Below the pieces are notes generated by a model that had not been told where the DNA came from, ran no database searches, and saw only the letters and a program-made list of their open reading frames with translations. The position numbers and the translations under genes are program-made. From a virus: a stretch of 37,699 nucleotides of DNA. The stretch lies in IMG/VR virus record IMGVR_UViG_3300031963_000415, positions 1-37,699 of that record. The stretch is one strand, 5' to 3'. Shown here in pieces: positions 1-37,699 of this stretch. How positions within the stretch are numbered: position 1 is the first letter of the stretch; each line of letters starts with the position of its first letter.

Positions 1-1
1 C

Positions 2-679
2 TCCATTGGCCTGAAGAAGTGGAATGCCCAGTGGCAGCAGCAACCCACGAACGACGAGGGGGCCATCTTGAAACGCCACTGGTGGCGCAAGTGGACCTAC
101 GACGAGCCCCCGTCCTGCGAGTACATCCTGCAGTGCCTGGACACGGCGTACTCCAAAAAGGAGACGGCCGACTTCTCCGTCATCAGCACCTGGGGCGTGT
201 TCTACCCTGACGCTGACTCTGGGGCAAACCTAATCCTGCTCAACGTGCGCAAGGGCCGGTGGGACTTCCCCGAACTCAAGCGCGTGGCCAAGGACGAGTA
301 CCAGTACTGGAAGCCAGACAACGTCCTGATCGAGGCCAAGGCAACGGGAACCCCGCTGCAGCAGGAACTGCGGCGTCTGAACATCCCTGTCACCATGTAC
401 TCCCCTGGGGGCAGGAAGACCGGGCAGGATAAGCTCAGCCGTGCCAACGCCGTGGCCCCGATCCTTGAGTCTGGAATGGTGTGGTATCCAGAAGGAAAAG
501 AGTGGGCTGAAGAGCTAGTCGAGGAGTGTGCTGCTTTCCCCAACGGGGCCAATGACGACCAAGTCGACACCGCTGTCATGGCTTGGCACCGGTTCCGTCA
601 GGGCAACTTCATCAGCCTGAATACGGACGAGGAGGATGAGAGGGAGATTGACAACGGCCCCGTTGAGTATTATGGCTAG
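2..679 (+). CDS. Terminase large subunit, C-terminal nuclease part (partial at 5' end)
   Basis: The reading frame is open from base 2, so the gene starts upstream of the window and the ATPase half is missing. What remains is the RNase H-like nuclease that cuts concatemeric DNA during packaging. The acidic active-site pattern is visible: Asp at 140-142 in a CLDTAYSKKETADFS context, Glu at 332-334 in VLIEAKATGTPL, and Asp residues at 554-568 in NDDQVDTAVMAWHRF. The start of the fragment (KKWNAQWQQQP, ILKRHWW) matches the linker seen in many phage terminases. A TTG at 68 could be mistaken for a start, but the conserved linker upstream argues against it. The tail after residue ~205 is acidic and probably variable. 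Confidence 0.93.
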   Translation, partial: SIGLKKWNAQWQQQPTNDEGAILKRHWWRKWTYDEPPSCEYILQCLDTAYSKKETADFSVISTWGVFYPDADSGANLILLNVRKGRWDFPELKRVAKDEYQYWKPDNVLIEAKATGTPLQQELRRLNIPVTMYSPGGRKTGQDKLSRANAVAPILESGMVWYPEGKEWAEELVEECAAFPNGANDDQVDTAVMAWHRFRQGNFISLNTDEEDEREIDNGPVEYYG

Positions 680-691
680 GCCTTCTACAAT
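663..691 (+). promoter_or_regulatory. Candidate sigma70-like promoter before the giant protein gene
   Basis: TTGAGT at 663-668 and TACAAT at 686-691 are separated by 17 bases. That is four of six and five of six matches to the bacterial consensus with ideal spacing. It overlaps the end of the terminase gene and would start RNA near base 698, about 27 bases before the next start codon. The ribosome-binding GAGG at 711-714 sits in a small inverted repeat (CCGAGG at 709-714, CCTCGG at 716-721). The call rests on sequence match only; chance matches of this quality are possible. Confidence 0.35.
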
Positions 692-724
692 GGATGCATT
701 CTCCCGTCCCGAGGACCTCGGACC

Positions 725-3700
725 ATGGCCCAAGACCTGATCGACAAAATCCGCGAACAAGCGCAGGCCCGAGGCCTGGACCCTGAGATTGCTGTGCGCA
801 TTGCTCAGGTTGAGAGTTCGATGGACCCGTCGGCCAAGGCAAAGACGTCTTCAGCCCAGGGCCTGTTCCAGGTGGTCGACAGTACTTGGAAGCAGTTCGG
901 GGGCAAGCCTGGGAAGAAGGCGGATGTGGATGAGAATATTCGGGTGGGCCTGAATATTTTGGAGTCCAACACAAAAAGTTTAAAAAATGCCTTGGGCCGT
1001 GAGCCAAGCGCCACGGAACTTTATGCGGCTCACTTCCTGGGTGCGCAGGGTGCGAAGACCTTGCTGACTGCCGCCCCGGACACCCCTGTTTCGCAGCTCC
1101 TGTCGCAGCGGGCGATCAAGGCCAATCCTTCGATGCTCAAGGACAAGAATGTTGAGCAGTTGTTGGGGATTTTGAATACGAAGATGGGGGCTCCTGCGGC
1201 TGCTGTTGCAGCGGCGCCGCCCACCCCTGCCGCGCCTATGCCCGCTGCTGCGGCGGGGGCCCCCAAGCGGGCTGCGCCTGCAGCTCCCGCAGCGCCTGTC
1301 ATCTCCAAGGGGATGAATTTGGGCACGGGGTATCAGGCTGCGTTGGCCCTGTCGTTTTTGGGCGATGAGGATGAGGACAGCACTCCGCTCACGCGCGAGC
1401 AGTGGCAAGAGCGCCAGGAGCAGACGTCGGCTGCGCAGATGCTGGCGGACTACAAGCCTAAGAATGCGTTGCAGGATATTAATTGGGATGAGTCGTCTTT
1501 ATTGGCTCCGCGCAAGATGGCTGATGGCGGGGAGGTAGCGAAACTGGCGGCGGGGGGTCTTCCGTATGTGCCTACGGCGCTGGTGCGGCCTTCGCTGCGC
1601 AATCAGTTGACGCAGGCGGATGCGAGCAACACGGCGTATTCCAAGGCGGTGGATGATTACAACGCGGCAGTGGATGCGTACAACGCCAACCCGCAGGGCG
1701 AGTTTACGATGAAGGAGCCAACGGCTCCTATAACTCAGGCCCAGTACGATGCGCTGGTGGCTAAGACGCGCAGTGATGTGCGCGGGCGCAATATGGCACT
1801 GCAAGTGGCGGCCAATCCTGAGCAGTATGGCTTGTCGCTGCCGAAGTTTTTCGCCGATGGCGGCGATGTGGACCTGCAGGGTCTACAGGATCAGGCGCGC
1901 AAGGGCGAGGCGTATCGCTTGATGGAGCAGTACCTCACCACCCGTGATGCGATGCCGGACATCAAGGCGAAGGTACTGCCGGAGCCCACCAATGCCGTGT
2001 TCACCGCTATGCGCATGCCAGCGGGAAGCGGGACGATCACGGTCCACAAGGACCCAGAGGTTATGCGAGTGATTGGCCCCTCGCTGATGGCGCATGAGCT
2101 GGCGCACGCCGCTGATCGCCAGATGGGGCAGCAGGCCAGTGAAGAGTCCAGTGTTATTGATGGCAAGAGCCAGTTTGCCGAGGCCTACGACAAGATGGTG
2201 GGGCGTGGCCCCTTCGTTTCTGGCAAAAAACGCACTGAGTTGGCACGCAAAGTCAACCCGGATTGGGCATCGTTTAACAAAGGGTATCGCGCCTCCCCTG
2301 ACGAGATCAGCGCGCACGGGGTGGGGGCGTTTGCCCCGAGCAAAAACATGCAGGATTCGGCCCCGTTGCACGTGGATGCGACCGCAGCGACCGAATTTCA
2401 AATCCTTTTGGAGCTTGCACAACGCAGTGCGAAGAACAAAGCAACGGGTGCGGTCAAAATCCCGAACTTTTTGAAGCAAATGATGGGTTTTGCAGAGGGC
2501 GGGGAGGTCGAACCGACGCCCGAGGAGCTTGCAGCGGCCTCCCGCCCTGCTTTTGTGACTTCAAAGTCCGGAATCGGGCGGAAAATCAGCACAAAACCGG
2601 GCGAAATCGACTCCGCCATCGTCCAAGGCATCTCCGAGATGCCCTACAACCTCGTTGGCAGCGTAGCGGACGTTGGTGCGCTGGCGCTACGACCGTTTGG
2701 CTACACAAATCCGACCCCGTTTCTTGGTTCTGAGCAACTGAAACAGCTTGCAACCCGTTTGGGCGTGCGTCAGGCGCCCCCGGAGCAGCCCACTGCCCGT
2801 GCTTTCTACGAATTGGGCCAGCTTGGCAGCTCTTTGATCAACCCGGTAGCCCCGGTGCGTGGTGCGGTAGCCGCTGGGCAGGCTGCGGGGCGCACGGCCC
2901 AACAAGCGCTGCAGGATTTCCAGGGCTACAACCGCCAACTGACGGTTCCTAGCGCGTCCTACGCTGTCAAACCTAAGGGCGGGGTGTCTGCCGTGACCAC
3001 TGAGCCCGGCATGGGGACTCCCATGTCTGACCTGGACAACCTACTTAAAGATTATGTTGTTGAGGCCAGAGCCACTGTTCCTGAAAGCTCGCGGGAAACG
3101 GTTATGGAGTTCTTGCGCACCAAGGCTCCCAAGTACTTCACCAACACTTACGGCACGGCCTCGGACCCGTTGCGGGAAGCTATCCGTTCTTCGCGGATTG
3201 CGCCCATGAGCAAAGAAGCGAAGGCTATGCCTTTTTCCCTGATTGAGACGGCCCGCAACCCTCAAGCTCGCGACCATGCGCAGGCAGCGATTGAGTTGGA
3301 AAAAGCCTACGATGACCTGACCGGTATTTATGGTCTTGCCTACCGTGCTCCGGATTCGACAAAGCCGCCGTCTTCCTTCTTTTCAAGCCAGCGTGAAAAA
3401 CAGATTTCTGCGGCCATGGGCCGCGAAGGGGTGCCCGTAGAGGCCCGCAACCCGCCCTTGGTTGATGCATATGCAAGGGAAGAGTTTGCAGAGTACCCAT
3501 ATTCATCCCGGGCCTTGCGCGCAATGGTAGAGAGCCCCACGCTGCCCCCGCACCTGCAGCGAGCGCTTAAAGAAGGCGAGACGATCTACGACGCCCAACC
3601 AAGCTTTGAGATGCTCAAGCCGGGTAATGTTGTGGATGCCCTAAGCGCGATTCCTGCCAACAAACTCAAGAACATGAGCTTCCCCGAGGCGCTGATTCAA

Positions 3701-4285
3701 GGCATGCAGGCCACGGCGCCGCTCCGGGACTACAAAGCGGCAATTGAAATTGCTGATCGCGGAGGCGCGGTGCCCCAGGCAGCCCTGATGAAGTTTACGC
3801 AACCAGTCGTCACTACTGACAAGGGCACATGGGTGCGCCTGACCGACCCGCTGGCTACTAAAATGGAAGGCCGACTTATGAACCACTCTGTGGACGGCTA
3901 CGCGCAAGGCGAGAGTTACGGCACGGCGTACACTGGTCTGCCGTATGGTGGCAAGAAGGCGTTCGAGGAGGGCCTTGCCCAGGTCTACTCGCTGCGCGAT
4001 AAGAACGGCAAGCCGATGGTCACGGTGGAGGTTGCCAACAAGGGCACAAAGGAAGAGCCTAAGCTGCTCGTGACCCAAGTTCGCGGCCGGTTTAATTCGG
4101 AACCCACTGCTGGTACGCAAAAAGCAGTTTTTGATTTGTTCGACAAGCTCGACGAAGGCGGCAAGCTCAAAGAGATCAGGCCGAACAGCTACAGTGTCAG
4201 CCCAACCGGAGAACGCCTGGACCAGGGCTCTCAAGTAGACTGGGGCCGTTTGTATGACGAGTGGAAATTAGATTTCGCGGAATAA
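725..4285 (+). CDS. Giant multidomain protein: lytic transglycosylase + HELAH zincin-like domain + PcfJ-like C-terminus
   Basis: A protein of 1186 residues between terminase and portal. Residues ~5-150 form an SLT-type lytic transglycosylase domain: catalytic Glu30 in RIAQVESSMDPS, then SSAQGLFQV and YAAHFLGAQGA. It would cleave peptidoglycan. An Ala/Pro linker follows (~155-195). ADGGEV-like motifs lie at 265-271, 376-382 and 589-595. A zinc peptidase motif HELAH is at 457-461, with Glu527 in SPDEISAH as a possible third ligand. Near the C-terminus, MNHSVDGY (1052-1059) and YSLRD...PMVTVEV (1088-1103) resemble the core of PcfJ-type domains, with Ser1055 where I recall a conserved Cys. Such fusions match the 'polyvalent proteins' of phages and conjugative elements that are packaged and injected. 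Functions of the middle and C-terminal parts are inferred. Confidence 0.75.
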   Translation: MAQDLIDKIREQAQARGLDPEIAVRIAQVESSMDPSAKAKTSSAQGLFQVVDSTWKQFGGKPGKKADVDENIRVGLNILESNTKSLKNALGREPSATELYAAHFLGAQGAKTLLTAAPDTPVSQLLSQRAIKANPSMLKDKNVEQLLGILNTKMGAPAAAVAAAPPTPAAPMPAAAAGAPKRAAPAAPAAPVISKGMNLGTGYQAALALSFLGDEDEDSTPLTREQWQERQEQTSAAQMLADYKPKNALQDINWDESSLLAPRKMADGGEVAKLAAGGLPYVPTALVRPSLRNQLTQADASNTAYSKAVDDYNAAVDAYNANPQGEFTMKEPTAPITQAQYDALVAKTRSDVRGRNMALQVAANPEQYGLSLPKFFADGGDVDLQGLQDQARKGEAYRLMEQYLTTRDAMPDIKAKVLPEPTNAVFTAMRMPAGSGTITVHKDPEVMRVIGPSLMAHELAHAADRQMGQQASEESSVIDGKSQFAEAYDKMVGRGPFVSGKKRTELARKVNPDWASFNKGYRASPDEISAHGVGAFAPSKNMQDSAPLHVDATAATEFQILLELAQRSAKNKATGAVKIPNFLKQMMGFAEGGEVEPTPEELAAASRPAFVTSKSGIGRKISTKPGEIDSAIVQGISEMPYNLVGSVADVGALALRPFGYTNPTPFLGSEQLKQLATRLGVRQAPPEQPTARAFYELGQLGSSLINPVAPVRGAVAAGQAAGRTAQQALQDFQGYNRQLTVPSASYAVKPKGGVSAVTTEPGMGTPMSDLDNLLKDYVVEARATVPESSRETVMEFLRTKAPKYFTNTYGTASDPLREAIRSSRIAPMSKEAKAMPFSLIETARNPQARDHAQAAIELEKAYDDLTGIYGLAYRAPDSTKPPSSFFSSQREKQISAAMGREGVPVEARNPPLVDAYAREEFAEYPYSSRALRAMVESPTLPPHLQRALKEGETIYDAQPSFEMLKPGNVVDALSAIPANKLKNMSFPEALIQGMQATAPLRDYKAAIEIADRGGAVPQAALMKFTQPVVTTDKGTWVRLTDPLATKMEGRLMNHSVDGYAQGESYGTAYTGLPYGGKKAFEEGLAQVYSLRDKNGKPMVTVEVANKGTKEEPKLLVTQVRGRFNSEPTAGTQKAVFDLFDKLDEGGKLKEIRPNSYSVSPTGERLDQGSQVDWGRLYDEWKLDFAE

Positions 4286-4294
4286 GGAACAGAC

Positions 4295-6727
4295 ATGCCC
4301 ATCGAAAAAAACAACGATCTCCCGTCTGGCAATCTTGATGTTCAGGTAGAAGACATCGCTGTTGAGGACCTGCCCGACATTGAGATTGAGTTTGACCCGG
4401 AGACGGGCAGCGTTGATGTGACGCTGGGCGAGGACGACAAGGAGGTGCCTTTTGACACCAACCTTGCAGAGGTGATGGACCCCTCAGTGCTGCAGACGCT
4501 GTCGTCTGAGCTGATGGTCATGTACGAGGCGGACAAGTCCTCGCGCAAGGAGTGGGAAGAGCAGTACGGCAAGGGCCTGAAGATGCTGGGCTTCTCGTTC
4601 GAGGAGCGCACCAAGCCGTTTAAGGGCGCCGCTGGCGTGCAGCACCCGCTGCTGACTGAATCGATTGTGCAGTTCCAGTCGCAGGCGCTCAAGGAGCTGC
4701 TGCCCTCGGAAGGCCCCGTGCGCACGCAGGTGCTGGGCAAGGAGACGCGCGAGAAGTTGATGCAGGCAGATCGCGTGCGCGACTTCATGAACTACCAGAT
4801 CACCACGGTGATGGAGGAGTACACGCCCGACTTCGACCAGCTCCTGTTCTACGTGGGCTACGGCGGCTCGGCGTTCAAGAAGGTCTACTTCGACGAGGAC
4901 AAGCAGCGCATGGTCAGCAAGCTGATCACGCCGGATGACCTGTACATCCCCTACAAGGGCTCGTCGGTGATGTGCGAGTGTGATCGCATCATCCACCGCG
5001 TGTACATGTCCACCAACGCCTACAACAAGGCCTGCCTGCGTGGCCAGTACTTGGACACGGCGCAGGCTTCCACCCCTGCTGAGACGCCCCAGAGCACCAT
5101 CCAGAAGGAGTTGGACCGCACGACCGGTGTTCAGGCGACGACGGAGCCCGAAGAGATCACGCTGCTGGAGTTCAGCATCGAGCTAGACCTCGTGGGCTTT
5201 GAGCACAAGGACGAAGACGGCGAGCTGACGGGCATCAAGCTGCCCTACATCGTCACTGTGGACGAAGTCACCAACCAAGTGGTTGGTGTGCGGCGCAACT
5301 GGAAGGAAGGCGACGATCTGTATCGCGCCTGCCAGTACTACGTCCACTACCTGCTCGTGCAGGGCCCGGGGTCCTATGGCCTTGGCTTCTTGCACTTGGT
5401 CGGTGGCCTGACCAAGACCGCCACCGGTGCGCTGCAGCAGCTCCTGGACGCTGGCACGCTGGTCAACCTGCCTGCTGGCTTCAAAGCCAAGGGCGCGCGC
5501 ATCATGAACGACGATGTGCCGCTGCAGCCCGGTGAGTTCCGCGACATCGACGCGGGCGGCGCTGATTTGCAATCGACGCTGATGCCTCTGCCTTACAAGG
5601 AGCCGAGCCAGACGCTGCTGCAACTGCTGGGTATCTGCGTAGAAGCCGGGCAGCGCATGGCTTCGATCACCGACATGCAGGTGGGCGACAGCAACCAAAA
5701 CGCTGCCGTGGGAACCACGATTGCGCTGCTGGAAAAGGGCAGCGCGGTCATGTCCAGCATCCACAAGCGCCTGCACTACAGCCAGAAGATTGAGTTCCAA
5801 CTGTTGGCCAAGGGTTTTAGCGAGTACCTGCCCGACGAGTACCCGTACGATGTGCCCGGCGAGAGCCGCACGATCAAACGCCGCGACTTCGATGACCGCA
5901 TCGATGTGCTGCCTGTGTCGGACCCCAACATCTTCTCGGTGGCCCAGCGCATCACCATGGCGCAGACCCAGCTCCAACTGGCTCAGAGCGCCCCGCAGAT
6001 GCACAACATGTACGAGGCCTACCGCCGCATGTATGAGGCCATTGGCGTGCGCGACATCGACCAGATTCTGAACACGCAGAACGTCGACCGCCCCAAGGAC
6101 CCGGCCAGCGAGAACGCCCAGGCGCTGGATGGCTCGCCGCTGAAGGCTTTTGCTGGCCAGCAACACGATGCGCACATCATGGCGCACCTGATGTTCGGTA
6201 TGTCCCCGATTGTTGGCTCGCTCCCCAACGTGGCCATCATCTTGCAAAAGCACTGCTTTGAGCACATTCGCCTCAAGGCCGAAGAGGATGTGGAAGTCGA
6301 GCTGTTCAAGCTGTATGGCACCGACCCGGATCGCGTGGTTTCCGCCCTGCAGCGCGAGGCCATGATTGCCATGAAGGTGGCTGAGAACTTCCAGGCCATG
6401 AAGGCGCTGCAAGAGCAGATGTCCGGCAATCAGGAAGACCCGCTGGTGGCCCTGAAGAAACAGGAGCTGGAGCAAAACGCCAAGCGCGATCAGCAGCGTG
6501 GCGCCCTGGATCAGGCCCGCCTGTCCCTGGATGGCCAGAAAGCGGCTGCGGATGTCGCCGACGATCAGGCCAACCTGCGCCTGAAGGAAGCCGCCTTGGA
6601 AGCCAAGACCGGCGTGGATTACGCAAACATCGACCTACAAGGAGCGCAGCATGTCGCGAACGTCAGCCAACAAGCCTTCCAAAATGCCCAAAGCGCCAGC
6701 GCGGCCCCGACGGGAAGGCCCCAATAA
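4295..6727 (+). CDS. Portal protein, P22-like
   Basis: An 810-residue protein that would form the dodecameric ring through which DNA enters and leaves the head. AAGGAA precedes the ATG by six bases. The first ~65 residues are acidic. The conserved core follows: SSRKEWEEQYGKGLKMLG, GAAGVQHPLLTESIVQFQSQ, LPSEGPVRT, FDQLLFYVGYGGSAFKKVYF and ITPDDLYIPY, a series typical of P22-type podovirus portals. It is somewhat longer than P22 gp1 (about 725 residues). The last ~130 residues are Gln/Ala-rich and probably helical, like the barrel or crown extension of that family. Position downstream of terminase and upstream of scaffold and capsid supports the call. Confidence 0.92.
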   Translation: MPIEKNNDLPSGNLDVQVEDIAVEDLPDIEIEFDPETGSVDVTLGEDDKEVPFDTNLAEVMDPSVLQTLSSELMVMYEADKSSRKEWEEQYGKGLKMLGFSFEERTKPFKGAAGVQHPLLTESIVQFQSQALKELLPSEGPVRTQVLGKETREKLMQADRVRDFMNYQITTVMEEYTPDFDQLLFYVGYGGSAFKKVYFDEDKQRMVSKLITPDDLYIPYKGSSVMCECDRIIHRVYMSTNAYNKACLRGQYLDTAQASTPAETPQSTIQKELDRTTGVQATTEPEEITLLEFSIELDLVGFEHKDEDGELTGIKLPYIVTVDEVTNQVVGVRRNWKEGDDLYRACQYYVHYLLVQGPGSYGLGFLHLVGGLTKTATGALQQLLDAGTLVNLPAGFKAKGARIMNDDVPLQPGEFRDIDAGGADLQSTLMPLPYKEPSQTLLQLLGICVEAGQRMASITDMQVGDSNQNAAVGTTIALLEKGSAVMSSIHKRLHYSQKIEFQLLAKGFSEYLPDEYPYDVPGESRTIKRRDFDDRIDVLPVSDPNIFSVAQRITMAQTQLQLAQSAPQMHNMYEAYRRMYEAIGVRDIDQILNTQNVDRPKDPASENAQALDGSPLKAFAGQQHDAHIMAHLMFGMSPIVGSLPNVAIILQKHCFEHIRLKAEEDVEVELFKLYGTDPDRVVSALQREAMIAMKVAENFQAMKALQEQMSGNQEDPLVALKKQELEQNAKRDQQRGALDQARLSLDGQKAAADVADDQANLRLKEAALEAKTGVDYANIDLQGAQHVANVSQQAFQNAQSASAAPTGRPQ

Positions 6728-6809
6728 GGCCAAAAGTGAAAAGCTTTCGCCCCCTGGCGTCCACTATGTTTATAGAAAAGACGCCTTCAATAAGGTGAAG
6801 ATCGCGTAG
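6651..6809 (+). CDS. Small basic protein overlapping the portal 3' end (52 aa)
   Basis: An ATG at 6651 follows AAGGAG (6638-6643) at good spacing, inside the portal gene in another frame. The frame runs through the portal stop to TAG at 6807-6809. The product begins MSRTSANKPSKMPKAPARP and ends PPGVHYVYRKDAFNKVKIA. It is rich in Lys, Arg and Pro with no membrane segment or known motif. The strong ribosome site and the fact that it fills most of the portal-to-6876 gap favour a real gene. I do not recognise its function; a DNA- or head-associated role is only compatible with its charge. Confidence 0.6.
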   Translation: MSRTSANKPSKMPKAPARPRREGPNKAKSEKLSPPGVHYVYRKDAFNKVKIA

Positions 6810-6812
6810 TTT

Positions 6813-6830
6813 TGATGCACAATTGCATCA
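6813..6830. repeat. Perfect 7-base inverted repeat with 4-base centre
   Basis: TGATGCA, CAAT, TGCATCA forms a dyad just after the stop of the 52-residue gene and ~45 bases before the next start. No T-run follows, so it is not an intrinsic terminator. It could be an operator, a processing or pausing hairpin, or chance. Confidence 0.45.
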
Positions 6831-6875
6831 CCCCTCTCAGGCACAGGGAAAGTGTCTGCCTCATCGGAGCAATCC

Positions 6876-7061
6876 ATGCTTGAATTTGCTGAACAGGTCC
6901 AGGTCGCCATTCGTAGGCTGCGCGAAGATGCCGCGCAAATGCTTATGAGCGGTGGCGTCAAGGACATGGAGCAGTATCGCTTTCTTATGGGGCGCCTAGA
7001 GGGGTATCGGTTTGTCGAGGATGCGGTCAAACAAATCCTTGCCAAAAACTCAGACCTCTAA
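6876..7061 (+). CDS. Small helical protein of unknown function (61 aa)
   Basis: The ATG at 6876 is chosen over an in-frame GTG at 6852 because GGAG (6866-6869) lies at the right distance. The product starts MLEFAEQVQVAIRRLREDA and ends VEDAVKQILAKNSDL. It is mostly charged and should be helical, with no Cys and no membrane span. A central GGVKDMEQYRFLMGRLEGY stretch resembles small conserved phage proteins found just before scaffold genes, but I cannot name a family. It sits in the head module, nine bases before the co-chaperonin gene, and is probably co-translated with it. Confidence 0.72.
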   Translation: MLEFAEQVQVAIRRLREDAAQMLMSGGVKDMEQYRFLMGRLEGYRFVEDAVKQILAKNSDL

Positions 7062-7070
7062 AGGACCTAA

Positions 7071-7529
7071 ATGGAAGCAACTGCACTGGAGAAGAAGTGG
7101 GCAGAGGAGTCAGCGGCAGCCGCTGCTGCTGAAGCTGCCCAAAAAGTCGCGGATGAAGCTGCAAAGGCCGCCCACATGGAGCAGGCCGAGAGCATGCGAG
7201 AGCGCCTACCCCGTCCGACGGGCTGGCGGATCATCGTACTGCCGTATGCAGGCGCGCGCCGCACTAAAGGCGGCATCGAGCTGGCCAACGAGACGATTGA
7301 GCGCCAGCAGCTCACTACCACTTGTGCATACGTCCTGTCTGTTGGCGAATTGGCCTACAAGGACGAAGCAAAATTCCCCGGCGGCCCTTGGTGCAAAGAG
7401 GGGGATTGGATTATTTTTGGTCGGTACGCGGGAGCCCGCATGGCTATTGATGGCGGAGAAATCCGCATCCTCAATGACGATGAAATCCTGGCGACGATCA
7501 AAAACCCAGAAGACATCCTGCACATGTGA
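7071..7529 (+). CDS. GroES-like co-chaperonin
   Basis: A 152-residue protein. Residues ~48-142 match the GroES fold: RPTGWRIIVLPYAG at the first strand, a mobile-loop segment RRTKGGIELANETIE (63-77), AYVLSVGE, then CKEGDWIIFGRYAGARMAIDG and IRILNDDEILATI, which parallels the conserved GroES C-terminal half. GroES caps the GroEL chamber; T4 gp31 is the classic phage example, needed to fold the major capsid protein. In place of the GroEL-binding Ile-Val-Leu triplet the loop has Ile-Glu-Leu. Unusually, an Ala/Glu-rich helical extension of ~45 residues precedes the fold. AAGGA lies before the ATG. Location between portal and scaffold supports a role in capsid folding. Confidence 0.82.
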   Translation: MEATALEKKWAEESAAAAAAEAAQKVADEAAKAAHMEQAESMRERLPRPTGWRIIVLPYAGARRTKGGIELANETIERQQLTTTCAYVLSVGELAYKDEAKFPGGPWCKEGDWIIFGRYAGARMAIDGGEIRILNDDEILATIKNPEDILHM

Positions 7530-7537
7530 GGTGATAA

Positions 7538-8470
7538 ATGGCAACTGTACTCAATGACGACCAGCTAGAGTTTGATTTGGGGGCCGATGAAAAGGCCACC
7601 AACGTCACTTTTTCGCCCCCGGAAGACGATTCCGCAGCGGGCCAACCCGAGGCTCCTGAGCCGCCAGCGGCCCGCCAAGAAGAGTCGTCGACTCATCGGG
7701 ACGAGCTTGACGCGGTCAACGACAACGTCCAAAAGCGCATCTCTAAGCTCACCGCGCGCATGCGCGAGGCCGAGCGCCGCGAACAGGCGGCCTTGGAGTA
7801 TGCAAAAGGACTACAAACGCAGGCTCAAACGCTTCAGCAACGACTGGTCAATACTGACTTCAGTCGTTTGAATGAGGCCAAGGCGCGCCTAGATACTCAG
7901 CAAGCGGCTCTGCGCCAGATTATTGTTAAGGCTCGGGAAGAAAACGACCTGAACACGGAGATTGAGGCCCAGGAGCGGCTTGCCGCCATGGTTCAAGATC
8001 AACGGCAGGTAGCTCAGTGGCTACAGGAACAAGGGCAACCCCAGCCCGAGCCCCAAGCTTATCAGCCCCAACAACCGGCCCAACAGCCTGCCAAGCCTCG
8101 TCCGGACCCCCGGGCAGAGTCTTGGGCTGAGAAAAACCCCTGGTTTGGTCAAAACCGCATGCTTACCTATGGAGCGTGGGGCATTCACCAACAATTAGTT
8201 GAAGAAGAGGGAATTGACCCCGCTTCTGATGACTACTATACTGAATTGGACCGAAGACTTAGGGATGAATTTCCCAAGCACTTCGCGGGCGAGCAATCGT
8301 CCAACCAACCCACCAGACAACAGCGTTCCGCACCGGCTGTTGCTCCTGCTACCCGTAGTTCGGGGATGAATAGTGTGCGCCGTACTGTCCGGCTGTCGCC
8401 GAGTCAGGTTGCTATTGCAAAGAAGCTGGGCGTTCCTCTTGAGGAATATGCCAAGTATGTGAAGGAGTGA
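7538..8470 (+). CDS. Scaffolding protein (probable)
   Basis: A 310-residue, highly charged protein lying directly before the capsid genes. It has an acidic, low-complexity N-terminus (1-60), a long predicted coiled coil (~62-170, KRISKLTARMREAERREQ onward), a Pro/Gln linker (~170-195), a short conserved-looking core (ESWAEKNPWFGQNRMLTYG) and a basic C-terminal segment (VRRTVRLSPSQVAIAKKLG). A helical body plus basic C-terminal capsid-binding helix is the usual design of scaffold proteins such as P22 gp8. GAGGTGAT precedes the ATG. No protease motif is seen, so scaffold release without cleavage is possible. The identification is by position and composition. Confidence 0.75.
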   Translation: MATVLNDDQLEFDLGADEKATNVTFSPPEDDSAAGQPEAPEPPAARQEESSTHRDELDAVNDNVQKRISKLTARMREAERREQAALEYAKGLQTQAQTLQQRLVNTDFSRLNEAKARLDTQQAALRQIIVKAREENDLNTEIEAQERLAAMVQDQRQVAQWLQEQGQPQPEPQAYQPQQPAQQPAKPRPDPRAESWAEKNPWFGQNRMLTYGAWGIHQQLVEEEGIDPASDDYYTELDRRLRDEFPKHFAGEQSSNQPTRQQRSAPAVAPATRSSGMNSVRRTVRLSPSQVAIAKKLGVPLEEYAKYVKE

Positions 8471-8475
8471 TCACG

Positions 8476-8949
8476 ATGAGCGAACTTAAAATTGACCGTG
8501 CTGCCCGTAGCGGTGCAACCCGTGAAAAAGAAGCACGCCGCAAGCCGTGGACTCCGCCTTCCCGTCTTGACACCCCTCCTGCCCCTGAGGGCTACGAGTA
8601 CCGTTGGATTCGCGCCGAAGTCAACGGTTTCCAGGACAAGCAAAACGTCTATTCCAAGCTGCGCGAAGGTTATGAACTCGTGCGCCTGGAGGATGTGCCG
8701 GATGAATATCACGGCATGCTTCCCACGATGGACGACGGCAAACATGTCGGCGTCATTGCTGTGGGCGGACTCTTGCTCGCCAAGATTCCCAAGGAAACCA
8801 TTGAGGAGCGCAACGTGTACTTCCGCCGCAAGGCCCAGGAACAGTTGCATGCAGTGGACAACGAGATGATGCGTGAAAACGCTCACTCTACAATGCGAAT
8901 CCAAGCGCCTGAGCGCGATTCGCGCACTACGTTCCGTCAGCCCACTTAA
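8476..8949 (+). CDS. Head-associated protein of unknown function
   Basis: A 157-residue protein. The ATG at 8476 is preferred over the in-frame GTG at 8467, since AAGGAG at 8462-8467 gives eight-base spacing to the ATG; that site sits at the end of the scaffold gene. The middle carries YEYRWIRAEVNGFQDKQNV, LREGYELVRLEDVPDEYHG and KHVGVIAVGGLLLAKIPKE, a pattern I associate with conserved phage proteins between scaffold and capsid. The C-terminal third is charged and probably helical (EERNVYFRRKAQEQLHAVD). There is no enzymatic motif or membrane span. A head-vertex or assembly role is inferred from position only. Confidence 0.7.
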   Translation: MSELKIDRAARSGATREKEARRKPWTPPSRLDTPPAPEGYEYRWIRAEVNGFQDKQNVYSKLREGYELVRLEDVPDEYHGMLPTMDDGKHVGVIAVGGLLLAKIPKETIEERNVYFRRKAQEQLHAVDNEMMRENAHSTMRIQAPERDSRTTFRQPT

Positions 8950-8985
8950 GGTAGGCTGGCAATCCCACCCTTTTAGGAGCTACAA

Positions 8986-9567
8986 ATGGCAAACGTCAAC
9001 AAGCCTTTTGGTCTGCGTCCTTCTGGTAACCTGTCTGCTACTGGCGCTCAGAAGCAGTACGGCTACCAGATTCAGGACAATCAGGCCGGGGCGATTTATC
9101 AGGGCGATCTGGTCGTCGTTTCCGGCGGCTACGTTATCAAGTACGACGCATCCACGCACAACGCCCCCACGGGCGTGTTCAACGGTGTTCAGTACGACGA
9201 CCCCACCCGTGCTAACAAGCCGACCTGGAAAAACTACTACCCCGGTAGCATCAACATCACCACCGGCATCATCGCCTGTGAAGTGTTGGACGATCCGAGC
9301 CAGTTGTTCCTGGTGCAGGCTGATGGCGCTGTGGTCCAGGCCAACATTGGCAAGAACGCTGATCCGACCGCTTCCACCACTGGTAGCGTCACGACTGGCG
9401 TTTCCAATGGTTCGCTGTCGTCGGCTTCGATCAATACGACCCAAGCCCTGACCTTCAAAATCGTTGGCCTCTACGAGTCCCCGGACAATGCGCTGGGTGA
9501 TTACGCCGTGGTCGTTGTGAAACTCAATCAACACCAGTACGGCAGCGTCGGTGTTACTGCTGACTGA
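8986..9567 (+). CDS. Capsid decoration-like protein
   Basis: A 193-residue protein directly before the major capsid gene, with AGGAG in its leader. The N-terminus MANVNKPFGLRPSGNLSA and the following Gly, Thr, Val and Ser-rich beta-type sequence (GDLVVVSGGYVIKYDAS, FNGVQYDDPTRANKPTWKNY) are typical of phage decoration or capsid-accessory proteins made in large amounts. There are no Cys-rich or enzymatic motifs. A gap of 12 bases separates it from the capsid gene, so equal-level co-expression is likely. A minor coat or fibre-base role is an alternative. Confidence 0.68.
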   Translation: MANVNKPFGLRPSGNLSATGAQKQYGYQIQDNQAGAIYQGDLVVVSGGYVIKYDASTHNAPTGVFNGVQYDDPTRANKPTWKNYYPGSINITTGIIACEVLDDPSQLFLVQADGAVVQANIGKNADPTASTTGSVTTGVSNGSLSSASINTTQALTFKIVGLYESPDNALGDYAVVVVKLNQHQYGSVGVTAD

Positions 9568-9579
9568 CGGAGTTTAATC

Positions 9580-10491
9580 ATGGCAATTACCCGTTCCCAA
9601 CTTGTCAAAGAACTGGAGCCAGGACTGAACGCATTGTTCGGTCTTGAGTACAAGCGCTACGAGAATGAGCACGAGGAGATTTTCTCCATCGAGAGCTCTG
9701 ATCGTGCGTTTGAAGAAGAGGTCATGCTGACCGGCTTCGGCTCTGCCCCGGTGAAGACCGAAGGTGCTGGCGTGGCGTACGATACCGCTCTGGAATCGTT
9801 CACCGCTCGCTACACCCACGAGACCATCGCCATGGCGTTTGCGCTGACCGAAGAAGCCGTTGAGGACAACCTCTACGACCGTCTGTCGGCTCGCTACACC
9901 AAGGCTCTGGCTCGTTCGATGGCCAACACCAAGCAGGTCAAAGGCGCGTCTGTGCTGAACAATGCTTTCACCGGCGGCAGCTATGCTGGCGGCGACGGCG
10001 TGGCTCTGTGCTCGACCGCTCACCCGACCGCTCTGGGCCCTGACTTCTCCAACCGCCCTGCCGTCGCGGCTGACCTGAACGAGACCTCTCTCGAACAGGG
10101 CATCATCGACATCGCAGCGTTCACGGACGAACGTGGCCTGAAGGTCGCTCTGACCGCCCGCAAGATGATCGTTCCGAAGGAACTGCAGTTCACCGCTGAG
10201 CGACTGATGAAGTCCACTTTGCGCACTGCGTCCGCCGACAACGACATCAACGCGATCAAGTCCATGGGCCTGATCCCCGAGGGTTACGCTGTCAACCACT
10301 TCCTGACCGACATCAACGCATGGTTCCTGATCACCGATGCGCCCAACGGTCTGAAGATGTTCCAGCGTTCGCCCATCCGCACCGCGTTCGAAGGCGACTT
10401 CGACACCGGCAACGTGCGTTACAAGGCCCGCGAGCGTTACAGCTTCGGCTGGTCTGACCCGCGCGGTATCTACGGTTCTCCTGGCGCCTAA
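9580..10491 (+). CDS. Major capsid protein, HK97 fold
   Basis: A 303-residue protein with GGAG before the ATG. It has the alternation expected of HK97-type capsid proteins: an N-arm (MAITRSQLVKELEPGLNALFG), an E-loop-like region, the helix ETIAMAFALTEEAVEDNLYD, a central GGDGVALCSTAHPTALGP stretch, then ERGLKVALTARKMIVPKEL and a C-terminal NVRYKARERYSFGWSDPRG. The HPT...LNETSLEQGI pattern recalls major heads of the Mu gpT-like and related families. The window's best intrinsic terminator follows 19 bases after the stop, which marks this as the end of the head operon. It is the likely client of the GroES-like protein. Confidence 0.88.
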   Translation: MAITRSQLVKELEPGLNALFGLEYKRYENEHEEIFSIESSDRAFEEEVMLTGFGSAPVKTEGAGVAYDTALESFTARYTHETIAMAFALTEEAVEDNLYDRLSARYTKALARSMANTKQVKGASVLNNAFTGGSYAGGDGVALCSTAHPTALGPDFSNRPAVAADLNETSLEQGIIDIAAFTDERGLKVALTARKMIVPKELQFTAERLMKSTLRTASADNDINAIKSMGLIPEGYAVNHFLTDINAWFLITDAPNGLKMFQRSPIRTAFEGDFDTGNVRYKARERYSFGWSDPRGIYGSPGA

Positions 10492-10510
10492 AAATCGCCG
10501 GAAATCGATG

Positions 10511-10541
10511 AAAAGGGGCCCTTGTGGCCCCTTTTCTTTTG
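10511..10541 (+). terminator. Intrinsic terminator after the major capsid gene
   Basis: A perfect ten-base stem (AAAAGGGGCC at 10511-10520, GGCCCCTTTT at 10526-10535) encloses the loop CTTGT and is followed by CTTTT. This is a textbook rho-independent terminator. It would end head-operon transcripts and allow capsid mRNA to exceed that of downstream genes. Confidence 0.92.
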
Positions 10542-10550
10542 CGGTATATT
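10522..10550 (+). promoter_or_regulatory. Candidate promoter overlapping the terminator
   Basis: TTGTGG at 10522-10527, inside the terminator, and TATATT at 10545-10550 are spaced by 17 bases. The -10 box is a five-of-six match and the -35 is weak. A restart promoter is expected just after a strong terminator. RNA would begin near 10557 and include the inverted-repeat leader. Weak evidence by sequence alone. Confidence 0.35.
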
Positions 10551-10572
10551 GCGTCAAGCCCGGGACTCCCGA

Positions 10573-10615
10573 GCGTAGTAGACCGACCCGGCGGACGACA
10601 TGCAGACTACTACGC
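10573..10615 (+). repeat. Nine-base inverted repeat in the 10492-10637 gap
   Basis: GCGTAGTAG (10573-10581) and CTACTACGC (10607-10615) are perfect complements with a 25-base spacer, placed in the leader of the 10638 gene. A smaller CGGG-ACT-CCCG hairpin lies just before it. It could be an RNA stem that protects or regulates the message, or a protein-binding site. The 146-base gap holds the terminator, the candidate promoter and this repeat, and no credible gene. Confidence 0.5.
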
Positions 10616-10637
10616 GACTCGCATGTGAGGATTCATC

Positions 10638-11156
10638 ATGGCAAATACCACGTTCACCGGCCCGGTTCGTTCCCAGAACGGCTTTCAGTCCGTCACCGTC
10701 AGCTCCACCACTGGCGCCGTCACTGTTAACGGCACCTTTGGTTCGTCTACCAGTGTGACGGACTTGACCACCACAAATCTGGTTTTCACTGACCAAAACC
10801 ACCCCACCACTGCTGCGATTAATGCTACGGCCGTCGCCACTGCCGCAGAGGTCAAAACCGGCTACATCACTTCCACTTCGGCATCGCCCACAACCATCAC
10901 TTTGCCTACTGGCACGTTGCTGGGCGCGGCTTTGGGAGCAACCCGTGGCACCGTGTTGGAACTGTACGTTGACAACACCGCAGGGGCCAGCACTGTGACC
11001 ATCGCTGTTGCCACCAACGGTATCCTGTCTTCTGCCGCCGCAGACACTGCAGGCAGCTTCGGTGACCTGACTATCGCTTCTGGCGCTACTGGCTTGGCAC
11101 GATTCACCATCATGTTCTCCAGCGCAACGGCCTACGTATTTACCCGCACGGCCTAA
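10638..11156 (+). CDS. Thr/Ala-rich structural protein (head fibre or decoration type)
   Basis: A 172-residue protein with GAGGA before the ATG and almost no charged residues. Sequence such as GPVRSQNGFQSVTVSST, TLPTGTLLGAALGATRGT and ASTVTIAVATNGILSS is a beta-rich, low-charge composition common to phage fibre shafts and head-decoration domains. The N-terminal FTGPVRSQNGF motif is frequent in phage proteins coded next to the capsid gene. It is the first gene after the capsid terminator. It has no enzymatic motif. A capsid-surface fibre is the leading guess. Confidence 0.65.
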   Translation: MANTTFTGPVRSQNGFQSVTVSSTTGAVTVNGTFGSSTSVTDLTTTNLVFTDQNHPTTAAINATAVATAAEVKTGYITSTSASPTTITLPTGTLLGAALGATRGTVLELYVDNTAGASTVTIAVATNGILSSAAADTAGSFGDLTIASGATGLARFTIMFSSATAYVFTRTA

Positions 11157-11169
11157 TTAGGAGTCCACC

Positions 11170-11463
11170 ATGGGCTTTCAATTTGACGTAAGGTCAAAGA
11201 CGATGACCACAACCGGTGCTACGGGCATCGGTTACCCGCGTGCGCGTATTAAAGCTATTTATTACGTCGCAGGCACTGCAGGCTCAATTTCCTTTAAGGA
11301 CGGTGATGCAAGCGGCGAGGAGAAAATTCTCTTGGCTACCCCTGCCAGCACCGCAGGAAACGGGTCTACCTACGTCTTGATTCCAGGCGACGGGGTCGTG
11401 TTTGCGGCAGACCCGTATCTCACCATCACGGGTCCCTCTTCGGTGACCTTCTTCTACGGCTAA
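11170..11463 (+). CDS. Small structural protein of unknown function (97 aa)
   Basis: A beta-type protein with one clear hydrophobic core: ARIKAIYYVAGTAGSISFKD, EEKILLATPAS, STYVLIPGDGVVFAADPYL and SSVTFFYG. It resembles small phage virion proteins that bind capsid or connector surfaces. The leader TAGGAGTCCACC is nearly the same as the one before the next gene (AAGGAGTCCATC), suggesting matched translation. It forms a run with the genes on both sides. Confidence 0.65.
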   Translation: MGFQFDVRSKTMTTTGATGIGYPRARIKAIYYVAGTAGSISFKDGDASGEEKILLATPASTAGNGSTYVLIPGDGVVFAADPYLTITGPSSVTFFYG

Positions 11464-11473
11464 GGAGTCCATC

Positions 11474-11659
11474 ATGGGACGAGCAGCAAAAATGGCAATC
11501 CCCGAGTACCAGGGCGAAATGCAGCCCGGTGCGCAAAAGCAGGACATGGCCAAGGGCGGTCCGAAGCAGACTCCCCGCAAGGACTACCAGAAGCCTTCGT
11601 CTTCTGTGGCTCCGCGTGGTGTGGGCATGGCCCGCAACAAGCAGTGCAAGATGTACTGA
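11474..11659 (+). CDS. Small basic, probably disordered protein (61 aa)
   Basis: AAGGAG precedes the ATG. The product is rich in Lys, Gln, Pro, Gly and Met, with no predicted hydrophobic core; it begins MGRAAKMAIPEYQGEMQPG and ends GVGMARNKQCKMY. Its stop lies one base before the next ATG, so translation is probably coupled. Small proteins of this make-up commonly sit beside DUF6321-like genes in phages. Function unknown. Confidence 0.6.
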   Translation: MGRAAKMAIPEYQGEMQPGAQKQDMAKGGPKQTPRKDYQKPSSSVAPRGVGMARNKQCKMY

Positions 11660-11660
11660 G

Positions 11661-11921
11661 ATGGCTAAGTCTCCCGCTTGGCAGCGTAAGGAAGGCAAGG
11701 ACCCCAAGGGCGGCTTGAACGCCCGGGGGCGTGCCTCCGCGAAGGCTCAGGGCATGAACCTGAAGCCTCCGGCTCCCAGCCCCAAGACCAACGCAGACAA
11801 AGGACGCAAGGCGTCCTTTTGTTCTCGGATGGAGGGGATGAAGAGTAAGCTGACCAGCGCCAAGACTGCCAAGGACCCGGATTCCCGGATTAACAAATCG
11901 CTGCGTGCGTGGAAGTGCTGA
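11661..11921 (+). CDS. DUF6321-like small phage protein (86 aa)
   Basis: The frame is open further upstream, but the ATG at 11661, one base after the preceding stop, gives a product starting MAKSPAWQRKEGKDPKGGL. That opening and the ending FCSRMEGMKSKLTSAKTAK...SRINKSLRAWKC match a short, basic family I know from many phages as DUF6321. Cys54 and Cys86 flank the conserved C-terminal half. The central part is Lys/Pro-rich. Its function is not established; basic charge would suit a nucleic-acid-associated virion protein. The family name comes from pattern memory. Confidence 0.75.
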   Translation: MAKSPAWQRKEGKDPKGGLNARGRASAKAQGMNLKPPAPSPKTNADKGRKASFCSRMEGMKSKLTSAKTAKDPDSRINKSLRAWKC

Positions 11922-11922
11922 C

Positions 11923-12132
11923 ATGGGCCAACATCAAGAAACAGTGAAAAACACGCTGGACATTGTCTCGGTGTTTGCAGCAATAGGTTCTTTTCTTGAA
12001 CTGCTGACCCCGGTGTTCGGTTTGATTGGTGCTGTGTGGACGCTCATGCGTATCGCAGAGATGGTCACCGGCAAGCCGTTCTCTGAAATTGTTCGCCGCA
12101 AGAAGGTGGCTGACGATGCCAGCAGCGAGTAA
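11923..12132 (+). CDS. Holin-like small membrane protein (69 aa)
   Basis: The ATG at 11923 begins two bases after the preceding stop. Residues ~11-28 and ~31-46 are hydrophobic (TLDIVSVFAAIGSFLELL, PVFGLIGAVWTLMRIAEM) with a Pro between them, followed by a basic C-terminal tail (IVRRKKVADD). Two close spans with a positive tail are typical of small class II holins. Similar short proteins occur in T7-like and pelagic phages. It lies among head and connector genes rather than beside an endolysin. Holin is the best guess; a virion membrane protein is possible. Confidence 0.58.
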   Translation: MGQHQETVKNTLDIVSVFAAIGSFLELLTPVFGLIGAVWTLMRIAEMVTGKPFSEIVRRKKVADDASSE

Positions 12133-12481
12133 GAAGCAAAAGCGCTTGATGGATGCGGCGGCGCACAGCCCCGCATTCGCCAAGAAGGTAGGCATCCCTA
12201 TGTCCGTCGCTAAGGACTTCAGTGAGTCCAGCAAGGGCTTGAAATTTAGGAAAGGTGGTGGTGAAATGATGGGTTACAAAAAAGGCGGCCTTGCTATGCG
12301 TGGTGAGGGCATCGCCAAAAAAGGTTTTGCCAAGGGTGGTGCGGTGACGGCCAAAGGTGCTGACACTGCTGGTCCGCAAGGCGGTCCGACCCACCAGCCG
12401 GTCAAAAAGAGCGTCCAAGGCGACACCGTGCAGGTTCGCGGCGTGGGCGCTGCTCGTGCTCGTAAGGCCACGATCTACTGA
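12116..12481 (+). CDS. Basic Gly/Lys-rich protein with PAxSKKQ N-terminus (121 aa)
   Basis: The ATG at 12116 overlaps the end of the holin-like gene by 17 bases, with AAGGTGG at 12103-12109. The N-terminus MPAASKKQKRLMDAAAHSP followed by VGIPMSVAKDFSESSKG matches a small-protein pattern (PAxSKxQxxLM...DF) that recurs in tailed phages of many types. The rest is Gly/Lys-rich and includes YKKGGLAM and GFAKGGAVTAKG (residues 70-81), a copy of the F-A-x-G-G motif also seen in the giant protein and in an ejection protein. There are no Cys residues. It is probably a virion or nucleic-acid-associated protein. Confidence 0.65.
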   Translation: MPAASKKQKRLMDAAAHSPAFAKKVGIPMSVAKDFSESSKGLKFRKGGGEMMGYKKGGLAMRGEGIAKKGFAKGGAVTAKGADTAGPQGGPTHQPVKKSVQGDTVQVRGVGAARARKATIY

Positions 12482-12486
12482 GCATC

Positions 12487-13164
12487 ATGGCCACTTCAGG
12501 CGTTGCCACCTTCAACCTGGAGTTCGATGACATCATCGTCGAGGCGTATGAACGCTGCGGCCTTGATGTCAGGGACGGCTACGACATGAAGACGGCACTG
12601 CGCTCGATCAACCTGATGTTCGCCGAGTGGGCGAACCGTGGCTTGAACCTGTGGACCATCGAGCAGCGCCAAGTTGCTCTGGTGGCCGGGCAGTATGAGT
12701 ACACGCTGCCGGATGACACTGTCGATGCTTTGTCGGCGGTCATTCGCACGAACGCAGGTTTGTCCACGCAGCAGGACATCACGATTGATCGCATCGGCTA
12801 TGCCGAGTATCTGCATGTGCCCAACAAGAGCACGCAGTCTCGTCCGGCGCAGTATTTTGTTCAGCGCACGGCCCCGGCCAAGCTATTCTTGTATCCGGCT
12901 CCTGATGCCACGCAGTCCTACATCTTCCGCTACTACGCCATCCGGCGCATCCAGGATGCGGGCACGTTCTCAAATACGGCGGACATTTCGTTCCGATTCC
13001 TGCCCTGTTTGATTGCGGGAACCGCGTACTACCTGTCTGTGAAGAAGGCGCCTGAGCGCATCCAGTTGCTCAAGACCATGTACGAAGAGGAGTTCGCCCG
13101 CGCGGCTGCAGAAGACCGCGAAAGGTCGAGCTATTTTGCGGTTCCTAAGACCTGGGGGTACTAG
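12487..13164 (+). CDS. Head-tail adaptor, P22 gp4-like
   Basis: A 225-residue protein opening with FNLEFDDIIVEAYERCGLD, MKTALRSINLMFAEWANRG and LNLWTIEQRQVALVAGQYEY, a pattern characteristic of the podovirus adaptor that binds under the portal (P22 gp4, T7 gp11 role). Further on are FFVQRT-type strands (PAQYFVQRTAPAKLFLYPAP), TAYYLSVKKAPERIQLLK and a C-terminal helix ending in SSYFAVPKTWGY. The order capsid, adaptor, tail is conserved in this group. Its start is close behind the previous stop and has only a weak ribosome site, so coupling is likely. Confidence 0.8.
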   Translation: MATSGVATFNLEFDDIIVEAYERCGLDVRDGYDMKTALRSINLMFAEWANRGLNLWTIEQRQVALVAGQYEYTLPDDTVDALSAVIRTNAGLSTQQDITIDRIGYAEYLHVPNKSTQSRPAQYFVQRTAPAKLFLYPAPDATQSYIFRYYAIRRIQDAGTFSNTADISFRFLPCLIAGTAYYLSVKKAPERIQLLKTMYEEEFARAAAEDRERSSYFAVPKTWGY

Positions 13165-13166
13165 GA

Positions 13167-13502
13167 ATGAGCGGTGGGTGGGCCTCCGGCAAATTTGCAA
13201 TTGCTCTGTGCGATCAGTGCGGGCAGCGCTTTAAGCTCAACGCCCTCATCAAGGACTGGAAGGGCTTCAAGGTTTGTCGTGAGTGCTATGAGCCCAAGCA
13301 TCCTCAGTTGGAGCCTAAGCGGACGATCACGGAGCCCCAGGCGTTGTACCAGCCGCGCCCTGAGGCGCGCATGGCTGTGACAGTTTTTGTGGGTAGCCCG
13401 GGTGATTCTTCAATTGGCAGTATCGGTATGATTCCGATGCCGTTGTCTCAGCAGTTGTGGGCCGCTGGGGTGCTTGCTCCTGTCACGGTGGAGATCACAT
13501 GA
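13167..13502 (+). CDS. Zinc-ribbon protein in the connector operon (111 aa)
   Basis: Two Cys pairs, CDQC (15-18) and CREC (37-40), are separated by a strand-like FKLNALIKDWKGFKV segment and followed by YEPKHPQLEPKR. This four-Cys zinc ribbon is a known, widespread phage small protein next to adaptor genes. The C-terminal half has little charge (VTVFVGSPGDSSIGSIGM). It starts two bases after the adaptor stop and overlaps the next gene through ATGA. The zinc ribbon could stabilise a connector component or bind nucleic acid; no experimental role is known to me. Confidence 0.72.
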   Translation: MSGGWASGKFAIALCDQCGQRFKLNALIKDWKGFKVCRECYEPKHPQLEPKRTITEPQALYQPRPEARMAVTVFVGSPGDSSIGSIGMIPMPLSQQLWAAGVLAPVTVEIT

Positions 13503-14164
13503 ATTACACAGAACTCAAAGCCACAATTGAGGACTACACTGAGAACACCTTCACGCAGGATGAGCTTGCAACCTTTGTGAAGCAGGCCGAGCAGCGTATT
13601 TACAATACGGTGCAGCTTGCCAACTTGCGCAGGAACGTGACGGGCACCTTCTCGGCGAACAACAAATACCTCTCGGCCCCGGGCGATTTTTTGTCGGTCT
13701 ATTCCATCGCCGTAATTGATCAGCTTGGCGACTACCACTATCTCAAAAACGTGGATGTCAACTACATTCGGCAGGTCTACCCATCGGCTTCGACCACCGC
13801 GCTGCCCAAGTACTACGCCATTTTTGGTCCCGTCACGAACTTGCAGACGGAGTTGTCTTTTATCGTGGGACCGACTCCCAATTCGTCATATGCAGTAGAG
13901 CTGCATTACTACTACTATCCGACCTCGATGGCTGATACGGTCAATAATCCGTCGGGCACCACGTGGTTGGGCGACAATTTTGACTCTGTCTTGCTGTACG
14001 GCTCTTTGGTGGAGGCCTACACCTTCATGAAGGGCGAGCAGGATATGATGGCTGTCTACGACACCAAGTACAAAGAGGCCTTGATGCTTCTTAAGAACCT
14101 GGGCGACGGCAAGCAGCGCGGTGACGCATACCTGGATGGTCAGGTCAAGCTCAAGGTGCAGTAA
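13499..14164 (+). CDS. Neck / phage adaptor-like structural protein
   Basis: The ATG at 13499 overlaps the preceding TGA, so this start is favoured over longer in-frame options. The product has 221 residues: MNYTELKATIEDYTENTF, DELATFVKQAEQRIYNTVQ, LANLRRNVTGTFSANNKYLS, then PGDFLSVYSIAVIDQLGDY and ELHYYYYPTSMAD, and a C-terminal helix KYKEALMLLKNLGDGKQRG. This is a frequent podovirus and siphovirus connector-region protein often labelled phage adaptor. It is probably the second ring between portal and tail. It has no enzymatic features. Confidence 0.72.
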   Translation: MNYTELKATIEDYTENTFTQDELATFVKQAEQRIYNTVQLANLRRNVTGTFSANNKYLSAPGDFLSVYSIAVIDQLGDYHYLKNVDVNYIRQVYPSASTTALPKYYAIFGPVTNLQTELSFIVGPTPNSSYAVELHYYYYPTSMADTVNNPSGTTWLGDNFDSVLLYGSLVEAYTFMKGEQDMMAVYDTKYKEALMLLKNLGDGKQRGDAYLDGQVKLKVQ

Positions 14165-14580
14165 TGATCAGTGCAGGACTTGTCACCAGTTTCAAAGGGC
14201 AGTTGCTGCTGGGTCAGCACGATCTGCTCAACGACGTCATCAAAATCGCCCTGTACAGCTCGTCGGCGGTTCTGGGCCCAGAGACCACCGTTTACACCAG
14301 CACCGGGGAAGTCACCAGTGCGGGGTACACGGCGGGCGGGCAGGTCTTGCTTCTTCCCGTCGTGAGCAGTGGTAATGGGACAGGTTTTGCCAGTTTTGCC
14401 GATCCAATTTGGTACGCGACGACATTTTCCGTTCGTGGCGCCCTCATCTACAATTTCACCAAGGGCAACAAAGCTATTGGCGTGTTGAACTTTGGTCTCG
14501 ATCAGGTAACGCTGACCCAGGATTTCAAGATTCAATTCCCTGCCCCCAATCCAGAAACCGCGCTGATTCGCGTTACCTAA
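14164..14580 (+). CDS. Conserved virion protein of unknown role (138 aa)
   Basis: The ATG overlaps the preceding TAA by one base. The sequence MISAGLVTSFKGQLLLGQHD, IKIALYSSSAVL, GEVTSAGYTAGGQVLLLP, FADPIWYATTFSVRGALIYN and KAIGVLNFGLDQVTLTQDF is a conserved beta-sandwich-like pattern present in many phages between adaptor and fibre genes. It likely belongs to the tail or head surface. The function is unknown to me, but the family is readily recognisable. Confidence 0.7.
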   Translation: MISAGLVTSFKGQLLLGQHDLLNDVIKIALYSSSAVLGPETTVYTSTGEVTSAGYTAGGQVLLLPVVSSGNGTGFASFADPIWYATTFSVRGALIYNFTKGNKAIGVLNFGLDQVTLTQDFKIQFPAPNPETALIRVT

Positions 14581-14590
14581 GGAGCAGAAC

Positions 14591-15172
14591 ATGCTGTCCG
14601 AAAAATCAAAAGCCGTTGATGTTGTCCAGGCTGCCCTGACTCGTCTTTCCGGGGCGCAGGACTGCGCTTCGGCCAAGGGTGTGTACGCCCTAGAATGCCG
14701 GGATGCCCAGGGCAATCTTAAATGGCAGCAAGACATTTCTAACTTGGTTGTCAACCAGGGCCTGCAGGACATGAACGCCAAGTATTTTACCGGCAGCGGC
14801 TACACTGCCACGTGGTACCTTGGTTTGTACGGCGCGGCCGCATCCAATACCCCGGCAGCCGGGGATACCATGGCTTTGCATGGGGGCTGGACTGAAATCA
14901 CCCCGTATAGCAACGCTACTCGTCCTGCTTGCACTTTTGGCACTCCCACTACGGCCAACCCGTCGGTGGCCACCAACAGCGCATCCCCGGCCGCGTTCAC
15001 CATCAACGCAACGGCCACTGTTGGTGGGGCGTTTTTGACCTCCAATAACACTAAAGGTGGTTCCACGGGCGTGTTGTTCTCGGCCTCTGACTTTGCGGCC
15101 CCCGGGGATCGCGTGGTGGCTTCGGGCGACACCTTGAACGTGACTTACACGTTCAGCCTCACCGCAACCTAA
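14591..15172 (+). CDS. Conserved structural (tail or surface) protein (193 aa)
   Basis: AAGGAG precedes the ATG. After a helical N-terminus the protein has DISNLVVNQGLQDMNAKYF, TATWYLGLYGAAA, GDTMALHGGWTEITPYSN, VGGAFLTSNNTKGGSTGVLF and DTLNVTYTFSLTAT, a series I recognise from many phages as a surface beta domain. It may be a receptor-binding accessory or a capsid protein. It stands at the boundary between connector and fibre genes. The precise role is unknown. Confidence 0.7.
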   Translation: MLSEKSKAVDVVQAALTRLSGAQDCASAKGVYALECRDAQGNLKWQQDISNLVVNQGLQDMNAKYFTGSGYTATWYLGLYGAAASNTPAAGDTMALHGGWTEITPYSNATRPACTFGTPTTANPSVATNSASPAAFTINATATVGGAFLTSNNTKGGSTGVLFSASDFAAPGDRVVASGDTLNVTYTFSLTAT

Positions 15173-15184
15173 TAGGAGCGCCTT

Positions 15185-15358
15185 ATGGCATTCAAAATTG
15201 GTGATGTTGTTCGGCTCAAGTCGGTAGTTCCGCAGGGCCCTGTCATCCGCATGCGGATGGATGAACAAACGGGCGTCATTTCCTATCTTTTGGAATGGAC
15301 GGATCAGGCTGGGCAGGTTCAACAGCGCTGGTTCACGGAATCCCAGCTAGAGGCCTAA
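15185..15358 (+). CDS. DUF2158 / YodC-like small protein (57 aa)
   Basis: An ATG follows AATAGGAGCGCCTT. The product begins MAFKIGDVVRLKSVVPQGPV and ends VQQRWFTESQLEA. The GDVVRLKS opening, a central turn, and a tail with W-F and ES-x-L agree with the small SH3-like YodC/DUF2158 family of phages and bacteria (pattern memory). It is too short for standard open-frame lists but fully occupies the gap between 14591-15172 and the 15360 gene, with a stop two bases before that start. Function unknown. Confidence 0.72.
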   Translation: MAFKIGDVVRLKSVVPQGPVIRMRMDEQTGVISYLLEWTDQAGQVQQRWFTESQLEA

Positions 15359-15359
15359 T

Positions 15360-16211
15360 ATGGCCGAAGGCGGCTGGGGCTCGGGCACGTGGGGGGAGGC
15401 CGGTTGGGGCATGTCGGTCTACGCCCGCGCGGCCGACGAGGCAGCCTCCGCCTTGGATTCCGGCACAGCGGCAGGGACTACTTACCTTTCGTCTCTTTCT
15501 GAGAATTGCACGGCAACCGATAGCATCTCGGCCACCCAGGCATTTATTGGGGTTGTTCAAGAGACGGCGCAGGCTGTGGACAGCCCCGACGCGGCGGGCA
15601 GCATTTATGCTGCCGTGGTGCAAGCGCAGGCCAGTGCGGCGGATGCGCTTGCGACTGCTCAGATTTTCCTCACACAGGTCTCAGAAGCAGCCTCCGCCCT
15701 GGGCGATGCTGCAGCGCAACAAGTCTTTTCTGCGCAGATTTCTGAGGCGGCGCAGGCCGTGGATGAGGTTGATGGCTCTTTTGCCTACTTCTCAGGGGTC
15801 TCGGAGACTGTTCAAGCTCAAGACGAAACCAATGGGCTGAACATTCTTGGCGCTGAAGTAGTTGAAAACTCTTCGGCGTTTGATACCATGGGGGCTGATC
15901 AGGTCTTCGACACGCGGGTGTCCGAGACCGTATCGGCCCAGGACCTAACCGCTTCGCGAGCGGCGTTTATTGCGGCCCTTGTTGAAGGAGCCCTGGCAAC
16001 CGATAGCATCGTGTCTTCGTTCCTTTGGAACGATATTGACGACACGCAAACCCCGAGCTGGCAATCCGTCAGCAATACGCAAGGTCCTGGGTGGGCAGGG
16101 GTGGTGGATACGCAAACCCCGAGCTGGCAATCCGTCAGCAACGCACAGAGTCCTGGGTGGGCAGGGGTGGCGGATACGCAAGCACCCAACTGGCAAGAGA
16201 TTGTCACGTAA
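15360..16211 (+). CDS. Repeat-built fibre-like protein with C-terminal Trp repeats
   Basis: A 283-residue protein made almost wholly of repeats. Residues 4-17 are a Gly/Trp motif (GGWGSGTWGEAGWG). Residues 21-227 hold ten units of ~20 residues with pattern [FY]xxxVxExAxAxDxxxA, as in FSAQISEAAQAVDEVDG. Residues 228-282 hold five 11-residue units of pattern [DN]xQxPxWxxVx (DTQTPSWQSVS, NTQGPGWAGVV and so on). Regular beta or trimeric shafts are usual for such repeats. There is no enzymatic motif. It lies at the head of the adhesin region and probably joins tail and fibres. Function is inferred. Confidence 0.75.
   Translation: MAEGGWGSGTWGEAGWGMSVYARAADEAASALDSGTAAGTTYLSSLSENCTATDSISATQAFIGVVQETAQAVDSPDAAGSIYAAVVQAQASAADALATAQIFLTQVSEAASALGDAAAQQVFSAQISEAAQAVDEVDGSFAYFSGVSETVQAQDETNGLNILGAEVVENSSAFDTMGADQVFDTRVSETVSAQDLTASRAAFIAALVEGALATDSIVSSFLWNDIDDTQTPSWQSVSNTQGPGWAGVVDTQTPSWQSVSNAQSPGWAGVADTQAPNWQEIVT
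15420..16040 (+). repeat. Ten degenerate ~20-residue coding repeats
   Basis: Consecutive units begin with Tyr or Phe (or Leu once) and carry Val/Ile-x-Glu near position 5-7, Ala-x-Asp near 11-13. DNA copies have diverged, so this is an old protein-level repeat. Confidence 0.75.
16041..16205 (+). repeat. 66-base tandem repeat encoding paired 11-residue Trp units
   Basis: About 2.5 copies of a 66-base unit lie head to tail, each starting GAYACGCAA and encoding D-T-Q-x-P-x-W then N-x-Q-x-P-G-W. Near identity at DNA level points to recent duplication and possible length variation. Confidence 0.85.
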
Positions 16212-16220
16212 GGATTAAAA

Positions 16221-19200
16221 ATGGCGACTTCATACACTTCTTTGCTTGGTTTGGCTCTCCCGGTCACGGGCGAGCTTCAGGGTACCTGGGGCGATACTGT
16301 CAACAACAGCATCACCTCGCTGCTCGATACAGCGATTGCGGGCACCACCACATTGAGCACTGATGGCGATGTGACGCTTTCCACCACGACGGGCGCTTCC
16401 AACCAAGCTCGACAGGCCATCCTTTTGTGTACTGGTGCTCGCACGGCGCAGCGCACCATCACTGCCCCAGCGCAGTCCAAAATCTACACCGTCATCAACG
16501 CCACCAGCGGTGGTTTTGCAGTCAAACTGGTTGGAGCAGGCCCGACCACGGGTCTGACGATTCCCGCAGGTGCATCCGCCGTGGTGGCTTGGAACGGCTC
16601 GGATTTTATTGAGGTAGGCGCCAATACGATTGGCAGTCTGATTGTCAACGGCAACCTTTCTGTCAATGGCAATACCACGCTGGGGGATGCAGCGGGCGAT
16701 TCGGTGACCGTCAATGCCGGAACCACCACATTTGCTCAAGGCACCGCAAACGGTGTGGCATATCTTAACGGCAGCAAGGCTTTGACTTCGGGCAGCTTGC
16801 TGACTTTTGACGGCACCACGCTCACTGCTCCCGTCTCGGTTATAACTGCCAATAGCGTCTCCAACGCCCTGCGCATCACCCAGACCGGCACCGGCAACGC
16901 CCTGCTGGTAGAGGACTCTGCAAACCCGGATAGCACGCCGGTTGTGATTGATGCGAGCGGCGTCTTGGTTGTAGGCCACACAACGCCGCTTGTGTCCGGT
17001 TACGATGTCCAGTCAATCACGACTGACGGTGCAAGTTATGTCGCCCAGCGGTACAACGCTGGCCCTAGTGGCGTGTTTGTGCGAATGGACAAATCGCGTG
17101 GCGCTTCTATCGGTACTAACGCGATTGTCAACATCGATGATGTTATGGGCACGCTGCAATGGCGGGGCGACGACGGCACTGAGTTCATCCGCGCCGCTGA
17201 GATCACCGCAGCCGTTGACGGCACCCCCGGCGCGGGCGACATGCCCGGTCGTTTGGTCTTCAGCACCACCGCTGACGGGGCGAGCACGCTGACGGAGCGG
17301 ATGCGGATTGATAGTGTTGGGACCAGCACGTTTACTGGCCAAGCAATTATTAACGCATCCGGCACATCAGATGCACTTCGCATCACCCAGACCGGCACCG
17401 GCAACGCTCTGCTGGTCGAGGACGCGGCCAACCCGGACTCGACGCCGTTTGTGGTGGATGCGAGCGGCGTTATAGTTGCAGGCTACACCACAGCAGCACT
17501 TGGGTTAAACACCGCCGCACCTATAGTGCAACTTCACAGCAGCTCCCCAAACACAGGGAATTTTGCGCTGTTCCAATACAACGCCACACCTGCAAACAGC
17601 GGTGGCTTGGTGTTTAACCGTTCAATGAGTGGTGTAGTCGGCACAAACACTACGGTTGCAAGCGGTGATTCTTTTGGGCGCATTCGTTTTGCTGGGTATG
17701 ACGGAACAGCTTTTATTGAAGGCGCTCGAATTAACGCCGAAGTAGACGGCACCCCCGGAACTAACGACATGCCGGGCCGTCTGGTGTTCAGCACCACGGC
17801 TGACGGGGCGAGTACGCCGACGGAGCGGATGCGCATCACCAGTGCTGGCAAGACAGGCTTTGCTACATCGGCTCCAGCAGCAACAGTCCATGTGGCTGGT
17901 AACACCATCCTGAGCAACGTCAACGTGCTTGGTGCAAGCTACGACAGCGTGTCTTTCTCTGTTGCGGCAGAAGACACAAGCCCTACTGATGTCTTTTTTA
18001 GCCCTGACGGCAAAAAGATGTTTGTTTTGGGAGCCACTGGCGATGATGTTAACGAATACGTCCTATCGACCCCGTGGCTTGTTTCTTCTGCAACTTACCG
18101 CACAAACTTTTCTGTCTCCGCGCAAGACACCGCCCCACAGAGCCTGTTTTTTCGGGCCGATGGTCTGAAGATGTATGTGCTTGGTGCAACCAACGACACC
18201 GTTTATCAGTACTCGTTAGCAACCGCGTGGGACATTGCAACCGCAACTTACGATGGCATATCGTTTTCTGTCGCTGCGCAAGAAACGGCCCCTCTAGCGT
18301 TGACTTTCAAGCCAGATGGGTTGTCGATGTATGTGGTGGGCTCGACGAATGACATCGTGTACCAGTACACGCTTTCTACGGCGTGGAATGTAAGCACAGC
18401 GTCTTTACTTCAGAGCTTCAGTGTAACCGCCCAAGAAACTAACCCGACCGGCATTCAGTTTACCGGCGATGGTTCGCGCATGTTCGTGTTAGGTTCCACT
18501 GGAGACGACATCAACGTCTATAACCTAACCACACCGTGGGACATCAGCACCGCAGCGTTTGTCAGCGTGTTCAGTGTGGTGGGGCAAGACACATCTCCGC
18601 AAGGCTTTTACATCAGGCCTGATGGCACGAAGATGTATATTGCTGGGCAAACCAACGACACAGTATTCCAGTACACAGTACCAAGCATTGACATCCAACT
18701 GACGGGCCCGACCAGCACTAACGGCAATCTAACTGTCCAGCAAGATTTGACGGTTTACGGCAGAGTTGGGGTGGGCACTGCTAGTCCCAGTGTTTCCCTG
18801 GCCATTTCGGCCTCAGATGCTATGCTTATCCCAGCGGGCGCGACCGGGAGTCGTCCAACGGGGGTGGCTGGGTATTTGCGGTTTAACACGACCAGTAGTG
18901 AGTTCGAGGGGTACAACGGTTCAGCGTGGGCCTCGGTCGGCGGTGCTGCAATCAGTAACGACACTTCGACGGCAACGAACGTGTATCCGTTGTTTGCGAG
19001 TTCGACTTCTGGCACTGCGTCAATTGTTTACACCTCGAACGCCAAACTGCTGTACAAGCCCAGCACGGGAGAATTCAGTGCGAGTATTCCCCGCGCCAGC
19101 AACGGCATTTTTGTGAACACTCAAGCGATTGCAGCGAACTACACGATTGCTGCAACGGACAATGGCCTGAGCGCAGGCCCGGTAACTGTTAACAGCGGCA

Positions 19201-19244
19201 TCACGGTCACGGTCTCGTCCGGCGCTGTGTGGACTGTGGTTTAA
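16221..19244 (+). CDS. Large tail fibre with five propeller-like repeats
   Basis: A 1007-residue protein with AAGGA before the ATG. The N-terminus (MATSYTSLLGLALPVTGE, GTWGDTVNNSITSLLD) is the common phage tail-fibre attachment domain. Residues ~215-545 hold two copies of a shaft module, with RITQTGTGNALLVED and GDMPGRLVFSTTADGAS recurring. Residues 578-826 form five ~51-residue repeats (FSV-AQ-T-P, PDG-KMYVLG, D-VYQYxLxTxW), a beta-propeller pattern. The rest is fibre shaft (GVAGYLRFNTTSSEFEGYNG) and a short beta tip. It should bind the host surface, the propeller being a plausible carbohydrate-binding part. There is no S74 chaperone at its end. Confidence 0.83.
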   Translation: MATSYTSLLGLALPVTGELQGTWGDTVNNSITSLLDTAIAGTTTLSTDGDVTLSTTTGASNQARQAILLCTGARTAQRTITAPAQSKIYTVINATSGGFAVKLVGAGPTTGLTIPAGASAVVAWNGSDFIEVGANTIGSLIVNGNLSVNGNTTLGDAAGDSVTVNAGTTTFAQGTANGVAYLNGSKALTSGSLLTFDGTTLTAPVSVITANSVSNALRITQTGTGNALLVEDSANPDSTPVVIDASGVLVVGHTTPLVSGYDVQSITTDGASYVAQRYNAGPSGVFVRMDKSRGASIGTNAIVNIDDVMGTLQWRGDDGTEFIRAAEITAAVDGTPGAGDMPGRLVFSTTADGASTLTERMRIDSVGTSTFTGQAIINASGTSDALRITQTGTGNALLVEDAANPDSTPFVVDASGVIVAGYTTAALGLNTAAPIVQLHSSSPNTGNFALFQYNATPANSGGLVFNRSMSGVVGTNTTVASGDSFGRIRFAGYDGTAFIEGARINAEVDGTPGTNDMPGRLVFSTTADGASTPTERMRITSAGKTGFATSAPAATVHVAGNTILSNVNVLGASYDSVSFSVAAEDTSPTDVFFSPDGKKMFVLGATGDDVNEYVLSTPWLVSSATYRTNFSVSAQDTAPQSLFFRADGLKMYVLGATNDTVYQYSLATAWDIATATYDGISFSVAAQETAPLALTFKPDGLSMYVVGSTNDIVYQYTLSTAWNVSTASLLQSFSVTAQETNPTGIQFTGDGSRMFVLGSTGDDINVYNLTTPWDISTAAFVSVFSVVGQDTSPQGFYIRPDGTKMYIAGQTNDTVFQYTVPSIDIQLTGPTSTNGNLTVQQDLTVYGRVGVGTASPSVSLAISASDAMLIPAGATGSRPTGVAGYLRFNTTSSEFEGYNGSAWASVGGAAISNDTSTATNVYPLFASSTSGTASIVYTSNAKLLYKPSTGEFSASIPRASNGIFVNTQAIAANYTIAATDNGLSAGPVTVNSGITVTVSSGAVWTVV
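16872..17860 (+). repeat. Tandem duplication of a ~510-base fibre module
   Basis: CGCATCACCCAGACCGGCAC at 16872 recurs at 17379, and the following ~110 bases are similar. GACGGCACCCCCGG at 17219 recurs at 17746, followed by the similar CTGACGGGGCGAG stretch. The ends match well and the centres differ. Confidence 0.7.
17952..18700 (+). repeat. Five ~51-residue propeller-type coding repeats
   Basis: Units start near 17952, 18105, 18261, 18414 and 18567 and share F-S-V, Q-[DE]-T, D-G-x-x-[MW]-[FY]-V, G-x-T-x-D and Y-x-L-x-T-x-W positions. The DNA is divergent. Five repeats would suit a five-bladed propeller, and the last unit is shorter. Confidence 0.75.
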
Positions 19245-19253
19245 GGAGTAGAT

Positions 19254-20234
19254 ATGACGATCACAATTTCCGGCACAACCGGCCTTGCCGGTGTAGACGG
19301 CTCTGCGGCTTCTCCTGCCATTCAAGGCAACGATACCAACACCGGCATCTTCTTCCCCGCCGCAGACACGATTGCGTTTGCTGAAGGCGGCGCGGAGGTG
19401 GCGCGGTTTGATAGCTCGGGGAACTTGGGGGTTGGGACGAGTTCGCCCAGCACCTACGCAAACGGCGCAGCTCCAACTCTGGTGGTTGGAACGGGTAACA
19501 ATTGGGTAGTGGCACAACCACGCACTGACGGGCCTTCTGGTGCAGGTAACGGCGTTCGGATTGCAGGCAACTACTTGACGAACCCGAAGCCCGGTGCAGC
19601 ATTCTGGATTGGCGCTCAAGGTGGCGCAGGCCAGCGCGGAATGCTCGGGTTCTTCACCAAAGACACCGACGACAACACGAATGAACCAACCGAACGCGCC
19701 CGCATCGACAGCAGCGGTCGCCTGCTAATCAACCTCACTTCGTCTATTTCTTCTGCCGCTGTTTTGCAAGTCCAGCAAAACTGTTTGACGGGGGTGATGA
19801 CGGAGTTCAATGACACCGACACTACGTCTACCAACAACGTTATTCGCTTTCGCAAGAACGGCACGGAAGCGGGCCGGATTGCGGTTACTACCAGCAACAC
19901 CACCCAGTATTTAACTTCTTCCGACTACCGCTTAAAAGAAAACGTCCAGCCCATGACCGGGGCGCTGGCGCGAGTTGCGTTGCTCAAGCCCTGCACCTAC
20001 ACATGGAAATCCACGGGCGAGGCAAGCCAAGGCTTCATTGCTCACGAATTGGCGCAAGTGTGCCCGGATGCAGTCAGCGGGGAGAAGGATGCCGTGGATG
20101 AAGATGGCAACATCAAACCCCAAGGCATCGACACCAGCTTCCTAGTCGCAACCCTGACCGCCGCCATCCAAGAGCAACAAGCCCTCATCGCCGCGCTGCA
20201 AGCAGATGTCGCCGCGCTGAAAGGACAAGCATGA
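19254..20234 (+). CDS. Tail fibre with C-terminal peptidase S74 intramolecular chaperone
   Basis: A 326-residue protein with AAGGAG before the ATG. Residues 1-65 carry a common fibre repeat motif (NTGIFFPAADTIAFAEGG, GNLGVGTSSPS). The C-terminal ~105 residues are a peptidase S74 domain: SDYRLKENVQPM with Ser223 and Lys228 at the spacing of the known catalytic Ser-Lys pair, then LKPCTYTWKSTG, GFIAHELAQVCPDAV and a terminal coiled coil (TAAIQEQQALIAALQADVAA). Such domains trimerise the fibre and then cut themselves off. This gene could serve its own shaft only. It overlaps the next gene by ATGA. Confidence 0.87.
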   Translation: MTITISGTTGLAGVDGSAASPAIQGNDTNTGIFFPAADTIAFAEGGAEVARFDSSGNLGVGTSSPSTYANGAAPTLVVGTGNNWVVAQPRTDGPSGAGNGVRIAGNYLTNPKPGAAFWIGAQGGAGQRGMLGFFTKDTDDNTNEPTERARIDSSGRLLINLTSSISSAAVLQVQQNCLTGVMTEFNDTDTTSTNNVIRFRKNGTEAGRIAVTTSNTTQYLTSSDYRLKENVQPMTGALARVALLKPCTYTWKSTGEASQGFIAHELAQVCPDAVSGEKDAVDEDGNIKPQGIDTSFLVATLTAAIQEQQALIAALQADVAALKGQA

Positions 20235-20779
20235 GCCAAGTAACTATTTCCGGCAACGCCGGTGGCACCGGCATCTTCACGATTGCCAGCCCGAACAGCA
20301 ACAGCAACGTCACACTGACGCTCCCGGCTACGACGGGGACTGTTCTTGCCGCAGATGGTTCTGGCAACGTGTCTGTTTCAGGTACTGTTACCGCTACGTC
20401 TTTCTCCGGCAGTGGCGCATCCTTAACTGGTATCCCTGCTCCGTCCGCTCTTACAACCGCATCTGGCTCTGCGCCGAGCTACTCGGCCCGCGCTTGGGTG
20501 AACTTCAACGGCACCGGTACGGTGGCTATCCGGGCTTCAGGTAACGTCAGCAGCATCACGGATAACGGTACTGGCAACTACACCGTGAACTTTACGACTG
20601 CGATGTCAGATGCAAATTACTCTGTCACTGCGCTGTCGTCTAGAGATGCAAGCACTTCAAACATAATTACGCAGATTGACGGAACGACTTTTACAAGTTC
20701 CGCGTGCCGCATCCGAACTTTTGATGTGGCTAACGGCGGTCAAGATGCACTGAATGCCTGCGTCTCCGTTTTCCGTTGA
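20231..20779 (+). CDS. Short tail fibre / fibre-tip protein
   Basis: A 182-residue protein overlapping the S74 fibre by four bases. The N-terminus (MSQVTISGNAGGTGIFTIAS) and shaft motif (TATSFSGSGASLTGIPAPS) are those of fibre proteins. The C-terminal half (YSARAWVNFNGTGTVAIRAS, DNGTGNYTVNFTTAMSDANY) is a tip domain frequent at the ends of many phage tail fibres and is probably receptor-binding. It has no chaperone domain of its own; the small genes downstream may assist folding. Confidence 0.8.
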   Translation: MSQVTISGNAGGTGIFTIASPNSNSNVTLTLPATTGTVLAADGSGNVSVSGTVTATSFSGSGASLTGIPAPSALTTASGSAPSYSARAWVNFNGTGTVAIRASGNVSSITDNGTGNYTVNFTTAMSDANYSVTALSSRDASTSNIITQIDGTTFTSSACRIRTFDVANGGQDALNACVSVFR

Positions 20780-20788
20780 AAGGTAACC

Positions 20789-20980
20789 ATGAACTCTCGC
20801 ATCATTTACCCCACCGACGATGGCGGCGTGGCTGTCATCATTCCTGCTGCCGAGTGCGGCCTGACGATTGAAGAGATCGCAGCCAAAGACGTTCCGGCTG
20901 GCAAGCCTTACCAAATCGTGGATGTCGCTGACATTCCGTCTGACCGCACCTTCCGTGGTGCTTGGGAGTACGCAGCATGA
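20789..20980 (+). CDS. Tail-fibre-associated small protein (63 aa)
   Basis: AAAGG precedes the ATG. The sequence MNSRIIYPTDDGGVAVIIPA and the ending IVDVADIPSDRTFRGAWEYA match a small family coded just behind fibre tips, with an IPxDRxFRxAW signature. These are often labelled tail fibre assembly or chaperone-like. The gene overlaps the next by ATGA, so the two should be made together. The chaperone role is inferred from position. Confidence 0.7.
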   Translation: MNSRIIYPTDDGGVAVIIPAAECGLTIEEIAAKDVPAGKPYQIVDVADIPSDRTFRGAWEYAA

Positions 20981-21207
20981 TTACCATCAACCTAAACAAA
21001 GCCAAAACTATTGCTCACGATATGCGCCGTGCTGCGCGGGCGGCAGAGTTTGCACCGCTGGACATCAAGGCCACTATCCCAAGCGAGGCTGCTGCGGCTG
21101 AAGTGGCAAGGGCCGTCATCAGGGCTAAGTACGCAGGGATTCAAACAGACATGGATGCTGCGGTTGATGTCGTTGAGCTGAAAAGCATCGTGGAGGCCGC
21201 ACTGTGA
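20977..21207 (+). CDS. Small helical partner of the fibre cassette (76 aa)
   Basis: The ATG at 20977 overlaps the preceding TGA, so the longer in-frame start at 20962 is not needed. The product starts MITINLNKAKTIAHDMRRAA and is Ala- and Lys-rich, probably all helical, ending VVELKSIVEAAL. Helical proteins of this size follow the DRxFRxAW gene in many fibre cassettes and may act with it. It overlaps the next gene by GTGA. Function not shown. Confidence 0.68.
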   Translation: MITINLNKAKTIAHDMRRAARAAEFAPLDIKATIPSEAAAAEVARAVIRAKYAGIQTDMDAAVDVVELKSIVEAAL

Positions 21208-22337
21208 GCATCGTAAAAGCCAACACCTACCAAGACGCCTCTGGCGGTAGCAACGCTGTCTTCAGTGGCGTGGCCTCGCCGCCTAATAGCATGGGGTTCA
21301 GAAATCGGATTCTGAACGGAGGGATGGTTATTGACCAGAGGAATGCTGGGGCGAGTGTTGCAACAACGACTACCGCCGCAGGCGTATATACCTTGGATCG
21401 CTGGGCGTACCAAGTTAGCGCGGCGTCTAAATTTACAGTTCAGCAAAATGCTGGCTCCGTAACGCCTCCTGCTGGATTCACGAACTATTTGGGTTGCACT
21501 TCGACATCTGCTTATAGTGTTGGAACAAACGACTATTTTACAATTCAGCAAAGACTAGAGGGCTACAACACCTCTGACCTTGCGTGGGGCACTGCGAATG
21601 CTCAAACAGTCACCATTTCGTTTTGGGTTCGCAGTTCGTTGACCGGAACCTTTGGTGGCGCGGTGCGTAATAGCAGCGGTGGACGCTACTACTTGTTTAG
21701 TTACACAATCAGTGCTGCGAACACATGGGAGTACAAAACTGTCACGGTCGCTGGAGACACGACAGGGACGTATCAAACAACAAACTCAGTAGCGTTTGAG
21801 GTTTGGTGGTCTCTTGGGGCAGGTTCTGGGTTGTCCGGAACGGCGGGTTCTTGGTCAACCACCAACCAAACTCAGCCAACGGGCTCCACCTCTGTAGTCG
21901 GCACCAACGGAGCCACCTTCTACATCACCGGCGTCCAGCTTGAAGCTGGCACTGTGGCCTCGCCGTTTGAGCGCAGGGACTACGGGCGGGAACTGATGAT
22001 GTGCCAGCGGTACGCATATGTTTGGGACAGTAGTGAAGGTAGTGGCTCATTTGCAAAAGTTTCAGTTGGATTTTTTTCGTCCACAACTAATTTTAAAAGT
22101 CTTACATATTTTCCGGTGAAGATGAGGGCCGCCCCAACTAGCGTAACTGCATCAGGTTCTCTGAATATGTTTGATGGGGCTTCCAACTACACAGCAACCG
22201 CTATTGCTATAGACCAAGCGCATCCATTGACCTTAATGTTGGAAGTTACCTGTTCTGGGGCGACTGCGTACAGACCGGGAACATTTCAAGCGAATAACAA
22301 CAATACCGCGAAAATAATTGTGAGTGCAGAACTATGA
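21204..22337 (+). CDS. Adhesin-type tail fibre protein
   Basis: A 377-residue protein starting at GTG in a GTGA overlap, with GGAGG upstream. MSIVKANTYQDASGGSN opens the product. The central part (RNRILNGGMVIDQRNAGAS, YTLDRWAYQVS, SFWVRSSLTGTFGGAVRNS, YYLFSYTISAANTWEYKTVT, FYITGVQLEAGTVASPFERR) is a recognisable jelly-roll or carbohydrate-binding-module-like adhesin domain shared by tail fibres of many phages. The C-terminus varies between phages. It is likely a receptor-binding protein. The gene is more A+T-rich than its surroundings, as expected of exchanged fibre genes. Confidence 0.8.
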   Translation: MSIVKANTYQDASGGSNAVFSGVASPPNSMGFRNRILNGGMVIDQRNAGASVATTTTAAGVYTLDRWAYQVSAASKFTVQQNAGSVTPPAGFTNYLGCTSTSAYSVGTNDYFTIQQRLEGYNTSDLAWGTANAQTVTISFWVRSSLTGTFGGAVRNSSGGRYYLFSYTISAANTWEYKTVTVAGDTTGTYQTTNSVAFEVWWSLGAGSGLSGTAGSWSTTNQTQPTGSTSVVGTNGATFYITGVQLEAGTVASPFERRDYGRELMMCQRYAYVWDSSEGSGSFAKVSVGFFSSTTNFKSLTYFPVKMRAAPTSVTASGSLNMFDGASNYTATAIAIDQAHPLTLMLEVTCSGATAYRPGTFQANNNNTAKIIVSAEL

Positions 22338-22486
22338 ACGACTGGAAACTTACCCCGAAAGGCAACGCTGTTTATCGCGTTAACGGCGATTTGTTTGAGT
22401 CAAAAACGCTCGATGATCCTGAGTACCTCGCGTGGCTGGCGCAGGGCAACACGCCGACCCCGGCAGACGCGCCTGCGGAGGAATAA
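22334..22486 (+). CDS. Small fibre-associated protein (50 aa)
   Basis: The ATG overlaps the adhesin stop (ATGA). The product starts MNDWKLTPKGNAVYRVNGDL and ends LAQGNTPTPADAPAEE. The segment P-E-Y-L-A-W-L-A-x-G-N-T-P-x-P-A-D is a signature of short proteins or domains at the end of fibre operons. It is below common length cut-offs. The role may be in fibre assembly, but that is not shown. Confidence 0.68.
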   Translation: MNDWKLTPKGNAVYRVNGDLFESKTLDDPEYLAWLAQGNTPTPADAPAEE

Positions 22487-22579
22487 ATGAGTGATCCGCT
22501 GTCTTGGGCAACGGCATAATTTATTTGGGGTCAGCCGCTGCCCCTTCCCAGCGGCGCAATGGAGATTAAAAATGACTGA
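22487..22579 (+). pseudogene. Possible micro-gene interrupted by an in-frame TAA
   Basis: ATG at 22487 directly follows the previous stop and has an excellent GGAGG site. The frame reads MSDPLSWATA, then TAA at 22517-22519, then in the same frame FIWGQPLPLPSGAMEIKND and TGA at 22577-22579, overlapping the next start. The second part looks protein-like. It may be a broken or readthrough gene, a ten-codon leader or chance. No other stop interrupts. Confidence 0.3.
22534..22555 (+). repeat. Seven-base-pair stem-loop before the 22572 gene
   Basis: GCCGCTG (22534-22540) and CAGCGGC (22549-22555) pair perfectly around CCCCTTCC. No T-run follows, so it is not a terminator. It lies six bases before the ribosome-binding GGAG. 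Confidence 0.5.
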
Positions 22580-22772
22580 GCAAGAACGCCAAAATACCGA
22601 GATAATTCTGAAACTACCCTTGGGCGCCGTGGACGCCATGGTGAACATCATTGCGGACCGCCCCTACAAGCAAATTGCAGGACTGATCGAGTCCATCCGG
22701 GCCCAAGTCATCCCCCAGATGCCTGTTGCGACGACCCCCGAAACCGAACCCGAAGACGCTCCTGTGCAGTGA
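22572..22772 (+). CDS. Small conserved phage protein (66 aa)
   Basis: The ATG at 22572 has GGAG at 22561-22564 and is chosen over an in-frame ATG at 22491 that has no ribosome site. The product MTEQERQNTEIILKLPLGAV, DAMVNIIADRPYKQIAGLIE, SIRAQVIPQMPVATTPETE is a short two-helix protein with a disordered acidic tail. The hydrophobic L-P-L-G-A-V-x-A-M/I-x-N pattern followed by P...I.QIRxQ recurs in many phage genomes beside tail genes. Function unknown. Confidence 0.7.
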   Translation: MTEQERQNTEIILKLPLGAVDAMVNIIADRPYKQIAGLIESIRAQVIPQMPVATTPETEPEDAPVQ

Positions 22773-22784
22773 CGAAAGGCAGCC

Positions 22785-24878
22785 ATGCCCCTGAAAAAGA
22801 TTCTCCTCAAGCCGGGGTTGAATCGGGAGAACACCCGATATACCACTGAAGGCGGCTGGTACGACTGCGACAAAATTCGCTTTCGCCAAGGCACGCCTGA
22901 AGTGATTGGGGGATGGCTGCGTATCTCCGCCCAGACCTTTCTAGGCATCTGCCGCTCTTTGTGGTCTTGGGTCACTCTGGCCGGAAGTTCGCTGACGGGC
23001 GTAGGCACAAACCTGAAGTTCTACATCGAACAAGGCGCCGCCTACTACGATGTCACCCCGCTTCGCAGCGCCGCAACCCTGACCAACCCCTTCACCGCCA
23101 CTACCGGTAGTTCGGTAATCACGGTTCACGACGTTGCCCATGGTTCAAGCACCGGGGACTTTGTGACGTTCTACTCCGCCACCGGGCTGGGCGGCAATAT
23201 CACCGCAGCGGTGCTCAATCAAGACTATAAGATCACCCTCGTTGATGTAGACAACTACACCATCACCGTCTCGGCGGTGGCCAATGCGTCTGATACGGGA
23301 CAGGGCGGCACCGTATATGCTGCCTATGAGGTTCCCGTGGGGCCTGAGGTTTCTGTCCCCCTGACCGGCTGGGGCGGTGGCGGCTGGGGCTCAGGTTCTT
23401 GGGGTTTTAGCCAGCCTTCGACAGAAGGTCTGCGGTTGTGGAGCCAAAGCAATTTTGGCGAAGACTTACTGTTTGGTTACCGCACGGGGCCAATTTACTA
23501 TTGGGATGCGACCAATGGCGTGTTGGGTCCTTTGGCCACGATCACCGTTGCGGTTCCTGCGGTGGTGACGACATCTATCCCCAAAGCCGATGGGGATACG
23601 GTCATTCTCACCACCGATGGTGCACTTCCCACGGGGCTTGTCCCGGGACAACTTTACTACGTGGTGGCTTCCACTGGCACTTCGTTTAGCCTGTCCTTGA
23701 CCCCTGGGGGTGCGGCAATCACCACTACCTCGGCGGGCTCGGGCCTTGCTCGCCTTTCCCCGCGTGGCGTGGCCTTGACCGATATCGTGGGGGCCAACCA
23801 AGTGCCCACCACGCAAAATTTTATCTTGGTCTCGGACATTAGCCGATTTGTGTTTGCGTTTGGCGCCAACGAAATCTCCCAGACGGTGCAGGACCCGATG
23901 CTGATTCGTTGGTCGGCGCAAGAAGACTTTTTGGAGTGGGAGCCCAAGGTGACCAACCAAGCGGGCTCGGTGCGCTTGTCTCACGGCTCGTCAATCATCA
24001 CCGCTATTCAGACGCGCCAGGAGATCGTAGTCTTTACCGATTCGTCCCTGTATTCACTTCAATATATTGGCCCTACATTCGTATGGGGCACCCAGATTTT
24101 GGGTGACAACATCTCGATCATTGGCCCCAACGCCACGGCGGTGGCCTCCAACGTGGTGTTTTGGATGGGGCTGGACAAGTTTTATATGTACGATGGTACG
24201 GTCAAAACCTTGCGTTGCGATCTGCGCCGCTATGTGTACAACGACATCAACCTAGCACAGGGTGCGCAGGTGGTATGCGGTACTAATGAAGGGTTTAACG
24301 AGGTCTGGTGGTTTTATTGCTCTTCCGGCAGTACAACGGTGGATAAATACGTGACCTACAACTACGCCGAAGATGTTTGGGCGTATGGAACGATGGGTCG
24401 CACGGCGTGGTTGGATGTGGGCATCAACTCTTATCCCTTGGCCGCTACGTACAGCCACAATCTTGTTTCGCACGAGTTTGGCATCAACGATGGGGAAGGT
24501 AGTACGCTGCTGCCGATCTACTCCTATATTTTGTCGTCTGAATTTGACATCGACGATGGCCACAACTTTGCATTTATCTACCGCGTACTGCCTGATTTGA
24601 CATTCCGGGGGTCAACGGCGGCGTCCCCGTTGGTGACGATGACGCTGCTGACGCTGCGTAACTCCGGCTCGGGTTACACAACCCCAGGCTCAGTAGGCGG
24701 AGAAGATAACCGTCCCGTGGTGCGCACAGCCGAGTTCCCGGTTGAACAGTTCACTGGGCAGATATACACCCGAGTTCGGGGACGTCAAATATCGATGAAG
24801 ATTGAGTCCAATCAACTCGACACCACGTGGCAGCTCGGTGCCCCGCGAATTGACATTCGTGCTGACGGCAGGCGCTAA
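22785..24878 (+). CDS. Podovirus tail protein, P22 gp10-like
   Basis: A 697-residue protein that would form the lower short tail. The N-terminus shows the signature TEGGWYDCDKIRFRQGTPEV, IGGWLRISAQTF, GICRSLWSW, GVGTNLKFYIEQGAAYYDV and TPLRS. A Gly/Trp loop (GWGGGGWGSGSWGF) lies at ~195-208. Later parts have beta strands consistent with a propeller-like body (VGINSYPLAATYSHNLVSHE, GEGSTLLPIYSYI) and a C-terminal RVRGRQISMKIESN. A Thr- and Gly-rich insert (~88-190) lies between. The gene follows the fibre genes rather than the adaptor, a shift from the P22 order. Confidence 0.83.
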   Translation: MPLKKILLKPGLNRENTRYTTEGGWYDCDKIRFRQGTPEVIGGWLRISAQTFLGICRSLWSWVTLAGSSLTGVGTNLKFYIEQGAAYYDVTPLRSAATLTNPFTATTGSSVITVHDVAHGSSTGDFVTFYSATGLGGNITAAVLNQDYKITLVDVDNYTITVSAVANASDTGQGGTVYAAYEVPVGPEVSVPLTGWGGGGWGSGSWGFSQPSTEGLRLWSQSNFGEDLLFGYRTGPIYYWDATNGVLGPLATITVAVPAVVTTSIPKADGDTVILTTDGALPTGLVPGQLYYVVASTGTSFSLSLTPGGAAITTTSAGSGLARLSPRGVALTDIVGANQVPTTQNFILVSDISRFVFAFGANEISQTVQDPMLIRWSAQEDFLEWEPKVTNQAGSVRLSHGSSIITAIQTRQEIVVFTDSSLYSLQYIGPTFVWGTQILGDNISIIGPNATAVASNVVFWMGLDKFYMYDGTVKTLRCDLRRYVYNDINLAQGAQVVCGTNEGFNEVWWFYCSSGSTTVDKYVTYNYAEDVWAYGTMGRTAWLDVGINSYPLAATYSHNLVSHEFGINDGEGSTLLPIYSYILSSEFDIDDGHNFAFIYRVLPDLTFRGSTAASPLVTMTLLTLRNSGSGYTTPGSVGGEDNRPVVRTAEFPVEQFTGQIYTRVRGRQISMKIESNQLDTTWQLGAPRIDIRADGRR

Positions 24879-24881
24879 CTC

Positions 24882-26273
24882 ATGACCTTTATTGTTACTT
24901 CCCAGTACGAGCTCAACCGGGTCGCGGCGCCACGGTTGCCCGATGCGCCCGTGGAGTATCAGCGGCAATATCATGATCAGTTCGCCAACGTCCTGCGCCT
25001 GTACTTCAACCGGCTGGACAACATTCTGGGGCAACTCACAGCGGCTATGGAAACAATCCCCATATCAATTAACGGCACCAACGTAGACGCCTTTGGACGA
25101 CTGCGGGTTAGCCAGCCCTATACCTTGTTCGACAGCCAAAGTCGGTACGCCGCTGATAACCAGTTCAGCACCTCCACTTCTGGTACTGGCACTTCTACGT
25201 TTAACACCAATCAGTCCAGCGTCAGTATGGCTGTGACGGGTGGCGGCGTTGGCTCTGTGGTGCGGCAGTCGTTTCGCAACATGCTGTATCAGCCGGGCAA
25301 GGGCTTGCTGGTGTTGGCTACCTTTCAGATGGACAACGGCACATCTGCCAACCTTAATCAAAGTGTGGGCTACTTCAACACCCAAAACGGGGTGTTCTTC
25401 CGTCGAACCGGGGGCGTGAATGCATTTGTAATGCGCTCCAATACTTCGGGCACCCCAACCGATGCTCGTTTTGCCAATCAAGCAAACTGGAACGGCGACA
25501 AGTTGGATGGTACTGGAGCGTCAGGCTACACCCTTGATCTTAGCCACCCGCAAATTTTATGGATGGACTTCGAGTGGCTGGGCGTCGGCTCGGTGCGCTG
25601 CGGCTTCATTATTAACGGTCAATACGTTGTCTGCCACACGTTCGATACCGCCAACGTCTACGGCACGACGGTGTACATAACCACGGCAATCTTGCCGGTT
25701 CGATACGAAATTACTACCACAACAGCAGCGGTTGCCGCGACGTTGACGCAGATTTGTTCGTCGGTAGTGTCAGAGGGCGGGTTTGAGGCCACCTCAATTG
25801 AACACGTTGCAAGACGTACAACGGTGCTGGGCACCATCAACACGGCGGCTAACTTTCTCCCAGTTGTCTCGATCCGGCTGGCATCCACAGCGCTGGGTGC
25901 AGTGGTGCTTCCAAGCCGCATACAGTTTCAGCCGACAACGCTGCAAAACTACGAGATTGCATTGATCAAGAACCCGGTTCTTACTGGGGCTACTTGGGCG
26001 GCGACCGTGCCGTCGGACAGCAACGTGGAGTTTGATGTTGCAGCTACGGCGATTGCCACGGCGGGCACGATTGTCCAGACTGGGTACATTGCCAGTTCGG
26101 GCGGTGGCGGCCAAGCAGATACAACGGCTCCGACCGGGTTTAACTGGGACCAACAATTGGGGGTGTCGCTGACCAATGTCAGCGACATCTATACCTTGGG
26201 TGTCCGCACCATTTCCGGCGCTACAACCGGCGATGGGGTTGGTTCTATTTCGTTCTACGACTTGACGCAGTAA
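24882..26273 (+). CDS. Tail-associated structural protein (463 aa)
   Basis: The gene starts three bases after the gp10-like stop. A helical N-terminus (VEYQRQYHDQFANVLRLYFN, RLDNILGQL) leads to TNVDAFGRLRVSQPYTLFDS, a motif I have seen in several phage proteins. The rest is beta-rich (FFRRTGGVNAFVMRSN, QILWMDFEWLGVGSVRCGFI, NGQYVVCHTFDTANVYG), like a jelly-roll or lectin-like domain. It may be a tail spike or tail-needle-associated protein. No glycan-hydrolase site was identified. The helical N-terminus may anchor it to the tail. Confidence 0.7.
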   Translation: MTFIVTSQYELNRVAAPRLPDAPVEYQRQYHDQFANVLRLYFNRLDNILGQLTAAMETIPISINGTNVDAFGRLRVSQPYTLFDSQSRYAADNQFSTSTSGTGTSTFNTNQSSVSMAVTGGGVGSVVRQSFRNMLYQPGKGLLVLATFQMDNGTSANLNQSVGYFNTQNGVFFRRTGGVNAFVMRSNTSGTPTDARFANQANWNGDKLDGTGASGYTLDLSHPQILWMDFEWLGVGSVRCGFIINGQYVVCHTFDTANVYGTTVYITTAILPVRYEITTTTAAVAATLTQICSSVVSEGGFEATSIEHVARRTTVLGTINTAANFLPVVSIRLASTALGAVVLPSRIQFQPTTLQNYEIALIKNPVLTGATWAATVPSDSNVEFDVAATAIATAGTIVQTGYIASSGGGGQADTTAPTGFNWDQQLGVSLTNVSDIYTLGVRTISGATTGDGVGSISFYDLTQ

Positions 26274-26341
26274 TTGCCCTGTCAAAAACGAGTTCAACAT
26301 GCTACGATTGAGCCACTCTCTCGCCTCTCAAAGGAGCCTTC

Positions 26342-28591
26342 ATGGCCGCTGAAGACCAAGGCATTATGTCCCTTCCGATGGAGGGCGAGGCCACTTCCCA
26401 AAACATGCCCCAAATGCCGCTGGAAGAGTCTTATGACGCGGTACAGCAGGGCCTGCAAAACGCCTCCCCACAGGCAGCAGCGGATGTTCAGCAACTCATG
26501 GCCAGCATCATGCCGCAACTGGACCAGTTGTCGGATGAGGAGCTAGACACGCTTTTGCAGATGGTGCAGTACCTCTACGAAGGCGGCGAAGAGCAATACG
26601 CCAAGCGACTGCAGGAAGCAATCTCGTCCGGGGCCATTGACGCAGGGGATTTGCCCGACGAGTACGACCCCGAGGTGCTGTCTTCCATCGGTACGGTGCT
26701 GCTGCAAGCCGTTCGCCAACGCCAGGGGGGCATGCAGGCGGAGCAAGGCCCGATGCCCCCGGCTCAGTTCGCCCGAGGCGGTATTGCCGAGGCGGCTCGG
26801 ATGGTGGCGTCCAAAGGGCGCTACGGCGACACCATGCTGGCGCATATCACCCCGGAAGAAGCAAGGTTGCTGAAAAAGCGCGGGGGCTCGGGCTCAATCA
26901 ACCCCGAGACCGGGTTGCCGGAATTCTTCCTCAAGAAGCTTTTCCAAGGGGTCAAACAGGTTTTTAAAAGCGTTGCCAAGGCCGTCAAGTCGATTGTCAA
27001 GTCCCCGATTGGCAAAATCTTGTCTACTGTGGCGTTGGCCACGTTCCTTGGCCCGCTGGGCGCCTTTGCACTCCCAGTTGCTTCTGGCACTGTCACTCTT
27101 GCTAGTGGCGGCAGCCTAAAGGATGCCCTGATTTCAGGCGCCACTGCCTACTTTGGCGCTCCTGGCGGCGCGGTCTCGCAGTATATTGGCGCAGCGGGCA
27201 TCACCAATGTGGCGGCTAACGCCGCTATTACTGCGGGCATTGTGGGCACCGGCGCGGGTCTGCTCACGGGCCAGAAGCTACAAGATGCGGTGAAAGCGGG
27301 TCTGACTGCGGGTGCAATTAGCGGAATCAGTACGGGCGTTCAACAGGGCTTTACCACGGGCAATGCACCGCGCACTGATCTGCCGTTGGTTGAGGATCGT
27401 GGTGACATGCTGCGCACCACGACAGGCGACCAGTTTGTTCCCGCATCGGCGGGGCAGGGAGCTCCTCTTACGCCCCGAGCCGTGGCAAGTGGGACCGCTG
27501 CTGCGGTCCCTGAATTCCGAAACGAATATGGTGATCTGTATACGCCCGATGCGACCATTCGGGCGCGCCTAGCAGGGGCAGCACAAGCGCCAACTTCTGC
27601 CGCTGCGCCGGGTGCCGCACCTGCCGCTGCGGCACCGCCTACAACCGGGCCGCTGCAAACGCCTCCGGGGGCGCCTATTGAGTCTTTTGGCCAAGCTCCC
27701 ACTGTTATGGAATCCCTGACCAAAACCGCTGGAGGTATTGGCGATCTGTTCCAAGGCAAACCGGGCGCGTTTGATACGATCAAGCAAGGGGCCTCCGACC
27801 TGTTCATGCCTAAGACCTACACGGCGGCAGAACTCCAAAACTCCGATGTGTTTACAACAGCCAGGGGGGCAGGGGCCACGTATGAACAGGCGTTGAAGCG
27901 GGCTCAAGAGGCGTACAACCCCGGCATCGTGCGCCAGTACGGCCCGATGGTGGGCGCAGGCCTTGGTGTAGCGGGTTTAATGGGTGGTTTTACGCCAAAA
28001 CAGCCCGCCCCTTCCGCGCTGGCTCAGCAGATGCGTGGCACTCCTGGCTTGGATTTGATAAACCGCTCGCCTAGAGATTACTTGGTGCAGGGCCTGCCCG
28101 GCCTGCAATACAGCCCCGAGGGCAACATCATAGGATCAACTCCATATCGTCCTTCGGCAACTATGGCGGATGTTAGGGTGGCCGCCTCTGATATGGGAGC
28201 TGCAATGACAGCCCCACCCATACCAAGGTATGTCCCTGATCCAAGGGCCATGGGCACTGCTCGTGACATCAGTCAGCCGGGCAACACTGCTGCCATGTAC
28301 AGCAACCTAATGCCCAACATGGGCTACAACCCATATGACCCCTACGGCTACTTTGCTGCAGCCGACGGTGGTCTTGCTTCTTTGGCCAGCGGCGGGTATC
28401 CTCGCAAAACTGGAGCAATCAGTGGCCCTGGGACCGAAAAATCGGATTCCATCCCTGCGATGCTCTCTGACGGGGAATTTGTCATGACAGCCAAAGCCGT
28501 TCGCGGCATTGGCGGTGGCAGCCGCAGAGCAGGAGCGAAGAAAATGTACGCTCTAATGCATCAGCTTGAGCGCAACGCCTCGCGGGGATAA
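26342..28591 (+). CDS. Large ejection-type protein with cationic membrane-active helix
   Basis: A 749-residue protein with AAAGGAGC before the ATG. An acidic Gln/Met-rich N-terminus is followed by QFARGGIAEAARMVASKG (142-159), GRYGDTMLAHITPEEA and SGSINPETGLPEFF, conserved in many environmental phages. Residues 195-228 form a Lys-periodic amphipathic helix, followed by a hydrophobic Gly/Ala segment (~226-290). Residues ~415-450 are Ala/Pro-rich. The C-terminus has ADGGLASLASGG, SDSIPAMLSDGEFVMTAKAV and a basic helix, a motif shared by many tape-measure or ejection proteins. It is probably an internal virion protein that enters the membrane. Function inferred. Confidence 0.7.
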   Translation: MAAEDQGIMSLPMEGEATSQNMPQMPLEESYDAVQQGLQNASPQAAADVQQLMASIMPQLDQLSDEELDTLLQMVQYLYEGGEEQYAKRLQEAISSGAIDAGDLPDEYDPEVLSSIGTVLLQAVRQRQGGMQAEQGPMPPAQFARGGIAEAARMVASKGRYGDTMLAHITPEEARLLKKRGGSGSINPETGLPEFFLKKLFQGVKQVFKSVAKAVKSIVKSPIGKILSTVALATFLGPLGAFALPVASGTVTLASGGSLKDALISGATAYFGAPGGAVSQYIGAAGITNVAANAAITAGIVGTGAGLLTGQKLQDAVKAGLTAGAISGISTGVQQGFTTGNAPRTDLPLVEDRGDMLRTTTGDQFVPASAGQGAPLTPRAVASGTAAAVPEFRNEYGDLYTPDATIRARLAGAAQAPTSAAAPGAAPAAAAPPTTGPLQTPPGAPIESFGQAPTVMESLTKTAGGIGDLFQGKPGAFDTIKQGASDLFMPKTYTAAELQNSDVFTTARGAGATYEQALKRAQEAYNPGIVRQYGPMVGAGLGVAGLMGGFTPKQPAPSALAQQMRGTPGLDLINRSPRDYLVQGLPGLQYSPEGNIIGSTPYRPSATMADVRVAASDMGAAMTAPPIPRYVPDPRAMGTARDISQPGNTAAMYSNLMPNMGYNPYDPYGYFAAADGGLASLASGGYPRKTGAISGPGTEKSDSIPAMLSDGEFVMTAKAVRGIGGGSRRAGAKKMYALMHQLERNASRG

Positions 28592-28594
28592 CAC

Positions 28595-30208
28595 ATGGCC
28601 GAAGTCACAGAACAGATAGTCCGGGAAGCGCCGGAAATTGAGGCCTATAAACTAGGCTTACTCAAATCCGCGCAGGCGCTACAGCCCCCGGTCTTACCAA
28701 GCTATCAAGTAGCGGGGCTGTCGGCGCCCCAGCTCGCGGCCTTGCAGGCTGGACAAGCGGGTATTGGCGCTTATTTGCCGTATCTGCAAAGTGGCCAGGG
28801 CTCATTAACGGCTGGCACGGGCGCTTTGGACGAAGCGGCTGACATTTTGCGAGGAGCGGACACACGTGGCCAGTTTGCCGCAGCGCAACAGGCCTACAAC
28901 CTTGCCGCCCAGCCTGCAGCTCAAATTGGCGCTTTATCAAACGTGGCAGGCTCAGGGATGGGCTATCTTGGCGCCGCTGGGCAAGATTTTGATTTTGCCC
29001 AGCAAATGGCCCAGCAGGCGAGGCAGGCGGATCTTGCTCCTTCTCAAGCACTCATGCGGGCTTCGGCAGAGCGCGCCCAGCAAGCCGGACCCGATTTTGG
29101 TCAGGCTCAAAGCCAGTTGAGAACCGGGGCAAAGCGGGCACAAGCGGCATCCGAACAGGGGATTGAGGGTCTATTGAGCGCTACGGAGGCGTTTAATCCT
29201 CGCTCGGCACGGGCCTTCATGAACCCATATCAGCAGCAAGTGATTGATGAGGCGACGCGCCAAATCAATCGCCAAGGCGATATTGCGAGGCAAAACCTGC
29301 AAGCACAGGCTGTTCGTGCCGGGGCATTTGGTGGTTCGCGTGAAGGCGTACAGCGAGCGGAGCTTGAACGCAATCTGGCTGAGACGCGCAATGCAGCCAT
29401 CATTAATGCGCTGCAGCAGGGGTATGGAACCTCGCAGCAGCAGGCACAACAGGCGTTTGAGCAGCAACAGCAGCGCCAATTGTCCGCTTCTGGTCAAGGG
29501 GGTCAACTTGGGTTGGCCGCTGCAGGGCAAACTGCTCAGGTGGGCGCTCAATTGGGCTCTCTTGAAGCACAGCGCGCAGCACAGGCTTTGCAAGCTGCTC
29601 AATATGGTGGCACTGTTGGCCAACAGTTGGCTGCACAGGAGCTACAGCAAGCAGGCCTTGGTCAGGGCGCTGCGGGCCTGTATGGACAACTTGCAGGACA
29701 GCAAGCAGGGCTGGCAGGGCAGTATGCGGGGATCGCGGGTCAACAAGCCAGCATTCTGGGCCAGCAGTCGCAACTGCAACAAGCGCTGGGCCAAAACATT
29801 GGCAATCTTGCTACCCAACAGTTTGGCGTGGGGCAAAACATGGCTCAAGGCCTGGGTGCGCTGGGTTCGCAACTGGGTAATCTAGGCGTGCAGCAGGCCG
29901 CGTTGGGTCAAAGCGCTCAGCAACTGAGCCAGAACGATATCAACTTCCTGTACAACCTGGGCTCTGTCCAGCAGAAGCAGCAGCAGGCTGAACTTGATGC
30001 ACTGCGGGCAACCCAGATGCAACAGGCTATGCAGCCTTACCAGCAAATAGCGTTCCAATCGGACATCTACAAGGGGGCGCCATCGACCCAGATGGCAGTG
30101 ACCCAGCAACAGCAAGCCACGCCCAGCGCGTTTCAACAGGTCGCGGGCCTGGGCACGGGTATCTTGAGCACCGCCGCTGCCGCCAACGCGGCCAGCAAGC
30201 TCTTCTAA
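28595..30208 (+). CDS. Gln/Ala-rich ejection-type protein with heptad repeats
   Basis: A 537-residue protein starting three bases after the previous stop. It has a conserved-looking central block (FMNPYQQQVIDEATRQINRQ, DIARQNLQAQAVRAGAFGGS) and a long Gln, Ala, Gly and Leu-rich C-terminal half where Leu/Ile recurs every seven residues (LAGQQAG, LAGQYAG, IAGQQAS, ILGQQSQ). That is an amphipathic helix or coiled-coil pattern. Gln/Ala-rich heptads are typical of P22 gp7/gp16/gp20-type ejection proteins, which build a channel through the cell envelope. It has no enzymatic motif. Confidence 0.7.
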   Translation: MAEVTEQIVREAPEIEAYKLGLLKSAQALQPPVLPSYQVAGLSAPQLAALQAGQAGIGAYLPYLQSGQGSLTAGTGALDEAADILRGADTRGQFAAAQQAYNLAAQPAAQIGALSNVAGSGMGYLGAAGQDFDFAQQMAQQARQADLAPSQALMRASAERAQQAGPDFGQAQSQLRTGAKRAQAASEQGIEGLLSATEAFNPRSARAFMNPYQQQVIDEATRQINRQGDIARQNLQAQAVRAGAFGGSREGVQRAELERNLAETRNAAIINALQQGYGTSQQQAQQAFEQQQQRQLSASGQGGQLGLAAAGQTAQVGAQLGSLEAQRAAQALQAAQYGGTVGQQLAAQELQQAGLGQGAAGLYGQLAGQQAGLAGQYAGIAGQQASILGQQSQLQQALGQNIGNLATQQFGVGQNMAQGLGALGSQLGNLGVQQAALGQSAQQLSQNDINFLYNLGSVQQKQQQAELDALRATQMQQAMQPYQQIAFQSDIYKGAPSTQMAVTQQQQATPSAFQQVAGLGTGILSTAAAANAASKLF

Positions 30209-30217
30209 GGACGCACG

Positions 30218-32686
30218 ATGAAAGAAGAAATCCTCAAGCGTGCCATGTTCGCCATGCCGCTGTCCAAGGAGGCCAAGAACTCCGGCATCATGGCTGGGTT
30301 CGATCTGGACGAGATGGAAGACATGCCAGAGCCTGAAGAGGCCACCGAAGAGATGCCGCAGATGGCGCGCACGCCTCAGAATCCTGAAATTCTGATGAAC
30401 AACCTGCGCGGCGACTACCGCTCGGTGGATGCACGCTACATGGAGTTGGCGCAGATGGTGGGCGAAGAAGCCGCCATGGAGACGCCCCCGGAAGTGCTGG
30501 CCATGCTGCAGATGCAGCTTGGCGCCCAGCCGCCCGCACAGGGCATTGGTGCGTTGCCCCAGGCCCAGGGGATGATGCCTCCTGGCGCTATGCCCCCGGG
30601 GATGATGCCCCCAGGCATGGAGGGCGGCATGCCCCCTTTTCCGGCGGGCGGGGCTGAGCAGGCTCCGCCTACCCCGGACGGCCTCCCCCCGCTCAAGGCC
30701 GCCGCTGGCGCCTTTGTCAATCCCCTGACTCGGTTTGCCCAATTTAGCGCGGACAAGCTGGGCACGTTGGCCAGCGGAGCCAACGCCCTGGGCGGCCAGC
30801 TCATGACTCGGGGCGCACCTAATGTGTTCCCGCCGGTGTTTGAGAACCTGCGCGGCCCGGGTGGCCGTTTCATCGCCGAACAGACGATGCGGTACCCGAC
30901 GCTCACGCAGCACTTGTCGACCATGATGGGCCCCACGGCAACCCGCATGATGGAGCGGGCTGGGACGATGGTTCCGCCTGCTGCAACTACTGCCGCCGGT
31001 TATGTCGGCGCATCGGGCCTGTATAAGTCGATGTTTGGCGACAAGGTCGATCCCGAGCGAGCTGCCCTTTTGAAGGCCTATGAGGATGCGTACTACCAGC
31101 GCATGGACAAGTCCATCCCGATGCCTTCTGTGGACAGGCTGACCAACGAACAGATTCAAGCTGAGATTCTGAAGATCGTTGGGCAACAAGGAACCTATGC
31201 GCCGACGCAGGATGCAAATCGTGAAGCTCAGTTAGAGCTGCAAAGAGAGGCTCGTCGGCGTGGCCCGATAACCGTGGACGTTGCCGGGCGCCCGTTGTTG
31301 GAGATGGAAAAACCGGACGCCGCTCCCGCTGTTCCGCCCCCTGCTGCCGCTACCGAAGGAGAAGCCGCTCCTGCTGCTGCCGCTGCGCCTGCTTCGGCTA
31401 CCGACTTTATCCGGGCGCAGCTTGCCTCTGGCAGAACCGAGACTCCGACGGGACGGATGGAACGTATCAAGGCTGCCCGGGAGGAGTACGCGCCGCTGTA
31501 TCGCGAACTGCTGGGCGACACGAAGGAAGACATGTACCGCAACGCCATGCTGATGCTGGCCGATGCGGGCTTCAAGTACGCTTCGCTCCCTGCCAAGTCC
31601 GGCACCACGCCCATTTCGCTTTTGGCCACCGCCGCACAAGGCCTGCCCCAGGGCTTCATGGCCCTGCTGGCTCAGGCCAAGGATCGCCAGCTCAAGGTCG
31701 ACACTGCTGCCCTGTCGCAAGCTGTCAGCGATGTGCAGGAGCAAGACAAGTTTGCTCAGCAACTTAAGCTCAAGCTTATCGATGGCGACTACCGCCTGTT
31801 GATGGAGCGGATCAAAAACCTTGGGAAAAACGCCCCTAAGGCGGAATATCTTGGGGCGGGAATTGCAAATTATGTCGATCCCAACGGCGGGTACCTTGGC
31901 ACTTCAATCATGATGGTTCCCGATGGCAAGGGCGGCCAGAAGCTGCACCCCGCAGCCGAGACCATCCTTGGTAGCCGGTACACACTGCGTCAGACCGACA
32001 ACCCGTTTGTGGAGAATCGGGGCCCCGCCGCCGTGCGCGTGGCCACCACAAAAGACGAGGTCACCGCTGCTACAAAACGCCTGGATGAGGTAACAAATGG
32101 TTTGCGCATCCTTGACAACCTCGAAGGGGTCTATACACGGGCGTACGGCCCCGGCGCATGGTTTGTGGACAAAGTCAACAAACTGGTGGTGCCTGTGATT
32201 GAAAGCGCCGCCCCTAAATCAAGCACTGAGCTTGCTGCGGCAGGCACTGAAATCAGAGCGGCAGTCAACTCCCTCTCTAAAGCGTTTGCCGGGGAAGGCA
32301 GCGATGGGCGCTTGTCTAATCAGACACAGGAATGGGGACGGCAGATTCTGGGGGACTTGGACAACCCCGAAAAATTCTGGGCCTCGAAGGACCTGATGGC
32401 AAAGCGTTTGGCTACTCTTCGCACTCTCTTCTCTAACGACAGGCAGAGCCAGATTGCCACCCTTGGATTGGAATCTAATGATCTAGTCATGAAAGTTCCA
32501 AATACGGGAACGAAGATTGACCCGTTCTTGATTCCTTCTGATGTCGAGCAGCAACAGCGCCTATTTAACTTCCTGGGCAGCACGGTGGGCAAGCTACAAG
32601 ACCCCCGGGCCCAGGTCTACCTGCGCCTACCTAATGGCTCGGTCCAAAGCTTTAACCCGACTCAACTGCAAGGGTTGATCAAGTAA
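30218..32686 (+). CDS. Large internal virion-type protein (822 aa)
   Basis: AAGGA precedes the ATG. The N-terminus MKEEILKRAMFAMPLSKEAK is followed by an acidic helix and a Met/Pro/Gly-rich stretch at ~117-140 (MPPGAMPPGMMPPGM). The middle has a Gly-rich helical zone (MMGPTATRMMERAGTMV) and a Pro/Ala linker (~360-395). The C-terminal ~430 residues are charged and helical (GRMERIKAAREEYAPLYREL, VQEQDKFAQQLKLKLIDGDY) with a globular end (LPNGSVQSFNPTQLQGLIK). I do not recognise a family. Its size, its neighbours and the TAATG overlap with the next gene favour an ejected or internal virion protein. Confidence 0.65.
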   Translation: MKEEILKRAMFAMPLSKEAKNSGIMAGFDLDEMEDMPEPEEATEEMPQMARTPQNPEILMNNLRGDYRSVDARYMELAQMVGEEAAMETPPEVLAMLQMQLGAQPPAQGIGALPQAQGMMPPGAMPPGMMPPGMEGGMPPFPAGGAEQAPPTPDGLPPLKAAAGAFVNPLTRFAQFSADKLGTLASGANALGGQLMTRGAPNVFPPVFENLRGPGGRFIAEQTMRYPTLTQHLSTMMGPTATRMMERAGTMVPPAATTAAGYVGASGLYKSMFGDKVDPERAALLKAYEDAYYQRMDKSIPMPSVDRLTNEQIQAEILKIVGQQGTYAPTQDANREAQLELQREARRRGPITVDVAGRPLLEMEKPDAAPAVPPPAAATEGEAAPAAAAAPASATDFIRAQLASGRTETPTGRMERIKAAREEYAPLYRELLGDTKEDMYRNAMLMLADAGFKYASLPAKSGTTPISLLATAAQGLPQGFMALLAQAKDRQLKVDTAALSQAVSDVQEQDKFAQQLKLKLIDGDYRLLMERIKNLGKNAPKAEYLGAGIANYVDPNGGYLGTSIMMVPDGKGGQKLHPAAETILGSRYTLRQTDNPFVENRGPAAVRVATTKDEVTAATKRLDEVTNGLRILDNLEGVYTRAYGPGAWFVDKVNKLVVPVIESAAPKSSTELAAAGTEIRAAVNSLSKAFAGEGSDGRLSNQTQEWGRQILGDLDNPEKFWASKDLMAKRLATLRTLFSNDRQSQIATLGLESNDLVMKVPNTGTKIDPFLIPSDVEQQQRLFNFLGSTVGKLQDPRAQVYLRLPNGSVQSFNPTQLQGLIK

Positions 32687-35600
32687 TGGCCACCATCACA
32701 AACACCCAGGGACAGCTTGTTGATCTAACGACTGGCCAGATTGTTGGCCGCGCGGAAGGTGCCCCGGTCACCACTACGGACCCCCGCAAAGGCGGCGAAG
32801 GTGCCCCCGAGCAGGTGACGCAGGGCGACGACAAGGTGCTGGGGCTGGTCAACAACCTGTCCTGGGGATTTAACGCAGGCTTGTTTTCTCTGCCCGATGC
32901 GGCGCAGCGCGTCATCGGCAAGGGCCTGGGCCTTGATGAGAATCAGGTCTTTCAATTCACGCGCTTTTTCAACCGTGGTCAAGTAGCCCCGCGCAACGTC
33001 GAAGAGCGCTACGCCCGGGCGATTGGCGAAGGCGTGGGCAACACGTTGCCCTTTACCGGCATCCTGGCTTACACGGCGGCAACGCGCCCGCTGGTGTCGG
33101 CCGCTGCGCCCGCCACCTCCTTGTTCAAGGGCATCGCGGATGACACGATCCGCATGGTCCAAAAGTCCCCTCGGTCGGCCGCTGCCATTGATATGGCGTT
33201 TGGCGCTGGCTGGGAGACGCTGCGGCAAGCGGTGGAAGAGAACGTTGCAGAGGACAACCCCAACAAGGCCCTGTACAAAGAGCTGCTGCCCTCGGCCGCC
33301 TTCATCGGCCTTCCCTTGGCTTTGTCGGGAGCGCTCAAGATCAGCCCTACCGCCCGAGCAGCCAATTGGGCCCGTGAGAAAGCCACCGGGCCGGGCGTTG
33401 CAATGGGGGATGTTGAGCGTGAAGCGATGGCCGGGGTCCCCGGACCATTCAAGCTGCCGCTGGTCAACATCATCCCCAAGACCCTGATCAAGAACGCCGA
33501 GCGCAAGCTGTCGCAGGTGTTCGGCCCGATTGCGGAGAGCCGGGAAGCGCAAGACGCTCTGAAGGCGCTGGAGACGGCCATGGCCGATCCTCGGTTTGCC
33601 AGCGCGGGGTTTGTGTTTGATGCTGCCGAAAAGACCATGTACGCGCCGCTGGTGCGCGAGAAGTTCAACCTGCTGGAGCAGCTTGGCCCCAAGGAACTCG
33701 AAGGCATCAAGCTGCGCATCAACCAGAACCAGGAAGCCTTGGACCAACTGTTTGGCAACCTTGCTCCTGCGGCACGCAAGCCCGTGCTAGAGGCCTTCCA
33801 AGCAGCGCAAAAGGATCGCCAGACGTTCTTCGAGGGCCTGCTGCGCCAGCGACAGGACATGACCGACGCGGAGATTCTTGCCGTGTCCGAGCGCCTCGGG
33901 CCCCAGAACATCGACATGCTCAACAACGAGCTGCGTGGGGTGCTGATGAGCCGCATGGAGCTGGACAACAAGATGCGCCAGAACGTGCTCTCGCGCATGG
34001 GCTTGAAACAAGCCACCGCCCCGGATGGCACACCGCTGCCCACCCGCGAAGATGGCCGGTCGCTGTTCCAGGCGCAGGACATGGAAGCGGCCGTCATGGA
34101 CCTGCTCAAGAAGTACCGCCCCGAGCGGCCTTCGATGCGCGTGTCGATGCCCGAGCCCGTTCGTCTGCTGGACAACTTCGTGCAGGCTCAACTGCTGCAG
34201 CGTGCCCGGATGGAGCGCGATGCTACTCGCCAGCTTGCTGATGATGTCGTGGACTCCCAGTTGGCGGAAATGGGACGGGCGGGGATTGACCCCGAACTCA
34301 TCAAAGTCGCCAAAAACAGTGTTCGACAACTGGTTGGTGCTGCCACAGAAAAAACCGCGAAAGGCAAATCCGGTAAAGGCCGTTTGGGCCTCGCCGACCT
34401 TGTCCAAGCGTCAGGTGCAAAGATTAGCCCCGACGGAACCGTCAGCGTGTCCGTCACTCCAAATACTGTTGTCAGATTTAAGCCGGAGCAGCTCAAACAG
34501 GATGCTGCCCGGATTGCTGCCGACAGCACCAAGATTGACCTGAACCTGCCCGAGGCTCTGGACTACCTCACGGCGGCTCAGCGCTTTCGCAACGACTCGG
34601 TCTCCAGCTACAACGCTGCAATGACGCGGGGTCGGACCCGCCAGACTGATGCTCAACGCATCATGGACACGGGCGATGCCGTGTTCCGGGACATCGAAGG
34701 CCTTGTGCTGAACCACTCGCCGCGCCTGAAGGGCGAGTACGACGCCATGAAGGTGATGCTGGACGACTATAAGAGCGTCTTCGACAAGACGGTCCCGTTG
34801 CTGCTGACCCAAACCAAGAAGGGCGGGACGGAGTACCTCCTGCCCAACGAGGATCTGCTGCGCAACGCCTTCCGCTCTGCAGACGGCATCCGGGACGTCT
34901 CCGCCATCCTGGGCAACGATGCACAGTCCCAGAGCCTGATGATGCGCGGCACGATTGATTGGCTGCGCAGCAAGGGCGTGGTCAACAAGGACGGCTTGGT
35001 CGACCCCAAGATGATCCGCTCGGTGCTCAACAAGAACAAGAACATCGTCGACGCCCTGCCCGAGCAGGTGCGGACCAAACTGGCCGATGAGGTCAGGCTG
35101 GCCGATGACTACGTCGCCCGCGTTGGGGAGTTGGATCAGCGCGCTGTACTGGCCAAGGACAACGAACTGGACCGCATCCTGACCAAGGCTGTGCGCCCGG
35201 GCAGCGATCCGCGCACCGTGCTCACCGATGCCCTGCGCGATCCGGCCGTCATGACCAAGCTGGTTGGCGTGGTCAGCGGGGACTCCGAGATGCTGGCGGC
35301 GCTTCGCCGCTCGGTCTACGACATCGCCACCGAAGGTGCCCAAGGCGGCGGTGCGCTCAAGACGTTCCTGGACAGCAACGAGAAGTCCCTGAAGGTCCTG
35401 TTTGGTGGCACGAACCACCTGAACGACCTCAAGACGCTGGCCGACCTGCAGCGCCGGGTGAATGCCTTTGCCAACGTCACTGGCCAGATTCCGGCGTTCG
35501 AATCCTTGGACGAAGGCCTCAAGCGCGTGTTTGGCTCCGGCGTGCAATACCTGACCACCACGATGCGTGAAGCAGCGGTGGGCCGTATCGCTCCGGAGAC

Positions 35601-36111
35601 CGGGGCCCTGGCCCTGCTGGTGCGCCTGACCTCCTCGCTTGAGAACCAACTGTACAAGCGCATCTTCACCCGTGCGCTGGAGAGCGAAGAGTTCGCCAAG
35701 CAGATCACCCATGTCGGCACCCCCGCCGAAGGGGCGAAGGTTGTCAAGAGCTTGCAAGAGATCGGCATCGAAAAGGCCCGCATCGCCAACCCCGTGCGCC
35801 GTGCCATCCAGCAAGAGGTCAGCAGCGGCGCGCAGAGCGACCAGCCTGAGAAGATTGCCGGGATGGAAGGCCTGCCGGTTGTGACTCCCGCACCACGGAC
35901 CACGGCCCGGGAGATGCTCAACCGCGTGCAGCCTCCTGCTCCGCCTACCCGTGGCACGAACTTCCGCCTGCCGACGACGCCTCAGGCCCCGCAAGGTGGT
36001 GGCATGGGCCAGATACCTCTGATGTATCCGGCGATGTTCCCCAACGACCCGATCAGTGCCCTGCTCCAACAGCGCGCAGCGGCAGTCGGCGGCCAGCCGC
36101 CCCAGCAATAA
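32686..36111 (+). CDS. Giant helical internal virion-type protein (1141 aa)
   Basis: The ATG shares a base with the preceding TAA. Residues ~50-230 contain several hydrophobic helices (VGNTLPFTGILAYTAATR, AAAPATSLFKGIADDTIR, LLPSAAFIGLPLALSGALKI) and AIDMAFGAGWETLRQAVEEN, which could insert in membranes. Residues ~230-1060 are a long charged helical body (FNLLEQLGPKELEGIKLRIN, RQRQDMTDAEILAVSERLGP). The C-terminus is Pro-rich and disordered. No catalytic motif was found by eye. T7 gp16 and P22 ejection proteins are analogues by size and position only. It is the largest of four ejection-type genes in a row. Confidence 0.65.
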   Translation: MATITNTQGQLVDLTTGQIVGRAEGAPVTTTDPRKGGEGAPEQVTQGDDKVLGLVNNLSWGFNAGLFSLPDAAQRVIGKGLGLDENQVFQFTRFFNRGQVAPRNVEERYARAIGEGVGNTLPFTGILAYTAATRPLVSAAAPATSLFKGIADDTIRMVQKSPRSAAAIDMAFGAGWETLRQAVEENVAEDNPNKALYKELLPSAAFIGLPLALSGALKISPTARAANWAREKATGPGVAMGDVEREAMAGVPGPFKLPLVNIIPKTLIKNAERKLSQVFGPIAESREAQDALKALETAMADPRFASAGFVFDAAEKTMYAPLVREKFNLLEQLGPKELEGIKLRINQNQEALDQLFGNLAPAARKPVLEAFQAAQKDRQTFFEGLLRQRQDMTDAEILAVSERLGPQNIDMLNNELRGVLMSRMELDNKMRQNVLSRMGLKQATAPDGTPLPTREDGRSLFQAQDMEAAVMDLLKKYRPERPSMRVSMPEPVRLLDNFVQAQLLQRARMERDATRQLADDVVDSQLAEMGRAGIDPELIKVAKNSVRQLVGAATEKTAKGKSGKGRLGLADLVQASGAKISPDGTVSVSVTPNTVVRFKPEQLKQDAARIAADSTKIDLNLPEALDYLTAAQRFRNDSVSSYNAAMTRGRTRQTDAQRIMDTGDAVFRDIEGLVLNHSPRLKGEYDAMKVMLDDYKSVFDKTVPLLLTQTKKGGTEYLLPNEDLLRNAFRSADGIRDVSAILGNDAQSQSLMMRGTIDWLRSKGVVNKDGLVDPKMIRSVLNKNKNIVDALPEQVRTKLADEVRLADDYVARVGELDQRAVLAKDNELDRILTKAVRPGSDPRTVLTDALRDPAVMTKLVGVVSGDSEMLAALRRSVYDIATEGAQGGGALKTFLDSNEKSLKVLFGGTNHLNDLKTLADLQRRVNAFANVTGQIPAFESLDEGLKRVFGSGVQYLTTTMREAAVGRIAPETGALALLVRLTSSLENQLYKRIFTRALESEEFAKQITHVGTPAEGAKVVKSLQEIGIEKARIANPVRRAIQQEVSSGAQSDQPEKIAGMEGLPVVTPAPRTTAREMLNRVQPPAPPTRGTNFRLPTTPQAPQGGGMGQIPLMYPAMFPNDPISALLQQRAAAVGGQPPQQ

Positions 36112-36123
36112 ACGGAGAAGAAC

Positions 36124-36495
36124 ATGGAGATGATTGGACGACTGGTTGGCACGTTGTTCCTGGCGCGGGAATATGCGCACCGTGCGCACCTGCGTGTCAC
36201 CGGCCCCGGCAGCTTTGCCAAGCACTCGGCTCTGGGCGAGTTTTATTCGGCCATCATCGAAAGCGCAGACAGCATTACCGAGGCCTACCAGGGTCGCCAC
36301 GACATCATCGAGATTCCGTATCTGCCGATGATCGACGAAGAGGACCCCGTCAAGGCGTTGGAGAGCCTGCTCGATGACGTTGAGAAACTGCGCTACGACG
36401 CAGTGGATAAGAAAGACAGCGCAATTCAAAACATGATCGATGAGGCGGTCGGCACTTTCTTGAGCACGCTGTACAAGCTTCGAAAGCTGCGATAG
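36124..36495 (+). CDS. DUF5856-like helical protein (123 aa)
   Basis: GGAGAAG precedes the ATG. LFLAREYAHRAHLRVTGPGS, FAKHSALGEFYSAIIESADS and ITEAYQGRH resemble a small phage family I know as DUF5856, with the H-x-x-H-L, H-x-A-L-x-x-F-Y and Y-Q-G positions in place. The fold should be a helix bundle, Dps- or ferritin-like by pattern. Metal binding is conceivable from the His and Glu residues but not shown. It opens the last operon, after the ejection proteins. The family match is from memory. Confidence 0.65.
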   Translation: MEMIGRLVGTLFLAREYAHRAHLRVTGPGSFAKHSALGEFYSAIIESADSITEAYQGRHDIIEIPYLPMIDEEDPVKALESLLDDVEKLRYDAVDKKDSAIQNMIDEAVGTFLSTLYKLRKLR

Positions 36496-36503
36496 GGGGC
36501 GCA

Positions 36504-36968
36504 ATGATTGATCCGTTCACCGCGTTTGCCGCCGCGCAGGCTGCGGTGGCTGGTATCCAAAAGGCCATCAAATTAGGCAAGGACGTTAATGGTCTTGTCG
36601 GGGAGTTCAGCCGCTTCTTTGATGCACGGGACGCTGTCCAGAAAGCAGCCAACGACGCAGGCAAGGCGGGCAAGTCCGATACCGGGAGGGCGATGGAGAT
36701 CGTCATGCAGGCCAACCAACTGCGCGAGTCCGAGGAGCAACTCAAGCACATGCTGGTCTACGGCGGATACCCAGAACTCTGGGAGATGATGCTCAAAGAG
36801 CGGATGAAGATCAAGCAGGCCCGTGAGAAGGCCGAGCGCGAAGCCAAGATCGCCCGCAAAAAGCTAGTGGCCGAGCGCCTGTTGATGGCTCAGATCATCG
36901 GCGGGGCCATCTGTGTCGTCATCATCGGCACCATCATCATCTTCATCGTTAAGCAGGCCATGTCGTGA
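36504..36968 (+). CDS. Single-span membrane protein with long charged helix (154 aa)
   Basis: The start MIDPFTAFAAAQAAVAGIQK is conserved in a common phage protein family. A charged helical middle (ELWEMMLKERMKIKQAREKA, EREAKIARKK) leads to one C-terminal membrane span at ~128-149 (IIGGAICVVIIGTIIIFIVK). Its GTGA overlap with the next gene, also a membrane protein, indicates they act together. A spanin-like or holin-partner role is possible; I know no proven function. Its position just before a holin-like gene supports a lysis or envelope role. Confidence 0.7.
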   Translation: MIDPFTAFAAAQAAVAGIQKAIKLGKDVNGLVGEFSRFFDARDAVQKAANDAGKAGKSDTGRAMEIVMQANQLRESEEQLKHMLVYGGYPELWEMMLKERMKIKQAREKAEREAKIARKKLVAERLLMAQIIGGAICVVIIGTIIIFIVKQAMS

Positions 36969-37582
36969 GCGAAGAGAAGGTCAATCCCAACAGCCTGATC
37001 GAGAAAATCCTCGGCTATGTGGATTCGCCTTTTAAGCTGTTTGCCATCCTGTTGATGGCCGTTTTCACGTTCGTGGGGTACTTTGTTTGGCAAAACCAAG
37101 CCTTCTTGATCGGGGCCTACAAGGAGCAGCAAAAGCTCCCTAGCATTGCTGAAGACCGGGTAGAGGATGCGGCAGCACATTTGTTTCGGAACACCGACGC
37201 CGTGGTGGTCGCCATCTTCAAGGTCAACCCCATGTTTGGGACCAGAATTTTGCACCGCGCCTACACCAAAGACGGCAGGGACAAGACCCACGAGGGTCTG
37301 GATGTGGGGCTCTTTACGGCCAACGCAGCCAACAACCGAGATGTCGTGGCGCTGATGGCAAGCGAGGTTCCCTGCGGCCCGTACAAGACCGCTCAGTCTG
37401 AGATTGGCCTGTGGTACATGGAGAAGGGCATGACCTTTGGCTGCCGTATTAGCGTGCCGCCTGAGCAGGGAAAATTTGTCGGCCAAATCACCGTGGGGTG
37501 GAAGGAAGAGCCCCCGGATGTGGATCAGTACCGGGTTCTTTTGCAGATCGCAGCAACCATGTTGGCAAGGAGTAAAAAGTAA
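36965..37582 (+). CDS. Membrane-anchored protein (205 aa)
   Basis: It starts at GTG (36965), overlapping the previous stop by four bases. One N-terminal span lies at ~22-42 (SPFKLFAILLMAVFTFVGYF), after an N-terminus without signal cleavage features. The C-terminal ~160 residues (FRNTDAVVVAIFKVNPMFGT, VVALMASEVPCGPYKTAQSE, GQITVGWKEEPPDVDQYRVL) form a mixed alpha/beta domain with a GAF-like or PAS-like feel. The SPFKLxAILxMxxFxFxGYFxW motif is conserved in related phage genes. Topology would put the domain on one side of the inner membrane. Function unknown. Confidence 0.68.
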   Translation: MSEEKVNPNSLIEKILGYVDSPFKLFAILLMAVFTFVGYFVWQNQAFLIGAYKEQQKLPSIAEDRVEDAAAHLFRNTDAVVVAIFKVNPMFGTRILHRAYTKDGRDKTHEGLDVGLFTANAANNRDVVALMASEVPCGPYKTAQSEIGLWYMEKGMTFGCRISVPPEQGKFVGQITVGWKEEPPDVDQYRVLLQIAATMLARSKK

Positions 37583-37699
37583 ATGGAATGGCTTAAACAG
37601 ATCGCGCCCACTATCGCCACAGCGATGGGTGGCCCCCTGGCCGGTATGGCCGTCTCAGCTATCTCTAAGGCCATCGGCGTGGAGCCTGAGAAGGTCGGG
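37583..37699 (+). CDS. Holin-like protein, start only (partial)
   Basis: AAGGAG at 37567-37572 precedes the ATG, which follows the previous stop directly. The 39 visible residues, MEWLKQIAPTIATAMGGPLA and GMAVSAISKAIGVEPEKVG, match the N-terminus of a widespread small phage protein of the three-span holin type used for cell release (GTA-type holin pattern). The gene runs off the window, so later spans cannot be checked. Confidence 0.65.
   Translation, partial: MEWLKQIAPTIATAMGGPLAGMAVSAISKAIGVEPEKVG

Follow-up and report, generated by a model that had tools for sequence, protein, structure and literature searches.

Virion transglycosylases of the T7 gp16 and phiKZ gp144 type carry an SLT domain, which in T7 gp16 stands at the N-terminus of a protein of more than 1000 residues; to our knowledge none of them has a zincin or a PcfJ module. 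PcfJ is itself a widespread domain without known function, found in phages and conjugative plasmids. The lake phage DSL-LC04 encodes a PcfJ-like protein (WJZ48068.1) between its TerL and portal genes, and uncultured Caudovirales in BFVD also encode a ‘PcfJ-like protein’. A further comparison is with the polyvalent proteins, which occur in phages and conjugative elements and combine several enzyme domains in one chain (Iyer et al. 2017, PMC5512222). In that paper these proteins include zincin-like metallopeptidases and lysozyme-type domains and occur in portal-terminase phages, all of which they have in common with the protein described here; the term PcfJ is absent from it. Both the polyvalent class and the PcfJ-like label are thus already known.

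The window analysed is a 37.7 kb fragment (37,699 nucleotides) of an uncultivated virus record and starts inside the terminase gene. The 1186-residue protein P0001 lies between terminase and portal, where an earlier sequence-only reading had placed it, with the C-terminal part of TerL before it and the portal after it (Table 1). It has the SLT domain in common with the gp16 and gp144 type of transglycosylase but, unlike them, adjoins the portal gene. That reading also proposed that transglycosylase, zincin and PcfJ-like modules are fused in the one chain, and each is borne out by its own evidence: the SLT domain by profile, the zincin by conservation and fold, and the PcfJ-like domain by homology and fold. 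P0001 therefore has at least two distinct enzyme domains in one polypeptide. The SLT match scores 44.6 bits against a Pfam cut-off of 21.3, and the Glu30 singled out beforehand is present, corresponding to the glutamate in the ‘ES’ signature of SLT domains.

Table 1. Features of P0001 and related features of the window (position 1 is the first nucleotide of the window)
Feature	Position	Strand	Basis
TerL, C-terminal part	68..679	+	PHROG 38, E=8e-33
P0001, whole modular protein, 1186 aa	725..4285	+	ATG start, uninterrupted reading frame
SLT transglycosylase domain, residues 9-88	749..988	+	PF01464 E=1.2e-11; phiKZ gp144 in PDB
Predicted catalytic Glu30	812-814	+	SLT domain residue
Junction motif 1, MADGGEV, residues 265-271	1517..1537	+	motif search
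Junction motif 2, FADGGDV, residues 376-382	1850..1870	+	motif search
Zincin-like metallopeptidase module (predicted), residues 380-589	1862..2491	+	HEXXH and Glu the same in all 9 homologues; predicted fold
HELAH, residues 457-461	2093..2107	+	conserved in homologues
Glu527, predicted third zinc ligand	2303..2305	+	invariant; own helix after HEXXH helix in model
Junction motif 3, FAEGGEV, residues 589-595	2489..2509	+	motif search
Conserved module, function unassigned, residues about 603-742	2531..2950	+	33 homologues, alignment
PcfJ-like region, helical N-terminal part, residues about 767-979	3023..3661	+	homologues, alignment, model
PcfJ-like domain with putative GNAT-like fold, residues about 1006-1186	3740..4282	+	alignment, profile, model, structure matches
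QVRGRFN, residues 1118-1124, GNAT motif A place (beta4 / next main helix)	4076..4096	+	conservation, secondary structure
Portal protein	4295..6727	+	PHROG 1216, E=1.4e-39; 80 relatives
FARGGIAE in tape-measure-like ORF 26342-28591	26768..26791	+	invariant motif position

The zincin module had been proposed from HELAH and Glu527. Both are present, the latter in YRASPDEISAHG, and H457, E458, H461, D464 and E527 are invariant in nine homologous modules (45-48% identity, the closest one excepted); shuffling P0001 yields 0.0025 HEXXH motifs by chance. BLAST of the zincin module against 50,697 phage records gave no relative, and two viral scans with it gave near-identical or 85% identical copies only; further homologues were reached through the neighbouring module. 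The profile search proposed for this module gave no Pfam match in P0001, and relatives match weakly (SprT-like 0.0082, M91 0.011). The predicted model has a helix at its N-terminus and three strands, then the helix that bears HEXXH and, further on, one that carries the Glu, although its confidence is low (mean pLDDT 59.5, falling to 33-49 around Glu527). Its best structural matches are zincins, led by the lethal-factor catalytic domain with a Z of 6.5 over 133 residues, a value too low to trust alone, followed by 3e11 (Z 4.7), SPRTN (3.9) and IrrE (3.7); with Foldseek alone, neither this model nor that of the PcfJ-like domain had a PDB match below 1e-3. The elements of the zincin model and their order are those of the core that PMC5512222 gives for polyvalent metallopeptidases; an Asp three residues past HEXXH is there a feature of one phage-type group. 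The assignment of a zincin-like metallopeptidase module holds up as a prediction from conservation and fold together.

At the C-terminal end, region 746-1186 can be aligned with 19 relatives, and the HSV..Y / YSLRD / VTVE block is as first described and lies within a domain conserved across 20 sequences. What did not follow was a direct profile match to PcfJ, since the P0001 module reaches only 13.4 bits against PF14284 (E=0.07; cut-off 25). The syntenic DSL-LC04 protein passes that cut-off with 35.7 bits, the module HMM matches it at 1.7e-14 and 1.5e-7, and hhalign gives PcfJ homology a 94% probability. P0001 has the H(S/C)V..Y, SLRD, VT(I/V)E and QxxG..N blocks of this homologue, which has AxGG motifs near its N-terminus in common with P0001, but matches neither the SLT nor the zincin module and shares only the middle and PcfJ modules with P0001. 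The model is of good quality (pLDDT 89.7) and matches PcfJ-like phage proteins in BFVD down to 4e-11; among its top viral structure matches, most of those that bear a name are PcfJ-like. Membership of PcfJ, predicted through the DSL-LC04 homologue and the model, therefore holds up.

The fold of this domain appears to resemble that of the GNAT acetyltransferases, a likeness for which we found no earlier report in the papers searched. Nearly all of the 50 PDB matches listed for the model are GNATs, the best with a Z of 8.2 over 145 residues. In GNATs, motif A has the form [QR]xxGx[GA] and lies at the end of a strand before the main helix. In the PcfJ-like domain QxxGx[FG]N ends the strand before the main helix, as QIKGKGN in DSL-LC04 and as QVRGRFN in P0001, where the N is invariant and the Q and G are near-invariant in the alignment. 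Residues 1006-1186 appear to have in common with GNATs the predicted fold and a QxxGx[GF]N after beta4; no sequence similarity was found between them. We offer the GNAT-like reading, with QxxGx[GF]N in the position of motif A, as a new hypothesis from the model, since a Z near 8 can reflect a common arrangement. If true, it would be the first biochemical hypothesis for the orphan PcfJ family.

The place of P0001 beside the portal had been called unusual for a tail-tip lysin, and this did not stand. When 80 related loci were taken with the portal as anchor and the ORF directly upstream was read, that ORF proved to belong to a modular family in which some segments are common and others replaced. 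In this phage group the portal is as a rule preceded, at a distance of about 10 bp, by the end of a modular ORF that often bears SLT. The conserved 603-742 module (pattern PYNLVG..D..MRPFGY..GSE.LK), which the sequence-only reading had lacked along with the three junction motifs described below, brought in a second set of 80 loci; a transmembrane role for this module was rejected, its maximum 19-residue hydropathy being 0.98. The zincin and C-terminal modules used alone found no match in annotated phages, and in a search with the whole of P0001 it was the SLT end that matched, among the matches listed. The non-redundant relatives number about 100.

Among the 57 complete, non-redundant slot ORFs, 35 have SLT, 20 have HEXXH and 25 have the PcfJ-like domain. 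Weak matches to PcfJ itself are also seen in relatives. HEXXH occurs 32 times in 99 non-redundant relatives against 0.55 expected. The HEXXH types belong to at least three zincin families not united by profiles: profile comparison joined HELEH and HETEH only, and did not join the HELAH zincins to the HELEH, HEGQH, HEAYH or HELVH types. Domains named for the polyvalent class, LPD23 (E=1.4e-10) and ART-PolyVal (E=1.1e-17), are found in the slot protein of relatives and not in P0001 itself, and it is their presence in the same slot that supports the polyvalent reading of the P0001 family. Caulobacter phage RW and Roseobacter phage CRP-901, which are related, lack a gene of this kind between terminase and portal, so a protein of this type is not essential to the design. 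The swapping of modules in this slot, often at a short peptide, suggests an exchangeable payload packed with the DNA. The exchange slot is new here; at this fixed place aquatic phages exchange wall hydrolases, several unrelated zinc peptidases, ADP-ribosyltransferases and PcfJ-like domains. DUF6973 (E=1.5e-7; residues 655-757 of L036:5564-9988) adds another module to those exchanged in the slot. Some relatives have two ORFs where others have a single slot ORF (L031:3265-4053, L089:2203-3024), and the second then carries an AxGG-VER-RxYL tail at its end, beside the portal. In Pelagibacter phage HTVC027P, a cultured member of this group, gp41 and gp42 occupy the slot and have AxGG-type motifs.

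The short peptide has the form [FMY]-A-x-G-G-x-V and recurs at module junctions. It is a new motif, conserved as protein. P0001 has three copies of [MF]A[DE]GG[DE]V against 0 expected by shuffling, and [FMY]AxGG occurs 119 times in 99 family ORFs against 7.6 when shuffled, with a slight excess only in control ORFs (10 against 3.9). Two further peptides recur: RA[DEN]GSP, 51 times in the same 99 ORFs against 0 expected, and AxGG[MS][VI]ER...RxYL, which forms the C-terminal end of many relatives, adjoining the portal. Homology breakpoints fall within five residues of the motif in 9.1% of cases against 2.6%, a 3.5-fold enrichment. Within 15 residues a breakpoint is found for 73% of internal motifs, compared with 31% of other GG pairs. 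The codons at the A, G, G and V are near background use, which argues that selection is on the peptide and not on the DNA. Such punctuation of modules is not described for polyvalent proteins in the passages of PMC5512222 consulted.

The motif might be no more than a flexible linker, favoured where folded modules meet, and carry no signal. Modular proteins often have glycine-rich junctions and the motifs do sit at module ends, so this is a possibility to be taken seriously, if not one we favour. However, an Ala two before the GG, a Phe or Met before the Ala and a Val after it make a specificity that goes beyond glycine. Moreover, [FML]AxGGIA is fixed at one place in another protein, that of ORF 26342-28591, where 43 sequences of median 40% identity to that of the window all keep the A, G, G, I and A. 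The product of this ORF, which is presumably a virion protein, has 749 residues with the invariant FAxGGIA near residue 145 and, despite the SU10-like adaptors of the phage, a tape-measure-type C-terminus (GYPRKTGAISGPGTEKSDSIPAMLSDGEFVMTAKAV).

A somewhat more doubtful possibility is that the zincin works as an autoprotease, maturing its own chain either ahead of packaging or afterwards, with AxGG as its sites. The motifs bracket the zincin module in P0001 and several relatives, and the phage P1 protein DdrB, which has a zincin, is processed before packaging according to PMC5512222. However, motif density is independent of HEXXH (2.8 per 1000 aa without it and 2.6 with it), so an in-chain zincin need not cut the motif, and the motif is fixed in ORF 26342-28591, which has no recognised zincin and would need a protease acting in trans. 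Among those ORFs of the window that were scanned, the zincin is the sole protease recognised, the contig being incomplete. The tail protein gpH of lambda, which is known to be cleaved, has FATGG and YATGG near its C-terminus; a general rule of cleavage at AxGG was not drawn, as the T5 tape-measure site lies after Arg (PMC10038345).

On its conservation the AxGG motif may instead be a signal read by protein, for packaging or for cleavage, and it offers a way to test how chains of this kind are packaged or cut. A wider version of this idea, which we regard as speculative and would not expect to hold in full, is that AxGGxV is a packaging or cleavage signal shared by several virion-delivered proteins in a large aquatic podovirus-like group, enabling effectors to be swapped beside the portal, PcfJ being one such effector and a GNAT-like transferase.

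We consider it probable that P0001 is a polyvalent protein whose enzyme modules travel in the virion and leave it along with the DNA; the packaging is inferred from the gene position and the SLT domain. P0001 would be made late, as a chain of separate enzyme modules, and be packaged into the head close to the portal. On ejection with the DNA, the N-terminal SLT domain would open the peptidoglycan at entry, the zincin might cut its own chain, freeing modules, or host proteins, and the PcfJ-like domain, with its GNAT-like fold, could modify a host target in the cytoplasm. The AxGG motifs would mark the module ends and probably act as a protein signal for processing or packaging, allowing modules to be exchanged without loss of delivery. 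Our search found no proteomics for such proteins in virions and no paper on PcfJ-like proteins in virions.

P0001 could also be mainly an ejection protein that works like T7 gp16 through a murein hydrolase: the SLT domain would be what counts, the zincin and PcfJ modules would be degenerate passengers and the rest would scaffold the ejection channel. Like gp16 it has an N-terminal SLT domain and more than 1000 residues, and four relatives match PHROG 342, an internal virion protein with an endolysin domain. We think this unlikely: relatives at 45-48% identity keep the zincin active-site residues unchanged, the C-terminal modules are swapped for other enzymes, and 28595-36111 of the window holds further candidates for ejection proteins. 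Of these, ORF 28595 has a weak match to PHROG 4287 (DNA ejection protein), and the two very large candidate ORFs at 30218-36111 (822 and 1141 aa) have no PHROG or confident Pfam match. That the DNA coding for AxGG is a recombination site for module shuffling, as the clustering of breakpoints there might indicate, is highly improbable and was rejected, since the codon use is near background and the DNA is not conserved.

Two neighbouring ORFs of the window match the SU10 adaptor family (12487-13164, E=7.6e-14; 13457-14164, E=2.6e-24), which suggests an SU10-like podovirus tail. Downstream of the portal, 7071-7529 encodes a phage GroES co-chaperonin (Cpn10 E=5e-9), as is also found in DSL-LC04, HTVC027P and Caulobacter phage RW. 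A small ORF after the capsid genes (12026-12481) has KKGG/FAKGG repeats, and short AKGG-bearing proteins resembling it are found in relatives.

Follow-up and report, generated by a model that had tools for sequence, protein, structure and literature searches.

Explanations of the phage T4 co-chaperonin gp31 have long centred on the large size of its client, met by a wider folding chamber. According to a review on the T4 head (PMC3012670), gp31 works with the GroEL of the host and is essential for the folding of the major capsid protein gp23, and similarly sized homologues of gp31 nonetheless show a preference for their own capsid protein. A second source (PMC6318259) gives ~56 kDa for gp23, a loop of 22 residues against 16 for gp31, and a chamber that is 8% larger. 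GroES is also listed among the 13 core genes of HTVC023P-type pelagiphages (PMC9599517) and marked in the Roseobacter phages CRP-901 and CRP-902 (PMC10149686). Since annotated records agree with these sources, a GroES gene in such phages is not new; what the analysis adds is the linkage of this gene to one capsid family, a mobile loop that is four residues longer, and an N-terminal arm made of a conserved tip on a spacer.

The DNA analysed, referred to below as the window, is a stretch of 37,699 nucleotides from a viral record (IMGVR_UViG_3300031963_000415). An original prediction made from its letters had placed a GroES-like co-chaperonin at 7071-7529, between portal and capsid genes, and Pfam, PHROG 3188 and structural model matches all agree with that assignment, as do the phrog_1216 and phrog_371 neighbours with the placement (Table 1). 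An in-frame stop immediately precedes the ATG, and purifying selection acts on the arm, which together rule out an upstream or a downstream start. Residues 48-143 match the Pfam Cpn10 profile (PF00166) at 36.4 bits (cut-off 21.1, E 5.4e-9) along profile positions 3-93 of 93, so that the curated cut-off is exceeded over the whole domain, and residues 47-144 match PHROG 3188 ("co-chaperonin GroES") with an E value of 5.3e-18 over positions 3-95 of 96; a profile search thus puts the protein inside the GroES family. Since it missed every cut-off among the NCBIfam GroES models (best 41.2 bits against 96 for NF001531), we regard it as a family member and not as a standard bacterial GroES.

Table 1. 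Features of the co-chaperonin gene and of the surrounding head module in the window.
Feature	Position	Strand	Basis
Portal gene (phrog_1216)	4295..6727	+	PHROG match
Small ORF, 61 aa (phrog_32603), ends 9 nt before the GroES ATG	6876..7061	+	PHROG match
AAAGGA, likely ribosome-binding site, 5 nt 5' of the ATG	7060..7065	+	Read from sequence
Co-chaperonin (GroES/Cpn10) gene, 152 aa, stop included	7071..7529	+	ORF, profiles, model
Conserved N-terminal tip (TALExKWAxE), residues 2-14	7074..7112	+	pN/pS 0.235, invariant residues
Ala/Glu-rich spacer, fast-changing, with indels, residues 15-38	7113..7184	+	pN/pS 0.579, 8 gap columns
Linker into core, residues 39-46	7185..7208	+	pN/pS 0.388
Cpn10/GroES core, residues 47-143	7209..7499	+	Pfam 48-143; Z 10.5 to 8wuc_a; pN/pS 0.128
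I69-E70-L71, equivalent of GroES I25-V26-L27	7275..7283	+	Alignments
I69 to G92 stretch, 23 residues vs 19 in cellular GroES	7275..7346	+	Alignments, length counts
C-terminal tail past the GroES end, residues 144-152 (KNPEDILHM)	7500..7526	+	Conservation, 67 CDS
Scaffold-like gene (phrog_28737; putative scaffold role)	7538..8470	+	PHROG match, gene order
Conserved head-module gene "X" (phrog_36003)	8467..8949	+	PHROG match
Conserved head-module gene "Y" (phrog_37556)	8986..9567	+	PHROG match
Major capsid protein, 303 aa (Phage_capsid_4 / phrog_371)	9580..10491	+	Pfam, PHROG

The AlphaFold monomer model (89 sequences, mean pLDDT 84.9) predicts a helix at residues 5-45 and a beta core at 53-143. 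When the model was compared with the PDB by Foldseek, ranks 1-34 were all GroES, cpn10 or cpn20 chains and T4 gp31 took rank 35. VIA-align found the GroES chain 8wuc_a closest (Z 10.5, rmsd 2.7 A over 91 residues), and T4 gp31 in its GroEL complex scored a Z of 8.3. The predicted protein therefore has the GroES beta-barrel fold. With bacterial GroES such as those of E. coli and Thermus it shares this core, a mobile loop with two hydrophobic anchors and the roof stretch, whereas the low NCBIfam scores, the added arms and the longer loop set it apart. Over the 67 distinct coding sequences (CDS) of the window's group pN/pS was lowest in the core (0.128), followed by the loop (0.186) and the tail (0.214), figures that come from short stretches with synonymous sites near saturation.

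The closest annotated relatives are the co-chaperonins of DSL-LC04, which matched in tblastn at 73% identity over 72% of the query, and of HTVC027P, 023Pt_psg01 and HTVC023P. The HTVC023P, HTVC027P and DSL-LC04 proteins share gene order, capsid family and loop length with the window and have a similar C-terminal tail, and HTVC023P-type and DSL-LC04 GroES are 52-73% identical to the window's protein over the core. They differ in reading VIL or LIL where the window has IEL, and in their arms: those of the pelagiphages are without the Ala-rich helix and the TALExKW tip, while DSL-LC04 has the tip on a different spacer.

The mobile loop reads G67-G68-I69-E70-L71, and G67, G68, I69 and L71 are present in 100% of the 67 CDS, so that both the Gly-Gly pair and the two outer hydrophobic anchors of a GroES loop are in place. 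Ile-Glu-Leu had been singled out in the original prediction as standing where GroES has Ile-Val-Leu, and alignment of I69-E70-L71 to I25-V26-L27 bears this out. As a special feature it carries little weight, since both outer hydrophobics are kept and, according to PMC5575113, E. coli GroES V26D retains GroEL binding while I25D and L27D abolish it, as L27A also does. Glutamate occupies the middle position in 49/54 sequences of the window's group, and across distinct phage sequences that position is held by I (74), E (53), L (39), Y (32), F (30), V (8), A (5), H (5) and single others. By analogy with the E. coli mutants, Ile-Glu-Leu is probably harmless for GroEL binding.

What does distinguish the loop is its length, taken between the first anchor (I25 in E. 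coli) and G44. Of 249 distinct sequences of the phage family, 233 have a loop of 23 residues, 15 more have one of 22-25, and a single one (L320) has 19; at the L320 locus neither a portal nor a scaffold-like or capsid gene of this family is seen. Cellular GroES has 19 residues in 32/34 rows, the other two not being measurable; these rows are E. coli and 33 loci, made up of three host copies and 30 of 75 matches that are largely the best-scoring and from one phylum. Among ten other phage GroES seven have 19 residues, one has 18, gp31 has 20 and MW202601 has 27, and since they are mostly at 19 the four additional residues mark the capsid-linked group and not phages generally. In carrying a phage-encoded GroES fold with a lengthened mobile loop the window resembles T4, but of the residues added in gp31 ~4 precede the tripeptide and one follows it, against four that follow it here; with identity this low, the placement of gp31 in this comparison is uncertain. 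The roof stretch (G44-G61) is also kept, at 18 residues in the window's group against 17 in cellular GroES, whereas gp31, with 10, is without a roof. Among QDWS-like members this stretch varies between 13 and 25 residues, and 15/32 distinct sequences from loci L321-L369 have 7 extra residues before the tripeptide (20 vs 13), both sides of the loop being longer. Lys or Arg frequently takes the place of the third anchor in MinM2-like loci (L259-L319), in motifs such as IFK, LFK and IIR. Judging from these motifs, binding to a GroEL of the E. coli type would not be expected there, which speaks against one mechanism for the whole family; the MinM2-like members may have a different GroEL partner or binding register.

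From these features, the capsid linkage described below and the analogy with T4 we consider it fairly likely that the protein serves the capsid module as its own dedicated lid for GroEL. Seven copies would form the lid on the host GroEL ring through the mobile loop, in which I69 and L71 would be the hydrophobic anchors, and would enclose in the folding chamber one of the head-module proteins, the best candidate being the major capsid protein of 303 aa. The four residues added after the anchor could lift the lid or change its grip, an effect like that of T4 gp31 reached in a different way. In the N-terminal arm a short conserved helix sits on a variable spacer, and such an arm may act as a flexible tether that touches the client, the scaffold-like protein or GroEL.

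The arm had been described as ~45 Ala/Glu-rich, helical residues, and it is indeed modelled as a helix over residues 5-45, of which 39% are Ala. Its sequence behaves as translated, with a pN/pS of 0.235 in the tip and 0.579 in the spacer against 0.128 in the core. T4, L6, E7 and W10 are invariant in the 67 distinct CDS of the window's group, and no other ORF in the loci then examined contained the tip motif. Arm length up to the core, with starts chosen by rule, was ~42-49 residues in 79/80 window-like loci, 38-40 in HTVC023P-like loci and 20-23 in 79/80 CRP902-like loci, these 80-locus scans consisting of the best matches with near-copies among them; it was mostly 23 in ct7L-like loci, varied widely in MinM2-like loci and was near 0 in most QDWS-like ones. 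Lineages that share one gene order thus range from ~0 to ~50 residues. The helical moment of residues 5-45 was no higher than in shuffled sequences (p 0.66), giving no amphipathic signal, and in the predicted structure of the sister protein L080 the single helix is replaced by helices at 5-16, 21-24 and 38-43, with the tip still helical. A coiled coil or barrel formed by the arm is rejected on this helical moment and the broken L080 helix. The suggestion that the arm enlarges the chamber as in T4 gp31 is unlikely for the same reasons together with the variable length; if anything enlarges it, it would be the four extra loop residues. On the evidence of sequences and models, the arm combines a conserved tip (TALExKW) with a fast-changing spacer, and the continuous helix is lineage-specific. 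Arms without the Ala-rich helix contain a loose L-x-D-x-(Y/F)-like stretch, recognised by eye, such as SLQDAY, TLDDAY, LADKY or LQDKY (L040, L072, L078, L079, L080, L082 and the pelagiphage arms L083, L084 and L086). In window-like and HTVC023P-like proteins (D/N/K)PEDILH stands at the end of the C-terminal tail, where other groups have looser variants that contain Pro; in the 67 distinct CDS P146 and D148 are at 100% and I149, L150 and H151 at 98%. The one library searched listed no work dealing with such N-terminal extensions in phage GroES.

A flexible tether to client, scaffold-like protein or GroEL is a plausible reading of the arm, since a tip that is conserved and a spacer that varies would suit it. 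It is possible, if somewhat doubtful, that the lid works as we propose while the arm has no specific partner and serves only solubility or spacing. The spacer, with its pN/pS of 0.579, its length of ~0 to 50 residues and its lack of an amphipathic signal, agrees with such a role, but the constraint on the tip comes close to that on the mobile loop (0.235 vs 0.186) and its four invariant residues are hard to explain without a contact. The precise pattern with which the tip was scanned occurs in only 12/67 CDS, and only 1/67 would have been retrievable through the tip pattern alone.

The tie of Cpn10 to the capsid module is supported much more strongly than by one neighbourhood. Homologues of the window's capsid protein occur in 21 named phage records, and all 21 have a Cpn10 gene, found by whole-record searches in 16 and as tblastn matches in five (Pag-Yong1, Pra-JY27, GB2A, RLK and KcrB); since near-copies are among them, the 21 represent fewer independent lineages. 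As background, at most 114/50,697 phage records have Cpn10 by tblastn with the window's or E. coli GroES, T4-type gp31 being uncounted. E. coli GroES alone found 89/50,697, again missing T4-type gp31, and the window's GroES found 25 at E up to 1, several annotated as co-chaperonin. In the 18 records with a capsid identity of at least 41.6% Cpn10 precedes the capsid gene by 2-3.5 kb (an interval that in MinM2 spans the record ends), and in three with 25-27% identity it lies elsewhere. Viral contigs were also scanned with the capsid proteins of two distant members, which avoids selection by GroES, although both queries come from phages that have GroES themselves. Where at least 3.8 kb was available upstream, GroES was present in 32/32 loci of the QDWS-set and 51/51 of the ct7L-set; it was missing in 9/50 of the former and 22/80 (best matches) of the latter, all with less than 3.8 kb before the capsid gene. 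GroES stood between portal and capsid in all 37 QDWS-set loci having both. Among the matches listed for all sets, GroES and the capsid gene were co-stranded in 322/322 loci with both, and the scaffold-like gene lay between them in 320/320 loci where it was found. In CRP-901/902 and MW202675 the portal gene is ~9-12 kb from GroES, which still precedes the scaffold-like gene; this points to a tie with the scaffold/capsid block and not with the portal.

Relatives of the 61-aa ORF stand just upstream of GroES in 75/75 window-like, 69/69 CRP902-like, 51/60 MinM2-like and 52/55 ct7L-like loci among the matches listed; 76 HTVC023P-like and 37 QDWS-like loci yielded none. Between terminase and portal lies a 1186-aa ORF (725-4285, + strand), the start of which we take to resemble a lytic transglycosylase; its positional counterpart in DSL-LC04 is annotated "PcfJ-like protein".

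In the sister capsid group GroES was beside the capsid gene in 0/16 loci. A profile found none in L091-L093 and L451-L470, but the notion that this group lacks GroES was rejected when whole-record searches found Cpn10 elsewhere. It lies far from the capsid gene in the complete sister genomes vir526, MW202601 and MW202604, and is present in 4/20 sister contigs, including both of at least 44 kb and none of those of 35, 29 and 23 kb. Two such genes away from the capsid are at 1327-1683 (-) in L518 and 1700-2164 (+) in L519; Cpn10 is upstream of terminase in vir526, a record that lists Methanomicrobiales as host, and near a single-stranded DNA-binding protein gene in MW202601. The siphophages Pseudoalteromonas phage B8b and Shewanella phage 1/44 likewise have GroES in the structural module, but it adjoins tail genes and has the cellular loop length (19 in Shewanella 1/44). 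Shewanella phage 1/44 and Vibrio phage 1.049.O (L521 and L525) have it among tail/neck genes, just before the major tail protein. Since the sister genomes have Cpn10 at a distance from the capsid gene, and some other phages have GroES by tail genes or apart from structural ones, adjacency to the capsid gene is no rule for phage GroES.

Such placements away from the head genes would suit a general takeover chaperone, through which host GroEL is boosted or redirected for many phage or host proteins (in stress, in the cold or for burst size) and for which the head operon means late timing only; a study on Southern Ocean viruses (PMC8407431) reads viral GroEL/GroES as cold adaptation. We regard this as unlikely for the phages described here, given that Cpn10 accompanies the capsid family in every named record and that in the main group it stays fixed by the scaffold-like and capsid genes even when the portal has moved. 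Returning to the dedicated lid, the capsid protein is the candidate client because of this linkage and the T4 precedent; the gene neighbourhood itself does not name the client, as the scaffold-like gene, X and Y are equally linked.

A GroEL gene was found in 0/17 of the genomes searched, namely 16 named records and the window, which is a fragment, while controls gave 14/14. The partner, if any, must therefore be the GroEL of the host. All 60 bacterial genomes drawn have a Cpn10 of their own, so the phage gene fills no gap in the host, and Cpn10 is likewise present in 3/3 genomes whose bins hold such a phage contig. The contigs L471, L472 and L473, of 58-62 kb and with this GroES, were binned in bacterial genome records (Armatimonadetes, Gammaproteobacteria and Pelagibacteraceae); they are probably phage genomes, and the bins are weak hints of a host. 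In a tree of 131 rows and 101 columns the 89 capsid-linked rows fall on one side of a branch with support 75/80, and the grouping recurs in 74% of bootstrap trees, apart from cellular GroES and from other phage GroES. A single origin of the capsid-linked GroES is likely from this tree, which with its long branches and 101 columns is suggestive only.

That the GroES fold has instead been reused as an assembly factor, binding scaffold or capsid proteins with GroEL capping lost, would accord with the low similarity to cellular GroES, the N- and C-terminal tails added with conserved motifs and the altered loops of MinM2-like and QDWS-like members, but is very unlikely when G67, G68, I69 and L71 are invariant and the loop is under purifying selection.

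The original prediction thus stands in its GroES family and its tie to the capsid module, and is not supported in the significance given to Ile-Glu-Leu and in chamber enlargement by the arm; the tether that it also raised is plausible. The conserved C-terminal tail, the four added loop residues and the small upstream ORF go beyond what it had pointed out. A bolder extension of the dedicated lid, which we put forward tentatively and think improbable, is that the TALExKW helix of the arms docks the scaffold-like protein or unfolded capsid protein, making the lid a hand-over station from GroEL to the procapsid, and that the four loop residues are a second, independent answer to the problem of gp31, for a client that is not oversized. 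The putative client here is a capsid protein of 303 aa against the ~56 kDa of gp23 in T4, so client size alone is a poor reason for the longer loop.

For annotation, Cpn10 may serve as a marker of this capsid family, which it accompanies in 21/21 named records. A widespread group of phages keeps a longer-loop GroES beside a capsid protein of only 303 aa, and should that protein require the lid, its size could not explain why. If this is true, loop timing or lid contacts would be open to study with small, tractable proteins.
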